A stretch of DNA of 64,000 nucleotides from Tritrichomonas musculus (taxonomy: Eukaryota > Parabasalia > Tritrichomonadida > Tritrichomonadidae). The notes under the pieces are model-generated. The model ran no database searches. It was not told the origin of the DNA and was given only the letters and a program-made list of their open reading frames with translations. Of this stretch, positions 1 to 64,000 are shown piece after piece. The stretch spans positions 4,154,001-4,218,000 of the forward strand of contig JAPFFF010000004.1 in the NCBI GenBank assembly GCA_039105265.1. Reading direction: 5' to 3'. The number at the start of each line of letters is the position of its first letter. Within the stretch, counting starts at the first letter, position 1. A program made the position numbers and the translations under genes.

Positions 1-1206
1 TATCCATGCTTCCATTGTTTGGTCATTCAAGAAAGGTTCTAAACCAATATCTCCATTTTGAACAAATGGTAAATTTAGTCTATCTTGCATCGATAATTGT
101 TCAATATCTCTCGCTGTGTATGTTGTTCCTTCCCATTCTATTGACCAATTATTATCAGTAGCTCTATGTATTCTATCTGTCATCTCAATATCAGCTGGCC
201 TTATTAGAGTCCTTCGTCGAAATATATTATTATGGATAATGAGTTGGTTATTATAAAACAAATCATACACATTAAACCACTCTCTTCCATGATATTGGAT
301 ACGTAAGATATCAGGATGACTAGCAACTAATGCATTTCGTTCTTCTCTTGTCAAATCAGCTATGTCTTCTAAGGTATACTGAGTTCCAGCAATATCAATA
401 ACAGGAACTTGATTCCTAAGTGCAATCGTAGTTGATGCCGTATTTGTCATTGTAGTCTGTGGTACAGTTATATCTGTTCGAATCTCATCTGTTTCATCTG
501 TAACAACTTGTGGCTGAACTTCTCTATGAGTTCTCACTAATGATTGTTCAGTGGTTGTGATAGTATTTGTTGCATTATCAGTATCATTATCAGTTATTGT
601 AATCGAGGATGAATTAATATTTAATGTTTCAGTTCCATTTGTATCTGGTCTATTCCTAAAGAAGTGTAAGACATTCGAACCAAGTGTAGCAATAGCATTT
701 CCTAACTGAGTCAGTGCATGTGTTGTTGAAAGGACAACCTGTGTTGCTGAAAAGGTTCCTATAGCTCTTGCAATAGGATTTTGAACAGTTGTTGTTATTG
801 GCAAAAATCTTTCCATAGTCATCTTATCAGCCTTCAAATCAACATTCACCAAAAACTTACCTTGAAAGCCACTACCTCCATCACCAGGATAACCACCCCC
901 GCCTCCTCCTCCACTTCCTCCTGGACCAGGGAAAGGTCTTGTTTGATACGTGTTGATTCGTAAATTATTATCTGTCATATTTAATGTTGATGCTGCTGCA
1001 TAAATTTGAAAACCAAGGTTTACTAATTGTAATACAGTATTCATTACTGTCATAAATTTTTGTATTTCTGCTACGTATTCATTATATAGTGACTGAACTC
1101 TCATTTGTTCTACAATGTTATTAACTATCTCTCGTAAAACAGCATATTCATAACCTAATGTATCAACAGTTCCTCCAACAACATTTAAATCTCGGCGCAT
1201 AGTCAT
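1..1206 (-). CDS. Maverick protein of unknown function, C-terminus outside window
   Basis: An uninterrupted reading frame of 402 codons enters from the left edge and starts at ATG 1206 (alternative ATG 1200). The start overlaps the stop of the upstream gene as ATGA (1206-1203), which supports this start. The first about 60 residues are predicted helical and hydrophobic (a VLREIVNNIVEQ-type stretch). A Gly-rich loop (about residues 85-105) follows, then a Thr/Asn-rich segment. Near the visible end two related segments occur, each with G-T-x-Y-T, then D-I, then a conserved Leu and Arg, so a repeated small fold is likely. I do not recognise the family. Its place beside the large membrane/linker protein suggests a virion or assembly role, which is inference. 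Confidence 0.7.
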   Translation of the reverse strand, partial: MTMRRDLNVVGGTVDTLGYEYAVLREIVNNIVEQMRVQSLYNEYVAEIQKFMTVMNTVLQLVNLGFQIYAAASTLNMTDNNLRINTYQTRPFPGPGGSGGGGGGGYPGDGGSGFQGKFLVNVDLKADKMTMERFLPITTTVQNPIARAIGTFSATQVVLSTTHALTQLGNAIATLGSNVLHFFRNRPDTNGTETLNINSSSITITDNDTDNATNTITTTEQSLVRTHREVQPQVVTDETDEIRTDITVPQTTMTNTASTTIALRNQVPVIDIAGTQYTLEDIADLTREERNALVASHPDILRIQYHGREWFNVYDLFYNNQLIIHNNIFRRRTLIRPADIEMTDRIHRATDNNWSIEWEGTTYTARDIEQLSMQDRLNLPFVQNGDIGLEPFLNDQTMEAWI

Positions 1207-4200
1207 AATATAATCAGCCCATATAATCTTTGATATATATTATTATTATAGTCTGTTGATATACAAGTGCATTTTCTAGGATCTGGCTCTACTTCATAAA
1301 ATTGTTGATATATAATTATATGAAATGGGTTTGTACCAAAACTATCTAGCTCAAAATAGTTCTTCTCTATATAGATAGCAATATTTTTATTCACATCTGC
1401 TGAGAGAATAGACATACCAGATTCGAATCTTTTTTCTCTATAACAACTAAACAATTCAAGGACCTGATTATTTCCATAAGTTTTAACATATTCTGATGTT
1501 ACCGCTCCTGCAACAAGATTACAATCCCACTGTATTGTCGTAATACGCTCTTTTATGTCTAAATCACATTTAACATATAAGGCTGTTTTATTCAACTTTT
1601 TTGGTGCTGAAACTGATATCACTAAAACATCGTAATCCTCATCATCTTTTGTGTATTTTTTTCTTCTTCCCTTACCACCATCATCCCAAAATGCATCCAC
1701 TCCTTCAGTAACTTCACTTCCATCTTTATTTATGATTCTCCAATTCTTGAGATATGGGTACAATATTTCTGCGAAATTAAGTGAAGAATGGTCTTCAGGC
1801 ATATCAGGATATATAGTTTCTTTCATCCATTTTACCATTTTGTCATAATGCTTGACAACAAACTCTGGTGACCCCCAATTTTTTTCTCCAATTGATATCT
1901 TTGCTAAACAGTTATTGATACAATTATTACCGTTCCATTTCTCACCATCCCATGTTAATTCCCAATAGTGTCCAAATAAGTAATCTCTAAACTTAAATAC
2001 CATATTAAGTGGTAAATTATAATTAGGGTCAATATCCCATCTCATACGATAATATTCACTATCTTCATCAATAATATCCGGCTTATATAAATATAATTGA
2101 TCTGATTCTTTTAATGTAAAATATTTAGAGTCAGTAGAAGGAGTTGATATCTCATTATTCATAACCTTGTAGTCTACTACTTTTGCATTATATTCTTGTC
2201 TAAATATTTCTAATAACTCATAATCAATATCAATATCTATCTTATTTCCATCAGGGTCTACTATAGAATCTTCTGCTAATGTACGAGCATAAGCAATGGG
2301 AACTGGATCACCACCTGTTAATTTAATCATAATATATTCAAATCCATTAAAGAGTTTTTCAGCGATTGGACATATTACATACAAAACTGCAAGAGCTCCG
2401 ATAGAAACTGCTGCACCACCCAAGACGAAAGCTATTATTGTAATCCTCACCATATGTGGACAATTTTCCCAAAATGTTCCTTTACCATCATTATCTTCAC
2501 CTGTAAAGAATAAATATGTATCATTACCAAACTTCTTAACTCCATTCCATAAAGCTATAAATGGTCTTTTAATTAACTTCCAGACGTTTCCCCAGAATCC
2601 TTCCCATGATGTACATGCAACATTAACTTCTTTATATCCTTTCTTTTTCAACTCATCAACTGTTTTAGTAGTTGGTGTGATTTCCTTAAAACCCTCTAGC
2701 ATTTCTTCAAAGTCAGGGTCTATTTCACCAACAAAATTTTCTATTTCACTGTCATAGTTAGTTACTTTAAATACTATATTTTCTTCTTTTATCTCCCCTG
2801 TAAGTGCGTCTTTTAGGTTTCGATACCCTTCAAACACAATACATTTAAAATGAGACCAAAGAAAATAATATATATTATATAATGTTTTCAGGGTTTGAAT
2901 AAAGGCGTAGTCGATTGTTTTATAGGTTAATTTAAAAGACATTTTAGCAAGATATAGAGTAGTCGAAATTATATTATACAATAAGCTTTTTATCCATCCA
3001 ATTGTCTTTTTACTATATAACCAATACTTAGATACATTGATTGTGAGTTCTTCAGGGGCATTATTAACTGGAATCTTATTTGTTATCAAATTCTTTAATT
3101 CATCAGTAGTGGGAATTTCATAAACCATATCATCTTGGTTAACTAACTCCTTTGGTGGCTCAGTTGGAGTAGGTGTAGGAGTAGGAGTAGGTTCAGGTGT
3201 AGGAGTAGGAGTTGTTTCATCAATTTCTATTTTAACCTCATGTATTTCAGGTTCACCAGTTGTTTTATTAATTAAGCACATAGAAGTATTTCCACCTGTT
3301 AAGTTCAAGAGGGTCTCATAAGATATAGTTTGATCATTTAACGCATCTATCCATTTAGTAATATTAGCAGCTGTTGTATTTGTTTTATTAACAAAGTCTT
3401 TCATGTTAGTTATGTTAGTCTCATTGACATCATAGGTAGTTTCATTAGTAGTTTCATTAACCTTTTCATCAACATATTTAACAGGTTCTACCTCAGTAAA
3501 ATTAACAGTATTATTTGCTATCCATTTAGATATATTTTCATTACTTGTACTTATATCTTGTATTATAGCGTCCATACTTTCTGGTTTCTTGTCCTCCGTT
3601 TCATAAGTTAAGGCTTGAGTAGTTTTATCTACATGTTCAACAATTATTTTTAAATCAGATAGTTTAGACCAATCGATACTAGGTGCAATTGCATTATTTA
3701 CATCATCTATATTTTTAATCATTAAGTTCATTACATTTAGCATACCTTGATGATTCTGTGTAAGTGCTTCTATTAGTTTCTTGTGTGTACTAACATCATA
3801 TGATTCTGTTATTATTTCTTTATCATTTACCTCACCTGTAAAATAGTTTAATGTAGCACCAGGTGCAATACCAGAATCTACGTCATCCTTCATTTTAGCT
3901 AGAAAGGTATGTAAATTAGTAGCACTATCTCGTAGTCTTTCATAGAGCTTATTGAAGCTTGCACAATATTGTATTTTTGGTGTCAGTGTACCGTTAGTAT
4001 TCCATGTATAAATGCCCTTCCCTGCCATAAGATTAAGCGCACCAAAGTTTTCGAATCCATTTTTTTCGAAATAATCACCAACTATTTTTTCATCTATTTC
4101 AGCTTTGTTGTAGATACAATTAAATTGCACCATTTCGCCAGGTTCAATAGTGTTTTCAATGTTTAGTCGTTTACCATCTTCTTCATCAATAGTGATTTCT

Positions 4201-4262
4201 ATATCATTTGATTTGAGTTTATATGCTTCCTTGCTCTTTGCAGAATACAGTGCCAAAGACAT
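1203..4262 (-). CDS. Large Maverick protein with PT-rich linker and membrane segment (unknown, spike-like)
   Basis: This frame encodes about 1020 residues; ATG 4304 would add 14 residues but would overlap the divergent gene starting at 4281, so ATG 4262 (followed by SLALYSAKSKE) is preferred. The N-terminal third is Asn/Thr-rich with many short NET repeats. A Pro-Thr linker of about 20 residues lies near nt 3150-3212. Hydrophobic stretches follow, the clearest at nt 2350-2460 (IIAFVLGGAAVSIGALAVL), which looks like a real membrane helix. The C-terminal 350 residues look globular. The stop TGA overlaps the next ATG. The architecture (low-complexity head, PT linker, membrane segment) would suit an envelope or spike-like protein, but no family is recognised. 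Confidence 0.7.
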   Translation of the reverse strand: MSLALYSAKSKEAYKLKSNDIEITIDEEDGKRLNIENTIEPGEMVQFNCIYNKAEIDEKIVGDYFEKNGFENFGALNLMAGKGIYTWNTNGTLTPKIQYCASFNKLYERLRDSATNLHTFLAKMKDDVDSGIAPGATLNYFTGEVNDKEIITESYDVSTHKKLIEALTQNHQGMLNVMNLMIKNIDDVNNAIAPSIDWSKLSDLKIIVEHVDKTTQALTYETEDKKPESMDAIIQDISTSNENISKWIANNTVNFTEVEPVKYVDEKVNETTNETTYDVNETNITNMKDFVNKTNTTAANITKWIDALNDQTISYETLLNLTGGNTSMCLINKTTGEPEIHEVKIEIDETTPTPTPEPTPTPTPTPTEPPKELVNQDDMVYEIPTTDELKNLITNKIPVNNAPEELTINVSKYWLYSKKTIGWIKSLLYNIISTTLYLAKMSFKLTYKTIDYAFIQTLKTLYNIYYFLWSHFKCIVFEGYRNLKDALTGEIKEENIVFKVTNYDSEIENFVGEIDPDFEEMLEGFKEITPTTKTVDELKKKGYKEVNVACTSWEGFWGNVWKLIKRPFIALWNGVKKFGNDTYLFFTGEDNDGKGTFWENCPHMVRITIIAFVLGGAAVSIGALAVLYVICPIAEKLFNGFEYIMIKLTGGDPVPIAYARTLAEDSIVDPDGNKIDIDIDYELLEIFRQEYNAKVVDYKVMNNEISTPSTDSKYFTLKESDQLYLYKPDIIDEDSEYYRMRWDIDPNYNLPLNMVFKFRDYLFGHYWELTWDGEKWNGNNCINNCLAKISIGEKNWGSPEFVVKHYDKMVKWMKETIYPDMPEDHSSLNFAEILYPYLKNWRIINKDGSEVTEGVDAFWDDGGKGRRKKYTKDDEDYDVLVISVSAPKKLNKTALYVKCDLDIKERITTIQWDCNLVAGAVTSEYVKTYGNNQVLELFSCYREKRFESGMSILSADVNKNIAIYIEKNYFELDSFGTNPFHIIIYQQFYEVEPDPRKCTCISTDYNNNIYQRLYGLIIL

Positions 4263-4280
4263 TTTATCAGAAATTAAATT

Positions 4281-5012
4281 ATGTTGTATAGTGTTCAGAG
4301 TCAACCAGTTAATTACAATACGGTAAGACTTAATATTGATATCCCATGGAAATGTCCATACGTGAAGTACTATGTTTCATCTATTAATACCAAAGCCAAC
4401 ATATTAATGACAACTGCGGAAGATTATTTAATATTTACTACATCAAAGAGTGAGGTACGAATTGATTTCGAGGAGATGTATACCTATTCATTTGGATATC
4501 TAGTCAAATTTCTAAATTCTCGTCAGACTACTATCACCTTCAAGAATATCAATAACAGAACCATATCATTAACACCTACTGAAAATATTACATTCAAGGA
4601 AGGAAGTCATAGAGCAAAATTGATTACTGGTTTGTTCAACTGCAAGGAATTTGATGTAAAAGCTAATGAAGAAAAAAATGTACCTGATCTACCTATACTT
4701 GATTTTGCCAATAAGTTGTATTTAGTTTCATTACAGGGGGTAGCAACTCATTCATCAATTGGAGACCAAGAATATACCCCAAGCATCCTTGCAAACATTG
4801 ACACAATGATAATGGATCAAGAGGCAATGATAGTTAACTATGACATGACTAAGCCAATAAAAATAAAAGTTAATACGGATTCATTAAAATATTTGGAAAT
4901 GAGATTAGTTGATTTCATGTTTCAACCAGTAATATTAAAATCTCCTCTCTTCATTACTTTAAAAATAAAACCAAGCCAAGAGGCTGATATATATGACATC
5001 CTTACTAAATGA
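4281..5012 (+). CDS. Candidate minor capsid (penton-like) protein
   Basis: A 243-residue protein transcribed divergently from the large - strand gene; only 18 bp separate the two starts if the neighbour begins at 4262, so a shared bidirectional promoter is likely. It is rich in beta-strand-like alternation with no signal peptide or membrane helix. The C-terminal segment (LEMRLVDFMFQPV, then SPLFITLKIK) resembles the closing strands of single jelly-roll penton proteins known from Polintons and virophages. That is a by-eye match and not proof. The stop overlaps the converging nuclease gene (5005-5328) by 8 bp. A structure prediction would decide the call. Confidence 0.55.
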   Translation: MLYSVQSQPVNYNTVRLNIDIPWKCPYVKYYVSSINTKANILMTTAEDYLIFTTSKSEVRIDFEEMYTYSFGYLVKFLNSRQTTITFKNINNRTISLTPTENITFKEGSHRAKLITGLFNCKEFDVKANEEKNVPDLPILDFANKLYLVSLQGVATHSSIGDQEYTPSILANIDTMIMDQEAMIVNYDMTKPIKIKVNTDSLKYLEMRLVDFMFQPVILKSPLFITLKIKPSQEADIYDILTK

Positions 5013-5328
5013 TAGCTCTGGGACAATGATATTGGATATAAGTCCTAATAATATATATCATTTCATTCACATTCCCAACAAAGTACTCATTTCCTATAAA
5101 TGCTGTTCCATCTCTTGTTGTTGCTCTCGTATAATTTTCTTCAAATATTGTTATTAATTCTTTTTCCACTTTTACTGAATCACTTACTGCTTCAATTATA
5201 TATACTTCGCTGTCTTTTGGATATTGTCCCATTCTTGTTGCAATCTTATTTGTTCTACCAATTTTGTATACAGGTTGATTAGAATAAGAAAATTCCCTTT
5301 CACGAATCAAATATATGTATTCTACCAT
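5005..5328 (-). CDS. Small GIY-YIG / T5orf172-like nuclease
   Basis: This 107-residue protein starts MVEYIYLIRERE and continues with PVYKIGRT, then R-x-x-Y-P-K, a conserved Glu in VEKELI and G-x-E-Y-F near residue 80. This order (YLI, YKIGRT, Arg, Glu, EYF) is the T5orf172/MUG113 branch of the GIY-YIG nuclease superfamily, common in phages and large DNA viruses. The expected role is DNA nicking or cleavage, either homing-like or in element maintenance. It converges on the penton candidate with an 8-bp overlap and is divergent from the polymerase (start 5384). Length fits a stand-alone catalytic domain. Confidence 0.7.
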   Translation of the reverse strand: MVEYIYLIREREFSYSNQPVYKIGRTNKIATRMGQYPKDSEVYIIEAVSDSVKVEKELITIFEENYTRATTRDGTAFIGNEYFVGNVNEMIYIIRTYIQYHCPRAII

Positions 5329-5383
5329 TTTAGGGTTAATAAATATTTAGCGTGATATTTTTTTATTTCTTATTTACACTTAA

Positions 5384-8300
5384 ATGACATACCTCTTTGA
5401 TATATCAGTTGACCTCTATTCGACTGCAAGAACGGAAGCAAGAAAAGAGTATAAGCAAAGGGTGAAAGACGTAAGAGACAAACGAAAGTTCAAGAAATAT
5501 TTGAAAGAATTCATGACCAAGGCTAAGAAAGAAATATCATTTGACATAGATATAGGTGATGATGAAGATAAGAGACTTGCTTTCACTGAAACATTAAGAC
5601 AATTACACAAAGAGAATAAAAAGAATATAGTAGTAAAAAGCGAATCATTAGGTGGTGAGGAATACAAATGGTTTACACTTTCCAAGGCACGAAGATTAGA
5701 TTCAACAATAGGACATATATCAGGGACAATAGACTTGAATGATGACTGTTCAGACAATAATCCTTGGGTTGGCAATGTATTCATCCCTGCAAAATACCAG
5801 TTGCTCTTCATTAAAAATAGAAAGAGAGGCAAGCAAACATCATTCACTATTAATAAAGAAGATAATAAAGGTAAGTTGTATGAAGAAGAAGTTGAAGTCG
5901 ACGAAGATTATCGCGATAATCCAGAAGGTGGATTCTTCCCTTATATTAATCTTTCTGATTTAGACTTATCACAGTACCAAATATTCAAGACAGTTGATAA
6001 GAAGAACTATAAAGACAATTGTTTGGTATATGCTTGCATTCAGTCTGGAGTATTCACTGATGAGGAAATTAATTATTTACGCTTTATGGTCAAGACTAGG
6101 TTAATCCCCAATAACTTGATATACGATATAGCCAAGCAGTTTAAATGCCATTTTGTTGTAAGAAGGATTAATGAGGGAAAAGATGTAGTAAACCAACAAG
6201 AAATAAAAATAGATACAAGAAAGAGACCATGGGCCAAAGAGTTTGACCGAATTGTTGACTTATTACTGTACAAGAACCATTACATGATATATAAACCCCT
6301 AAATGGTGTTAAACCTATGGCAATATTTCGCAAGCTATTTAAAGAAGGAAAGTTCAGAGAAATAAAGTCCTGTGAAATGAATATCTTAGCAACGAATGAA
6401 TACAACTCTCACTTAGCGGATTATACGGACCTTGAATATGATCCTGAATTGTGCTGTAAACTAATAGATTCATCAGAGACGAAAAAGGAGAGAGAGTGGA
6501 GTAGGATTTATTATTCTGATTTTGAAACTAATACCACTGTATCACCCCATATGCCTTATCTAAATATTACTGTGTACAGGACCAAAGAGTTAATTCATAA
6601 AATGATATTTGATGGAACCAATATCGCTGACAGATTACTAAAGTCATTGGAGAACAATTCTCTCATTTACTTCCATAACCTTAAATATGATGCTTGTTTC
6701 TTTATAAATACTCCTGGATGGGATGTACAAATAACAGAGAGAAGTGGAACGATTCTGCAAATAGTCATGACAAAGTATAAACCTAACAAGAGATTAACTT
6801 TCCGCAATAGCTACTCTATCATCCCTGCTGCATTAGCTTCATTTGGTAAGATGTTTCAGTTACCAGTTCATAAAGAGGTAATGGCATATAAAATATATAC
6901 TGAAAGGAACATAAATAGGAAAACTGTCTCTGCGCTTGAATTTCAACTACAGTATTACTTAGAGAACCAAGACAAGAAACCATTGACACAGATAAAACAA
7001 GACTGGAAGCAATTAATAGATAATGCAAAAGCTTGTGGTGCATATGTTGGAGGAGCTATTGATATTATGAAGTATGCTATCTATTATTGCAAACTGGATT
7101 GCATAGTATTAATGAAGGGAGTAGAGAAATTTAATAGAGATCTGGTAGAAGTATTTAAGCAGACGAAGACAAAGATGCTTGATGTCCATAACTTTATATC
7201 CATTAGCTCTATTGGCTACTATTATGCATATAAATTTGGTTGCTTTGATGGGTGTTATCAACTTAGTGGTAAACCACAAAACTTCATTCAGAGATGCGTT
7301 AGTGGAGGTAGAACAATGACAGCTAATAATGAAAAGCAATATATAGAGGAAAGGATACAAGATTTTGATGCAGTCAGTTTATATCCTAGTGCAATGAGTA
7401 TTATGTCTGGTGTACCTAAAGGAGTGCCTGAAGTAATTCGCCTGGAGGCCTCAGGTACTAATCGTGCGGGCCCATCGGATATGTTTACAAAGGAATTATT
7501 AGATTTTGATCAGTTCTTCATTGAAATCAATATCAAGAAGATCAAGTGCAAGGCTGACAAACCATATAAATTTGGTCAAATATTTAGTAGGAATGATCAA
7601 GGGTCAAAAATATTTAACAACAAATCAACAATTATTACATAGACAAGAGAGCTTTTATGGACTTGATGGAATGATTTCGATTATGAGTTTATTAGAGGAT
7701 ATTACTTTGACAAAGGATTCAACAACAAGATTAATGTATTTATAGAGAAATTGTTCAATCTAAGAAGGAGATAAAGATGCTAACAATCCATTGCAACAAA
7801 CCATTAAATTACTTCTTAATTCTATTTACGGAAAATCTATCCTAAAGGCAACAACAACTGAAACTAAATGTATACCAAAAGATAAAGCCATTAAATATAT
7901 ATGGAAGAACTATAATTACATAACAGAGGTGATAGAGAACAAGTCAATTGATAATGTATATGTTAAGAAGGTTAAACCAATAAACAGTCATTTTAATTTA
8001 CCTCATTTTGGTGCTAGTGTCTTGTCATGGAGCAAACATCTTATGAATAGGGTAATGAGTACTGCTGAGCAAAATGGAATAGACATCTACTATACAGATA
8101 CAGATAGTGTACACGTTAGAGAAATAGATGTACCAAGGATAGCTGAGGTGTTCAAGAAAAAATATGGGAAGGAGTTGATTGGTAAGAAGATGACACAGTT
8201 TCATTGTGACTTTGATTCGTTTAATGGTGCTGTCGGTAGTGTTCATTCCAGGAAATTAATAGCATTAGGAAAGAAAAGTTACTTAGATATCCTAGTTGAT

Positions 8301-8525
8301 GAAAAAGGTAATGAAGGCTATCACATTAGATTAAAAGGAATACCAAAACAAGTTATCCTGAACAAAGCAAAACGAATGGGTATAACAATTGAGCAACTAT
8401 ATGAGAAACTTTATGATGGAGAGGAAATTACATTTAACCTCCTTGATGGTGCTAACTGTTTTAGAAAATCTTCCTCTTTCCAACAAGTAAATCTTCCTGT
8501 ATTTGAACGAAGAATCAAATTCTAA
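5384..8525 (+). pseudogene. Protein-primed family B DNA polymerase (pPolB), frameshifted
   Basis: The main frame (5384-7642) contains the exonuclease motifs DFETN (about residue 378), FHNLKYDACFF (about 430) and YCKLD (about 570), and polymerase motif A as DFDAVSLYPS (about 660). Motif B (KLLLNSIYGKS, nt 7803-7837), motif C (YYTDTDS, nt 8090-8110) and the KSYLD thumb motif follow in another frame open to 8525. The N-terminal region has a DNCLVYA segment (about residue 213) resembling the OTU-like N-terminal part reported for some Polinton polymerases; that match is weak. Between 7620 and 7790 the frame changes at least three times. One change fits loss of a 5-nt GAATG repeat near 7670, another a small indel near 7764. 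The enzyme would replicate the element from a terminal protein. As written it cannot be made as one chain. Confidence 0.9.
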
Positions 8526-8588
8526 AAATCTTCATCTTATTTTTGGTTTGGGTGAAGAGGTGAATTGTCACCTATTTTTTGTCACCTT
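8525..8588 (+). repeat. Inverted repeat arm flanking the 8632-9675 gene (left)
   Basis: About 64 bp that recur as the reverse complement at 9769-9831 with few differences. It holds TTCATCTTATTTTTGG, GGTGAA and two GTCACC boxes. It lies between the polymerase stop and the next start, so it could act as a hairpin, a transcription boundary or a scar of cassette insertion. Confidence 0.85.
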
Positions 8589-8631
8589 TATTTTTTTAGT
8601 TAATTTTTTATCTTCCATTTACATAAACCTA

Positions 8632-9675
8632 ATGATAGCGCAAACAAATACACAAGATTGCCTCGTTCGACACTCGGAGAACGCGAGAGACTTCAATGTT
8701 AATGAATATCTTGTTGACCTAATACCTAAACCAATATCTGATGTAAATGGGAAAGTTGATAAGTATTATGATATTCATGGAAACCCTATTAAGCCTCTTG
8801 TGGAAGTTAGTTGTGAGAAGGAATTAAACACAAAGAGAATGATTATGAGGGATTTGCTAACCAATAACTATAATCCTGATGCCTATGATGTTAAGTTTGA
8901 GCACAACAATAAATATATCAAAGACGTTTTCACTATGATTTCAAGTCTTCCAAAGATAATGCCAATATCACAGACAAAACCATTTGAACCAATATTTAAT
9001 GAAATAGAAGTATTAAAGACAGATAGTGCAGAACTTAAGAAGTTTCTACGTAAAATGAATGTACAGTTTGTTGGTTATTATTGTGACCACAATGCTATGA
9101 ATGAGAAGTGTGATAAAGTAGTGATGAGTACAAGTGAACTTTTGGAGAGTGAAGACTTTGAGAAATATAAAGAGTTTATTGAAAGATACGCTAACTGTAT
9201 ATATGATGTATTCTGTTATTACTGGTATGATATGGAAAACAATAATAATCATGAGAGCTTAAGAAGTAAGGTTAATGAATTTCATATTGATTACAGTACC
9301 TTATTGAAGCTTAGATGCTGTATTACGAGGATTAATACTAAAATATTTAATATCAATTCAAGTTCCAATAAACGTTGCAGCAAGTGTGAGGCCAAACAGA
9401 GATTATATGAATATACTTTGCGTGAAGTTCAACGTATGAGAGCTGAACAGGAAGAAATCGATAGGCAGTTTGATGAGTCTGATTACGATTTAGCCAAGTT
9501 TATGCAGAACAATTATCCAAGCATTGATAGATTATTGTTAAAGGATGTTCAGCAGAGATATGCCAAAGAGTTTGGACAAAAATTAACCTTTGCTGAATTA
9601 ACAGATAGACTCGAACAGACAGGCAAATGGAAGATAACAAACGTTCATAGGACACAATATGTGAATAGAGTGTGA
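8632..9675 (+). CDS. Maverick protein of unknown function with a C-terminal winged-helix-like segment
   Basis: The frame is open from 8503, but the first 43 residues are encoded by the inverted repeat, so ATG 8632 (MIAQTNTQD) is preferred; this gives 347 residues. It is soluble and charged, with a Cys-containing middle (YYCDHNAMNEKCDK, RCSKCEAK) that could bind zinc. It ends in a basic helix-rich segment with LAKFMQNNYPSID, RYAKEFGQKL, then GKWKITNVHRTQY, resembling the winged-helix tail of plasmid/viral primase-helicases. No Walker or primase catalytic motif is present. It follows the polymerase on the same strand and is enclosed by inverted repeats, so a replication role is plausible but inferred. 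Confidence 0.65.
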   Translation: MIAQTNTQDCLVRHSENARDFNVNEYLVDLIPKPISDVNGKVDKYYDIHGNPIKPLVEVSCEKELNTKRMIMRDLLTNNYNPDAYDVKFEHNNKYIKDVFTMISSLPKIMPISQTKPFEPIFNEIEVLKTDSAELKKFLRKMNVQFVGYYCDHNAMNEKCDKVVMSTSELLESEDFEKYKEFIERYANCIYDVFCYYWYDMENNNNHESLRSKVNEFHIDYSTLLKLRCCITRINTKIFNINSSSNKRCSKCEAKQRLYEYTLREVQRMRAEQEEIDRQFDESDYDLAKFMQNNYPSIDRLLLKDVQQRYAKEFGQKLTFAELTDRLEQTGKWKITNVHRTQYVNRV

Positions 9676-9713
9676 AGGTGACAAAAATGTGGTGACAATT
9701 CACCTCTTCACCT
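9674..9713 (+). repeat. Partial extra copy of the inverted-repeat arm
   Basis: The sequence GAAGGTGACAAAAATGTGG followed by TGACAATTCACC appears directly after the stop of the 8632-9675 gene and again, almost identical, at 9768-9806. The right boundary of the cassette therefore carries two arm copies in direct order and the left boundary carries one. Confidence 0.8.
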
Positions 9714-9768
9714 AATGATCAAAAATACTAAAAAATCATCTTATATTTTTGTTTATCAGATGACTCTG

Positions 9769-9831
9769 AAGGTGACAAAAATGTGGTGACAGTTCACCTG
9801 TTCACCCAAACCAAAAATAAGATGAAGGTTT
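9769..9831 (-). repeat. Inverted repeat arm flanking the 8632-9675 gene (right)
   Basis: Reverse complement of 8525-8588, including GGTGAAC-GGTGAACTGTCACC and the CATCTTATTTTTGG core. It ends a few bases before the stop of the small basic protein gene (9839-10093), so it is also the 3' flank of the converging operon-like - strand gene series. Confidence 0.85.
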
Positions 9832-9838
9832 TTTGTTT

Positions 9839-10093
9839 TCATGCTTCTTTCTTCTCAGCAGTAACCATTACAGCAATTTTCTTCAATTCCTCTAACTCTT
9901 GCTTCTTTCTTTGTCTATATTCTTTTTGTTGTTGTCGTCTGGCTTCAAGTCTTTCTTCAGGGGTATTATATTTACTCTTCCTGCCTCTTTTCGGGGTATC
10001 CATTGACGTCAGATTCTCACTTGACTTCGATTTGGACAATTTCTTTATTACTTCTGTTTTCTTGAATTGGTTTAGGTCTATTTTACTCGTCAT
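9839..10093 (-). CDS. Small basic bZIP/AT-hook-like DNA-binding protein
   Basis: 84 residues. The centre has PKRGRKSKY, an AT-hook-like element, followed by a strongly basic helix (ERLEARRQQQKEYRQRKKQE) and a short Leu-containing helix (LEELKKIAVMV). The basic region resembles that of bZIP proteins, and similar small proteins with a Y-x-T-x-E-E-R lead occur in large DNA viruses and Polintons. A role in DNA packaging or transcription is likely but unproven. TTATCAA lies directly upstream of the ATG (10095-10101). Confidence 0.7.
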   Translation of the reverse strand: MTSKIDLNQFKKTEVIKKLSKSKSSENLTSMDTPKRGRKSKYNTPEERLEARRQQQKEYRQRKKQELEELKKIAVMVTAEKKEA

Positions 10094-10122
10094 TTTGATA
10101 AAAATAAAAAAACAAATAATAA

Positions 10123-10650
10123 TTACATATTAACTGCATGCTTAAGACACAGATGATATTTGTTAACTAATTCATTATATTCTTTGTTATATACTTGTTT
10201 GAAATCAGTACATACTTCTCCATTATCATTTACTATCTTAATGGAATCTATCTTACGTATTGGATTAGCTTTCCCTGCACAACAACCTACATCCTCATCA
10301 AGACTTATTTCTACCACCTCCGCCTTAATAATTGTTTTAATTATATTAGATAAGGCAGTAACAGGGACAATTATACAATTCTTTGATATTAAGTTGGATA
10401 ATAATGCTTTGTCTTGGTCTAATAATATTTTTGCATACGTTTCAAGTATCACGTACTTAACATCCTTTGTTTCTTCTTCTTGATTCTCTTCTAATTCAAC
10501 ATTACGAGTGATAACAATTTCTTCTTTTCCATCATCCCTTTTGTTTATAATAATATTATTATTTATATTGCTTGTTGACTGTGCTGCTGCTTGAGGTTCT
10601 AATGAAACGTTCGCCTGCACACCATTCGCTTGAGTTCTCTTCTTTATCAT
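10123..10650 (-). CDS. Maverick protein of unknown function
   Basis: 175 residues, no family recognised. The N-terminal 60 residues are low complexity (Ala/Gln/Asn then an acidic run with EENQEEE). The rest looks globular with alternating Ile/Val strands and a GCCAGK turn near residue 130, and ends in a helix containing YHLCLKH. It sits between two other small - strand genes with gaps under 60 bp. TTATCAA is found 18 bp upstream of the ATG. Confidence 0.65.
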   Translation of the reverse strand: MIKKRTQANGVQANVSLEPQAAAQSTSNINNNIIINKRDDGKEEIVITRNVELEENQEEETKDVKYVILETYAKILLDQDKALLSNLISKNCIIVPVTALSNIIKTIIKAEVVEISLDEDVGCCAGKANPIRKIDSIKIVNDNGEVCTDFKQVYNKEYNELVNKYHLCLKHAVNM

Positions 10651-10678
10651 TTCCTTTCGAAAAAAAGTTGATAATCAA

Positions 10679-11107
10679 TCAGTAATGAATATTAGCTTGC
10701 TTAACATTAATTGGTTTAAAGTATCCAATCCTTCCTTTATTTCTTTCATCCGCTCTACCTTGTATTTCTCCTAATTTCTCTGGTTTCTTTAAGTATGGAG
10801 GAAGAATAGGAGCTTTGGGTGCTTTATCTTTCTTCAAATAATACCCTCCATCTGTAATACTAACAGGTGGTTCGTGTAATGGTTTTGTTTTATGTTGATT
10901 ACTCTTTGGTGGTTTGACTGGTTTGTTTTCCATATACTTTGTTGGTGGTCTATTGATTCTTGGGTTAAACGTAACTGCGTAAGTATTGTCATTAGAAAAT
11001 ATGCCAAAGTGATTAAACTCTATTGTCTTCTCAGTCTTAGTTCCTTCATTAAACATTACCCCTTCTGCTCCAACTGTAGTAGAATTGGGATTTCTGTACT
11101 TATTCAT
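10679..11107 (-). CDS. Pro/Lys-rich Maverick protein of unknown function
   Basis: 142 residues. The first 55 residues could form a small fold (FNHFGIFSNDNTYAVTFNP). The remainder is Pro-Lys-rich and likely disordered (PVKPPKSNQHKTKP, PILPPYLKKPEKL). No signal peptide or membrane helix. Similar charged disordered proteins serve as virion core or scaffold components in related elements; here that is inference from context only. Confidence 0.65.
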   Translation of the reverse strand: MNKYRNPNSTTVGAEGVMFNEGTKTEKTIEFNHFGIFSNDNTYAVTFNPRINRPPTKYMENKPVKPPKSNQHKTKPLHEPPVSITDGGYYLKKDKAPKAPILPPYLKKPEKLGEIQGRADERNKGRIGYFKPINVKQANIHY

Positions 11108-11145
11108 TTCTTTTTCAAAAAAAATTGGTCAGTCGAGATTCCGAC

Positions 11146-11595
11146 TTACAGAACTAGCTCTTGATGGAGACCAATAAATAGTTCGGGTGTATTTAATTCA
11201 TATTTCTTACGTAATTCCTCTATCATTGTTTTAGTCTTTTTGGATGCTAATTCTATTGAATAATTGTAATAACTGTATTCCTCATAATTTTGTTCCTTAT
11301 TTGAACCATTAACAAAGAATTCTTGCATTTTATAATTAATTTTCCTTCTTGAGTTAGTATTTAATACTATGTGTTCTATATCATATTCTTTAATTTTGTC
11401 CGGATATATCCTCCATACATTCTTGTCCGCCTTAATTGATATGTAGATGACTTTTGCTAAATATTTATTTTTTGAAAGTTGAATTGGATATCGATCACAA
11501 AGGATAGCGAAATTACTTTCCTTAAAATCTTCTGGGTTATCAGCGAGGGAAATAACATTATTGATGTAATCATATACCTTGAATTGTTGCTCCAT
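11146..11595 (-). CDS. Maverick protein of unknown function
   Basis: 149 residues, mixed alpha/beta composition, rich in Tyr, Lys and Asn, with no recognised motif. It begins MEQQFKVYDYINN and ends LFIGLHQELVL. The gene lies 36 bp downstream of the HNH endonuclease gene and 38 bp upstream of the next, in the same orientation, which fits the compact gene row of the element. Confidence 0.65.
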   Translation of the reverse strand: MEQQFKVYDYINNVISLADNPEDFKESNFAILCDRYPIQLSKNKYLAKVIYISIKADKNVWRIYPDKIKEYDIEHIVLNTNSRRKINYKMQEFFVNGSNKEQNYEEYSYYNYSIELASKKTKTMIEELRKKYELNTPELFIGLHQELVL

Positions 11596-11631
11596 TTTGT
11601 AGAGAAATAAAAAAATATAAATAAAATTTTT

Positions 11632-12243
11632 TTAGTCTAATCCGTATTGTTGTTTGAAAGTATGGATGTAGAATGTTGTTTTAGTGTGGTTAACATCTCT
11701 TGTCACAATGAATTTACGTCCTCCTTTAGCTGTATTAATATACATAATTCTATAAACTTCATCAGTTATCCTTTGGTAAAAGATATCTTCTTCAGTTTCT
11801 TCATTATAATAGTAATAATATTCTTTTTCAGCAAATACTCTTCTTTCCTTTTTCAAATCATAGTGAGTAATAACAATTGCTTCGTCTGGTATATTGTCTA
11901 TAAATTCATATGAAACACCGTTGTTTGATGACTTGTTTCTCATGTTCTCTCTTACTGAAACCCAACGTAAGTTCGATAAATGATAATCAGATCTATCTTT
12001 ATTAAGGTGATCAACTTGAGGAAGATTATTCGGATTAGGTAAGAATTGCTTTGCTATGATTTGATGTTTGTTGATCTTGTTGCTATTAATACACACACTT
12101 GCATAACCATTGCTTTTGTTTATGCATTCTTTGACAACATAATGATTATCTTTTCTTCGAATGGTGTAGGGAAAATCATTTAAGATCTCATAATCAGGAT
12201 ACTCATTTATTGTAACAAAATCTATAACTTGTTCTTCTGTCAT
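11632..12243 (-). CDS. HNH homing-type endonuclease
   Basis: 203 residues. The catalytic region reads KHQIIAKQFLPNP, then VDHLNKDRSDYHLSNLRWV: a His, an Asp-His pair, then conserved Asn residues in the order expected for HNH_3 nucleases, usually paired with NUMOD4-like lead segments. The N-terminal part (EYPDYEILNDFPYTIRRKDN) resembles NUMOD4. The C-terminal 90 residues are Tyr/Glu-rich and may be the DNA-recognition part. Such genes move as homing endonucleases in phages and giant viruses. TTATCAC is 17 bp upstream of the ATG. Confidence 0.8.
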   Translation of the reverse strand: MTEEQVIDFVTINEYPDYEILNDFPYTIRRKDNHYVVKECINKSNGYASVCINSNKINKHQIIAKQFLPNPNNLPQVDHLNKDRSDYHLSNLRWVSVRENMRNKSSNNGVSYEFIDNIPDEAIVITHYDLKKERRVFAEKEYYYYYNEETEEDIFYQRITDEVYRIMYINTAKGGRKFIVTRDVNHTKTTFYIHTFKQQYGLD

Positions 12244-12311
12244 TTTGTATTTATGTATAGTGATAATAAAAAAATAAAATTAAATTAGAAAGACGCAATT
12301 ATTTTTGTTAT

Positions 12312-13925
12312 TTAATCCCTTGAGGTCAGATCATAGTTCCCTAAGCGAACTAAAGGTGGCATGCCATTTGGCTGAACTAAGATAGATATAGAAGAATCAA
12401 ACAAGAGGCATATTAAAGGTGGAGTTTGAGTAGCTTTTGCATATGTATTGTCACCAGTTTCTTGTGTTACATTTATTTCAAAATTAATAGGTGACAAAGA
12501 GGTTAATCCTTGTTGATATGTATTATCAGTTTCTGTAGGTAATCCGATAAAGAAACTACTCTTGTCATTTGAATAAATTCCCTTCGAATAACCAAATTTA
12601 GGTTTATTAGTAGTCTTATCTCTATCACAATGAGTTAAACTGTTTACCACTTCCTTATTAAAACCACTTTGTCCTCCATTCACGTTCATTGCGTTCTGAC
12701 AATATTCTAAGAACTCTGGGTATTCATCTGTAGTGCCAAATGGCTTTGCAGGAATGTTACCATAACCTCCACAGTTTAATTGGAAGGACTTAAAGTTAGG
12801 ATTCTTAAAGTATGTATGATGAGTATGCTTCACAGGAAATAATAAGTAAATTGAGTCAACAAAGCGAGGAGTGATTGTGCAAGTAGTCTTGTCATTCGGA
12901 TTATTTAATGGAGTAGTAGTAGTGTAAATAGATATCGTTTGGGTTGGAAATGTTAGTGGATGAGTTGGGTCTGCATATCGTTGTACTAGACTAGAGTAAA
13001 TATTATCCTCTATACCAAAGCAAGGGATAATAGATGAACACTCAGTAACAGAGTAATCAACTTCCTGAAATGTTCTATTTTCTACTGTAAGTTCTGTTAC
13101 TCCATCTTTAGCAGTTGGTTTATCAGTATACATTGTTATTGGTTCACCAATTGGGATAAATTCATTAGTAATTTCATTTAATTTATATTTTGAATTGACG
13201 ATATGATCATATTCAAACGCTTTTCCTGGACCCATAGGACAACATACCATACCAGCACATGAAAAGAATAATCGGAGTTCAATTTTGCCTGCGAATGCTG
13301 GAAGGTATTTAATATTTGATAATGGTAAGAACCTTCTTAAATCAATCTTCAAGTGAATTTTATATTTTTTGTCTTCCCATCCTGGTGCAAAATCAACAAT
13401 AAATCCTGTTCTGCTGCCTGATTTACCATTCCATATATCTTTATGTCTTGCCTTTGAATATACATCTGCTCTCTTTGTTGTTTCATTCGCACAACATGCA
13501 GTTAGAAATGATTCTTCACAACCAAAGTTCTGGGTATAGATAGTGATACCATTAGCAACTATTTCATATTTCTCAACAGCATCTCTAGCATCCTTGAAAC
13601 CAAACCATACTTTATTAAAATGATATCCATCGCCTTCTGCTGCAGTTATCTTACTGCCAGCAGCTTCTTTAATCTTTACCTCCATATCAGCTCTAATAAA
13701 TCCATTATATATGTCAGCGGTATTATTTGTGTTAGATGATATAATTACACTTGTATATGAACCTTTATGAATTGTAGGTGAAGGAGAATATGATGTTTGT
13801 GGACTAATTGTGTATTGCTTGTTGGTATCAGACAAGGCTATACAATTATCAACAATATCAAAATAGCTAGCAATTTGGGTACATGTTTCAGCTGACGTCC
13901 TTAGTTCAATTTCTGGATTTAACAT
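12312..13925 (-). CDS. Candidate double-jelly-roll major capsid protein
   Basis: ATG 13925 (MLNPEIELR) is chosen over 13955, whose extra residues (LLLFFSKEN) look like translated leader; this gives 537 residues, the usual capsid size. The protein is beta-rich with few charged runs. Two paired halves are suggested by WFGFKDARDAVEKYEI and EIVANGITIY in the first half, and by SSFFIGLPTETDN and ICLLFDSSISILVQPNG in the C-terminal part, which look like trichomonad Maverick capsid sequence. There are many Cys residues (CCPMG, ACCANE). It lies next to a charged small protein (13957-14514) and in the same row as the ATPase, the usual Polinton virion module. Confidence 0.7.
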   Translation of the reverse strand: MLNPEIELRTSAETCTQIASYFDIVDNCIALSDTNKQYTISPQTSYSPSPTIHKGSYTSVIISSNTNNTADIYNGFIRADMEVKIKEAAGSKITAAEGDGYHFNKVWFGFKDARDAVEKYEIVANGITIYTQNFGCEESFLTACCANETTKRADVYSKARHKDIWNGKSGSRTGFIVDFAPGWEDKKYKIHLKIDLRRFLPLSNIKYLPAFAGKIELRLFFSCAGMVCCPMGPGKAFEYDHIVNSKYKLNEITNEFIPIGEPITMYTDKPTAKDGVTELTVENRTFQEVDYSVTECSSIIPCFGIEDNIYSSLVQRYADPTHPLTFPTQTISIYTTTTPLNNPNDKTTCTITPRFVDSIYLLFPVKHTHHTYFKNPNFKSFQLNCGGYGNIPAKPFGTTDEYPEFLEYCQNAMNVNGGQSGFNKEVVNSLTHCDRDKTTNKPKFGYSKGIYSNDKSSFFIGLPTETDNTYQQGLTSLSPINFEINVTQETGDNTYAKATQTPPLICLLFDSSISILVQPNGMPPLVRLGNYDLTSRD

Positions 13926-13956
13926 ATTTTCTTTTGAGAAAAATAATAAAAGCAAA

Positions 13957-14514
13957 TTAAATCATATCAGAGAAAATATTATTTCGTCTTCTGCGAATAG
14001 GTTGAGGTGGGATTACTGGTATTGGTTCCTCTTCTGATTCGTCTTCTATTTGATTTGGTTCTTGGCTCAAGGCGAGCTTTCGCGAGGCGTCTATATATTG
14101 TGGATAATATGGTTTTCTCATTTGTTTTTGTATTACATCTTTTATCATTTTCTTCTGTTCTTTCATTGCCTTTTCGTTTTTAAACTCTTCGCCTAATAGC
14201 TTTAATTGGTTTAGTATTTCTATATTTATTGTTGGGTCATATACTTGTTTTGGTTTATATATTTTTGGTTGTTCTTCAATTATTGGTTTTTTGGGTATTG
14301 GCTTTTCTTCTGCTGGTTCTTCAGGTGGGTCGGAATTCTGACCAACAGCTTTTTCTTCAATCGTTTCTGTTTTAGTTAATGGTTCTTTACGTGGGCGAAC
14401 AATATACTTACCCTCTTTTTTTGTAGGAAATACTTCATATTCTGGATCCTCTCGTCCATTCAGCCACTTTTGTATTACCTGCAATCTTTTACTTTGTGGT
14501 ACTCTTTTGCTCAT
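13957..14514 (-). CDS. Charged Maverick protein, possible scaffold or core protein
   Basis: 185 residues, starting MSKRVPQSKRLQVIQKW. A short N-terminal helix and a VFPTKKEGKYIVRPRKEP strand pair are followed by a Pro/Glu-rich disordered region (PPEEPAEEKPIPKKP), a long Lys/Glu/Met helix (residues about 95-135) that could form a coiled coil, and a basic tail RRRRNN. It directly precedes the capsid candidate with 31 bp between them. A virion assembly function is inferred from position and composition. TTATCAA lies 5 bp upstream of the ATG. Confidence 0.65.
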   Translation of the reverse strand: MSKRVPQSKRLQVIQKWLNGREDPEYEVFPTKKEGKYIVRPRKEPLTKTETIEEKAVGQNSDPPEEPAEEKPIPKKPIIEEQPKIYKPKQVYDPTINIEILNQLKLLGEEFKNEKAMKEQKKMIKDVIQKQMRKPYYPQYIDASRKLALSQEPNQIEDESEEEPIPVIPPQPIRRRRNNIFSDMI

Positions 14515-14551
14515 TTAAATTGATAAAAAATGTTAATATTTGCACGAGTTT

Positions 14552-15238
14552 TCATTTCTTTGTTTTTCTCGATTTCTTTGAACTTTTAGTGGTTTTATTC
14601 TGATTGTATTGTATTTGCTTTTTCAATCTTGCTATTTTTGCTTCCTCTTCATCTATATATTTATTTCTTTTTTGATATATTTTATACCCAGATGGTTTCC
14701 TTCCATAATAAATACGAGGGAAATTTGATTGAGTAATGTATTTGTTTCCAAAAAATTGTCCCTGTTTTTCCAATAAATATTTAAAGTACTTATCTTTATC
14801 ACTTTTATTTGATATATCATTTCCAGCTTCAATTAATGTATCCCCTGCATTTTTAAAATTATCAACTCCTGTCATTTGCCCAATTACTTTAAATCCATAT
14901 CCTGCCGTTTTTGCTAATCCTTCCTTATTTTTATCAACCCATTCTATAGCCTGATTTACTTTCTCTGTCCCTTTCTTATATCCCTCTTTTACTGTATTAA
15001 TGCCTTTATCTATTATATCATTTGCTTTATTTATAATTTGTGTTTTTCTATTTGTATACCAATTTCTAAATTTACCAATTAATCCTTGTGAATTGGTGGT
15101 ATTTGGTGCAACTTTCCCAGATATTCCTTCAGATTTTTGGAGAGGCATTGGACCGGTTTGTCCAGATATTCCTTCAGATTTTGGTGTTGGCTCAGGTGTT
15201 GGTTGTTCAATCCTTCCAGCATCAGAAACTGCTTCCAT
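14552..15238 (-). CDS. Basic, helix-rich Maverick protein, possible minor virion protein
   Basis: 228 residues. The N-terminal 50 residues contain a duplicated KSEGISG motif in a Pro-rich context. The centre has amphipathic helices (KFRNWYTNRKTQIINKAND, KEGYKKGTEKVNQAIEWV) and a Gly-rich segment (AKTAGYGFKVIGQMTGV). The C-terminus is strongly basic (KSSKKSRKTKK). This pattern is reminiscent of small core or membrane-active minor proteins of adenovirus-like capsids, but no homology can be shown here. It is encoded just upstream of the capsid row and just downstream of the ATPase. Confidence 0.6.
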   Translation of the reverse strand: MEAVSDAGRIEQPTPEPTPKSEGISGQTGPMPLQKSEGISGKVAPNTTNSQGLIGKFRNWYTNRKTQIINKANDIIDKGINTVKEGYKKGTEKVNQAIEWVDKNKEGLAKTAGYGFKVIGQMTGVDNFKNAGDTLIEAGNDISNKSDKDKYFKYLLEKQGQFFGNKYITQSNFPRIYYGRKPSGYKIYQKRNKYIDEEEAKIARLKKQIQYNQNKTTKSSKKSRKTKK

Positions 15239-15250
15239 TGTCTTTTAATA

Positions 15251-16105
15251 TCAGTCAAAGTAATATTTATTGGCGGTTATGTTCATAATAAATTTTGAAT
15301 GAAGATCTCTATGCTGTAAATATTCTTTTACCGTCTTCTTGATATTAAGGTTGTTATTTGTTTGTTGAAGCAAAGAAGTAAAATCTTCTTCTGAGTATCC
15401 ACTATAGCATATGATATCCGTGGCCAATCTTTTTGCATTTATGTGTACGAATCTGATTGTCTGAATAGCCATGATGCAGGTAATATTATAATATCTTGTC
15501 TTGGTTAATAATCTAAGGAATTCAGTATTATTATGTGTTAACAAATCGCTTCCTGCACAGTCATCCAATATTATTAGTGTGTTATATGGGTAAGAAGAGG
15601 TTTGGTATTTTACTAACTTATTGGCTATATATACTATTCTATCATCTATTTCTTGGAGGGAGTGCTTGTTTATAAGTCTCTGCATTTCTTCATTTGTTTC
15701 CTTCATCTTAGATAATACATGTTTAACCATTGCATAATATTTTATTTTTCTTTTGAGGTGTTTCTTTAGGTAATCCATCAATTGGGATTCATTAAGATAT
15801 ACTATTGGTGTCTTTACCTCTTTACTCATTGCCTCAGCGGTTTTGTCTGCTTTTCCAGAACTTGAGCAAAATATTATTTTTTGATAGTACGGATGCTTAA
15901 ATAGACGTTCAGTAATTAGTATGTGTTTCCACAACCAATAACTCTTACCTGCACCTGGTTTACCAATAAGAAAATAAATTCCATTCGTACTAAAAGGATA
16001 GGAAGGATGTAATGGCTTCATCAATGCTCCCTCTATCTCTTTCTGGTTCTTCTTCATTGTCTTTTGGATTAAGGATTCCACTTCTTTCATTATTTGTTTA
16101 GACAT
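15251..16105 (-). CDS. FtsK/HerA-type genome-packaging ATPase
   Basis: 284 residues. Walker A is GKPGAGKS at residues 48-55, Walker B is LIILDD at 177-182, followed by DCAGSDLL and a sensor-like IMAIQT (212-217). This size and order match the packaging ATPase shared by Polintons, virophages and other double-jelly-roll viruses, which pumps DNA into capsids. The start overlaps the integrase stop by 8 bp. A near-identical but truncated copy is at 59045-59638. Confidence 0.9.
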   Translation of the reverse strand: MSKQIMKEVESLIQKTMKKNQKEIEGALMKPLHPSYPFSTNGIYFLIGKPGAGKSYWLWKHILITERLFKHPYYQKIIFCSSSGKADKTAEAMSKEVKTPIVYLNESQLMDYLKKHLKRKIKYYAMVKHVLSKMKETNEEMQRLINKHSLQEIDDRIVYIANKLVKYQTSSYPYNTLIILDDCAGSDLLTHNNTEFLRLLTKTRYYNITCIMAIQTIRFVHINAKRLATDIICYSGYSEEDFTSLLQQTNNNLNIKKTVKEYLQHRDLHSKFIMNITANKYYFD

Positions 16106-17201
16106 TTATTTGTGGATAAATCCATTTCTTTATATTGTTGGGTATATTTTTCTTCTTTGACCAGTAATCCACTTCAAGATTAGATAGCTTTGTTGGAGCA
16201 CCTTCTCGTAAATTTTTAGCCAGTATGATGTCTTCTGTACCTTCGCTGTATTTAATTTTATATTTGTTCTTTGTTGTATCATAAGAAATAATCTTCTCCA
16301 CAATACCTCTCTTGCCTCCCTTAAGTGTTTGTGCAATATTTTTGTTTTGTGTCTTGATTAACCTATAACCAGGGAGTTTGTCTATTGACTCATCTTTGGA
16401 CTTAATTATAAATTGGTTCCCAGCCTTTGAATCAACTATATATGCTTCCTTGCTTACCTTGTTCCTGCGCTTCGAAAATGGCTCCTTAGCCTGAATAATT
16501 CTAACTCTATCATTTGGTTTAAAGTCATATGGATTGTTTTGCGACTTGTTTTTTACATATTCTTTTTCATCTTTCTCTGTCATCTCGTTTGGTATCTTAT
16601 AGTCCAATGACCTGTGGGGAGAATTGTTGTAAGAATCTATTAAACTATCCATTTCTTTCTCATTGATGAACCTGTTCTCGCCTACCATGTCTCTAATCGT
16701 TCTCATAAACCTATTTATGATACCTAGTACATTATGATTATTATCCTCGGTAGTAGTGTAAACAATATTTTTGGTCTTCATCAACTGTAATACATCATTG
16801 GACAAGTAAGCAGCATCCTGGTCTGATGTTATCGAATAGACATCTGGCTCGTCCTCAAAAAATTTATTTAATGCCTGGGCTACCTCTTTTGCACCTTTCC
16901 CCTTCATTGGATAACAATATGCTTTTCTTGTGTTAATATTAATTAGCATCAAATAGTTGAGACCATCCTTTGTCTTATCATTGATGAATGTGTCCATTTG
17001 ATATCCCCCAGAGTGTTTAGAATAGATATTCATAAACTTTGCCTTTGGTACCTTTACATCATGTACTATCTTCCTTAAATAATCTAATGCGGCTTCTTCT
17101 GTGAATCCATATCGTTTTGCGAGTGGAACAAATTTAGAGGCAGATCTCCAAGGAAAAAAAGAATGAAGCTCATTAATTGTCTTAAAATGCTTTTTGTTCA
17201 T
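16098..17201 (-). CDS. Retroviral-type (rve) integrase of Maverick
   Basis: 367 residues. The RNase H-like core has YQMD (Asp70) and ITSD (Asp127), then NNHNVLGIINRFMRT and HRSLDYKIPNEM, the usual order in Maverick integrases. The expected acidic third residue, 36 positions after Asp127, is Asn163 in this copy and in the second copy; Glu152 is the nearest alternative. The N-terminal 60 residues are a helical leader. The C-terminus (GKRGIVEKIISYD to ILAKNLR) looks like an SH3/chromo-like barrel used for DNA or chromatin contact. The protein inserts the element and makes the target duplication. Its 3' end overlaps the ATPase start by 8 bp. Confidence 0.9.
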   Translation of the reverse strand: MNKKHFKTINELHSFFPWRSASKFVPLAKRYGFTEEAALDYLRKIVHDVKVPKAKFMNIYSKHSGGYQMDTFINDKTKDGLNYLMLININTRKAYCYPMKGKGAKEVAQALNKFFEDEPDVYSITSDQDAAYLSNDVLQLMKTKNIVYTTTEDNNHNVLGIINRFMRTIRDMVGENRFINEKEMDSLIDSYNNSPHRSLDYKIPNEMTEKDEKEYVKNKSQNNPYDFKPNDRVRIIQAKEPFSKRRNKVSKEAYIVDSKAGNQFIIKSKDESIDKLPGYRLIKTQNKNIAQTLKGGKRGIVEKIISYDTTKNKYKIKYSEGTEDIILAKNLREGAPTKLSNLEVDYWSKKKNIPNNIKKWIYPQINV

Positions 17202-17212
17202 TTAAATTTGTC

Positions 17213-18154
17213 TTAAATGTAAAGCATCTTCTTAAATGGTAATAATTGCATTTCAATGACAAATGATTCATTGTTTGGTACCAGAACAGGAATATTATTA
17301 TGACGCCCTGAATATAATTCTATCCAAAATCTTTGATCAGTTGAGTTTAGCTTGAAGTACTTGATAGGACTGAAGTATATTTGACTATTACCTAAATAAT
17401 ATTTATATGATTGCTCAGCTATTGATGAATATACTTTACACGAATGTCTATCCCAAATATTTTTAAAATCTAATCTTCTGCACCATTTATCATTAAAGTC
17501 ATATGGATTATTTTGATATGGTTTATCTCCTATATTAAATAAATCAGCAAAATCAGTATTCTTATAGTTAGAATCTGTTCTATCACTTTCTCTAAAATTA
17601 ATCTTGAAATCAACATAGTATAGACCTAATTCGACAAAATCATTTTCCCCTGGTATTGGTTTTGGTGTAGGTGTTGGTGTAGGTGTTGGTGTTGGTGTAG
17701 GTTCATAATCTGTTATCTCTGGTGCCATATATATAAATGATGGTTTGGAAATTGTATTCTTTTCTAAGTTCTGTGGTGAAAAAATGGTTTCAATAAATGC
17801 TTTCTTATCATAATCATAATATCCATCCATTTGAAAATCGTTTCGGCTTCTATCAATCTTATCTTGGCGAAAGAGCGGAATAATATTTTCTTCATGCTCT
17901 TTAAACCAATTATCGATTTTTGTTTTATATTCTTGATACTTTTCTCGGGCATTAAATAGAAATGTTAACACATCTTTCACAAAATAGAAACGTCCAAATA
18001 ATGGATTGATATATTCTTTAGTGATAGCTTTATATTGTTCCAATATTTCTTTCCAAGAATCAGCTGTTACATCACAATCTTTTAAGAATGCTTCATTATA
18101 TGTATTAAATACTTTATCTAATTGGTCATTTATATCATCAAATATTTTTCTCAT
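17213..18154 (-). CDS. Maverick first gene, C-terminal part (split ORF)
   Basis: 313 residues starting at an ATG that overlaps the stop of the upstream ORF as ATGA (18154-18151). It matches the C-terminal part of the single 416-residue protein at 56687-57937: QMDGYYDYDKKAFIE, WDRHSCKVYSSIAEQS and YFKLNSTDQRFWIE are shared. A Pro-Thr linker of about 18 residues (nt 17650-17700) is present here and absent from the other copy. Either a 5-bp tandem repeat (ATGAT) broke a longer gene, or the protein is made by reinitiation. Function unknown; a virion surface role is a guess from the PT linker. Confidence 0.65.
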   Translation of the reverse strand: MRKIFDDINDQLDKVFNTYNEAFLKDCDVTADSWKEILEQYKAITKEYINPLFGRFYFVKDVLTFLFNAREKYQEYKTKIDNWFKEHEENIIPLFRQDKIDRSRNDFQMDGYYDYDKKAFIETIFSPQNLEKNTISKPSFIYMAPEITDYEPTPTPTPTPTPTPKPIPGENDFVELGLYYVDFKINFRESDRTDSNYKNTDFADLFNIGDKPYQNNPYDFNDKWCRRLDFKNIWDRHSCKVYSSIAEQSYKYYLGNSQIYFSPIKYFKLNSTDQRFWIELYSGRHNNIPVLVPNNESFVIEMQLLPFKKMLYI

Positions 18155-18543
18155 ATCATATCATTATCAGTCGATAACCAAGATATAACATGGATTGTTA
18201 ATTCTATTTTTGATTTTTTTGGTAATTTGTCATATATTTCGTCATTATTTATTTTTTTATCTTTATCCTTTGCCTTTTCTTCCTTTGCCTTTAGTTCATC
18301 AAAGTCCTTCCTCAAATATTTTCGAATGCTAAAATCAAATTCTAATTTTCTTCTTCGAGCCATTAAATAAATACTTCTCACGCCTACAATTGATTCCCCT
18401 CTATTCGAAGTACACCATTCTTGAGGAAAATTAAAGTAATATCGATTAGGTTTGCTTGGGTCTTGTTCTCCATCTTCTAAAAAGTAAGCATATTCAATTG
18501 GTATAGGTGTTGTTTCTTCTGCGGGATTAAGTGTTGGATACAT
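18151..18543 (-). CDS. Maverick first gene, N-terminal part (split ORF)
   Basis: The frame opens at 18588, but the conserved start is ATG 18543 (MYPTLNPAEETTPIPIEYAY), identical at 56687 in the second copy; the 15 residues before it are translated TIR. It ends after SWLSTDNDMI, whereas the other copy continues from SWIPSEKD into the region represented here by 17213-18154. It contains TSNRGESI-GVR and a basic, Lys-rich helical segment (nt 18220-18310). Removing one ATGAT unit near 18150 would put both parts in one frame, so a frameshift is the simplest reading. Confidence 0.6.
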   Translation of the reverse strand: MYPTLNPAEETTPIPIEYAYFLEDGEQDPSKPNRYYFNFPQEWCTSNRGESIVGVRSIYLMARRRKLEFDFSIRKYLRKDFDELKAKEEKAKDKDKKINNDEIYDKLPKKSKIELTIHVISWLSTDNDMI

Positions 18544-18589
18544 TTTTATAAAAATAGTAAAATATAAAAACAAAAGTGCAAAAACCAAC

Positions 18590-19786
18590 CCTGAGAGGCC
18601 TTTTTCTGAATTACTTATAAAAGAGATCTACTCCAAATGAAATCCTTATTGAAAGGAGCCGTCCGTTAACTAGGGGAAGTTAATGGTCTCGATCAGGAAG
18701 ATGGAAACTTAACTCAATAAGTTTTTTGTTTGCGGAATAATTGTTAACGAACAACTCACAACTTAACCACAAATCCAAGTTTTCACAGATTTCACTCAAA
18801 GTCCACTCTTTCTCATAACTCAGAAAAAATGCGTTCCGGATATATGTCGAACCTAGGATGTTAGGTAGGGAGTTTAACCATTACGACACACGCATAGACA
18901 AAGATGGAAACTCGATTTTGAATAAATATAAAACCAAATAAATATTGAAATATATTGTAATAACTCAAATAATATATTCAGAATTTAGTTTTAAAAATAA
19001 ACCATCCAAAAATATTCTTGTATGGGGTCATAACTCAATGGTAATATTTGATGGAAAGTTACATGGTTCGAAAAATAGAAAGTCCAACATTTTTTATAAA
19101 AATTAATTTTAATAAATTATAACCATAAACTTGTAAGAATAATAAAAAAATTTTATCTATCAATTTACTAATAAAATTTTCTTTCACAAATATTATAATT
19201 TTAAAAGAAAAAATTTTATTTATCAATTTTAATGATAATTTTAGGATGCCAGAGAGGTGTACTTGCGCAAGAGTTGCGCAAGATTGAACAAGATTGAGCA
19301 ATACAAAAATTTAAATTCAAAAAGTGGAACAAAAATTTTGAAAAATTAATAAAAATCCATAACAAAATAATAAAAATTTAAATTCAAAAAGTGAAAAATA
19401 ATATTAAAATATCTTGGTGTCTAGTTAACTTTTTAAGAATATTTTTATAAAATCTTTTCAAAATATTTGAGAGAAAAAAATATACTTCTGGCATAAAAAT
19501 ATTTGAGAGAAAATATTAACTCAATCAAAACTCAATTTTTCGGGGTCGTGCCTATACAAGAAATACCGTATTTTTGGGTGTAGAATTCCAAAAACACCAT
19601 TAGAAAGCTCAAAAACTACTCCATACCTTGGAAATGACATTGGCAGAATAGTGAAAGTAGATAGGGTGTACTTACGATAGGTTTTCAGAGGGTATTTGGC
19701 CGGGTAGCGAGGCCCAAGCGAAGGCGTACCTGAGCTTGGTGGCGAGCAGTGTAGGCTGGGGTGAAGAATGAATCTCAGCCTATACT
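18590..19786 (-). repeat. Maverick terminal region, integrase end (copy 1)
   Basis: Non-coding 1.2 kb between the first gene and the element tip. It is an inverted copy of 55328-56640 (for example the stretches around 18700-18900 and 19540-19620). The tip carries GC-richer sequence (GGCCCAAGCGAAGGCG, TGGTGGCGAG) that stands out from the AT-rich host. No gene is seen; the 80-residue frame at 19059-19301 is chance. Confidence 0.8.
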
Positions 19787-19802
19787 ATACTACTAGCTAA
19801 AA

Positions 19803-20503
19803 ACATTAATAGCGCTGGCCACATATGACCAACTCTACGCTCCTTACCAGGTTTCCAGATCTATTACCCGAGCTTCATGTATTGCAGCTATATCAGCTGC
19901 TGGCTTAGTTTGCATTCCTCAAGTTGCTATAACCAGAGCAACATTAGACGATGATATTTATGATTACATGCCTATTAACAGCGCACAGATAGTACAACTG
20001 ATAATGGCTACATAAATACTGATTCTTTTAAAAACTGGTTCTCAAATATTTTTTTACCTGCTCTAAGACGTTTAAGAACACAGTTTGAGTATAATGGAAA
20101 AGCTATCGTTATTATGGATGGCTTGAAAGCTCATGAAAATTTAATATCTCAAATAGATTCAGAAAAAGAAAACATATTTTTTCATTTTTTGGTCCCCCAC
20201 TCCAGTGACCAAACGCAGCCACTGGACCTAGTATTATTTGGAGTTATGAAAAAGTTTGAACAAAATTATCAAAAAAAAAAAGACTTATCTCAACAGTCAA
20301 ACCAGTTAATAAAAATAATCAGTTGTTTATATAAGGAAGCTACACCATTTAACTGTAAAGCTGCATTCAAAGCTGCTGGCATCACAAGTAAAGTGCATAT
20401 CAACGAACGTGGTGATGCAGTAGAATTGGCACATTTTGATCAAAAGTACGACATTACTCACAAGAACAAATACTCTGTTTGGCAAAGTGTGGAGTACCAT
20501 TAA
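19803..20503 (+). pseudogene. Pogo/Tigger-like DDE transposase fragment
   Basis: Two frames join into the C-terminal half of a DDE_1-type transposase. The first (19803-about 19995) gives CIAAISAAGLVCIPQ, matching the 'ISADG...PP' strand of this family. The second (about 19995-20503) gives GYINTDSFKNWF, IVIMDGLKAH (second Asp) and HSSDQTQPLDLVLFGVMKKF (third Asp with the conserved QPLD). A one-base-type frame change near 19995 and loss of the N-terminal DNA-binding part and first Asp make it dead. It begins immediately beside the Maverick end at 19786, which probably truncated it. Confidence 0.75.
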
Positions 20504-21993
20504 CTATAAATCAGCAAAAACTTTTACAAAAGTATTGTCAAGAGCGTCGAATGCAGAAGATAAGCAGGCTGCCATTATTATATTTCCCAAATAAGGACTT
20601 AAAAGAATGAATTAAAATTTTTCATTTATCGAATTATCTTTTTTTTAAAAAAAATAAAAAAATTAAAAATAAAAAACTGCTTTGAAATGTTTATTTCTTA
20701 TGTCTAAACAAACAAATTGAATTACTTTTCTTTTTTTTTTCCAAATCGTCATTTGGCAAAAAAAATAAAAAATCATCAAAAAACAGCTTAGGATACCGCT
20801 AAAAGCACAATATATACTTCTCAAATTTAAATTATTACAGCCTAATGCCTAAATTTAAAATTGAAGAATATAATTATATATACTTTTTTTCTTCCTATCT
20901 CCATAAATTTATTTAATTATTATAGTCAATCCCATTTCAAATGATCAATTCCAAATTTCATTTCTTTCTATTTTTAAATAGAGATATTAAAATAAAGATA
21001 ATTGAATAAATCATTTAAATTTTTAAATAATTTTGAATACATTCATTCAATTATTTGAGAACCGATTACTCCTTTTTTAAAAGGTGACCACTTTTTCACG
21101 GAACTATATGAAAAGCGCTTTGAAATTATAATTGTTCAATATTTAGAATATACAGTTATATAAAGTTTATTAATTGTTTATATTTATTTTAAATATTTTT
21201 ATAATATATATAATATTATTAAAAGTTATATAATCTATGATATACATATAAATATAAAAAGATATTTGCTTAATATTTTAATAAAAATTTCTTATTGAAA
21301 AAAAATCGTTATTAATGTTGATGATTTTAAAATTGATTTTTGCAGCTCAGCCCCCTGAATTAAATTAAACTAAATTTAGCAAATCTTTATTAAATTAAAT
21401 GTAAAATATTTAAATGTAATTATAATCTAAATAAATTCTTTATTTATTTAGATATTTCAAAAAAATATGTAAAAATTCATTAAAATGAACTTTTTACCAA
21501 AATATGAAATATTTATAAAATAACAAAATGCATAATTAATCATTAATTTTCAATATATATAATAATTAATCATTATAAATTCAATCCATCCATCAGGTGG
21601 CTGGATTAGGTTATTTTCATAGGATACTTGTTTGTGTTATTATAACTTATATAATTGATATTTTAAAACATTTAAATAATAAATATATAAAATAAGTGCA
21701 CTATAATATAATATCAAAATGTTATTTAGTTATTATTAATACATAAAAAGATATACATATTTTTATAAACGTTAAAAATGTAAATTAGGTGTCCGCACCT
21801 CTCTTCTGAAATAACTTAAAAAGACTTTCAATTTTAGACATTGAGAAATTATTTTCATTATTTTAATAGTTCTTCTATACTTGCCTAATATTTATTGATT
21901 AATTGCTATTTTTAATGCTATTATATACCTTTTTTGTTTAGCTTGAAAAATCAATTTTTTTTTTTTTTTAATATCTTATAAAATCAAAAAATA
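20504..21993. other. AT-rich non-coding stretch with an AGAGG-type element end
   Basis: No gene. It is poly-A/T-rich throughout. The part 21109-21802 is a dispersed repeat: 21109-21600 recurs at 63509-64000 with only a few differences. It ends in TGTCCGCACCTCT (21790-21802), the inverted form of the element start at 62824. Confidence 0.7.
21109..21802. repeat. Right-end part of a dispersed AGAGGTGCGGACA element
   Basis: Near-identical to the last 492 bp of the window. Its right boundary GTCCGCACCTCT is the reverse complement of AGAGGTGCGGAC at 62824. The left part of this copy is missing; similarity begins at ATGAAAAGCGCTTTG (21109). Confidence 0.7.
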
Positions 21994-22071
21994 GTAAAAT
22001 GCGGATATTTCATTATATTAATATTTAAGGCATTTAATATTTCAAATAATTAATTTTTCTGGTTATTATTA

Positions 22072-22142
22072 TTCCGGAATACTATAAATTTGTGTTAATA
22101 TTATTCCGGATTATCAGATTTCCGGAAAAAAATATTCCGAAT
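22072..22142. repeat. Cluster of TTCCGGA palindromic sites inside the pogo-like element
   Basis: ATTCCGGAAT (22071-22080), ATTCCGGAT (22103-22111), TTTCCGGAAA (22119-22128) and ATTCCGAAT (22134-22142) lie within 75 bp near the left end. Sub-terminal repeated sites of this kind commonly bind transposase; here that is inference. Confidence 0.6.
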
Positions 22143-22281
22143 GAATGTAATTTTGTATTAACATTAATTCACAACAAAAATAATTATCAATATTTGGGAA
22201 TAACAAACAACAAACTAAAATAAAATTAAAAAAAAAATTTATTCATTCTGAATTAATAAAGGAAAAAAACCTAAAATCAAT

Positions 22282-24328
22282 TCATTTCTTAGGATTATAG
22301 ACTAATTGCTGCTGCTGTTGCTGATTAAGATTATAAACTGGTAGTAATTGCTGATTATGATTATAGACTAATTGCTGCTGCTGTTGCTGTTGCGGATTAA
22401 GATTATAAACTGGTAGCAGCCGCTGGTTAAAATTATAAACTGGTAGCAATGGTGTATTATGATTATAAACTGGTAGCAATGGTGTATTATGATTATAAAC
22501 TGGTAGCAGCGGTGGATTATGATTATAAACAGGCTGTGGTTGTTGTTGTAGAAATTGACTGTAAACAGGTTGAGGTGGTATTTGATTCCGAACAGGGAGA
22601 TTTTGCAATCTTTTTCTTCTTTTATTTTGTTGTGCTTGTACTTGATTTCCGAGCTTTTCAATATGCTTTGAAATGGATTTCATTTGTTTTTCAAAAGATT
22701 GTTTCTTTTTTTTTAATTTTAGAGACAAATAATTCTGATCAAATTGTAAAATATGCTTAATACTCTGTTCTTTTAGCAACATTAGGTTCTCTTCATTACA
22801 TATGATTTGCTTATTATGTTCATAATGAATGCTTTCATTAAAATCATCTGATATTTCATCAATTATGAATCTATTGAAAAGATTCAAGGAATATAACTGA
22901 TTAAAATCCTCTTTGAATTGATTGCCATTTATTTGGAAATATTTTAAAATGGATTGGTACCATGCATCATTGATTAATGCATCATCAATACTATCCCATG
23001 ATTTTTCAAGAACTACAACAGCTTCTGCTTTCGATGTCGGTGAATATGGTTGTGTTGGCGCAGTTAAAATTGCTTTTTCAAAGTCAAAAATGTCTAAAAG
23101 TTTCTGAACCACTTTTATATTCAGATAAGTTCTAGCGTGATTTTTAAGAACTCCGAAAACACGACAATCTAATGGTTGGAAAATATCTATCGTGCCTTCA
23201 GGTATTTTTATGAGTTTTATATTAAGAATTTGTGAAAAATTGATTACTTCTTTTGAAAAATGAGCATTATAACTGTCACATAATAAAAAGATAGTATTAA
23301 ATGGTGCATAAAAGTCAGTGTTTGGTTCTACTGGACACCAATTAAATCTTAAATTATGAAGATATCGCATCCAAGTTGTTTGCGTGGTCCATCTAGATTC
23401 TGAATGGCCAGTGATGGAAGTTGGACAAAATGGTTTGTCTTCACCCAAAAAAGGATCGATCAAAACTTCAGCATCTTGAGGATTTAAAATATTTCTACCT
23501 GCCCCAAACCAGTTTCGTTCAGAGACTTCTGTTGCACCTTTTGATATCAAAACTAATGGAAACTTTTTACCTTCGGCATTTATTGTTGCGATACAAGTAA
23601 AATTGCTTTTTTCATCCACATTTGAATAGATAGAAACGTTCTCAGTGCCTGTTTCGGCCCAAGTATATTCACCGGATTCCTGAAAACACCAGCAAGTCTC
23701 ATCAACATTTAGTATTTTATTCTTTGGCGAATTATTAAATATTTTGCAAACTATTCTTAAAAAATTTATAATATTGCTTAGTTTTGTTTTCGTCCTACGT
23801 TTTTTATGAAATTTCCTTCTCGAAAAAGAATGTTTCTTTTTAAAATTTACAATCCATTTACTTGATGCATTAAATAAATTTTCAAAATTGATTCCTTTTT
23901 TTTCTTCATCAGTTTGAATGACTTTATCCATGTTTTTTTTATAATAATATGAAGTAATAACTTTTCGGACTAAACTATTATTTATCTGTATATTTTGTTC
24001 TTCGATGATTTACCTAATAAGCTCTGCTATAATTATTTCTTCTTGATTAGTAATTTGCTTGCGCTGATCTTTTGTGCAATGGAAGCCAATTGCTATTCAA
24101 TCTAAGAAAATGAATCCAATTTCGAATTGTGCTCTCCGGTATATTATAACCATAACTAAGTGCTTTAAGTTCTTCCAGCGATACTGGTCTTGAATAAAGT
24201 GTTTGCCATATACCATTTTTGATTAATTTTCTGATTTTTGGAAGATGATTTTGGTATCCTTTTTTTCGGGGATTGTTTATTGCCGCTTGACATCTTCCAA
24301 GGAATGTATCACGTGAAAGAACAGGCAT
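22282..24328 (-). pseudogene. Pogo/Tigger-like DDE transposase with Gln/Pro-rich tail, two lesions
   Basis: Two ORFs belong to one protein. 24047-24328 gives the N-terminal helix-turn-helix part (LSYGYNIPESTIRNWIHFLR). 22282-23931 gives the rest: FSRRKFHKKRRTK (second DNA-binding segment), NVDETCWCF (first Asp), FLLCDSYNAH (second Asp), and IFQPLDCRVFGVLKNHAR (third Asp). They are separated by a frameshift near 24060 and an in-frame TAA at 24012-24010; between these the second frame reads QITNQEEIIIAELIR, and it continues as IIEEQNIQINNSLVRKV up to the internal Met. The C-terminal 100 residues are unusual: a repeated PVYNHN-PLL motif (30-bp units, 22440-22530) with Gln runs. The lesions make it a pseudogene, though recent. 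Confidence 0.85.
22434..22530 (-). repeat. 30-bp minisatellite in the transposase tail
   Basis: About three to four copies of a unit beginning GGTAGCAATGGTGTATTATG, coding a 10-residue PVYNHNTPLL-like repeat on the - strand. Related degenerate units extend to about 22310 and 22560. Confidence 0.8.
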
Positions 24329-24491
24329 TATCTTTATAAAAATGTGAAGAATTTGTAAAATATTAAGAAGCGTTAACAGATATTTGCTGTTATTAAACTC
24401 AATTGTTCTTTCACCATTCTAAATTTGAAAATGCCTGCGGATTAAAATGCTATATTTGAATATATATCGATGCGGATATCTGACCATTTAC

Positions 24492-24907
24492 TAAAATCTT
24501 GGCAATTTATATACAAAATTTTTAATTGAATTGAATTGATTATTCAATTAATTCTGAGAGAAATATAAAAATCATTCAAAATCAAAATATATAATTGATT
24601 TTGATATTATATATGGTCCGTACGTTTGCACCAAATAGATTTCTGAACTGGGTAATACGAATTTTTTTAATCTTATTTTTTTAAATTTACAAGAAACTTG
24701 CTCCGCCGTTTATAAAAAAATCTATTTTAATAAAACAAATAAATGATGAAAACAATAATAATAAAAAGCGGTGAAACAAACAAATAAATAATGAATAAAT
24801 ATCACAGAAAATAAAAATATAAAATTTAATTATAACCATATTGTCTTCAATATTAGAAATATATTTGATTAATTAATATCTCAAAGTTCTCCTTCGGTGG
24901 ATGCATA
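24492..24907. other. AT-rich spacer before the satellite
   Basis: No gene, repeat or regulatory signal is seen. The stretch is AT-rich host sequence leading into the first satellite unit at about 24908. Confidence 0.6.
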
Positions 24908-26076
24908 ACCATCCTGGCCTGGCTGAAGGCGGCATCTGTCGATATCATTAATTGACGATGCCGCCCTCAACCATCCTGGCCTGGTGAAGGCGGCATCTGT
25001 CGATATCATTAATTGACGATGCCGCCCTCAACCATCCTGGCCTGGTGAAGGCGGCATCTGTCGATATCATTAATTGACGATGCCGCCCTCAACCATCCTG
25101 GCCTGGTGAAGGCGGCATCTGTAGATATAATTCATTGATGATGCCGCCCTCAACCATCCTGGCCTGGCTGAAGGCGGCATCTGTAGATATAATTCATTGA
25201 TGATGCCGCCTTCAACCATCCTGGCCTGGCTGAAGGCGGCATCTGTAGATATAATTCATTGATGATGCCGCCCTCAACCATCCTGGCCTGGTGAAGGCGG
25301 CATCTGTAGATATAATTCATTGATGATGCCGCCCTCAACCATCCTGGCCTGGCTGAAGGCGGCATCTGTAGATATAATTCATTGATGATGCCGCCCTCAA
25401 CCATCCTGGCCTGGCTGAAGGCGGCATCTGTAGATATAATTCATTGATGATGCCGCCATCAACCATCCTGGCCTGGTGAAGGCGGTATCTGTAGATATAA
25501 TTCATTGATGATGCCGCCCTCAACCATCCTGGCCTGGCTGAAGGCGGCATCTGTAGATATAATTCATTGATGATGCCGCCCTCAACCATCCTGGCCTGGC
25601 TGAAGGCGGCATCTGTAGATATAATTCATTGATGATGCCGCCCTCAACCATCCTGGCCTGGCTGAAGGCGGCATCTGTAGATATAATTCATTGATGATGC
25701 CGCCTTCAACCATCCTGGCCTGGCTGAAGGCGGCATCTGTAGATATAATTCATTGATGATGCCGCCATCAACCATCCTGGCCTGGTGAAGGCGGCATCTG
25801 TAGATATAATTCATTGATGATGCCGCCCTCAACCATCCTGGCCTGGCTGAAGGCGGCATCTGTAGATATAATTCATTGATGATGCCGCCCTCAACCATCC
25901 TGGCCTGGTGAAGGCGGCATCTGTCGATATCATTAATTGATGATGCCGCCCTCAACCATCCTGGCCTGGTGAAGGCGGCATCTGTAGATATAATTCATTG
26001 ATGATGCCGCCATCAACCATCCTGGCCTGGTGAAGGCGGCATCTGTAGATATAATTCATTGATGATGCCGCCCTCA
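24908..26076. repeat. Higher-order satellite block, copy 1 (1169 bp)
   Basis: The succession of monomer types from 24908 is repeated from 26077 with the same 61/62-bp order and nearly the same variants. The shift is 1169 bp (about 19 monomers). A difference is visible at 25708 (CCGCCTTC) versus 26877 (CCGCCATC). Confidence 0.85.
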
Positions 26077-27245
26077 ACCATCCTGGCCTGGCTGAAGGCG
26101 GCATCTGTCGATATCATTAATTGACGATGCCGCCCTCAACCATCCTGGCCTGGTGAAGGCGGCATCTGTCGATATCATTAATTGACGATGCCGCCCTCAA
26201 CCATCCTGGCCTGGTGAAGGCGGCATCTGTCGATATCATTAATTGACGATGCCGCCCTCAACCATCCTGGCCTGGTGAAGGCGGCATCTGTAGATATAAT
26301 TCATTGATGATGCCGCCCTCAACCATCCTGGCCTGGCTGAAGGCGGCATCTGTAGATATAATTCATTGATGATGCCGCCTTCAACCATCCTGGCCTGGCT
26401 GAAGGCGGCATCTGTAGATATAATTCATTGATGATGCCGCCCTCAACCATCCTGGCCTGGTGAAGGCGGCATCTGTAGATATAATTCATTGATGATGCCG
26501 CCCTCAACCATCCTGGCCTGGCTGAAGGCGGCATCTGTAGATATAATTCATTGATGATGCCGCCCTCAACCATCCTGGCCTGGCTGAAGGCGGCATCTGT
26601 AGATATAATTCATTGATGATGCCGCCATCAACCATCCTGGCCTGGTGAAGGCGGTATCTGTAGATATAATTCATTGATGATGCCGCCCTCAACCATCCTG
26701 GCCTGGCTGAAGGCGGCATCTGTAGATATAATTCATTGATGATGCCGCCCTCAACCATCCTGGCCTGGCTGAAGGCGGCATCTGTAGATATAATTCATTG
26801 ATGATGCCGCCCTCAACCATCCTGGCCTGGCTGAAGGCGGCATCTGTAGATATAATTCATTGATGATGCCGCCATCAACCATCCTGGCCTGGCTGAAGGC
26901 GGCATCTGTAGATATAATTCATTGATGATGCCGCCATCAACCATCCTGGCCTGGTGAAGGCGGCATCTGTAGATATAATTCATTGATGATGCCGCCCTCA
27001 ACCATCCTGGCCTGGCTGAAGGCGGCATCTGTAGATATAATTCATTGATGATGCCGCCCTCAACCATCCTGGCCTGGTGAAGGCGGCATCTGTCGATATC
27101 ATTAATTGATGATGCCGCCCTCAACCATCCTGGCCTGGTGAAGGCGGCATCTGTAGATATAATTCATTGATGATGCCGCCATCAACCATCCTGGCCTGGC
27201 TGAAGGCGGCATCTGTAGATATAATTCATTGATGATGCCGCCCTC
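26077..27245. repeat. Higher-order satellite block, copy 2 (1169 bp)
   Basis: Second copy of the block described at 24908-26076. The array after 27245 does not repeat the same order a third time and is richer in the plain 62-bp monomer. Confidence 0.85.
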
Positions 27246-29187
27246 AACCATCCTGGCCTGGCTGAAGGCGGCATCTGTAGATATAATTCATTGATGATGC
27301 CGCCCTCAACCATCCTGGCCTGGTGAAGGCGGCATCTGTCGATATCATTAATTGACGATGCCGCCCTCAACCATCCTGGCCTGGCTGAAGGCGGCATCTG
27401 TAGATATAATTCATTGATGATGCCGCCCTCAACCATCCTGGCCTGGCTGAAGGCGGCATCTGTAGATATAATTCATTGATGATGCCGCCCTCAACCATCC
27501 TGGCCTGGCTGAAGGCGGCATCTGTAGATATAATTCATTGATGATGCCGCCCTCAACCATCCTGGCCTGGCTGAAGGCGGCATCTGTAGATATAATTCAT
27601 TGATGATGCCGCCCTCAACCATCCTGGCCTGGCTGAAGGCGGCATCTGTAGATATAATTCATTGATGATGCCGCCATCAACCATCCTGGCCTGGCTGAAG
27701 GCGGCATCTGTAGATATAATTCATTGATGATGCCGCCCTCAACCATCCTGGCCTGGCTGAAGGCGGCATCTGTAGATATAATTCATTGATGATGCCGCCC
27801 TCAACCATCCTGGCCTGGTGAAGGCGGCATCTGTAGATATAATTCATTGATGATGCCGCCCTCAACCATCCTGGCCTGGCTGAAGGCGGCATCTGTAGAT
27901 ATAATTCATTGATGATGCCGCCCTCAACCATCCTGGCCTGGCTGAAGGCGGCATCTGTAGATATAATTCATTGATGATGCCGCCCTCAACCATCCTGGCC
28001 TGGCTGAAGGCGGCATCTGTAGATATAATTCATTGATGATGCCGCCCTCAACCATCCTGGCCTGGCTGAAGGCGGCATCTGTAGATATAATTCATTGATG
28101 ATGCCGCCATCAACCATCCTGGCCTGGCTGAAGGCGGCATCTGTAGATATAATTCATTGATGATGCCGCCCTCAACCATCCTGGCCTGGCTGAAGGCGGC
28201 ATCTGTAGATATAATTCATTGATGATGCCGCCATCAACCATCCTGGCCTGGCTGAAGGCGGCATCTGTAGATATAATTCATTGATGATGCCGCCCTCAAC
28301 CATCCTGGCCTGGCTGAAGGCGGCATCTGTAGATATAATTCATTGATGATGCCGCCCTCAACCATCCTGGCCTGGCTGAAGGCGGCATCTGTAGATATAA
28401 TTCATTGATGATGCCGCCCTCAACCATCCTGGCCTGGTGAAGGCGGCATCTGTCGATATCATTAATTGATGATGCCGCCCTCAACCATCCTGGCCTGGCT
28501 GAAGGCGGCATCTGTAGATATAATTCATTGATGATGCCGCCATCAACCATCCTGGCCTGGTGAAGGCGGCATCTGTAGATATAATTCATTGATGATGCCG
28601 CCCTCAACCATCCTGGCCTGGCTGAAGGCGGCATCTGTAGATATAATTCATTGATGATGCCACCCTCAACCATCCTGGCCTGGCTGAAGGCGGCATCTGT
28701 AGATATAATTCATTGATGATGCCGCCCTCAACCATCCTGGCCTGGCTGAAGGCGGCATCTGTAGATATAATTCATTGATGATGCCGCCCTCAACCATCCT
28801 GGCCTGGCTGAAGGCGGCATCTGTAGATATAATTCATTGATGATGCCGCCCTCAACCATCCTGGCCTGGCTGAAGGCGGCATCTGTAGATATAATTCATT
28901 GATGATGCCGCCCTCAACCATCCTGGCCTGGCTGAAGGCGGCATCTGTAGATATAATTCATTGATGATGCCGCCCTCAACCATCCTGGCCTGGCTGAAGG
29001 CGGCATCTGTAGATATAATTCATTGATGATGCCGCCCTCAACCATCCTGGCCTGGCTGAAGGCGGCATCTGTAGATATAATTCATTGATGATGCCGCCAT
29101 CAACCATCCTGGCCTGGTGAAGGCGGCATCTGTAGATATAATTCATTGATGATGCCGCCCTCAACCATCCTGGCCTGGTGAAGGCGG

Positions 29188-29500
29188 AGTAGATATACTA
29201 AGGGGGGCGATGGCTATTGAAATTCGCTAAAACAATTACGTTAACTTTATACGGTTTTACTAGGTCCGAACAACACTCAACAGTTCAGAACCAATTCGAA
29301 ACACATCGCCGGTATATTGGTACCCACTAACTGAAAACCATTACGAAAATAATTGGAAACGTTAGAGATACTCATATAAGTCCGATAGTTCGATAAAATC
29401 GTTAACAACGTCTGGAAAGTCCATCACAGACGATAATCATATACTAAAAATAATAGAGAGATCATTTCAATAGCCATCGCCCCCCCTTAGTATATCTACT
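29188..29500 (+). repeat. Left terminal 313-bp module with its own 36-bp inverted ends
   Basis: The outer end (29188-29223) is repeated inverted at 29464-29500, ending in GCCATCGCCCCCCCTTAG and TATATCTACT. The module thus resembles a small independent inverted-repeat element used as the terminus of the large one. The inside has no gene. Confidence 0.85.
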
Positions 29501-29717
29501 TTGATTTTGTCACCCTATAGAAATTATTATTATAGTTCAACCGATATTGATTTGTAACTGATAAACCTAATAACTAACTCGCTAACGAATTAATCTGTAA
29601 ACGATATCACTAACGAAATACATTAAATGAACTCATGTGTATTGTTTAGTAAACGAACTCACTAACGAATCATTGAATACGAATCACTAACGATAACATG
29701 TATGAACCAACTATAAA

Positions 29718-29803
29718 CGATCAGAATCACTCATGAACCACGTCGTTGGTTAGGGGGTTAACTCTAACACGATATGTACCATGTTTAGTAACCATGCGAT
29801 TTT
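29718..29803 (+). repeat. 85-bp conserved box, left arm copy 1
   Basis: Contains GATCAGAATCACTCATGA, GGTTAG-GGGTTAACTCTAAC and TACCATGTTTAGTAACCA. It occurs three times per arm (also 32961-33050 and, inverted, 34811-34900) and in mirrored positions in the right arm. Conservation between otherwise unrelated surroundings suggests a functional site. Confidence 0.8.
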
Positions 29804-30082
29804 ATGGTCGATAATGATGAATTCGCTGACGAATCATGAGATGAATTCGCTGACGATGAAGAGTAAATGATGTTTATTTTTGGTTTCACTTAAATGAGTG
29901 TCAAATCCATAGACGTTCTTGGTCGTAAAGTAGAATCCTCTATAGATTACTCGGAACCCACTCATAAGACCCCTCGAATGGGCACTTGCGTAGGATCATC
30001 TGCGCAGTAGGTCTATTATTTTTGGTTTGTATCGTTAAGAGTCGATCATTAACGAACAACATCACTAACGAACTTATCATAA

Positions 30083-30616
30083 ATGTATATCACCAACGAA
30101 CTTATCGTGAACGATCCAACTATAACATCCAACGTAAACGATCCAACTATGACATCTGATGTAAACGATCCAGCTATAACATCTGATGTGAACGATCCAA
30201 TTATAACATCTGATGTAAACGATCCAACTATAACATCTGATGTAAACGATCCAACTATAACATCTATCGTGAACGATCCAACTATAACATCTATCGTAAA
30301 CGATCCAACTATAACATCTATCGTGAACGATCCAGCTATAACATCTGATGTAAACGATCCAGCTATAACATCTGATGTAAACTATCCAACTATAACATCT
30401 GATGTAAACGATCCAACTATAACATCTATCGTGAACGATCCAGCTATGACATCTGATGTAAACGATCCAGCTATAACATCTGATGTAAACGATCCAGCTA
30501 TAACATCTGATGTAAACTATCCAACTATAACATCTGATGTAAACGATCCAACTATAACATCTATCGTGAACGATCCAACTATAACATCTGATGTAAACGA
30601 TCCAGCTAAGACATGA
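30083..30616 (+). repeat. 27-bp minisatellite, left arm (open on both strands)
   Basis: About 19 copies of a unit beginning AACGATCCAACTATAACATC. The + strand reads a 9-residue repeat NDPTITSDV (177-residue frame with ATG 30083); the - strand reads SWIVYIRCY (191-residue frame, 30077-30652). Variants swap GATGTA for ATCGTG and ACT for GCT. Either frame could be a repeat protein, but a unit length divisible by three keeps frames open without selection, so coding is not claimed. Confidence 0.85.
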
Positions 30617-30887
30617 TGAGACCAAAAAGATGATTTTTTTAGCAAAAACCAACTACAGTAGATGCGTCATGCATTCGATATAAGAGATGAACATACTAAC
30701 CCGGGATCGTACATCCAATCCTTTATAAAGAGAAACAATATGCATCTACTATAGTTGGGGAACGTTCATTACGAGGATTACATTTGTCGACAAATGCTTC
30801 TGTGTTATCTATACCACAAGTAATAGCTTACCCAAGGTGTTTAGTTCGCTATGGGCTCTATCACAAATATGATACAAATTTACACAG

Positions 30888-30967
30888 AAAATCGGTATGG
30901 TAGCGAATCGAACTTGCACCTGCAACCGAAGTCCGGAGATGCACTTCATGATCCAACAACTATACCA
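30888..30967 (-). ncRNA. tRNA-like Pol III unit, left arm
   Basis: On the - strand TGGTATAGTTG (30967-30957) fits the Pol III box A consensus and GTTCGATTC (30913-30905) fits box B, 54 nt apart as in tRNA genes. A TTTT terminator (30891-30888) follows. The sequence cannot be folded into a proper cloverleaf: the T stem and acceptor stem do not pair. It is therefore a tRNA-derived or tRNA-mimicking unit and not a working tRNA. It is divergent from the 141-residue ORF starting 37 bp away. Confidence 0.4.
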
Positions 30968-31004
30968 ACACAGCTAGCTAATTATAGTATCGAAATTAAC
31001 ATTT

Positions 31005-31430
31005 ATGCGTTATCTGTGTAAGTTTAATTCCATCGAAATGAGTAAGATCAAGAATCCATCATTTGCAAAGCAAACTCCATACAATGGACAACCGACACTC
31101 GAAGAGTTATACACTACCGATGACTTATCAGTACTTAAACGAGCTATCACCGAGTTAACAACCAAACAAGATTATAAGACCCTCAACACCCTGTTTCGTC
31201 GTAATCCAAATGCTAGTAAGTTCGACAGTAGAACACTTAATGAAGATATACCACAATCGACAAAACGATTCACCAAACGTAATGGCAAACTCTGTAATGT
31301 ATCACGAACAGTTCCACGACAGAGTACTACCAAACCAGAAGAGAGTGACACATACACATACAAGTCCAGATACTACGATCCACATACCAAATCGTTTAAG
31401 TATGTCACTAGAATACAATCCAAGTACTAA
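31005..31430 (+). CDS. Orphan protein of the palindromic element, left arm copy
   Basis: 141 residues, start ATG 31005, or ATG 31038 (MSKIKNPSFAK) if the upstream GTAAGT-containing leader is not coding. Composition is balanced, unlike the low-complexity DNA around it. A charged N-terminal half (TLEELYTTDDLSVLKRAI) looks helical; the C-terminal half is basic and Tyr/Thr-rich (RFTKRNGKLCNV, KSRYYDPHTKSFKYVTRI). The high pI and the YYDP-type strand suggest a nucleic-acid or capsid-like binding role, but no family is recognised. The copy in the right arm (38837-39262) encodes the same protein. Confidence 0.6.
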   Translation: MRYLCKFNSIEMSKIKNPSFAKQTPYNGQPTLEELYTTDDLSVLKRAITELTTKQDYKTLNTLFRRNPNASKFDSRTLNEDIPQSTKRFTKRNGKLCNVSRTVPRQSTTKPEESDTYTYKSRYYDPHTKSFKYVTRIQSKY

Positions 31431-31484
31431 GTGAATCACTCCATTGGTAACATATCTATTTTTGATCGGTAACAGTCGAACATC

Positions 31485-34400
31485 ATCATGAGCACATCAT
31501 CAACAACTCATTCATCACGATCAACAACTCAATCAACAATCGCTTCATCACGATCATCATCAATCGATCATCAATCTATCAAAAACTCAATCGTCATCAA
31601 TCGATCAACATCAATCTATCAAAAACTCAATCGTCATCAATCGATCAACATCAATCTATCAAAAACTCAATCGTCATCAATCGATCAACATCAATCGATC
31701 AACAATTCAATCAACATCAACAGGATCATCAACAAACGATCAACATCAATCGATCAACAATTCAATCAACATCAACAGGATCATCAACATATCGATCATC
31801 AACAAACGATCATCATGAACACATCATCAACATCATCATCATCGATCATCATCAATCGATCATCATCAATCGATCAACTCAATCGTCATGCATTCGATCA
31901 TTATCAACAACTCAATCATCATCAACAGGATCATCATCAATCGATCATCATCAATCGATCAACTCAATCGATCAACATCAACAGGATCATCAACATATCG
32001 ATTCATTCATCATGATCATCAACAACTCATTCATCAACAATCGATCAACAACATCGTCATCAATCGATCAACAACAACATCATCAACAACTCAATCGTCA
32101 TCAATCGATCAACATCAATCGATCAGCAACAGGATCATCAACAACTCAATCGTCATCAATCGATCAACAACATCATCATCATCAATCGATCAACATCAAC
32201 TCATTCATCACGATCATCAACATCATCATCACGATCATCATCAAACGAACATCATGATCGTCATCAACAACAACATCAACATCAAATCATCAACAACTCG
32301 ATCCTCATTAATCGATCATCATCAACAACTCATTCATCAACAACAACATCTATAATCGATCATCATGAACACATCATCAACAATTCATTCATCATCAACA
32401 ACTCATTCATCATCAACAGGATCATCAACAGTATCGATTCATTCATCATGAACACATCATCATCAATCGATCAACAACTCTATCATCATCATCAATCGAT
32501 CAACAACTCTATCATCATCAACACGATCATCAGCAACAACATCATCAACATATCGATTCATTCATTATCAACATATCGATTCATTCATTATCAACATATC
32601 GATTCATTCATCGTCAATGAACATCATTAACTGGATCACTCATGATCATCAATCAACTGTATCATCAACATACCGATTCATTCATCATTACGAACGAATA
32701 TATATCGATCAATCATCATCATAAATCGAACATCATCAACAACGAACATCAACTCTACGATCATCAACATATCAACTCATTCGTCATTAACGGCATGTTC
32801 ATCAACGATAGGTTCATCAACGACATGTTCATCAATCGAACATCGTCAACAGGATCACTCATGATCATCAATCAACAGTATCATCAACATATCGATTCAT
32901 TCATCAACATCAACAGTATCAACTCATTCGTCAACAATCGATCATATCATTAATCGAAATCGATCAGAATCACTCATGAATCAATCGTTTGGTTAGTGGG
33001 TTAACTCTAACACAATATGTACCACGTTTAGTAACCATGCGATTTTGATCCATATTTGATACGTTTTCGATCCATTTCGATCATTATATAACGATTCATC
33101 ATCATCGATCAACATCATCATCATCGATCATCATGAACACGTCATCATCAATCGAACATCAACAACAGTATCATCAACAGAATCAACATCAACTCAATCA
33201 TCATCATCAACAGGATCATCAACAGTATCGATTCATTCATCATCAACAGGATCATCAACATCAAATCATCAACAATCGATTCATTCATTCATCGTTCATC
33301 AACACATCAATCCTCATCAACTCATTCATCACGATCAACATATCAACTCATTCATCACGATCGTCATCAACAACATCATCAACACGATCATCAGCAACAA
33401 CATCATCAACATACCGATTCATTCATCAATCGATCAACATCAATCGATCAACAACAGTATCATCAACAGAATCATCATCAACTCATTCATCATCAACAGG
33501 ATCATCAACAGTATCGATTCATTCATCATCAACAACATCATCATCACGATCAACAGTAACAGTATCATCAACAGTATCGATTCATTCATCATCAACAACA
33601 TCATCATCACGATCAACAGTAACAGTATCATCAACAGGATCATCTACATATCAACTCATTCGTCACAAACAACATCAAATCATCATCAACATATCGATCA
33701 TCAACAACATATCGATCATCAACAACAACATCATCATCTGGATCACTCATGATCATCATCATGATCATCAACAACATATCGATTCATTCATCACGATCAT
33801 CATCAACAGGATCATCAACTCAGTCATCATCACGATCATCAACATATCGATTCATTCATCAACTCAATCAACATCATCAGCATCATATCATCAATCGATC
33901 AACAACTCAATCATCATCATCATCATCAACTCAATCAACATCATCAACTCAATCATCAACAACAGTATCATCACGATCAACATCAACAACTCGTTCATCA
34001 ACAACATATCGATTCATTTATCATCAACGAACATATATCGATCATCATGAACACATCATCATCAACAGGATCATCATCACGATCATCATCAACATATCGA
34101 TTCATTCATCACGAACGAATATATATCGATCAACATCAACATCATCGATCATCATGAACACGTCATCAACAACTCAATCATCATCAACAGGATCATCATC
34201 AATCGACATCAACTCATTCATCAACAACAGTATCATCAACAGGATCATCAATCGATCAACAACTCATTCATCATCAACAACATCAACATCAACAGTATTA
34301 TCAACAATCGATTCATTCATCGTTTATCAACACATCAATCCTCATCAACAGGATCATCAATCGATCAACAACTCAATCATCATCAACAGGATCATCAACT

Positions 34401-34735
34401 CATTCATCACGATCATCATCAACATCATCCTCATCAATCGACATCAATCAACAGTATCATCAACATATCGATTCATTAACAACAACAGCAACATCGATCA
34501 ACAACAGTATCATCAACAGGATCATCATCAACTCATTCATTCATTCATCGTTCATCAACACATCAATCCTCATCAACTCATTCATCACAATCGACATATC
34601 AACTCAATCATCATCAACAGGATCATCAACATATCAATTCATTCATCATGATCATCATCAAATCATCAATCGATCAACAACTCAAACAACATCAACATCA
34701 ACATATCAACTCATTCGTCATCAATCGATCACTAA
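31485..34735 (+). repeat. ATC/AAC-rich cryptic repeat, left arm
   Basis: About 3.2 kb built from shuffled words such as ATCATC, AACAACTC, TCGATCAACA and AACAGGATC. The + strand is poor in G, so nearly all three + frames stay open over long runs (Ser/Thr/Gln-rich, Ile/Asn/His-rich or mixed translations). One 85-bp box (32961-33050) interrupts it. The translations show no conserved fold; I treat it as cryptic simple sequence. Confidence 0.85.
32961..33050 (+). repeat. 85-bp conserved box, left arm copy 2
   Basis: Same core as 29718-29803 (GGTTAGTGGGTTAACTCTAA, GTTTAGTAACCATGCGATTT). It lies between two blocks of cryptic repeat. Confidence 0.8.
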
Positions 34736-34810
34736 CAGTTGGACGATAACAGCATCGATATCGGATCATCTATATTCGCATCAGATTCGACTGAAAACAG
34801 CTTATTTTTG

Positions 34811-34900
34811 GATCAAAATCGATTGGTTACTAAACATGGTACATATCGTGTTAGAGTTAACCCACTAACCAACGAAGTGATTCATGAGTGATTCTGATCG
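34811..34900 (-). repeat. 85-bp conserved box, left arm copy 3 (inverted)
   Basis: Reverse orientation relative to copies 1 and 2 in this arm (TGGTTACTAAACATGG, GAGTTAACCCACTAACCA). It sits close to the palindrome centre, beside a 35-bp direct repeat (CGATATCGGATCATCTATAT) found at about 34755 and 34976. Confidence 0.8.
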
Positions 34901-35001
34901 ATAACGAAGCGTCTGTGATCATAACTTAACGAATCATTAACGATAAACCATGAACGGATCCAACTATACGGTTTCAATCGATATCGGATCATCTATATCC
35001 G

Positions 35002-35042
35002 CATCAGATTCGATTAATAACAAGTCACTCGATATCATCTCA

Positions 35043-35085
<43 letters not shown>

Positions 35086-35263
35086 CACAGATATTAATCG
35101 ACGATACCTAAACTAGATTCTCCAGTTTCGGATTCGCATGTGAAACTCGATAAAAGTCGGTAAAGTTGGTATTGGTTAATATTGTCGATAATGTAAGTGT
35201 TTATGTATTCGTTCATATACCCGATAATGTTATCTCTAATATTGTCGATAATGTATCTATATC
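35002..35263. other. Unpaired central spacer of the palindrome
   Basis: 262 bp without inverted counterpart. It holds a (CA)n run (35044-35082) and several ATTGTCGATAATGT repeats (about 35178-35255). A 73-residue frame across it (35094-35315) shows no sign of coding. Confidence 0.8.
35044..35082. repeat. (CA)n microsatellite, about 19 units
   Basis: Uninterrupted CA dinucleotides in the central spacer, placed asymmetrically about 70 bp left of the palindrome midpoint. Confidence 0.95.
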
Positions 35264-35364
35264 CGGATATAGATGATCCGATATCGATTGAAACCGTATA
35301 GTTGGATCCGTTCATGGTTTATCGTTAATGATTCGTTAAGTTATGATCACAGACGCTTCGTTAT

Positions 35365-35454
35365 CGATCAGAATCACTCATGAATCACTTCGTTGGTTAG
35401 TGGGTTAACTCTAACACGATATGTACCATGTTTAGTAACCAATCGATTTTGATC
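35365..35454 (+). repeat. 85-bp conserved box, right arm mirror of copy 3
   Basis: Reverse complement of 34811-34900 at the mirrored position. Confidence 0.8.
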
Positions 35455-35529
35455 CAAAAATAAGCTGTTTTCAGTCGAATCTGATGCGAATATAGATGAT
35501 CCGATATCGATGCTGTTATCGTCCAACTG

Positions 35530-38500
35530 TTAGTGATCGATTGATGACGAATGAGTTGATATGTTGATGTTGATGTTGTTTGAGTTGTTGATCGATTGAT
35601 GATTTGATGATGATCATGATGAATGAATTGATATGTTGATGATCCTGTTGATGATGATTGAGTTGATATGTCGATTGTGATGAATGAGTTGATGAGGATT
35701 GATGTGTTGATGAACGATGAATGAATGAATGAGTTGATGATGATCCTGTTGATGATACTGTTGTTGATCGATGTTGCTGTTGTTGTTAATGAATCGATAT
35801 GTTGATGATACTGTTGATTGATGTCGATTGATGAGGATGATGTTGATGATGATCGTGATGAATGAGTTGATGATCCTGTTGATGATGATTGAGTTGTTGA
35901 TCGATTGATGATCCTGTTGATGAGGATTGATGTGTTGATAAACGATGAATGAATCGATTGTTGATAATACTGTTGATGTTGATGTTGTTGATGATGAATG
36001 AGTTGTTGATCGATTGATGATCCTGTTGATGATACTGTTGTTGATGAATGAGTTGATGTCGATTGATGATGATCCTGTTGATGATGATTGAGTTGTTGAT
36101 GACGTGTTCATGATGATCGATGATGTTGATGTTGATCGATATATATTCGTTCGTGATGAATGAATCGATATGTTGATGATGATCGTGATGATGATCCTGT
36201 TGATGATGATGTGTTCATGATGATCGATATATGTTCGTTGATGATAAATGAATCGATATGTTGTTGATGAACGAGTTGTTGATGTTGATCGTGATGATAC
36301 TGTTGTTGATGATTGAGTTGATGATGTTGATTGAGTTGATGATGATGATGATGATTGAGTTGTTGATCGATTGATGATATGATGCTGATGATGTTGATTG
36401 AGTTGATGAATGAATCGATATGTTGATGATCGTGATGATGACTGAGTTGATGATCCTGTTGATGATGATCGTGATGAATGAATCGATATGTTGTTGATGA
36501 TCATGATGATGATCATGAGTGATCCAGATGATGATGTTGTTGTTGATGATCGATATGTTGTTGATGATCGATATGTTGATGATGATTTGATGTTGTTTGT
36601 GACGAATGAGTTGATATGTAGATGATCCTGTTGATGATACTGTTACTGTTGATCGTGATGATGATGTTGTTGATGATGAATGAATCGATACTGTTGATGA
36701 TACTGTTACTGTTGATCGTGATGATGATGTTGTTGATGATGAATGAATCGATACTGTTGATGATCCTGTTGATGATGAATGAGTTGATGATGATTCTGTT
36801 GATGATACTGTTGTTGATCGATTGATGTTGATCGATTGATGAATGAATCGGTATGTTGATGATGTTGTTGCTGATGATCGTGTTGATGATGTTGTTGATG
36901 ACGATCGTGATGAATGAGTTGATATGTTGATCGTGATGAATGAGTTGATGAGGATTGATGTGTTGATGAACGATGAATGAATGAATCGATTGTTGATGAT
37001 TTGATGTTGATGATCCTGTTGATGATGAATGAATCGATACTGTTGATGATCCTGTTGATGATGATGATTGAGTTGATGTTGATTCTGTTGATGATACTGT
37101 TGTTGATGTTCGATTGATGATGACGTGTTCATGATGATCGATGATGATGATGTTGATCGATGATGATGAATCGTTATATAATGATCGAAATGGATCGAAA
37201 ACGTATCAAATATGGATCAAAATCGCATGGTTACTAAACGTGGTACATATTGTGTTAGAGTTAACCCACTAACCAAACGATTGATTCATGAGTGATTCTG
37301 ATCGATTTCGATTAATGATATGATCGATTGTTGACGAATGAGTTGATACTGTTGATGTTGATGAATGAATCGATATGTTGATGATACTGTTGATTGATGA
37401 TCATGAGTGATCCTGTTGACGATGTTCGATTGATGAACATGTCGTTGATGAACCTATCGTTGATGAACATGCCGTTAATGACGAATGAGTTGATATGTTG
37501 ATGATCGTAGAGTTGATGTTCGTTGTTGATGATGTTCGATTTATGATGATGATTGATCGATATATATTCGTTCGTAATGATGAATGAATCGGTATGTTGA
37601 TGATACAGTTGATTGATGATCATGAGTGATCCAGTTAATGATGTTCATTGACGATGAATGAATCGATATGTTGATAATGAATGAATCGATATGTTGATAA
37701 TGAATGAATCGATATGTTGATGATGTTGTTGCTGATGATCGTGTTGATGATGATAGAGTTGTTGATCGATTGATGATGATGATAGAGTTGTTGATCGATT
37801 GATGATGATGTGTTCATGATGAATGAATCGATACTGTTGATGATCCTGTTGATGATGAATGAGTTGTTGATGATGTGTTCATGATGATCGATTATAGATG
37901 TTGTTGTTGATGAATGAGTTGTTGATGATGATCGATTAATGAGGATCGAGTTGTTGATGATTTGATGTTGATGTTGTTGTTGATGACGATCATGATGTTC
38001 GTTTGATGATGATCGTGATGAATGAGTTGATGTTGATCGATTGATGATGATGATGTTGTTGATCGATTGATGACGATTGAGTTGTTGATGATCCTGTTGC
38101 TGATCGATTGATGACGATTGAGTTGTTGATGATCCTGTTGCTGATCGATTGATGTTGATCGATTGATGACGATTGAGTTGTTGATGATGTTGTTGTTGAT
38201 CGATTGATGACGATGTTGTTGATCGATTGTTGATGAATGAGTTGTTGATGATCATGATGAATGAATCGATATGTTGATGATCCTGTTGATGTTGATCGAT
38301 TGAGTTGATCGATTGATGATGATCGATTGATGATGATCCTGTTGATGATGATTGAGTTGTTGATAATGATCGAATGCATGACGATTGAGTTGATCGATTG
38401 ATGATGATCGATTGATGATGATCGATGATGATGATGTTGATGATGTGTTCATGATGATCGTTTGTTGATGATCGATATGTTGATGATCCTGTTGATGTTG

Positions 38501-38780
38501 ATTGAATTGTTGATCGATTGATGTTGATCGTTTGTTGATGATCCTGTTGATGTTGATTGAATTGTTGATCGATTGATGTTGATCGATTGATGACGATTGA
38601 GTTTTTGATAGATTGATGTTGATCGATTGATGACGATTGAGTTTTTGATAGATTGATGTTGATCGATTGATGACGATTGAGTTTTTGATAGATTGATGAT
38701 CGATTGATGATGATCGTGATGAAGCGATTGTTGATTGAGTTGTTGATCGTGATGAATGAGTTGTTGATGATGTGCTCATG
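35530..38780 (-). repeat. ATC/AAC-rich cryptic repeat, right arm
   Basis: Mirror of 31485-34735; on the + strand it reads GATGATGTTGATCG-type words. Long stretches are identical to the left arm in translation, with small copy-number indels around 38.0-38.1 kb, where this arm has an extra unit of about 40 bp. Confidence 0.85.
37215..37304 (-). repeat. 85-bp conserved box, right arm mirror of copy 2
   Basis: Reverse complement of 32961-33050. Confidence 0.8.
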
Positions 38781-38836
38781 ATGATGTTCGACTGTTACCG
38801 ATCAAAAATAGATATGTTACCAATGGAGTGATTCAC

Positions 38837-39262
38837 TTAGTACTTGGATTGTATTCTAGTGACATACTTAAACGATTTGGTATGTGGATCGTAGTATCTG
38901 GACTTGTATGTGTATGTGTCACTCTCTTCTGGTTTGGTAGTACTCTGTCGTGGAACTGTTCGTGATACATTACAGAGTTTGCCATTACGTTTGGTGAATC
39001 GTTTTGTCGATTGTGGTATATCTTCATTAAGTGTTCTACTGTCGAACTTACTAGCATTTGGATTACGACGAAACAGGGTGTTGAGGGTCTTATAATCTTG
39101 TTTGGTTGTTAACTCGGTGATAGCTCGTTTAAGTACTGATAAGTCATCGGTAGTGTATAACTCTTCGAGTGTCGGTTGTCCATTGTATGGAGTTTGCTTT
39201 GCAAATGATGGATTCTTGATCTTACTCATTTCGATGGAATTAAACTTACACAGATAACGCAT
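38837..39262 (-). CDS. Orphan protein of the palindromic element, right arm copy
   Basis: Encodes the same 141 residues as 31005-31430. Two full-length identical copies in opposite arms mean the arms are either very young or kept alike by gene conversion. Alternative start at ATG 39229. Function unknown; see the left-arm entry for the visible composition. Confidence 0.6.
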   Translation of the reverse strand: MRYLCKFNSIEMSKIKNPSFAKQTPYNGQPTLEELYTTDDLSVLKRAITELTTKQDYKTLNTLFRRNPNASKFDSRTLNEDIPQSTKRFTKRNGKLCNVSRTVPRQSTTKPEESDTYTYKSRYYDPHTKSFKYVTRIQSKY

Positions 39263-39299
39263 AAATGTTAATTTCGATACTATAATTAGCTAGCTGTGT

Positions 39300-39379
39300 T
39301 GGTATAGTTGTTGGATCATGAAGTGCATCTCCGGACTTCGGTTGCAGGTGCAAGTTCGATTCGCTACCATACCGATTTT
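39300..39379 (+). ncRNA. tRNA-like Pol III unit, right arm
   Basis: Mirror of 30888-30967: box A TGGTATAGTTG (39300-39310), box B GTTCGATTC (39354-39362), TTTT at 39376-39379. Same inability to form a full cloverleaf. Confidence 0.4.
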
Positions 39380-39650
39380 CTGTGTAAATTTGTATCATAT
39401 TTGTGATAGAGCCCATAGCGAACTAAACACCTTGGGTAAGCTATTACTTGTGGTATAGATAACACAGAAGCATTTGTCGACAAATGTAATCCTCGTAATG
39501 AACGTTCCCCAACTATAGTAGATGCATATTGTTTCTCTTTATAAAGGATTGGATGTACGATCCCGGGTTAGTATGTTCATCTCTTATATCGAATGCATGA
39601 CGCATCTACTGTAGTTGGTTTTTGCTAAAAAAATCATCTTTTTGGTCTCA

Positions 39651-40184
39651 TCATGTCTTAGCTGGATCGTTTACATCAGATGTTATAGTTGGATCGTTCA
39701 CGATAGATGTTATAGTTGGATCGTTTACATCAGATGTTATAGTTGGATAGTTTACATCAGATGTTATAGCTGGATCGTTTACATCAGATGTTATAGCTGG
39801 ATCGTTTACATCAGATGTCATAGCTGGATCGTTCACGATAGATGTTATAGTTGGATCGTTTACATCAGATGTTATAGTTGGATAGTTTACATCAGATGTT
39901 ATAGCTGGATCGTTTACATCAGATGTTATAGCTGGATCGTTCACGATAGATGTTATAGTTGGATCGTTTACGATAGATGTTATAGTTGGATCGTTCACGA
40001 TAGATGTTATAGTTGGATCGTTTACATCAGATGTTATAGTTGGATCGTTTACATCAGATGTTATAATTGGATCGTTCACATCAGATGTTATAGCTGGATC
40101 GTTTACATCAGATGTCATAGTTGGATCGTTTACGTTGGATGTTATAGTTGGATCGTTCACGATAAGTTCGTTGGTGATATACAT
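39651..40184 (-). repeat. 27-bp minisatellite, right arm
   Basis: Mirror of 30083-30616, identical in unit order as judged from both translations (NDPTITSDV on the - strand, SWIVYIRCY on the + strand). Confidence 0.85.
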
Positions 40185-40463
40185 TTATGATAAGTTCGTT
40201 AGTGATGTTGTTCGTTAATGATCGACTCTTAACGATACAAACCAAAAATAATAGACCTACTGCGCAGATGATCCTACGCAAGTGCCCATTCGAGGGGTCT
40301 TATGAGTGGGTTCCGAGTAATCTATAGAGGATTCTACTTTACGACCAAGAACGTCTATGGATTTGACACTCATTTAAGTGAAACCAAAAATAAACATCAT
40401 TTACTCTTCATCGTCAGCGAATTCATCTCATGATTCGTCAGCGAATTCATCATTATCGACCAT

Positions 40464-40549
40464 AAAATCGCATGGTTACTAAACATGGTACATATCGTGT
40501 TAGAGTTAACCCCCTAACCAACGACGTGGTTCATGAGTGATTCTGATCG
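40464..40549 (-). repeat. 85-bp conserved box, right arm mirror of copy 1
   Basis: Reverse complement of 29718-29803. Confidence 0.8.
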
Positions 40550-40766
40550 TTTATAGTTGGTTCATACATGTTATCGTTAGTGATTCGTATTCAATGATTC
40601 GTTAGTGAGTTCGTTTACTAAACAATACACATGAGTTCATTTAATGTATTTCGTTAGTGATATCGTTTACAGATTAATTCGTTAGCGAGTTAGTTATTAG
40701 GTTTATCAGTTACAAATCAATATCGGTTGAACTATAATAATAATTTCTATAGGGTGACAAAATCAA

Positions 40767-41086
40767 AGTAGATATACTAAGGGGGGGCGATGGCTATTGA
40801 AATGATCTCTCTATTATTTTTAGTATATGATTATCGTCTGTGATGGACTTTCCAGACGTTGTTAACGATTTTATCGAACTATCGGACTTATATGAGTATC
40901 TCTAACGTTTCCAATTATTTTCGTAATGGTTTTCAGTTAGTGGGTACCAATATACCGGCGATGTGTTTCGAATTGGTTCTGAACTGTTGAGTGTTGTTCG
41001 GACCTAGTAAAACCGTATAAAGTTAACGTAATTGTTTTAGCGAATTTCAATAGCCATCGCCCCCCCCCCCCCTTAGTATATCTACT
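40767..41086 (-). repeat. Right terminal module with its own inverted ends
   Basis: Mirror of 29188-29500, 320 bp because the outer C run is 13 long here against 6 in the left outer end (inner runs are 7 in both). Confidence 0.85.
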
Positions 41087-41156
41087 GGCGGCATCTGTAG
41101 ATATAATTCATTGATGATGCCGCCATCAACCATCCTGGCCTGGTGAAGGCGGCATC
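41087..41156. repeat. Single satellite remnant after the palindromic element
   Basis: GGCGGCATCTGTAGATAT through GAAGGCGGCATC, one unit of the 61/62-bp satellite in the same orientation as the main array. It shows that the palindromic element landed in the last units of the array. Confidence 0.9.
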
Positions 41157-41670
41157 TAGAATAAGTAATTAATCTTTTATTCAATTACGATTATTAATTA
41201 AAAAATCTTATCTACTCATTTAATTTTTGAATTGCCATTGAAAAAAAAAATAGGTAATATATAACTAAATATTTAATATATATGAAAAATTAATTTTTTT
41301 ATACTCATATTTTACATAATAATAAACGAAAAGCTAGTTGATAAAAGATAACAACTGGCTTATTGGCAGAAAATAATTATTTGACAGTGAAAATGATAGA
41401 AAAGTATTTTATATTTAAAAGATATAAATATTTTAATAGATTAATTTAATTATTAATTATATATATATCATAATTTTCATATTTTAAAAAGTTTTTTTCA
41501 AGCGGAATGATGAAAAAAAGGCAATTTAAAAAAATGCACTTTTTTCAAATCGAGTCAATATATATTCGTTATTTCCAAAAAATTCAATATTTTACAAAAT
41601 ATCAATTCTAAGGTTAACCTGTGTAAAAAAGTAAAATAAAAATGAACAGAGAACAACAATTTTAAAAATC
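41157..41670. other. AT-rich intergenic stretch
   Basis: No gene or clear repeat; AT-rich spacer between the satellite remnant and the 3' end of the surface-protein gene. Confidence 0.6.
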
Positions 41671-42954
41671 TTATAAATCATCATCGTTAATATTAGAGAT
41701 AACAACAGTAGTTTTTTTTGGTTCTTCAGTTTCGCCATCATAATCAGAGGGATAAATCTGGCTCTTCCTTTTTTGAAGCAAGATAGCTGTAACAGCAACA
41801 ATAGCAATAACAACAACTACTACACAAATAATAATTACAAATGTTAAATATTTTGTACCTCTCTTATCTTTTGCAACAACTGGGGAAGCATTAGAACTAG
41901 ATGATTGGGGAGAACTAGAACTTTGACCATTTGAAGCGCTGGGAACAACATTAGGACCTTCTGTAAGTGTTATTGATGGGGAAAATTCATTTGTTGCAGA
42001 ATATGTACGAGTTGCAGAAAAGTCTTTAGATCTAGTAAAAATAGTTGATGGTGAAAATCCTAAAGATGATGAAAATGAACCTGATGGGGAAAAGTATGGT
42101 GTTGGTGATTCATTATTCCCAATTATACCATCACCAATGTCTTTTACAAAAAGATTTGATTTTCCCGGTGTATATATTTCATTTGCTGACGAGGGGATGA
42201 AGCAATCTACTATTGAGAGATAAGAATTTTCAGAAATATAAATTGATTTTCCTTGAGGCGATTTATTATTGTAGAAAAAACATCCAGTCAAGGTGGAATT
42301 CAAATTTGCTACAATTTTAAGAGCACCGCCAGCTCTTAGAGCTTTGCATTGCTCAAAAGAGCTTTCTGAAATAATAAGGCTATTACCTATGAAGTTAATA
42401 GCCGGACCTTCTTCTGCTTCCATATTAAAAAAAATAGAATCCAATACAGTCAAATTTGTATTTTGTAAAGCAACGATACCCCCATGCTTGCAATTTGAAA
42501 AATTACATCCTTTAATAGAAATCTTTGATTTTGAGACAGTAATAACTGGCTTATCTGATTTTGTCGTAAAAGTTGAGTTTTGGAAAGCACCTTGAGAATT
42601 AAATAAATAAAAATGTTTGAAACTCTGAGAAAGGCTTGTTGAATCAACCAAAATACCTCGATCAATAGCTTCAATAGAACCAGACAGATTAAAGCAATTT
42701 CGGATAATTAAAAGCTCTCTCGACTCTATAAAAACTGATGGGGATCCAAAAAGGCAGCCATCAAAAGTAACTGGAGAGAAGTGGATTAAGTTTATTTTCT
42801 TAAACAAAAAGTTTTGAAAAGTTATTGTTGATTTAAAACTTCGAGGTAAGATAGAAAGATCCATTTCATATGAATTTTTTAATAATCCATGTGATTTAAT
42901 GGTGCTATTTGTGACCATCAAAAGAGAGAGTGTCGAAAGAAAGGCACCTTGCAT
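41671..42954 (-). CDS. Beta-helix surface protein with one membrane helix (trichomonad type)
   Basis: 427 residues. Residues 1 to about 275 have the short strand repeats of a right-handed beta helix (FKSTITFQNFLFKK, SDKPVITVSKSKISIKGC, ISESSFEQCKALRAGG), with Cys at turns as in trichomonad Pmp-like proteins. A Ser/Thr/Pro-rich linker follows (about 285-365; repeated FSPS-TF, FSATRTY motifs), then a membrane helix (about 369-393, VIIICVVVVVIAIVAV) and a 34-residue acidic tail ending NDDDL. This layout is that of parabasalid surface adhesin-like proteins. No signal peptide is evident and TAA lies directly before the ATG, so the N-terminus may be lost, though the remaining frame is intact. Confidence 0.75.
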   Translation of the reverse strand: MQGAFLSTLSLLMVTNSTIKSHGLLKNSYEMDLSILPRSFKSTITFQNFLFKKINLIHFSPVTFDGCLFGSPSVFIESRELLIIRNCFNLSGSIEAIDRGILVDSTSLSQSFKHFYLFNSQGAFQNSTFTTKSDKPVITVSKSKISIKGCNFSNCKHGGIVALQNTNLTVLDSIFFNMEAEEGPAINFIGNSLIISESSFEQCKALRAGGALKIVANLNSTLTGCFFYNNKSPQGKSIYISENSYLSIVDCFIPSSANEIYTPGKSNLFVKDIGDGIIGNNESPTPYFSPSGSFSSSLGFSPSTIFTRSKDFSATRTYSATNEFSPSITLTEGPNVVPSASNGQSSSSPQSSSSNASPVVAKDKRGTKYLTFVIIICVVVVVIAIVAVTAILLQKRKSQIYPSDYDGETEEPKKTTVVISNINDDDL

Positions 42955-43545
42955 TTATTCTTACAAATATAATAAACGTTTGGTTATTATAATAATTTTA
43001 AATAAAAAAACGTATATGAGATTCAAATTTGTTAATAACGATTTTAAATTGTTTATTTATTGAGATCTTTAACCATTGAATTTTTGACCTATAAAGTGAA
43101 TAATAATTAACCATATGTGACATAAATTATGTGTGGTTACTAAATTCAGTTCCATAAAAAATTAAAATAGTAGAGTCGGTTTGGGACGAGAACGTCGGTT
43201 TGGAAAGGAGAACAATTGACTTTTTTATAATAAAATTTTATAAATTGAATTAAAAATAATCGTTTTCATATTTATTTTCGCTTATTTCTTCATGAATAAA
43301 CATTTTTAGATCATCATACTTTATAAATATTATTTATATTTAGTATTATATTCATATAAATAGTTAATTTAAAAATAGTTCAAAATATGTTAATTATATC
43401 AGATATTGAAAATAAATTACATGCTCATGACATCAACATATTTAGAAAGAATTCAAATCATATTTTACAATAATTTATTTATAATTGAATTTGGTTGAGG
43501 ATATTTGAAAATATTTAATATATTTATATAAATTTTACCCTTCGG
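42955..43545. other. AT-rich upstream region of the surface-protein gene
   Basis: No gene. It would hold the promoter of the surface-protein gene, but no convincing initiator element is identified. Confidence 0.5.
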
Positions 43546-44339
43546 ACGTATTTAGAGGTATTCATGTGAAGTGAAAACTCGTTTTTTGGTTTTTTTATTT
43601 TTACTTTAATTGAATGAATATTTTATCTTGTGAAAAAATATTAAGATTATTTACTTCTATATATCCAATACTGGCATTTGCCATAATTGGTTTTAATGGA
43701 TTTTGAGAATTTAAAAACCATTTAAAAAATAATGTTTCGTCAATATCTCGAGTCATATAAAATATTTATGAATTACAAATCATTAGAGTCTTCCATAAAC
43801 AACTGAGTTATACGCAATATATAATAAATACTTGTTATACCAAATATGTTTTTTGAACAACTGACTAGACTTGTGCAAAGTCCAGGACAATAAAACTTTT
43901 CAAGGACAACCGCAGGACTTAGGACTTTGTCAGGACCATTTTTTTTATAAGAAAAAAAATGACATATTAAATTTTATTGAAAAAAACTATATATTCAACT
44001 TTTCCTTTTAATATGGATTTTATAAAAATCTATAAATATATAAATAAAAAAAGATTGTTAACTTAATATTTTACTGATTTTATAACTTATATATGAAGTT
44101 ATCCGTTTTAATGAGAATTAAAAACTTTCGGGCAGAATTAAATGATCAACATATAATTTTTTTAGTATTTTAATAAAAGCATATTTTAAACAAAAAATAT
44201 TAAAAATTATATTAAGGGTAAGCTTAAATTTCTCTCAATTTTTTGAATAGAAGAAAAAATTCAAAAGTTAATATTTTTGATATTTTTTTATAAAAATAGA
44301 ATAAGAATAAAAAAATATCAGAAGATTTTTTTTTATTAA

Positions 44340-44579
44340 GGTACAAATCCAGTACGTTATTTTTTGAATAGGAGAACGTTTATTATTTGAATAGTTGCAT
44401 GTCTCTGAAAAAGTTTAAATTGACTAGGTTTGTTTTTGACACTTATTTTACAATTTAAATAAACATTATGACATGTTATATGAAATGGATGAAAATAATC
44501 GTTTTTTATTTAACATGTCATTTTATTCTTTGAGAATGTCAAAAAAAATTGCGGTTACTAAACGTACTGGATTTGTACC
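44340..44579. mobile_element. 240-bp TTAA MITE, copy 1
   Basis: GGTACAAATCCAGTACGTT and its inverse at the other end, flanked by TTAA (44336-44339, 44580-44583). A nearly identical element of the same length is at 60456-60695. Confidence 0.85.
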
Positions 44580-45289
44580 TTAAAAACAAACTCTTATAGA
44601 AAATTTTTTGATTTTAATATCTCGTGAAATAAAGAAGAAAAATACAAATTTTCAGGCCAAAACTAATATTTTTTGTCGATAACTTTATTGGGATATATGG
44701 GATAAAACAATTATGATTGTATGATTATAGAAGAAGAACAATTTTTGGTTTTTGAATATTCAATGTACACAAATTTTGAATTATTATATTTTTATTATTT
44801 CAATTTTTAAATAATCAATTTAAATATAAAGGAATAAAAAAAATCAGGTTCATCGACTTGTTCAATATATGATAATGTCAGGATATCACATAGAATATGA
44901 TTATTCCTCAATCCGTATAATTGCCTTATATTTGAATTGTTGTATCGAAATTACTATAATAGATTATTTTATATTATTTGATAAGGTATATGGCATAAAC
45001 TTATAAAATGCATAAGAATTCAATAATAACGTTTTTGGTGAATAATTGCTAAAATTGGATGAAAATTTGGTTTATTTAAAATCAGATGAAGCAAACAATG
45101 ATGATTGAATTAGACATTTATCTTATAAATCAATATTTAAGTTACTTAATGAATTTTTAGAACTTTTTACAAAAACACTAACAAAATTCGTCGATACATG
45201 TATTAAATATTGATATAAAATCTATATTTTTCAAAAAAAAAATATATCAATTATATGCATTATAAATTGTATTTTTGCATTATAACGAT

Positions 45290-45556
45290 TAAAAAGGAAT
45301 AAGTATTTTATATTTTGAGAAAAAGTTAAAAAAAGAAAAGATAAAGATAGAAAAGTATTCAATTTTAAAATCTGACACAATTTATTAAATAATGAGTTTT
45401 TTTTTTAGATTTTTTAATTTATTTAAGCATAAAATAAAAATTCGTCTCGGTCATTTTTTTTATTTTAAATAAATTCACATATTTCACTCTAGGTGATTGA
45501 TATCTCAACTTTCACGAAAGATAAAAACATTTTGTCAGGCCAAAACTAATATTTTT
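45290..45556. repeat. About 265-bp direct repeat, copy 1
   Basis: Matches 45698-45962 nearly base for base (GAGAAAAAGTTAAAAAAAG, TCGTCTCGGTCATTTTTTT, CACTCTAGGTGATTGATA). The end GTCAGGCCAAAACTAATA-type motif also occurs near 44655. No coding potential. Confidence 0.85.
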
Positions 45557-45697
45557 CGATGTTAATTATTTTTTCGATGTTGTGTCTTTCAAATTCATCG
45601 AAATGTAGATTATTGATTCATTAAGATTACATATTCTTCCAAAACGTATATGCAAATAATGAGCATCATTATTCATAGTATTGCTTTGTAGTAATTA

Positions 45698-45962
45698 AAA
45701 AAGAATAAGTTTTTTTCTATTTTGAGAAAAAGTTAAAAAAAGAAAAGATAAAGATAGAAAAGTATTCAATTTTAAAATCTGACACAATTTATTAAATAAT
45801 GAGTTTTTTTGGATTTTTTGATTTTTTTAAGCATAAAATAAAAATTCGTCTCGGTCATTTTTTTTTATTTTAAATAAATTCACATATTTCACTCTAGGTG
45901 ATTGATATCTCAACTTTCACGAAAGATAAAAACATTTTGTCAGGCCAAAACTAATATTTTTT
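45698..45962. repeat. About 265-bp direct repeat, copy 2
   Basis: Second copy, offset 407 bp from the first, inside the TTAA-flanked element. Confidence 0.85.
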
Positions 45963-46311
45963 TAGTATTAATTACTATACATTCGAAATAATGTTGTATC
46001 ATTTAAATTCTTTGAGATGAAGATTATTGATTCACCAAGATTCCATTTATCAAAAAAATATAAATACTTGCAATAAATTTTTTATTAATATAAACCAAGC
46101 AAACACTCCGAAATGCTTATAAAGCCTTTTATGCTCCAAAAATTGATTTAAAAATTTTTTTATATCTTCATAATAAATTGAATATAAATTATTTTTAATC
46201 TTTCAAAATTGAATAACGAATAAAATAAATAAAATTATCAAATTTTGACTGAAGTTTGTTCAAAGCTTACCCTTAACGCATTTTTTTAAAACAAAAATAT
46301 AATAAAAATAT

Positions 46312-49300
46312 AGAGGGTTGATTTAAATATCATACATAAAAAATGCACTCAGAAAAAGTTCATCTTATCAAAAAGTTCATGATTATTTTTTGAGAGGGCT
46401 CAGAAATATCCGGACTTTTTGAATGTCAATAGAAACCGCCATGAAAGGTGTTTTTAATTGGCCATCTTGAAAATTGAATTATTGAAAAACCGCGGTTTTC
46501 CATTATTTTATTTACCTATTACCAAGAGCGAATCTTGGTTTACTTGCTGCTTCAAAACAGCGCTCTGCCAATGATAAACATTGATGGAGATTGAGGTAAA
46601 TGCTGGTTTCTTATAAATCATAGGATCTCCTAAATAGAGATTCTGTCATTACTATAAAATGAGCTCTTGAATCGTATCCAGGAGCACAAGGTTATACTCT
46701 TGATCAACATGTTGATTATTTAAGCGCTTCATTTTACAGATTTCTGAATCTCCTAAATAGAGATTCTGTCATTACTATAAAATGAGCTCTTGAATCGTAT
46801 CCAGGAGCACAAGGTTATACTCTTGATCAACATGTTGATTATTTAAGCGCTTCATTTTAAAGATTTCTCAATATCCAAATTTCAATTTCCAATATCAACT
46901 AATACCATAAAATCATGTAAAATTCAATTTAATAAAATTGATCTTATATTTCACATTTTTTTTAGATTTTGCAAAGATAAATATATTGATAGATCATAAA
47001 ATTCACACTTTTTCGAAATTTTTTTATTCAATTTTTTTCAATGATTTTTAATCGTTGTGGCCTAGCATTTTTTTTTAGCTCAGTCGTCTACTTAAGCTCA
47101 GTAAATATTAACATAGTATTTACCCTATTACCATTCACAAATATCAATTAGGTTTACAGACACTCGAAATTCATGAGAAAAAGGTTCAAATGCTGAATTG
47201 ATCAGTTCTCAATAGCAATAAAAATGTTATCCAATCAAAACAATAAGCTTGATTTACATAAATGATTAAGAAATATATCCAAAATATAGGTATTAATAAA
47301 CATTTTTATATTATTTTTGTGCTTTTTCATGTTCTTTTTCATTTTTGAGTATATTTTAATCGTCGTGGCCGTACTTCTAAATCCATTGGTTAAAGAAAAA
47401 ATGGAAAACGATATTTCCATTTACAAAAAAAAATAAAATTTCTTAAAAAAAGATTAATAAATATAATTTTTAAATACCTTTTAATATCATATTTGAATTT
47501 AAAAAGCATTTTAGGAAGTTATAAGTTTATATCAGAATCTGAAATATGGAGATATTGAAATCTTTAAAATGAAGCGCTTAAATAATCAACATGTTGATCA
47601 AGAGTATAACCTTGTGCTCCTGGATACGATTCAAGAGCTCATTTTATAGTAATGACAGAATCTCTATTTAGGAGATTCAGAAATCTGTAAAATGAAGCGC
47701 TTAAATAATCAACATGTTGATCAAGAGTATAACCTTGTGCTCCTGGATACGATTCAAGAGCTCATTTTATAGTAATGACAGAATCTCTATTTAGGAGATC
47801 CTATGATTTATAAGAAACCAGCATTTACCTCAATCTCCATCAATGTTTATCATTGGCAGAGCGCTGTTTTGAAGCAGCAAGTAAACCAAGATTCGCTCTT
47901 GGTAATAGGTAAATAAAATAATGGAAAACCGCGGTTTTTCAATAATTCAATTTTCAAGATGGCCAATTAAAAACACCTTTCATGGCGGTTTCTATTGACA
48001 TTCAAAAAGTCCGGATATTTCTGAGCCCTCTCAAAAAATAATCATGAACTTTTTGATAAGATGAACTTTTTCTGAGTGCATTTTTTATGTATGATATTTA
48101 AATCAGCCAATATAGAGGTATTCATGTAGAGAAATTGACGAAATATTGTAATTTTGATCATTATTTCTTTATTTTTATTTTGAAACTAAGAATGTACTTT
48201 AATGAATAAGAATTTTATACTCCTATTTTTGAGATATTTCTATTTTTATTTTTCTGAAATAAAAATGGTTTTATATTTGAGAGGCGGTATAATTTTTTTA
48301 TATAAAAATTGATGTAATATAGAAATATATTTATATTTGTTTTATTTTTTATTATTGTATATATATTTAAATAATATATTAATATTTATATGTTTAAAAT
48401 ACATTTTATTTCTAAAGATATACAAATTTATATTTCATTTTATTTTTAAAAAATTTTTAACTTTTTCAGTTATTATATTGTTTTATTGAAATAATAAACT
48501 TTTTGTATCCTAGTAATATTTTTATTTAAACATTATTTTAATTTATATTTATGATAGATATTACTATTTATATACATTTTGTATTTTATATTTAAGATTT
48601 ATATAATATATTAAATAGATAAATTAACAAAAAAAAAAAAAAAAAAAAAAAAAAAATGAAAAATTCAATTAAACGATGATTTTAAATTGAATTTCTAAAT
48701 ATATTAGTTGGTTTGTATTGTGATTGTCTTTTGGTTTTCAATATATTAAATATTAAAATTAATTTTATAAAATGGCAAATAATAATTTGACCAAATAGAA
48801 AATATTTTTTTAATATTTTTATGAAGATGCGCAAATTTATATTTTTCAAGAATCATTTCACTATTAACTTCACTTCACCGAAATTTAATCATCTCACATC
48901 ACTAAAATAATAATAACGTACATAAATACGATGAAAAATAATTCAAAATAATACAAAATATTAATTACATTTTTCTTTAAAATGAGAGTATAAATTAACT
49001 TATTTACATAATAAAATTTATTTAAATATATATTATTATTATATTGTACAATTAATGTATTATTATTTCGTAAAGCAATTGAGAAATAAGTCATTTTCTA
49101 AAATTTTTTATGTAAATTTGTGGTTAAATCAATATATGGCTAGTAATTTGGAAATAAAACAGATAATATATTTTATAAGTAAAATATAAAATATTATTAT
49201 TGATTTGTAATTCATAAATATTTTATTTGACACGAGATATAAACCAAATATAATTTTTTAAATAGTTTTTAAATTCTCAACATCCATTAAAACCAATTAT

Positions 49301-49428
49301 GGCAAATGCAAGTATTTAATATATAGAAGTAAATAATCTTAATATTTTTTCATAAGATAAAATATTCATTCAATTAAACTAAAAATAAAAAAACAAATAA
49401 CGAGTATTCACTTCACATGAATACCTCT
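46312..49428. mobile_element. AGAGG-type transposon with 8-bp target duplication, interrupted by a Mutator-like MITE
   Basis: The left end AGAG (46312-46315) continues at 48118 after a nested element; the right end ACATGAATACCTCT stops at 49428. Both sides are flanked by AAAAATAT (46304-46311 and 49429-49436). Without the nested insert it is about 1.3 kb with 14-bp inverted ends AGAGGTATTCATGT. It contains a poly-A run (48629-48657) and a 66-residue chance frame only. Confidence 0.8.
46316..48108. mobile_element. Mutator-like foldback MITE, 1.8 kb, 9-bp target duplication
   Basis: Arms of about 560 bp in inverted order (46316 to about 46890; about 47535 to 48108) begin GGTTGATTTAAATATCAT and end with AAATCAGCC. 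Flanks are AATATAGAG on both sides (46307-46315, 48109-48117). Each arm contains a 123-bp tandem duplication (units starting at 46625 and 46748 on the left). The middle is AT-rich with no gene. Confidence 0.9.
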
Positions 49429-50495
49429 AAAAATATCATATAAGTGTCCTTAATTCAAAGATAAAAATGTTTTTTAAATTAACTAAGTTTGTTTAGTCCT
49501 TTTGTCCAGGACTTTGCACAAGTCTACAACTGACTTATAAAAAAATAAATAATATAATATGTGAAAAACAAATGAAATAAGAGGTATTCATGTGAAGTGA
49601 AAACTCGTTATTTGATTTTTTTATTTTTACTTTAATTGAATGAATATTTTATCTTATGAAAAAATATTAAGACTATTTACTTCTATATATCCAATACTGA
49701 CATTCGCCATAATTGGTTTTAATGGATGTTGAGAATTTAAAATCCATTTAAAAAACAATGTTTCGTTTATATCTCGAGTCAAATAAAATATTTATGAATT
49801 ACAAATCAATAATAATATTTTGTACTTTATTTATAAAATATATTATCTGTTGTATTTCCATATTACTAGCCATATATTGATTTAAACACAAATTTATTAG
49901 AAAATGACTTATTTCTCAATTGCTTTACGAAATAATAATACACCAATTGTACAATATAATAATAATATATATTTAAATAAATTTTATTATGTAAATAAGT
50001 TACTTTATACTCCCATTTTAAAGAAAAATGTAATTAATATTTTGTATTATTTTGAATTATTTTTCATCGTATTTTTGTACGTTATTATTATTTTCGGTGA
50101 AGTGAAGTTAATAGTGAAATGATTCTTGAAAAATATAAATTTGCTCATCTTCATAAAAATATAAAAAAAATATTTTTTATTTAGTTATAATATTATTTGC
50201 CATTTTATAAAATTATTTTTTATATTTAAAATATTGAAAACCAAAAGACAATCACAATACAAACCAACTAATATTTTTTGAAATTCAATTTAAAATCATC
50301 GTTTAATTGAATTTTTCATTTTTTTATTGTTAATTTATCTATTTAATATATTATATAAATCTTAAATATAAAATATATATTGTATATAAATAGTAATATA
50401 TATCATATATATAAATTAAAATAATGTTTTAATAGAAATATTACTAGGATATAAAATGTTTATTATTTCAATAATAAAATATAATAACTGAAAAA
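48465..50495. repeat. Large inverted repeat formed by two AGAGG-type copies
   Basis: 48465-49428 and 49580-50495 are inverted copies separated by about 150 bp. Both carry the same 66-72-residue AT-rich chance frame (MTYFSIALRNNN). Confidence 0.85.
49580..50495. mobile_element. Partial AGAGG-type element
   Basis: Starts AGAGGTATTCATGTGAAG and matches the reverse complement of 48465-49428. It stops where the next inverted-repeat element begins. Its missing remainder corresponds to 62268-62614, but the flanks do not match that end, so its history is unresolved. Confidence 0.7.
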
Positions 50496-50496
50496 G

Positions 50497-52056
50497 ATAT
50501 AGGTGGACTCGAACTTGATCTCCTAAAAAGTCGTAAATAGGACTTAAAGTCTAAAAAGTTTATCTCAAAAAATCTTTAATTTGATTTAAAGTCTAAAAAG
50601 TTTATCTCAAAAAATCTTTAATTTAATTTTAAGTCTAAAAAGTTTATCTCAAAAAATCATTAAATTGAATTAAAGTCTAAAAAATTTCATCTAATTCGTC
50701 ATTAAAATATTCTATTCCCTCAAAAGTTTATCTCAAAAAGTCTCTCAATTTATAACTAACTAGAAAAACATTTATACCAAAAAATCAAATTATTATGGCT
50801 ATGTCTCGAACTTTTTTGATCAAAAAATCTTTGAAATTATGCCAAATACTCTTTTTTAAAAAATCAAAAAGTCTTTTTTTTGAAATATATATTTTTTCTT
50901 GCAGGAAAGAGATCCTTTTTCTAGGATAAAGTAGGATATATCTCCCAAAATATCTTTTTTAGAAAATTAATTTCCATTTTACATAAAAAGGCCAGTCATG
51001 AATTAATATGAATTATAGATTCTCAATTTTCTTTAAAATTGTAATAGTTTCTATATTTATTTTTAAACTTTTATTATTAAAAATCATATAATTTGTAAAT
51101 AAAAATAGCTTCTCTTACTTTTTTTATTTTCAAAAAGATTGATCTAAAAATTTCAAGTTTTATATAAAGTGAATTCGATACATTATTATAAAATAAACTT
51201 TTCATTGCTCTAAAAAAGGGTGAGCTATCAATGTGAAATGAATATTCATTTTACGTTTTTTAATTATCATCTTTTATATATAAATATTCAATTTGATAAA
51301 TAAATATAATATCTAAAATAGTTATTTTAAATTAAGTAATCTATTATTTTAAACAAAAATATTTTTTATATCAAGATATTAATTGATTAATAATTAAGAA
51401 ATCAAGCTTTTGGCACTTTTACGGTAGGCAAATAAAGAAATTCATACCATCTATAGAATATATGCTTTAACATAAGATTATTATATGGAATTTACGTATT
51501 AAAAATAAAATATAATTCTTCTACATAAATATAATAATTATATTATTCAACATTACTATGAATCAATTCCATTTCTAAATAATAAATATGATATACATGT
51601 ATTTTAGATTGAATGAACAATAATATTAAAAGAAAGAAATTCAATTGCATATTTTAAAGTTTTTTTAATATATCTATTACGTTTAATTGTAATAATAAGT
51701 ACCACTTAAAAGGTTATTTTAAAGATTTCTTGATCAAAAAAGTTCGAGACATAGCCATAATAATTTGATTTTTTGGTATAAATGTTTTTCTAGTTAGTTA
51801 TAAATTGAGAGACTTTTTGAGATAAACTTTTGAGGGAATAGAATATTTTAATGACGAATTAGATGAAATTTTTTAGACTTTAATTCAATTTAATGATTTT
51901 TTGAGATAAACTTTTTAGACTTAAAATTAAATTAAAGATTTTTTGAGATAAACTTTTTAGACTTTAAATCAAATTAAAGATTTTTTGAGATAAACTTTTT
52001 AGACTTTAAGTCCTATTTACGACTTTTTAGGAGATCAAGTTCGAGTCCACCTATAT
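50497..52056. mobile_element. Foldback MITE with 337-bp inverted arms
   Basis: ATATAGGTGGACTCGAAC (50497) and its inverse at 52056 bound arms 50497-50833 and 51720-52056. Each arm contains three to four degenerate copies of a 44-bp unit with GTCTAAAAAGTTTATCTC. The tips are palindromic, so the target duplication (TA or TATA) cannot be fixed. It interrupts the partial AGAGG element. No gene. Confidence 0.85.
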
Positions 52057-53016
52057 GAATAATTATTTTAAATACCTATTATTAGTCAGTTGTACCATAT
52101 AACACTATTATTTAAAATACAACTTTTATTTTTTTTGGAAAAATAAGTTGTATTTATATAACTGAGTTATACAATAAGTACATGAGTTATCCATTAAAAA
52201 CAAACTTGTACACAAAGACATGTGATATGACTAAATAAATTTAGTCCATATAATTTTGTTCCAATCATAGAAACTCATTCATTTAGCAGATCGTTGCTTA
52301 TTTACAAGTATGTTGCAAGATACCCTCAATCCACAACTTCAAAATACTCGGTGCTTTTAATCGTTCAAAAATTTAATCTTTTTTATTATCGTTTAATCAG
52401 AGAATATCGGTATATTAAATAAAGTTATTCAATAATATTATGCCAAATAAATGGGTTCGTTAATAATTGGAGCATAAACCACCTCTTTTGAATTAGTTAA
52501 TTAAAAAGATATGTTTTTTATAAAAATTCTTAAGCAGTTAATACGATATTTTTTTATTTAATGCATTTTTATGATTCATTTATTATTATTTGAATAAATG
52601 GGGGTATTATTAGATTGTTAATTGCAAACATTGGTTAAAATTTTTTATGAAACTAAAGAAAGCTTTGAAATGAATATTTGAATGGAATTTTGAATTTTAT
52701 ATTTTGAATTTTACATTTTTATTCATAAATTTAAATGCGTAAACCTTTGAATTTGTTTATATATAACAAAGGTGCAAAGACTTTTTGCATTATTATTTAA
52801 GGAAGGACGGATAAAAAGTCTAAAATTCAAAAGTAAAAATTCAATGAGTTTTCACAAAATTATAATAGGAAAATAAAAAGATTTAAATGTTAAAATAAAG
52901 TGTAATAATAGTGTATTTTAATAATTTATGTATTATGCATATTATGTGCATTAAAAAATTATAGAAAAATATATCTTTATAGGTAAGGAAAAATATGCAT
53001 ATCAATTATTTTTTTC
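52057..53016. other. AT-rich non-coding stretch
   Basis: Nothing recognisable as gene or repeat end, apart from short AACTGAGTTATA words at about 52155 that also occur near 43802. Confidence 0.5.
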
Positions 53017-53024
53017 ATTCAAAT

Positions 53025-54221
53025 AGAGGCATATCAACCAAAAAAAAGCTCTCAAAAAGTGAAGGTAGAAAATAAGATAAATCCAATTATAAAAGATTAA
53101 TATAAAAAAGAAGAATACATTTATGATCTTTGGAATCCAATTATTTAGTTTATATAATAAAAATTAATAGTTTTTAGGTAAAAAACATCAATTTTGATTT
53201 TTCATTTTATCCACTCTATAGAAATATAAGATCCAAGATTCTTTACATTTATAACTTAATATTATTAACAAACTACTAATGGTTTTTATGATTACTCTAT
53301 ACGTTCTTTAAATATCTAAACATAAAACGTCTTATTTTCAAATAGCTGTGATACTAATCATATTTTATTTTTTAATCAAAATAAAACAACCATTTTAATA
53401 ATTATATATATATTTTCTTTTATATGTTTCAATATACATTAATATTATACTTTCAATTCAATTGATAGTTCATTGAAAAAATAAAATATAATTAGTGCTC
53501 AAAATATGATTTTTAGAGAATTTATAGAACTTATGATAAATTCATTTCATTTTACTTTAAAATTAAATAAAAAAAAAAATTTTGAAATAAATCATTTTTT
53601 ATATTTACCGATCGAACTTTTTCAAATAATTATATTTTAAATAAATATTTGAGAATATTAGAGCATAAATTTATTTTTTTGATTAATAAAAATTATATAC
53701 TTCTTTATTATGAATCAAAAAATGATTTTACTTACTTTGAAAAAGCAAAATAAAATATTTTAAAATATTTATTTTAAATTATTTGTGAAATGCATATATA
53801 ATTACTTTTATAAATTTATAATTAATATCAAAGTATATTTATATCATTAAATAAGTTTTTAATAATTCAATTGTCAAGTTATAAATAAAACAAATTTTTT
53901 CTTCTCAAATTAAAAGAACATTCAATTAGCTTTCTCTCAAATTGAAAAGCTATTCAATAAAGATTCTCTCAAATTGAAATGGTATTCAATCATGATCTTA
54001 TCAAAAATGAAAGAGAATTCATTTTTCAATATATCAAATTTGAATACATCTACTTTTTGAATTGAAGATATTGAGTTAAAAATGATGATTTGAATGAAAA
54101 CTAAAAACTGTATAGAAGTTTTCGTTTGCTCAAGAGGAAAAGTTTTAATATGCATCATTTAAATCTTATATTATCATTTTCAAAAAAATTTATCGAGTAG
54201 AATTTTGGTTGACATGCCTCT
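53025..54221. mobile_element. AGAGG-type MITE, 1.2 kb, 8-bp target duplication
   Basis: Ends AGAGGCATATCAACCAAAA and (inverted) AGAGGCATGTCAACCAAAA are flanked by ATTCAAAT (53017-53024, 54222-54229). Near the right end, three degenerate 32-bp units with CTCTCAAATTGAAA (53905-53995) form a sub-terminal repeat. No credible ORF. Confidence 0.85.
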
Positions 54222-54383
54222 ATTCAAATTTTAAAATTTTTTAAAAAAATTTTTTATTTGTTATTAAATAATAATGATATTTAAAGTAATTTTTCTGATC
54301 AGGTGATCGATTAAAACATAATATTTAGTTTTATAGTTGAGAAACTTGTATTTTTTAAAAAAGCCCAAATTTTATTTCTATTC

Positions 54384-54573
54384 ATGGTTCGACGTTTTTC
54401 TAATAAATTAAAAAATACTTCTAAAAAAGAAGGACCTTTTTCTAAAAATGAATTCGTCATTTTCTAAAAAAGAAAAAAATATTTCTAAAAAAGAACGACC
54501 TTTTTCTAAAGAAGAAGAAAATATTTCTGAAGAAGTAAAAAATATTTCTGAAGATTACTTTACTTTTTTCTGA
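54384..54573 (+). pseudogene. Possible decayed Lys/Ser-repeat coding remnant
   Basis: Two short frames contain related repeats: NTSKKEGPFSKNE in one and NISKKERPFSKEEENISEE in the next, with a frame change and stop between. It may be a fragment of a repeat protein or only a simple AAGAA-rich sequence. Confidence 0.25.
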
Positions 54574-55327
54574 AAAAGAATTATTTTTTTCCATTCATAC
54601 TCTACTTTTTTCGCTCAATACCCGACTTTTTTCAATTGACCACCCGACAATTTTCCCTACCTATATCTTAGTATATAATTATTATTTTGTAATTATTTTT
54701 TATTTTATTTATATTATACAGTTAATTATTTATTATTATATTAAATATGTTTAATAAAATGTGCTATTCAATGAATTAAAAGCAATTTTTCATAAGAGTG
54801 TTTTTTTTAAATAAATCCATCATTTGATATGCTTTTGATTTGTTTAAAATAAAATAAATCATAAATCTATATAAAAAGATATTATATAATATGTAGGATA
54901 TTTGATTAGTTTCATATTACATTTCTAATATGAGATAAAATTTGTTTTCATTCTATTTTTTGCATTTCTTAATATACTAATTGTTATTTAATAATGCAAA
55001 TATTAATAATAAAAGTTATATATATATTTAAATATTTTAAATTAATTTAATTTGAAAATGGCTCGAACAAAGACTCTATTTTTCTATTTTCATTTTATAA
55101 TTTTATTAAAACAAGCATTTTTGAAAAAAAAAGATATGTTTTTTAAAAATATAGTTATTATACATTTATATAAAATATGTTCCTATATATATCAAATATT
55201 TTATAATTAAAATATTAAATAATAAACAAGATATCTTATTTGTAAAATATTGAATTGAATATATTTTGTTATTATTGATAACTTTTTAAAACGAAACAAT
55301 TGGCTTTTTTATTGGTTTAAGTAGTTA
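54574..55327. other. AT-rich non-coding stretch before Maverick copy 2
   Basis: No gene or repeat end seen. The last bases before the Maverick tip are TAGTTA, the presumed 6-bp target site. Confidence 0.5.
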
Positions 55328-56640
55328 AGTATAGGCGGTGTCTCATACTTCGCCACCGCCTACACGCTTCGCCACCAAGCTCAGGTACGCCTTCGCTTGG
55401 GCCTCAGCTTCCGGCCAAATACCTACTGAAAAACCTATCGTAAGTATACCCTATCTACATTAGCTAATTTCCCACCCCCGTCCCTCAAGTTCAAGTACAT
55501 TGTCGTTTTTCAATATTTCTATTAATTTTTTATACAACACTATACAAATGACCACACCATCAGATTTAAAGATCATTTCCTAGGTATGAAGTGGTTTTTG
55601 AGCTTTCTAATGGTGTTTTTTGAATTCTACACCCGAAAATACGGTATTTCTTGTATAGGCACGACCCCGAAAAATTGAGTTTTGATTGAGTTAATATTTT
55701 CTCTCAAATATTTTTATGCCAGAAGTATATTTTTTTCTCTCAAATATTTTGAAAAGATTTTATAAAAATATTCTTAAAAGTTTACTAGACACCAAGATAT
55801 TTTAATATTATTTTTCACTTTTTGAATTTAAATTTTTATTATTTTGTTATGGATTTTTATTAATTTTTCAAAATTTTTGTTCCACTTTTTGAATTTAAAT
55901 TTTCTTCTTGCTCAGTCTTGTTCAATCTTGCTCAAGCTTGCGCATGTCAAACATTTGTCAACCTTATGTCAAACGCAAGTCAATCCCAAAATTTTCATCC
56001 CAAATTGAGAAATAAAATTTTTTCCTTTAAAATTATAATATTTGTGAAAGAAAATTTTATTAATAAATTGATAGATAAAATTTTTTATTATTTTTACAAG
56101 TTTATGGTTATAATTTATTAAAATTAATTTTTATAAAAAATGTCGGACTTTCTATTTTTCGAACCATGTAACTTTCCACCAAATATTTCCATTGAGCTAT
56201 GACCCCATACAAGAATATTTTTGGATGGTTTATTTTTAAAACTAAATTCTGAATATATTATTTGAGTTATTACAATATATTTCAATATTTATTTGGTTTT
56301 ATATTTAATCAAAATCGAGTTTCCATCTATGTATATGCGTGTGTCGTAATGTTTAAACTCCCTACCTAACATCCTAGGTTCGACATATATCCGGAACGCA
56401 TTTTTTCTGAGTTATGAGAAAGAGTGGACTTTGAGTGAAATCTGTGAAAACTTGGATTTGTGGTTAAGTTGTGAGTTGTTCGTTAACAATTATTCCGCAA
56501 ACAAAAAACTTATTGAATTAAGTTTCCATCTTCCTGATCGAGGCCATTAACTTCCCCTAGTTAACGGACGGCTCCTTTCAATAAGGATTTCATTTGGAGT
56601 AGATCTCTTTTATAAGTAATTCAGAAAAAGGCCTCTCAGG
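55328..56640 (+). repeat. Maverick terminal region, integrase end (copy 2)
   Basis: Inverted counterpart of 18590-19786. It contains an extra about 100 bp near 55470-55560 relative to copy 1, and GC-rich words (CGCCACCGCCTACACGC) at the tip. Confidence 0.85.
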
Positions 56641-56686
56641 GTTGGTTTTTGCACTTTTGTTTTTATATTTTACTATTTTTATAAAA

Positions 56687-57937
56687 ATGTATCCAACACT
56701 TAATCCCGCAGAAGAAACAACACCTATACCAATTGAATATGCTTACTTTTTAGAAGATGGAGAACGAGATAAAACAAGACCTAATCGTTTTTATTTTAAT
56801 TATCCTCAAGATTGGGTTACTTCAAATAGAGGGGAATCAATAATAGGCGTAAGAAATATATGGACAAATAATAGAAGAAGAAAAATTGCTTACACGATAG
56901 GAATCAGAAAATATTATAAAAAAGATTATGATGACAAAAAGCTAAATAACCCAAATCAATCATATGATGACCTTTATTTATCTATTCCTAATGATAGGAA
57001 ATCAGAATTATTTTATAATTTAACTTCTTGGATTCCTTCAGAAAAAGATTTAAGAGAAATATTAAGTGATTTGAGGTATTTTTTAGAACCAGAGTTTAAA
57101 AAATATAATGTTGCTCCAATTGCATTAAATAAATTTCTTCATTCTTCAATTGATACACAAAAAAAGAAAATAGAAGATGAAATAGAAAAGAAAATGAATG
57201 AAACATTACAACTTGATAATGAAATAGCAAATAGTGTTGATTTAAATGAAATAGCACAAAAAACATTTCAAAGACAGATTTTATATAATGAGTGCTGGGA
57301 ATTGAGAAGAAAAAAGGATGAATTGGAGGAATCAAAAAAATTAGTTGGACAACCTGTTTTTGATTTAAAGGATGTTGGTATGGATGGATATTATGATTAT
57401 AACAAAAAGAAATTTATTGAAATAATGTACTCACCTTGTAATGAAGATGAAAATAATCCATTTTATGTTGATTTATCAATTAGCTTTCGCATAAGACCTT
57501 TTAAAAATGGAATACAAGATAATTCTATTAATTCTATTTATGATTTTGTTGATGTTATGAATGTTGGTTATGAACCTTTTCAAAATAATCCAAACAAATA
57601 TATGGATTTAGATAATCCGATTGAAGACAAAAATGGGAATACTATTAGATATGAAGGAAAATGGATGAGAGAAATACAATTTGAGGACGTGTGGGATAGA
57701 GTTAGTTGCAAAATATATTCATCAATAGCAGAACAATCATCAAAAGGATATTTAGGAAATAGTAAAGTTATGTTTAACCCAATCAAGTACTTCAAGCTAA
57801 ACTCAACTGATCAAAGGTTTTGGATAGAATTCTATTCAGGGCGTCATAATCAGATACCAGTAAAGATACCAAATAATGAAACATTTTATATTGAGATGCA
57901 ATTCATACCATTCAATAAGAAATTGATGTATGTTTAA
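56687..57937 (+). CDS. Maverick first gene, intact form (unknown function)
   Basis: Start ATG 56687 (MYPTLNPAEETT), conserved with copy 1; the open frame upstream to 56642 is terminal-region sequence. 416 residues. Middle region is a long charged coiled-coil-like helix (nt 57160-57350, EDEIEKKMNETLQLDNEI). The C-terminal third is conserved with copy 1 (MDGYYDYNKKKFIE, VWDRVSCKIYSSIAEQS, YFKLNSTDQRFWIE). It lacks the Pro-Thr linker seen in the copy 1 protein. No signal peptide or membrane helix. The coiled coil plus globular head would suit a fibre-like virion protein, but that is speculation. Confidence 0.75.
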   Translation: MYPTLNPAEETTPIPIEYAYFLEDGERDKTRPNRFYFNYPQDWVTSNRGESIIGVRNIWTNNRRRKIAYTIGIRKYYKKDYDDKKLNNPNQSYDDLYLSIPNDRKSELFYNLTSWIPSEKDLREILSDLRYFLEPEFKKYNVAPIALNKFLHSSIDTQKKKIEDEIEKKMNETLQLDNEIANSVDLNEIAQKTFQRQILYNECWELRRKKDELEESKKLVGQPVFDLKDVGMDGYYDYNKKKFIEIMYSPCNEDENNPFYVDLSISFRIRPFKNGIQDNSINSIYDFVDVMNVGYEPFQNNPNKYMDLDNPIEDKNGNTIRYEGKWMREIQFEDVWDRVSCKIYSSIAEQSSKGYLGNSKVMFNPIKYFKLNSTDQRFWIEFYSGRHNQIPVKIPNNETFYIEMQFIPFNKKLMYV

Positions 57938-57948
57938 GACTAATTTAA

Positions 57949-59034
57949 ATGAACAAAAAGCATTTTAAGACAATTAATGAGCTTCATTCTTTTTTTCCTT
58001 GGAGATCTGCCTCTAAATTTGTTCCACTCGCAAAACGATATGGATTCACAGAAAAAGCCGCATTAGATTATTTAAGGAAGATAGTACATGATGTAAAGGT
58101 ACCAAAGGCAAAGTTTATGAATATCTATTCTAAACACTCTGGAGGATATCAAATGGACACATTCATCAATGATAAGACAAAGGATGGTCTCAACTATTTG
58201 ATGCTAATTAATATTAACACAAGAAAAGCATATTGTTATCCAATGAAGGGGAAAGGTGCAAAAGAAGTAGTCAAGGCATTAAATAAATTTTTTGAGGACG
58301 AGCCAGATGTCTATTCGATAACATCAGACCAGGATGCTGCTTACTTGTCCAATGATGTATTACAGTTGATGAAGACCAAAAATATTGTTTACACTACTAC
58401 CGAGGATAATAATCATAATGTACTAGGTATCATAAATAGGTTCATGAGAACGATTAGAGACATGGTAGGCGAGAACAGGTTCATCAATGAGAAAGAAATG
58501 GATAGTTTAATAGATTCTTACAACAATTCTCCCCACAGGTCATTGGACTATAAGATACCAAACGAGATGACAGAGAAAGATGAAAAAGAATATGTAAAAA
58601 CCAAGTCGCAAAACAATCCATATGACTTTAAACCAAATGATAGAGTTAGAATTATTCAAGCCAAGGAGCCATTTTCGAAGCGCAGGAACAAGGTAAGCAA
58701 GGAAGCATATATAGTTGATTCAAAGGCTGGGAACCAATTTATAATTAAGTCCAAAGATGAGTCAATAGACAAACTCCCTGGTTATAGGTTAATCAAGACA
58801 CAAAACAAAAATATTGCACAAACACTTAAGGGAGGCAAGAGAGGTATTGTGGAGAAGATTATTTCTTATGATACAACAAAGAACAAATATAAAATTAAAT
58901 ACAGCGAAGGTACAGAAGACATCATACTGGCTAAAAATTTACGAGAAGGTGCTCCAACAAAGCTATCTAATCTTGAAGTAGATTACTGGTCAAAGAAGAA
59001 AAATATGCCCAATGGAATAAAAAAGTGGATTTAA
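57949..59034 (+). CDS. Retroviral-type integrase of Maverick copy 2
   Basis: 361 residues, nearly identical to 16098-17201 (differences include TEKAAL for TEEAAL, VKAL for AQAL and a shorter C-terminus ending KKWI). Asp70 and Asp127 are present and position 163 is again Asn. The frame is intact even though the element is truncated. It lies 11 bp after the first gene; the earlier stop removes the overlap with the ATPase start seen in copy 1. Confidence 0.88.
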   Translation: MNKKHFKTINELHSFFPWRSASKFVPLAKRYGFTEKAALDYLRKIVHDVKVPKAKFMNIYSKHSGGYQMDTFINDKTKDGLNYLMLININTRKAYCYPMKGKGAKEVVKALNKFFEDEPDVYSITSDQDAAYLSNDVLQLMKTKNIVYTTTEDNNHNVLGIINRFMRTIRDMVGENRFINEKEMDSLIDSYNNSPHRSLDYKIPNEMTEKDEKEYVKTKSQNNPYDFKPNDRVRIIQAKEPFSKRRNKVSKEAYIVDSKAGNQFIIKSKDESIDKLPGYRLIKTQNKNIAQTLKGGKRGIVEKIISYDTTKNKYKIKYSEGTEDIILAKNLREGAPTKLSNLEVDYWSKKKNMPNGIKKWI

Positions 59035-59044
59035 CGAATATTAA

Positions 59045-59638
59045 ATGTCTAAACAAATAATGAAAGAAGTGGAATCCTTAATCCAAAAGACAATGAAGAA
59101 GAACCAGAAAGAGATAGAGGCAGCACTGATGAAACCTCTCCATCCTTCATATCCATTTAGTACGAATGGAATTATATTTCTTATTGGACGTCCAGGTGCA
59201 GGTAAGAGTTATTGGTTGTGGTCTCACATACTCATTACTGAACGTCTATTTAAGCATCCGTACTATCAAAAAATTATATTCTGTTCAACAAGTGGCAAAA
59301 TGGACAAAACCGCTGAGGCAATGAGTAAAGAAGTAAAGACACCAATAGTATATCTTAATGAAGCCCAATTGATGGATTACCTAAAGAAACACCTCAAAAG
59401 AAAAATAAAATATTATGCAATGGTTAAACATGTATTATCAAAAATGAAGGAAACAAATGAAGAAATGCAAAGACTTATAAACAAGCACTCCCTCCAAGAA
59501 ATAGATGATAGAATAGTATATATAGCCAATAAGTTAGTAAAATACCAAACATCATCTTACCCATATAACACACTAATAATATTGGATGACTGTGCAGGAA
59601 GTGATTTATTGACACATAACAATACTGAATTCCTTTGA
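59045..59638 (+). pseudogene. Packaging ATPase, truncated after Walker B
   Basis: The first 196 residues match 15251-16105, including Walker A (here GRPGAGKS) and Walker B LIILDD. The frame stops at the junction where TGACACATAACAATACTGAA is repeated (59610 and 59636), so the sensor and C-terminal third are missing. It cannot be a working packaging motor. Confidence 0.9.
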
Positions 59639-59661
59639 CACATAACAATACTGAATTTCTT
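59610..59661. repeat. 26-bp tandem duplication at the Maverick truncation point
   Basis: Two copies of TGACACATAACAATACTGAA plus six bases, with one C/T difference. It marks the breakpoint between ATPase sequence and unrelated AT-rich DNA and looks like a repair or slippage product. Confidence 0.9.
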
Positions 59662-60451
59662 ACACGAAAAAAAAAAGATCGAAGATTTCTGATGAATCAA
59701 AAAAAAACTACGACTTCTTTCTTGTGGCGAATGAATAAGATTATTCAGTATATTTTTTTTATACATATAAAATTACAAAGAATAAAATAAAAAAAATATC
59801 AATATACGTATAGTTGGCTCTTCTATAAGTTAATTTTTTATTTAAAAGAATGATATAACTAGAAAGTATATAAGTTATATAATAGTATTTATAATATTTT
59901 GTTGATGTATCTTTGCTTTTTAATCATCCACGACAATTTTTTCCCAAGCATTTACAAAAACAACTTTCTGTCTGATCGCTTTATGGGAAATAAATTGAAA
60001 TATATTATTTACGAGACTAATATAAAGCTATATTTTGTATAATCACTTTGATATAATGATTATTTATCGAGGAAAATTGAATTGAAGTTAGTATCATGAA
60101 ATTTTTCTGAGAGGTGAGTTGGCTCTTCTCTCAAAATTTTTAAAAAATAAAAGTAGAAAAGATTTTGTTTGCTAAGAATGGCATTAATATGTCATTGATA
60201 CATTAGTATATTTTTTCGAATTAAAAAACGCGGATGCCAGGAAAAAAAAAAAAAAGATCATCGAAGATTTAAAAACATTTCTTGTGGGAAAATAACTTGT
60301 ATTGAATTTGAGCATGTTGAATATCTGAATAATATCATAAATCACGGGAAAATAAAAAATTAATGGTACAGACTGCGTCTTTCCAAAATAATTTTTAATA
60401 ATTTTTGAGTTATATGGTTCTCAAAAAGTTTTATTGAATTATATTAGATTA
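59662..60451. other. AT-rich non-coding stretch
   Basis: No gene. Two degenerate segments with AAAAAAGATC-CGAAGATTT and TTCTTGTGG (about 59665-59725 and 60241-60290) look like copies of one short repeat; GTTGGCTCTTCT occurs twice (59812, 60118). Confidence 0.5.
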
Positions 60452-60455
60452 TTAA

Positions 60456-60695
60456 GGTACAAATCCAGTACGTTATTTTTTGAATAGGAGAACGTTTATT
60501 ATTTGAATAGTTGCATGTCTCTGAAAAAGTTTAAATTGAGTAGGTTTGTTTTTGACACTTATTTTACAATTTAAATAAACATTATGACATGTTATATGAA
60601 ATGGATGAAAATAATCGTTTTTTATTTAATATGTCATCTTTTTCTTTGAGAATGTCAAAAAAAATTGCGGTTACTAAACGTACTGGATTTGTACC
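60456..60695. mobile_element. 240-bp TTAA MITE, copy 2
   Basis: Same length and ends as 44340-44579, flanked by TTAA (60452-60455, 60696-60699), with only a few base differences. Confidence 0.85.
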
Positions 60696-60956
60696 TTAAT
60701 TGTGGAAAGTTAAATGATTTATATTTTTATGGTATTTACTCCTGGTTTATCTAATAAAACATTAAAAACTTCTTTTTTATTGAATTTTCTCTTTTTGAAA
60801 TAAAAAAAATCAAAATATAATTATTTTCACTTTTTGTGATAAAAATTTTAATTTATTCAAATAATTTTATTTTTTCAGAGTAATGTTATATATTTTCTGT
60901 TTTTAATTTTTTTTTTTGGTATTTAAAAAATTTAACTCAACCAAATCAATTTTTAA

Positions 60957-61279
60957 AATAGAGTGAGGAGAATTATATGTAAACGGGAGAATAATATGTA
61001 AACGCTACAGAAAAAGTTTAAGATATACAATTTTTTTGAATTAATTAATAGAAATAATAAATAATTTATTTGAAAAAAATTGATAAAAAAACTCTAAATT
61101 ATCTTTATTAAATTTTGTTTTTGTAATTTATTATATAATGATTCAAATTAAATTGATAATGTATAATAATAAAACTAACTAAAAGAAAGCGGATAATGCT
61201 TTTCTCTTTCATTTTTAAACTTTTTCAGAAGCGTTTACATATTATTCTCCCGTTTACATATTATTCTCCTCACTCTATT
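60957..61279. mobile_element. MITE with about 60-bp inverted ends
   Basis: ATAGAGTGAGGAGAATTATA and, inside each end, GTAAACGGGAGAATAATATG followed by GTAAACGCT and GAAAAAGTTTAA, mirrored at the other end. Length about 320 bp. The target duplication is not clear. Confidence 0.8.
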
Positions 61280-62267
61280 ATAGTTTTTATAAATTCCTAT
61301 TTTTTTCTTTTATTTATTATTTGATGTCATTTATAAAGATATTTTAAATTATATAAAGTTGATTTAATTTGAAAAATAAGTCAATTTTAAATTGAAATAT
61401 CTTTATTAAATAATCATAGAGTTATAAATAAAACATAAAACTAAAAAAATAGATTATAATATTTCTCAATGAGCACTTTTAAAATTATACTCAAAATTTT
61501 ATAATTTTTTAACATCTAATTTACTAAAAATGATGTTTTTTTTTCAATTACAAATTGGACGTATTGATACAAAAAGTTCTTAATCAACCGATTATCATCA
61601 GAAAATATCTTAATAATGATGAGATAAGACTTCTCTTAAAATCAATACCAGACATTTCACACAGATGGCAGGCTCCTTTTTCATTCTATAATATGAGAAA
61701 TTTTAATTTTCAAAAATAGAATATTTTAATTCATACGCTTTGATAATTTTTTTATCAAAATGGTCAATAATTTTCATTTTCCAAACTAATTCAAGTTGGA
61801 TCTATCAAATTTTTATAATCAATTGTGACAGAAAATTATTTGAAAAATTGCATTTCCAGAAAAAAATCATTTAAAAAAATATAGTTGCTTGATTAATATG
61901 CATATAAATGATTAGTTTTACTTAATATGCTTTTTTTAAAAAAAAATTAAAAAACAATCAAAAAATTTGAGAGAATAGCAAAAAATACTCAATTATTTGA
62001 AAGCATAGAAAAATACAAATATGAATAAAATTAAATATATCAATATATTGATAATGCTCAAATTATTGGTATACACACTTAATTATTTCAAATAATAAAC
62101 ATTCAAAAATAGTATAAATATGAAAATTTAATATTTATATATCGCAATATGAACGTTTATCTTTTAAACACCAAATTTGTATAGAAAAAAAATATTCAAT
62201 TTTTTTTTTGGTTTCTCAAAAAATGATCGTCAGCCAACTTTGCCCTTAAAAATATAATACTGAAAAA
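61280..62267. other. AT-rich non-coding stretch
   Basis: No gene, RNA or repeat end is recognised. Confidence 0.5.
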
Positions 62268-62823
62268 GTTAAAAATTTATTAAAAATAAAATAAAATATA
62301 AACAAGTGTATCTCTAGAAAAAGAATGTTTTTAAAATATATAACTATTGATATGTTATCAATATATATGTAATATGATAATTAATTAATCATAATTAAAT
62401 ACATATTTATATTTCATAAATTTTTATATAAAAAAATTATATAGCCTCTCAATTATAAAACGATTTTTATTCAGAAAAATAAAAATAGAAATATCTCCAA
62501 AATAAGAGTATAAAATTCTTATCCATTAAAGTACATTCTTAGTTACAAAATAAATATAAAGTAAATATGATCAAAATTACAATATTTCGTCAATTTCTCT
62601 ACATGAATACCTCTACGTATTTGGATTTTTATAAAATTCAAAAGGGGTCGACTCTCTCAATTTTTTTTTGATTGAAAAATAATAATATCTTATAAATTAG
62701 ATATTCTTTTTAATTAATAAATTTTTAAATCAATATTAAATAGAATTCGGATTCATTTATTATATCTTATAAATTAAAAAATTCATTATTCATTCCAGAA
62801 ATCATTAAAAATAGTGTTTTTAT

Positions 62824-64000
62824 AGAGGTGCGGACAGGGTGAAGTGATTTAGATTCGCACCAAAATTTGCATATATTAATTATTTTTTATGAGCATTATA
62901 ATGATATAATTATTTTTTATTTTCGTCCACGGGGCCGACTTGTGGTGATATATGATTTTTTTTCTGAGGTAGAAAAATATAAACCACTGAAAAAAATATA
63001 AAAATATGTAAACTATAGAAATTATTTAATATATAGAAAAATCTATTATTTAGAAGAAAAAAAGTAATAGAAACATGATAAAAATCATTTTTATACTATT
63101 TAAAAAATGTGTCTCGTTTGTTATTATTTAATTATTAATGTATGATATAGTTTCCACTTAAATTGGCCCAAAAAAAAATTGAGAAAATGAAAATGGGCCA
63201 AATTTAATAAAAAAAAGTATTTTAAAATTATATTATTAATATATAATTGTTATATATTTTATATATATCATATAATTATTATAATATAATAAAATAATAA
63301 ATTACATATTAAGATATGAATTCAAATGTAACGACTCTCAATAATTATTTGCTATATTCTCAATTTTATTCTCGAATATTTTTTTATTCAAAATTTATGA
63401 AAAAAAAATTAATGAAAAAAAACTTTCTACATTTGATTTAAATTTTAATTAAACTTCAAAATATATAAAGAAAATTATTTATTCCATTTCTCTCAAATTA
63501 ACTTTTTATGAAAAGCGCTTTGAAATTATATTTGTTCAATATTTAGAATATACAGTTATATAAAGTTTATTAATTGTTTATATTTATTTTAAATATTTAT
63601 ATAGTATATATAATATTATTAAAAGTTATATAATCTATGATATACATATAAATATAAAAAGATATTTGCTTAATATTTCAATAAAAATTTCTTATTGAAA
63701 AAAAATCGTTATTAATGTTGATGATTTTAAAATTGATTTTTGCAGCTCAGCCCCCTGAATTAAATTAAACTAAATTTAGCAAATCTTTATTAAATTAAAT
63801 GTAAAATATTTAAATGTAATTATAATCTAAATAAATTCTTTATTTATTTAGATATTTCAAAAAAATATGTAAAAATTCATTAAAATGAACTTTTTACCAA
63901 AATATGAAATATTTATAAAATAACAAAATGCATAATTAATCATTAATTTTCAATATATATAATAATTAATCATTATAAATTCAATCCATCCATCAGGTGG
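62824..64000. mobile_element. AGAGGTGCGGACA-type element, continues past the right edge
   Basis: Starts AGAGGTGCGGACAGGG. Its last visible 492 bp (63509-64000) repeat 21109-21600, and that other copy ends in the inverse GTCCGCACCTCT. The right end here should lie about 200 bp past the window. No ORF is seen. Confidence 0.65.

Follow-up and report, generated by a model that had tools for sequence, protein, structure and literature searches.

Long palindromes are usually unstable, and snapback defective genomes are known from viruses. In symmetric defective adenovirus DNA, an end of a protein-primed linear genome is duplicated as a mirror image, and these molecules are by-products of virus growth. 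Among transposons, Transib has short terminal inverted repeats (TIRs) and makes a 5-bp target duplication, and published Polintons make a target-site duplication of 6 bp. The Maverick/Polinton elements are described as virus-like and as having a protein-primed polymerase (PMC6431247). Galileo, as presented in a study of D. willistoni, is a transposon of the P superfamily with long TIRs and 7–8-bp duplications in that species (PMC4168063). The snapback genomes reported for AAV are self-complementary, helper-dependent molecules that have a single viral end, arms and, when asymmetric, a loop; symmetric snapback forms are also reported, together with a head-to-head dimer that follows second-strand synthesis (PMC8235507). 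No palindromic, foldback, non-autonomous or snapback Maverick/Polinton family is described in the titles and abstract openings that searches of open-access literature returned, and the main text of the T. musculus genome paper contains no occurrence of 'transpos', 'maverick', 'palindrom' or 'inverted' (PMC11978803).

The window, that is, the whole stretch of 64,000 nucleotides of Tritrichomonas musculus DNA analysed here, contains a giant palindrome of 11,899 bp at positions 29188–41086, nearly all of which is a mirrored, gene-bearing arm. The two arms (29188 to about 35001, and about 35249 or 35264 to 41086) mirror around an axis at about 35132.5, and the central spacer or loop between them (35002–35263) measures 247–262 bp, depending on how the inner edges are aligned; 35001 is an edge of the arm alignment. 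This alignment gave 5,775 identical columns and no substitution. The arms differ by four length changes, namely a G run that is 7 bases longer at the right end and differences of 41, 21 and 18 bp, which the arm alignment places in a CAT-rich zone at 32112–32390; because of these gaps, BLAST reports an arm identity of 99.2–99.3% and not 100%. The termini of the element read AGTAG...CTACT, with AGTAGATATACTAAGG present at both palindrome ends, and each end bears a 313-bp terminal unit (29188–29500, forward strand, on the left) that the terminus, repeated in inverted orientation, closes (29188–29223 and 29464–29500). A parvovirus-like flip-flop of this unit was considered and rejected: each of 33 long matches is unbroken and in a single orientation, and the reverse matches within the comparison are 36-bp inverted pieces only. 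Further inward, the left arm holds on its forward strand a 27-bp tandem array (30110–30608, mirrored at 39659–40157), an open reading frame (ORF) of 141 aa directed to the centre (31005–31430) and a CAT/ATC-rich low-complexity zone (31488–34700, mirrored at about 35550–38780). The right arm has a 100% identical copy of the ORF on the reverse strand (38837–39262). Long ORFs of the CAT-rich zone were rejected as genes, their positions being low-complexity trinucleotide repeats and the frames looking compositional. The window gave no Rfam match at gathering thresholds and no tRNA. An earlier note on this DNA had described inverted ends, arms of about 5.8 kb mirrored at about 35133, a spacer and a GGCGG duplication; the arm alignment and the reading of the flanks confirmed all of them, and the palindromic insertion is real.

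The target of the insertion is a 62-bp satellite array (24907–29187; 69.4 copies with 97% matches in Tandem Repeats Finder). GGCGG adjoins both the left end (29183–29187) and the right end (41087–41091), and fusing the flanks minus one GGCGG gives a perfect junction, in which the 60-mer equals the satellite at 60 of 60 positions. The satellite phase is restored at the junction, but the right flank is a remnant of about 74 bp (41087–41160) and not the continuing array described in the earlier note. Two short contigs, C285 and C590, are identical to the window base for base over 9,999 compared bases each, have flanks 99.99–100% identical to the left flank of the window, and end within the right arm; they back the left junction and the centre, not the right junction, and are possibly not independent of the main contig. 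Duplications at the ends of other copies were also proposed as a check, and direct ones of 4–5 bp adjoin the ends in all nine elements with both flanks examined, seven of which are Mavericks or Maverick-end pairs and two palindromes (GGCGG in the window and GCATG in the copy C18). When flanks were paired across different elements as a control, a duplication of at least 4 bp occurred in 0 of 72 cases.

The type of the element, called unknown at first, can be read from its ends, which are those of Mavericks/Polintons. The left terminal 712 bp (29188–29899, forward strand) are 94.4–98.7% identical to both ends of five elements of the same genome (C6, C5, C36, C8 and C65), and the right inverted repeat, with seven more G, extends over 40368–41086 on the reverse strand, its inner edge being placed by mirroring. 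A viral replicon with inverted ends had been among the suggested relatives, and this was the right lead, Mavericks/Polintons being virus-like. The end pairs span about 23 kb in C6, C5, C28 and C8, 42 kb in C36 and 48.7 kb in C65. The gene scan of these elements covered C6, which has Pfam matches above the cut-off to Pox_A32, DNA_pol_B_2, HNH and DUF3839 and a match below it to rve (integrase-like); given its predicted integrase-like, packaging-ATPase and PolB genes, the C6 element is classed as a Maverick. The palindrome shares with these elements the 712-bp terminal repeat and the terminus AG...CT. Its target duplication is likewise short; at 5 bp it agrees with the 4–5 bp of seven of this genome's Mavericks or Maverick-end pairs and is shorter than the 6 bp of published Polintons. 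The palindrome also shares internal sequence with them: a motif of about 90 bp and a 255-bp arm stretch (30659–30913, forward strand) that is 85% identical to C6 sequence lying upstream of its DUF3839 gene; this counterpart is mostly intergenic, about 59 bp of it falling within the end of a neighbouring ORF. On the other hand, the palindrome is nearly all arm and carries the 141-aa ORF, which was not found in the examined pieces of four same-ended elements (C6, C5, C36 and C8; tblastn, E up to 1). A Pfam scan of this ORF (E up to 0.001) found no polymerase (PolB), integrase or ATPase gene, nor a transposase, in line with what had been noticed earlier, and the remaining arm ORFs of at least 120 aa sit in repeats. 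As no Maverick core gene was found, the element is filed as a non-autonomous derivative and not as a Maverick.

The earlier note had made its reading depend on further copies in the host genome, and a family was found. The 141-aa ORF has at least 150 matches in the genome, and 13 convergent pairs of equal identity, that of the window included, occur among the 122 matches tabulated. The other 12 pairs lie at C4:4233827/4237841, C13:2967734/2980248, C10:4814077/4820657, C6:2267979/2274123, C22:170926/176350, C8:936827/940778, C24:439228/443292, C27:1986021/1986768, C36:475501/476248, C38:620173/621040, C8:2598068/2598858 and C3:6625172/6625844, and the window element itself occupies C4:4183188–4195086. 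Among the tabulated matches, places with a single ORF are commoner than paired places, so that the family may take several forms, of which the palindrome is one. Near the centre, the arms show no substitution in the window, C30, C24, C13, C8 and C11:462 (290 bp only in the last), 2 in C18 and 9 in C10. Outside this comparison, C4:2.51 Mb has inverted arms that are about 82% alike, or consists of two neighbouring copies, and L020 has a 385-bp inverted repeat at 84%. The outer ends were read for two palindromes, the window copy, as the sole one of the 13 ORF pairs, and C18, which is palindromic but without the 141-aa ORF. Two terminus patterns had no match near the other 12 pairs, one of them over all 30 places and the other over the first 100 of 142 matches, spanning the contigs of 10 of these 12; the other paired members may use different ends.

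In the two element pairs compared, the substitutions that separate one copy from the other are largely mirrored: 19 appear in both arms and 7 in one arm only (6 against 0 in window/C30, 13 against 7 in C10/C13), a distribution that points to arms made from one template. The one-arm substitutions of C10 all lie in the same arm; their number here is 7 rather than 9, since columns with gaps in the four-row alignment were excluded. The window and C11:462 have no substitution between loci in 195 aligned positions, and identity alone therefore cannot separate within from between there. The centre is also conserved: a loop of 203–205 bp, itself not palindromic, takes the place of the spacer in C13, C30, C8 and C24. 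In C13, C30 and C8 it is of 203 bp with identical arm-loop edges and 200–202 of 203 positions alike (98.5–99.5%), and it is about 79% identical to that of C24. Three one-armed copies terminate within the loop or close to its far edge.

The reading that we favour, with a probability of roughly 65%, is that the palindrome is a non-autonomous satellite of Mavericks/Polintons, moved in trans, whose mirror symmetry is regenerated by fold-back copying. Since its ends are Maverick TIRs, we infer as helper a Maverick polymerase and integrase that could work on it in trans. The mobile unit would be in effect one arm, composed of the TIR, the 141-aa gene, the repeat zone and the loop. A single strand would fold on itself at the conserved loop, with the first arm serving as template for the second, similarly to AAV snapback molecules, after which another round of synthesis would open the folded molecule and it would integrate. 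Copying of this kind would place mutations in mirrored pairs, as observed in the two element pairs, and would leave identical arms in recent copies, as is also observed. After insertion, the arms may diverge (C10) or one of them may be lost (C54, C8:0.19 Mb and C11:3.59 Mb). A narrower proposal, for which we would not quite offer even odds, is that the transmissible form is a hairpin of one gene-bearing arm, the conserved 203-nt loop and a borrowed Maverick end, which would become a palindrome on integration and be a satellite of virus-like transposons.

Mirrored substitutions, together with arms that are nearly identical, would also be produced without a hairpin genome if a double-stranded palindrome of Maverick type moved and its arms were kept alike by gene conversion in the chromosome, as those of the Y-chromosome palindromes are. 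This main rival appears unlikely: the 7 substitutions in one arm of C10 and the arms only about 82% alike at C4:2.51 Mb (which may be two neighbouring copies) mean that in some copies conversion has not kept the arms alike, and the three one-armed copies that stop in the loop or near its far edge fit breakage or joining of a hairpin end, without amounting to proof. Mirrored substitutions are also expected if each palindrome arose anew by loop fold-back of a one-armed Maverick fragment, the palindromes being dead ends and the one-armed copies the mobile ones, and the single-ORF matches are indeed common. Independent fold-backs should vary, yet C13, C30 and C8 have the same arm-loop edges and a 203-bp loop, and short duplications flank the palindrome on either side in the window copy and in C18, which makes this origin improbable.

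Whole genome amplification is a known source of inverted chimaeras, and the right junction is based on a single contig. The assembly, as its paper states, rests on PacBio reads averaging 8.9 kb with ONT reads for scaffolding and gap filling, and whole genome amplification is among the keywords, though the methods describe direct extraction (PMC11978803). A fold-back created in sequencing or assembly would have inverted the right flank, as the earlier note had already argued; instead, the satellite phase and the 5-bp duplication are restored, the arms differ by length changes of 18–41 bp, other copies have the same loop and C10 has one-arm substitutions, so that an artefact is very hard to sustain. 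Just as improbable is a transposon similar to Foldback or Galileo, in which the inverted repeats would be very long and the transposase unrelated. The palindrome and these transposons both have long inverted repeats whose internal repeats vary, and the internal tandem repeats do recall Foldback-like elements, but termini of its own and a duplication of 7–8 bp or longer would be expected, whereas the ends here are Maverick ends and the duplications are of 5 bp in the window (4–5 bp in general, against 7–8 bp in D. willistoni Galileo); a P-superfamily transposase is a further difference, and mirrored mutations do not figure in the consulted passages on Galileo (PMC4168063).

The element belongs to a transposon family built as a palindrome, with arms identical within a copy and copies that differ from each other. 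Defective adenovirus DNA consists of by-products, whereas the palindrome is a transposon family; Transib has the same 5-bp duplication, with different termini and transposase. If the satellite reading holds, the family would represent in chromosomal, inheritable form what snapback defective genomes are in viruses. With those of AAV it has in common self-complementary arms, one end type, a loop and, by inference in its case, helper functions (PMC8235507), and it differs in being integrated in the chromosome, in its target duplications, in its persistence as a family and in having its own gene; moreover, its proposed helper has a PolB gene. Mavericks, it suggests, possess satellites of their own, and mirrored mutations, as a footprint of fold-back copying, would give a direct test of Maverick replication.

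Purifying selection appears to act on the 141-aa protein, dN being lower than dS in all seven comparisons made between five copies; six of these comparisons, of equal length, rest on only 9–12 differences each. The searches made gave the protein neither a known relative nor a confident fold: no Pfam family at E up to 0.001, no consistent match in Pfam at E up to 1 or in a PDB profile search, no Foldseek match in BFVD and PDB at E up to 0.001 with a weak AlphaFold model (mean pLDDT 65, pTM 0.38), no relative in phage records by tblastn, and none confirmed of 4 pattern matches in IMG/VR viral contigs, records of the T. musculus genome being possibly excluded from both of these last collections. 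Our guess is that it helps or exploits the Maverick. Protein searches returned 70 and 104 matches, one of which is labelled Bacteroides acidifaciens and is taken as contamination.

The palindrome at 29188-41086 is a non-autonomous palindromic derivative of a Maverick (Maverick/Polinton transposon) and a member of a family. Its two mirrored arms, each with one 141-aa ORF, surround a central loop and are even more regular than the earlier note described: the arm-to-arm alignment is free of substitutions across its 5,775 aligned positions, and the differences consist of one G-run and steps of 41, 21 and 18 bp within a single repeat zone. GGCGG directly adjoins either end, and fusing the flanks minus one GGCGG gives back an intact satellite junction, matching at 60 of 60 bases. 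The satellite reported on both sides is confirmed in its phase; on the right only about 74 bp of it are present. Had the palindrome been a fold-back artefact, its right flank would be inverted; the palindrome is a genuine insertion. Two short contigs, C285 and C590, repeat its left flank, left arm and loop, and the right arm mostly (C285) or partly (C590), with the same arm length differences as far as each extends, although both end short of the right junction and may not be independent of the main contig. The 62-bp satellite itself (24907-29187) is GC-rich (51%), every unit carrying the inverted repeat GATGCCGCC/GGCGGCATC; a genome-wide GC content of 29% is given for T. musculus (PMC11978803).

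The type of the element, considered unknown in the earlier note, is revealed by its terminal matches. In the assembly searched (193,395,805 bases, 746 contigs), the terminal 333 bp yielded 33 long matches with 76-100% identity, two of them on C285 and C590. Several are inverted pairs about 23 kb apart (contigs C6, C5, C28 and C8), and others are more widely spaced, by 42-72 kb (C36, C65 and C13). The window palindrome and the elements on C6, C5, C36, C8 and C65 have a 712-bp end in common (94.4-98.7% identity). Among the elements with these ends, gene content was scanned in that of C6, which has matches to Pox_A32 ATPase, family B DNA polymerase, HNH and DUF3839, and to rve integrase below the Pfam cut-off; judged by these matches, it is a Maverick/Polinton. 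A 255-bp stretch shortly upstream of the 141-aa ORF shares 85% identity with Maverick sequence that is mostly intergenic, and an arm motif of about 90 bp is also found next to genes of the C6 Maverick or in the gaps separating them. Each of the nine elements whose two flanks were compared (window palindrome, C6, C36, C5, C28, C8, C65, C18 and C13:248-320 kb) has a short target duplication of 4-5 bp, against 0 of 72 controls pairing flanks across different elements. The C18 mini-element (C18:1923320-1924466) is a 1,147-bp palindrome with a related terminal inverted repeat (TIR; 84-88% identity), the duplication GCATG and no 141-aa ORF.

The genome search for further copies, proposed in the earlier note, uncovered the family. 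The 141-aa ORF has at least 150 matches (150 scored of 479 candidates). Pairing was analyzed in the best 122 of the 150 listed, seeking neighbours within 20 kb and setting C285 and C590 aside. At least 13 convergent pairs with equal identity in both arms were found among them: the window palindrome, C3 (second arm partial), C4:4.23 Mb, C6, C8:0.94 Mb, C8:2.60 Mb, C10, C13, C22, C24, C27, C36 and C38. Among the same matches, the two ORFs of a convergent pair differ in identity in two cases (C32, 64/94%; C4:2.51 Mb, 83/98%), and two remaining pairs join neighbouring C27 copies, one being the sole same-direction pair. The majority are single; either arms were lost, or other element forms exist. 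One of the palindromic family members (C4:4233429-4238661) lies about 15 kb past the window, which spans C4:4154001-4218000. The ORF has dN below dS in all seven comparisons among five copies (0.006/0.081 to 0.025/0.045, with few differences), and profile, model and structure searches assigned the protein no fold or function. Two results count against the Maverick-based reading of the family. A second TIR class (C3:6312085-6312250), whose paired copies are spaced by about 22-24 kb, flanks ORF copies that stand singly on C3, C48, C14, C6 and C4. Two terminus patterns found no match near the other 12 paired copies, the first among 100 of 142 matches listed (contigs of 10 of the 12 pairs covered) and the second over 30 of 30 places, all 12 pairs included; these copies may therefore use different ends. 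Literature searches for palindromic or snapback Maverick derivatives turned up, among the entries listed, no description of such a family.

Near the centre, arm-arm substitutions are absent from six of eight loci compared (window palindrome, C30, C24, C13, C8 and C11:462, the last over 290 bp only), while C10 has nine and C18 two; two inverted-arm loci were left out, C4:2.51 Mb with arms about 82% alike and L020 with a 385-bp repeat (84%). Between loci, the window palindrome differs from C11:462 at 0 of 195 aligned positions and from C30 at 6 of 1,295, and C10 from C13 at 13 of 1,223; the remaining pairs have more substitutions, several of those alignments being poor in the CAT-rich zone. Four-row alignments of the two closest long-armed pairs revealed mirrored substitutions, identical in both arms of each element: six for window/C30 and 13 for C10/C13. 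One-arm differences number seven, every one in the right arm of C10 (seven, not nine, as gap columns were omitted). Since independent arms would differ in an unmirrored manner, one arm therefore templated both between insertions. The main rival of the fold-back copying proposed below is that chromosomal gene conversion keeps the arms alike; the one-arm substitutions of C10 and the C4:2.51 Mb arms (perhaps two neighbouring copies) speak against strong ongoing conversion, but not against conversion around the time of movement.

The loop, not itself palindromic, is conserved: 203 bp in C13, C30 and C8, with 200-202 identical positions, and 205 bp in C24, with about 79% identity. The unpaired centre of the window palindrome is longer, apparently owing to the absence on one side of sequence that pairs in C30. 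In the three one-armed copies compared, homology runs out inside the loop in C54 and close to the far edge of the loop in C8:0.19 Mb and C11:3.59 Mb (in C11:3.59 Mb perhaps about 20 bp further on, within the other arm), with AT-rich DNA adjoining; these three may reflect either a broken palindrome or a hairpin end that was joined directly. In C15, the second arm persists as remnants only. As templating between insertions might proceed, the polymerase (PolB) and integrase of a Maverick would act in trans on the palindrome, a displaced single strand would fold back at the loop, and the first arm would be copied into the second; a further round of synthesis would then open the hairpin before integration. 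Adeno-associated virus, with its snapback genome (PMC8235507), provides the nearest documented analogue found, and the family may offer a testable case of a hairpin-form mobile element.

Elsewhere in the window, 46316-52056 holds three adjoining AT-rich inverted-repeat units, possibly another palindromic repeat type, with arms of 589 bp (98%), a nested set at about 48458-50499 (87-96%) and arms of 341 bp (99%). A Maverick gene block with matches to DNA_pol_B_2 and DUF3839 occupies 5384-9675, and the uniform series of minus-strand ORFs at 10123-18588 may belong to it. Another Maverick-like block begins at 56642-59638, with a sub-threshold rve integrase match, and a 549-aa ORF with a DDE_1 transposase domain lies at 22282-23931.
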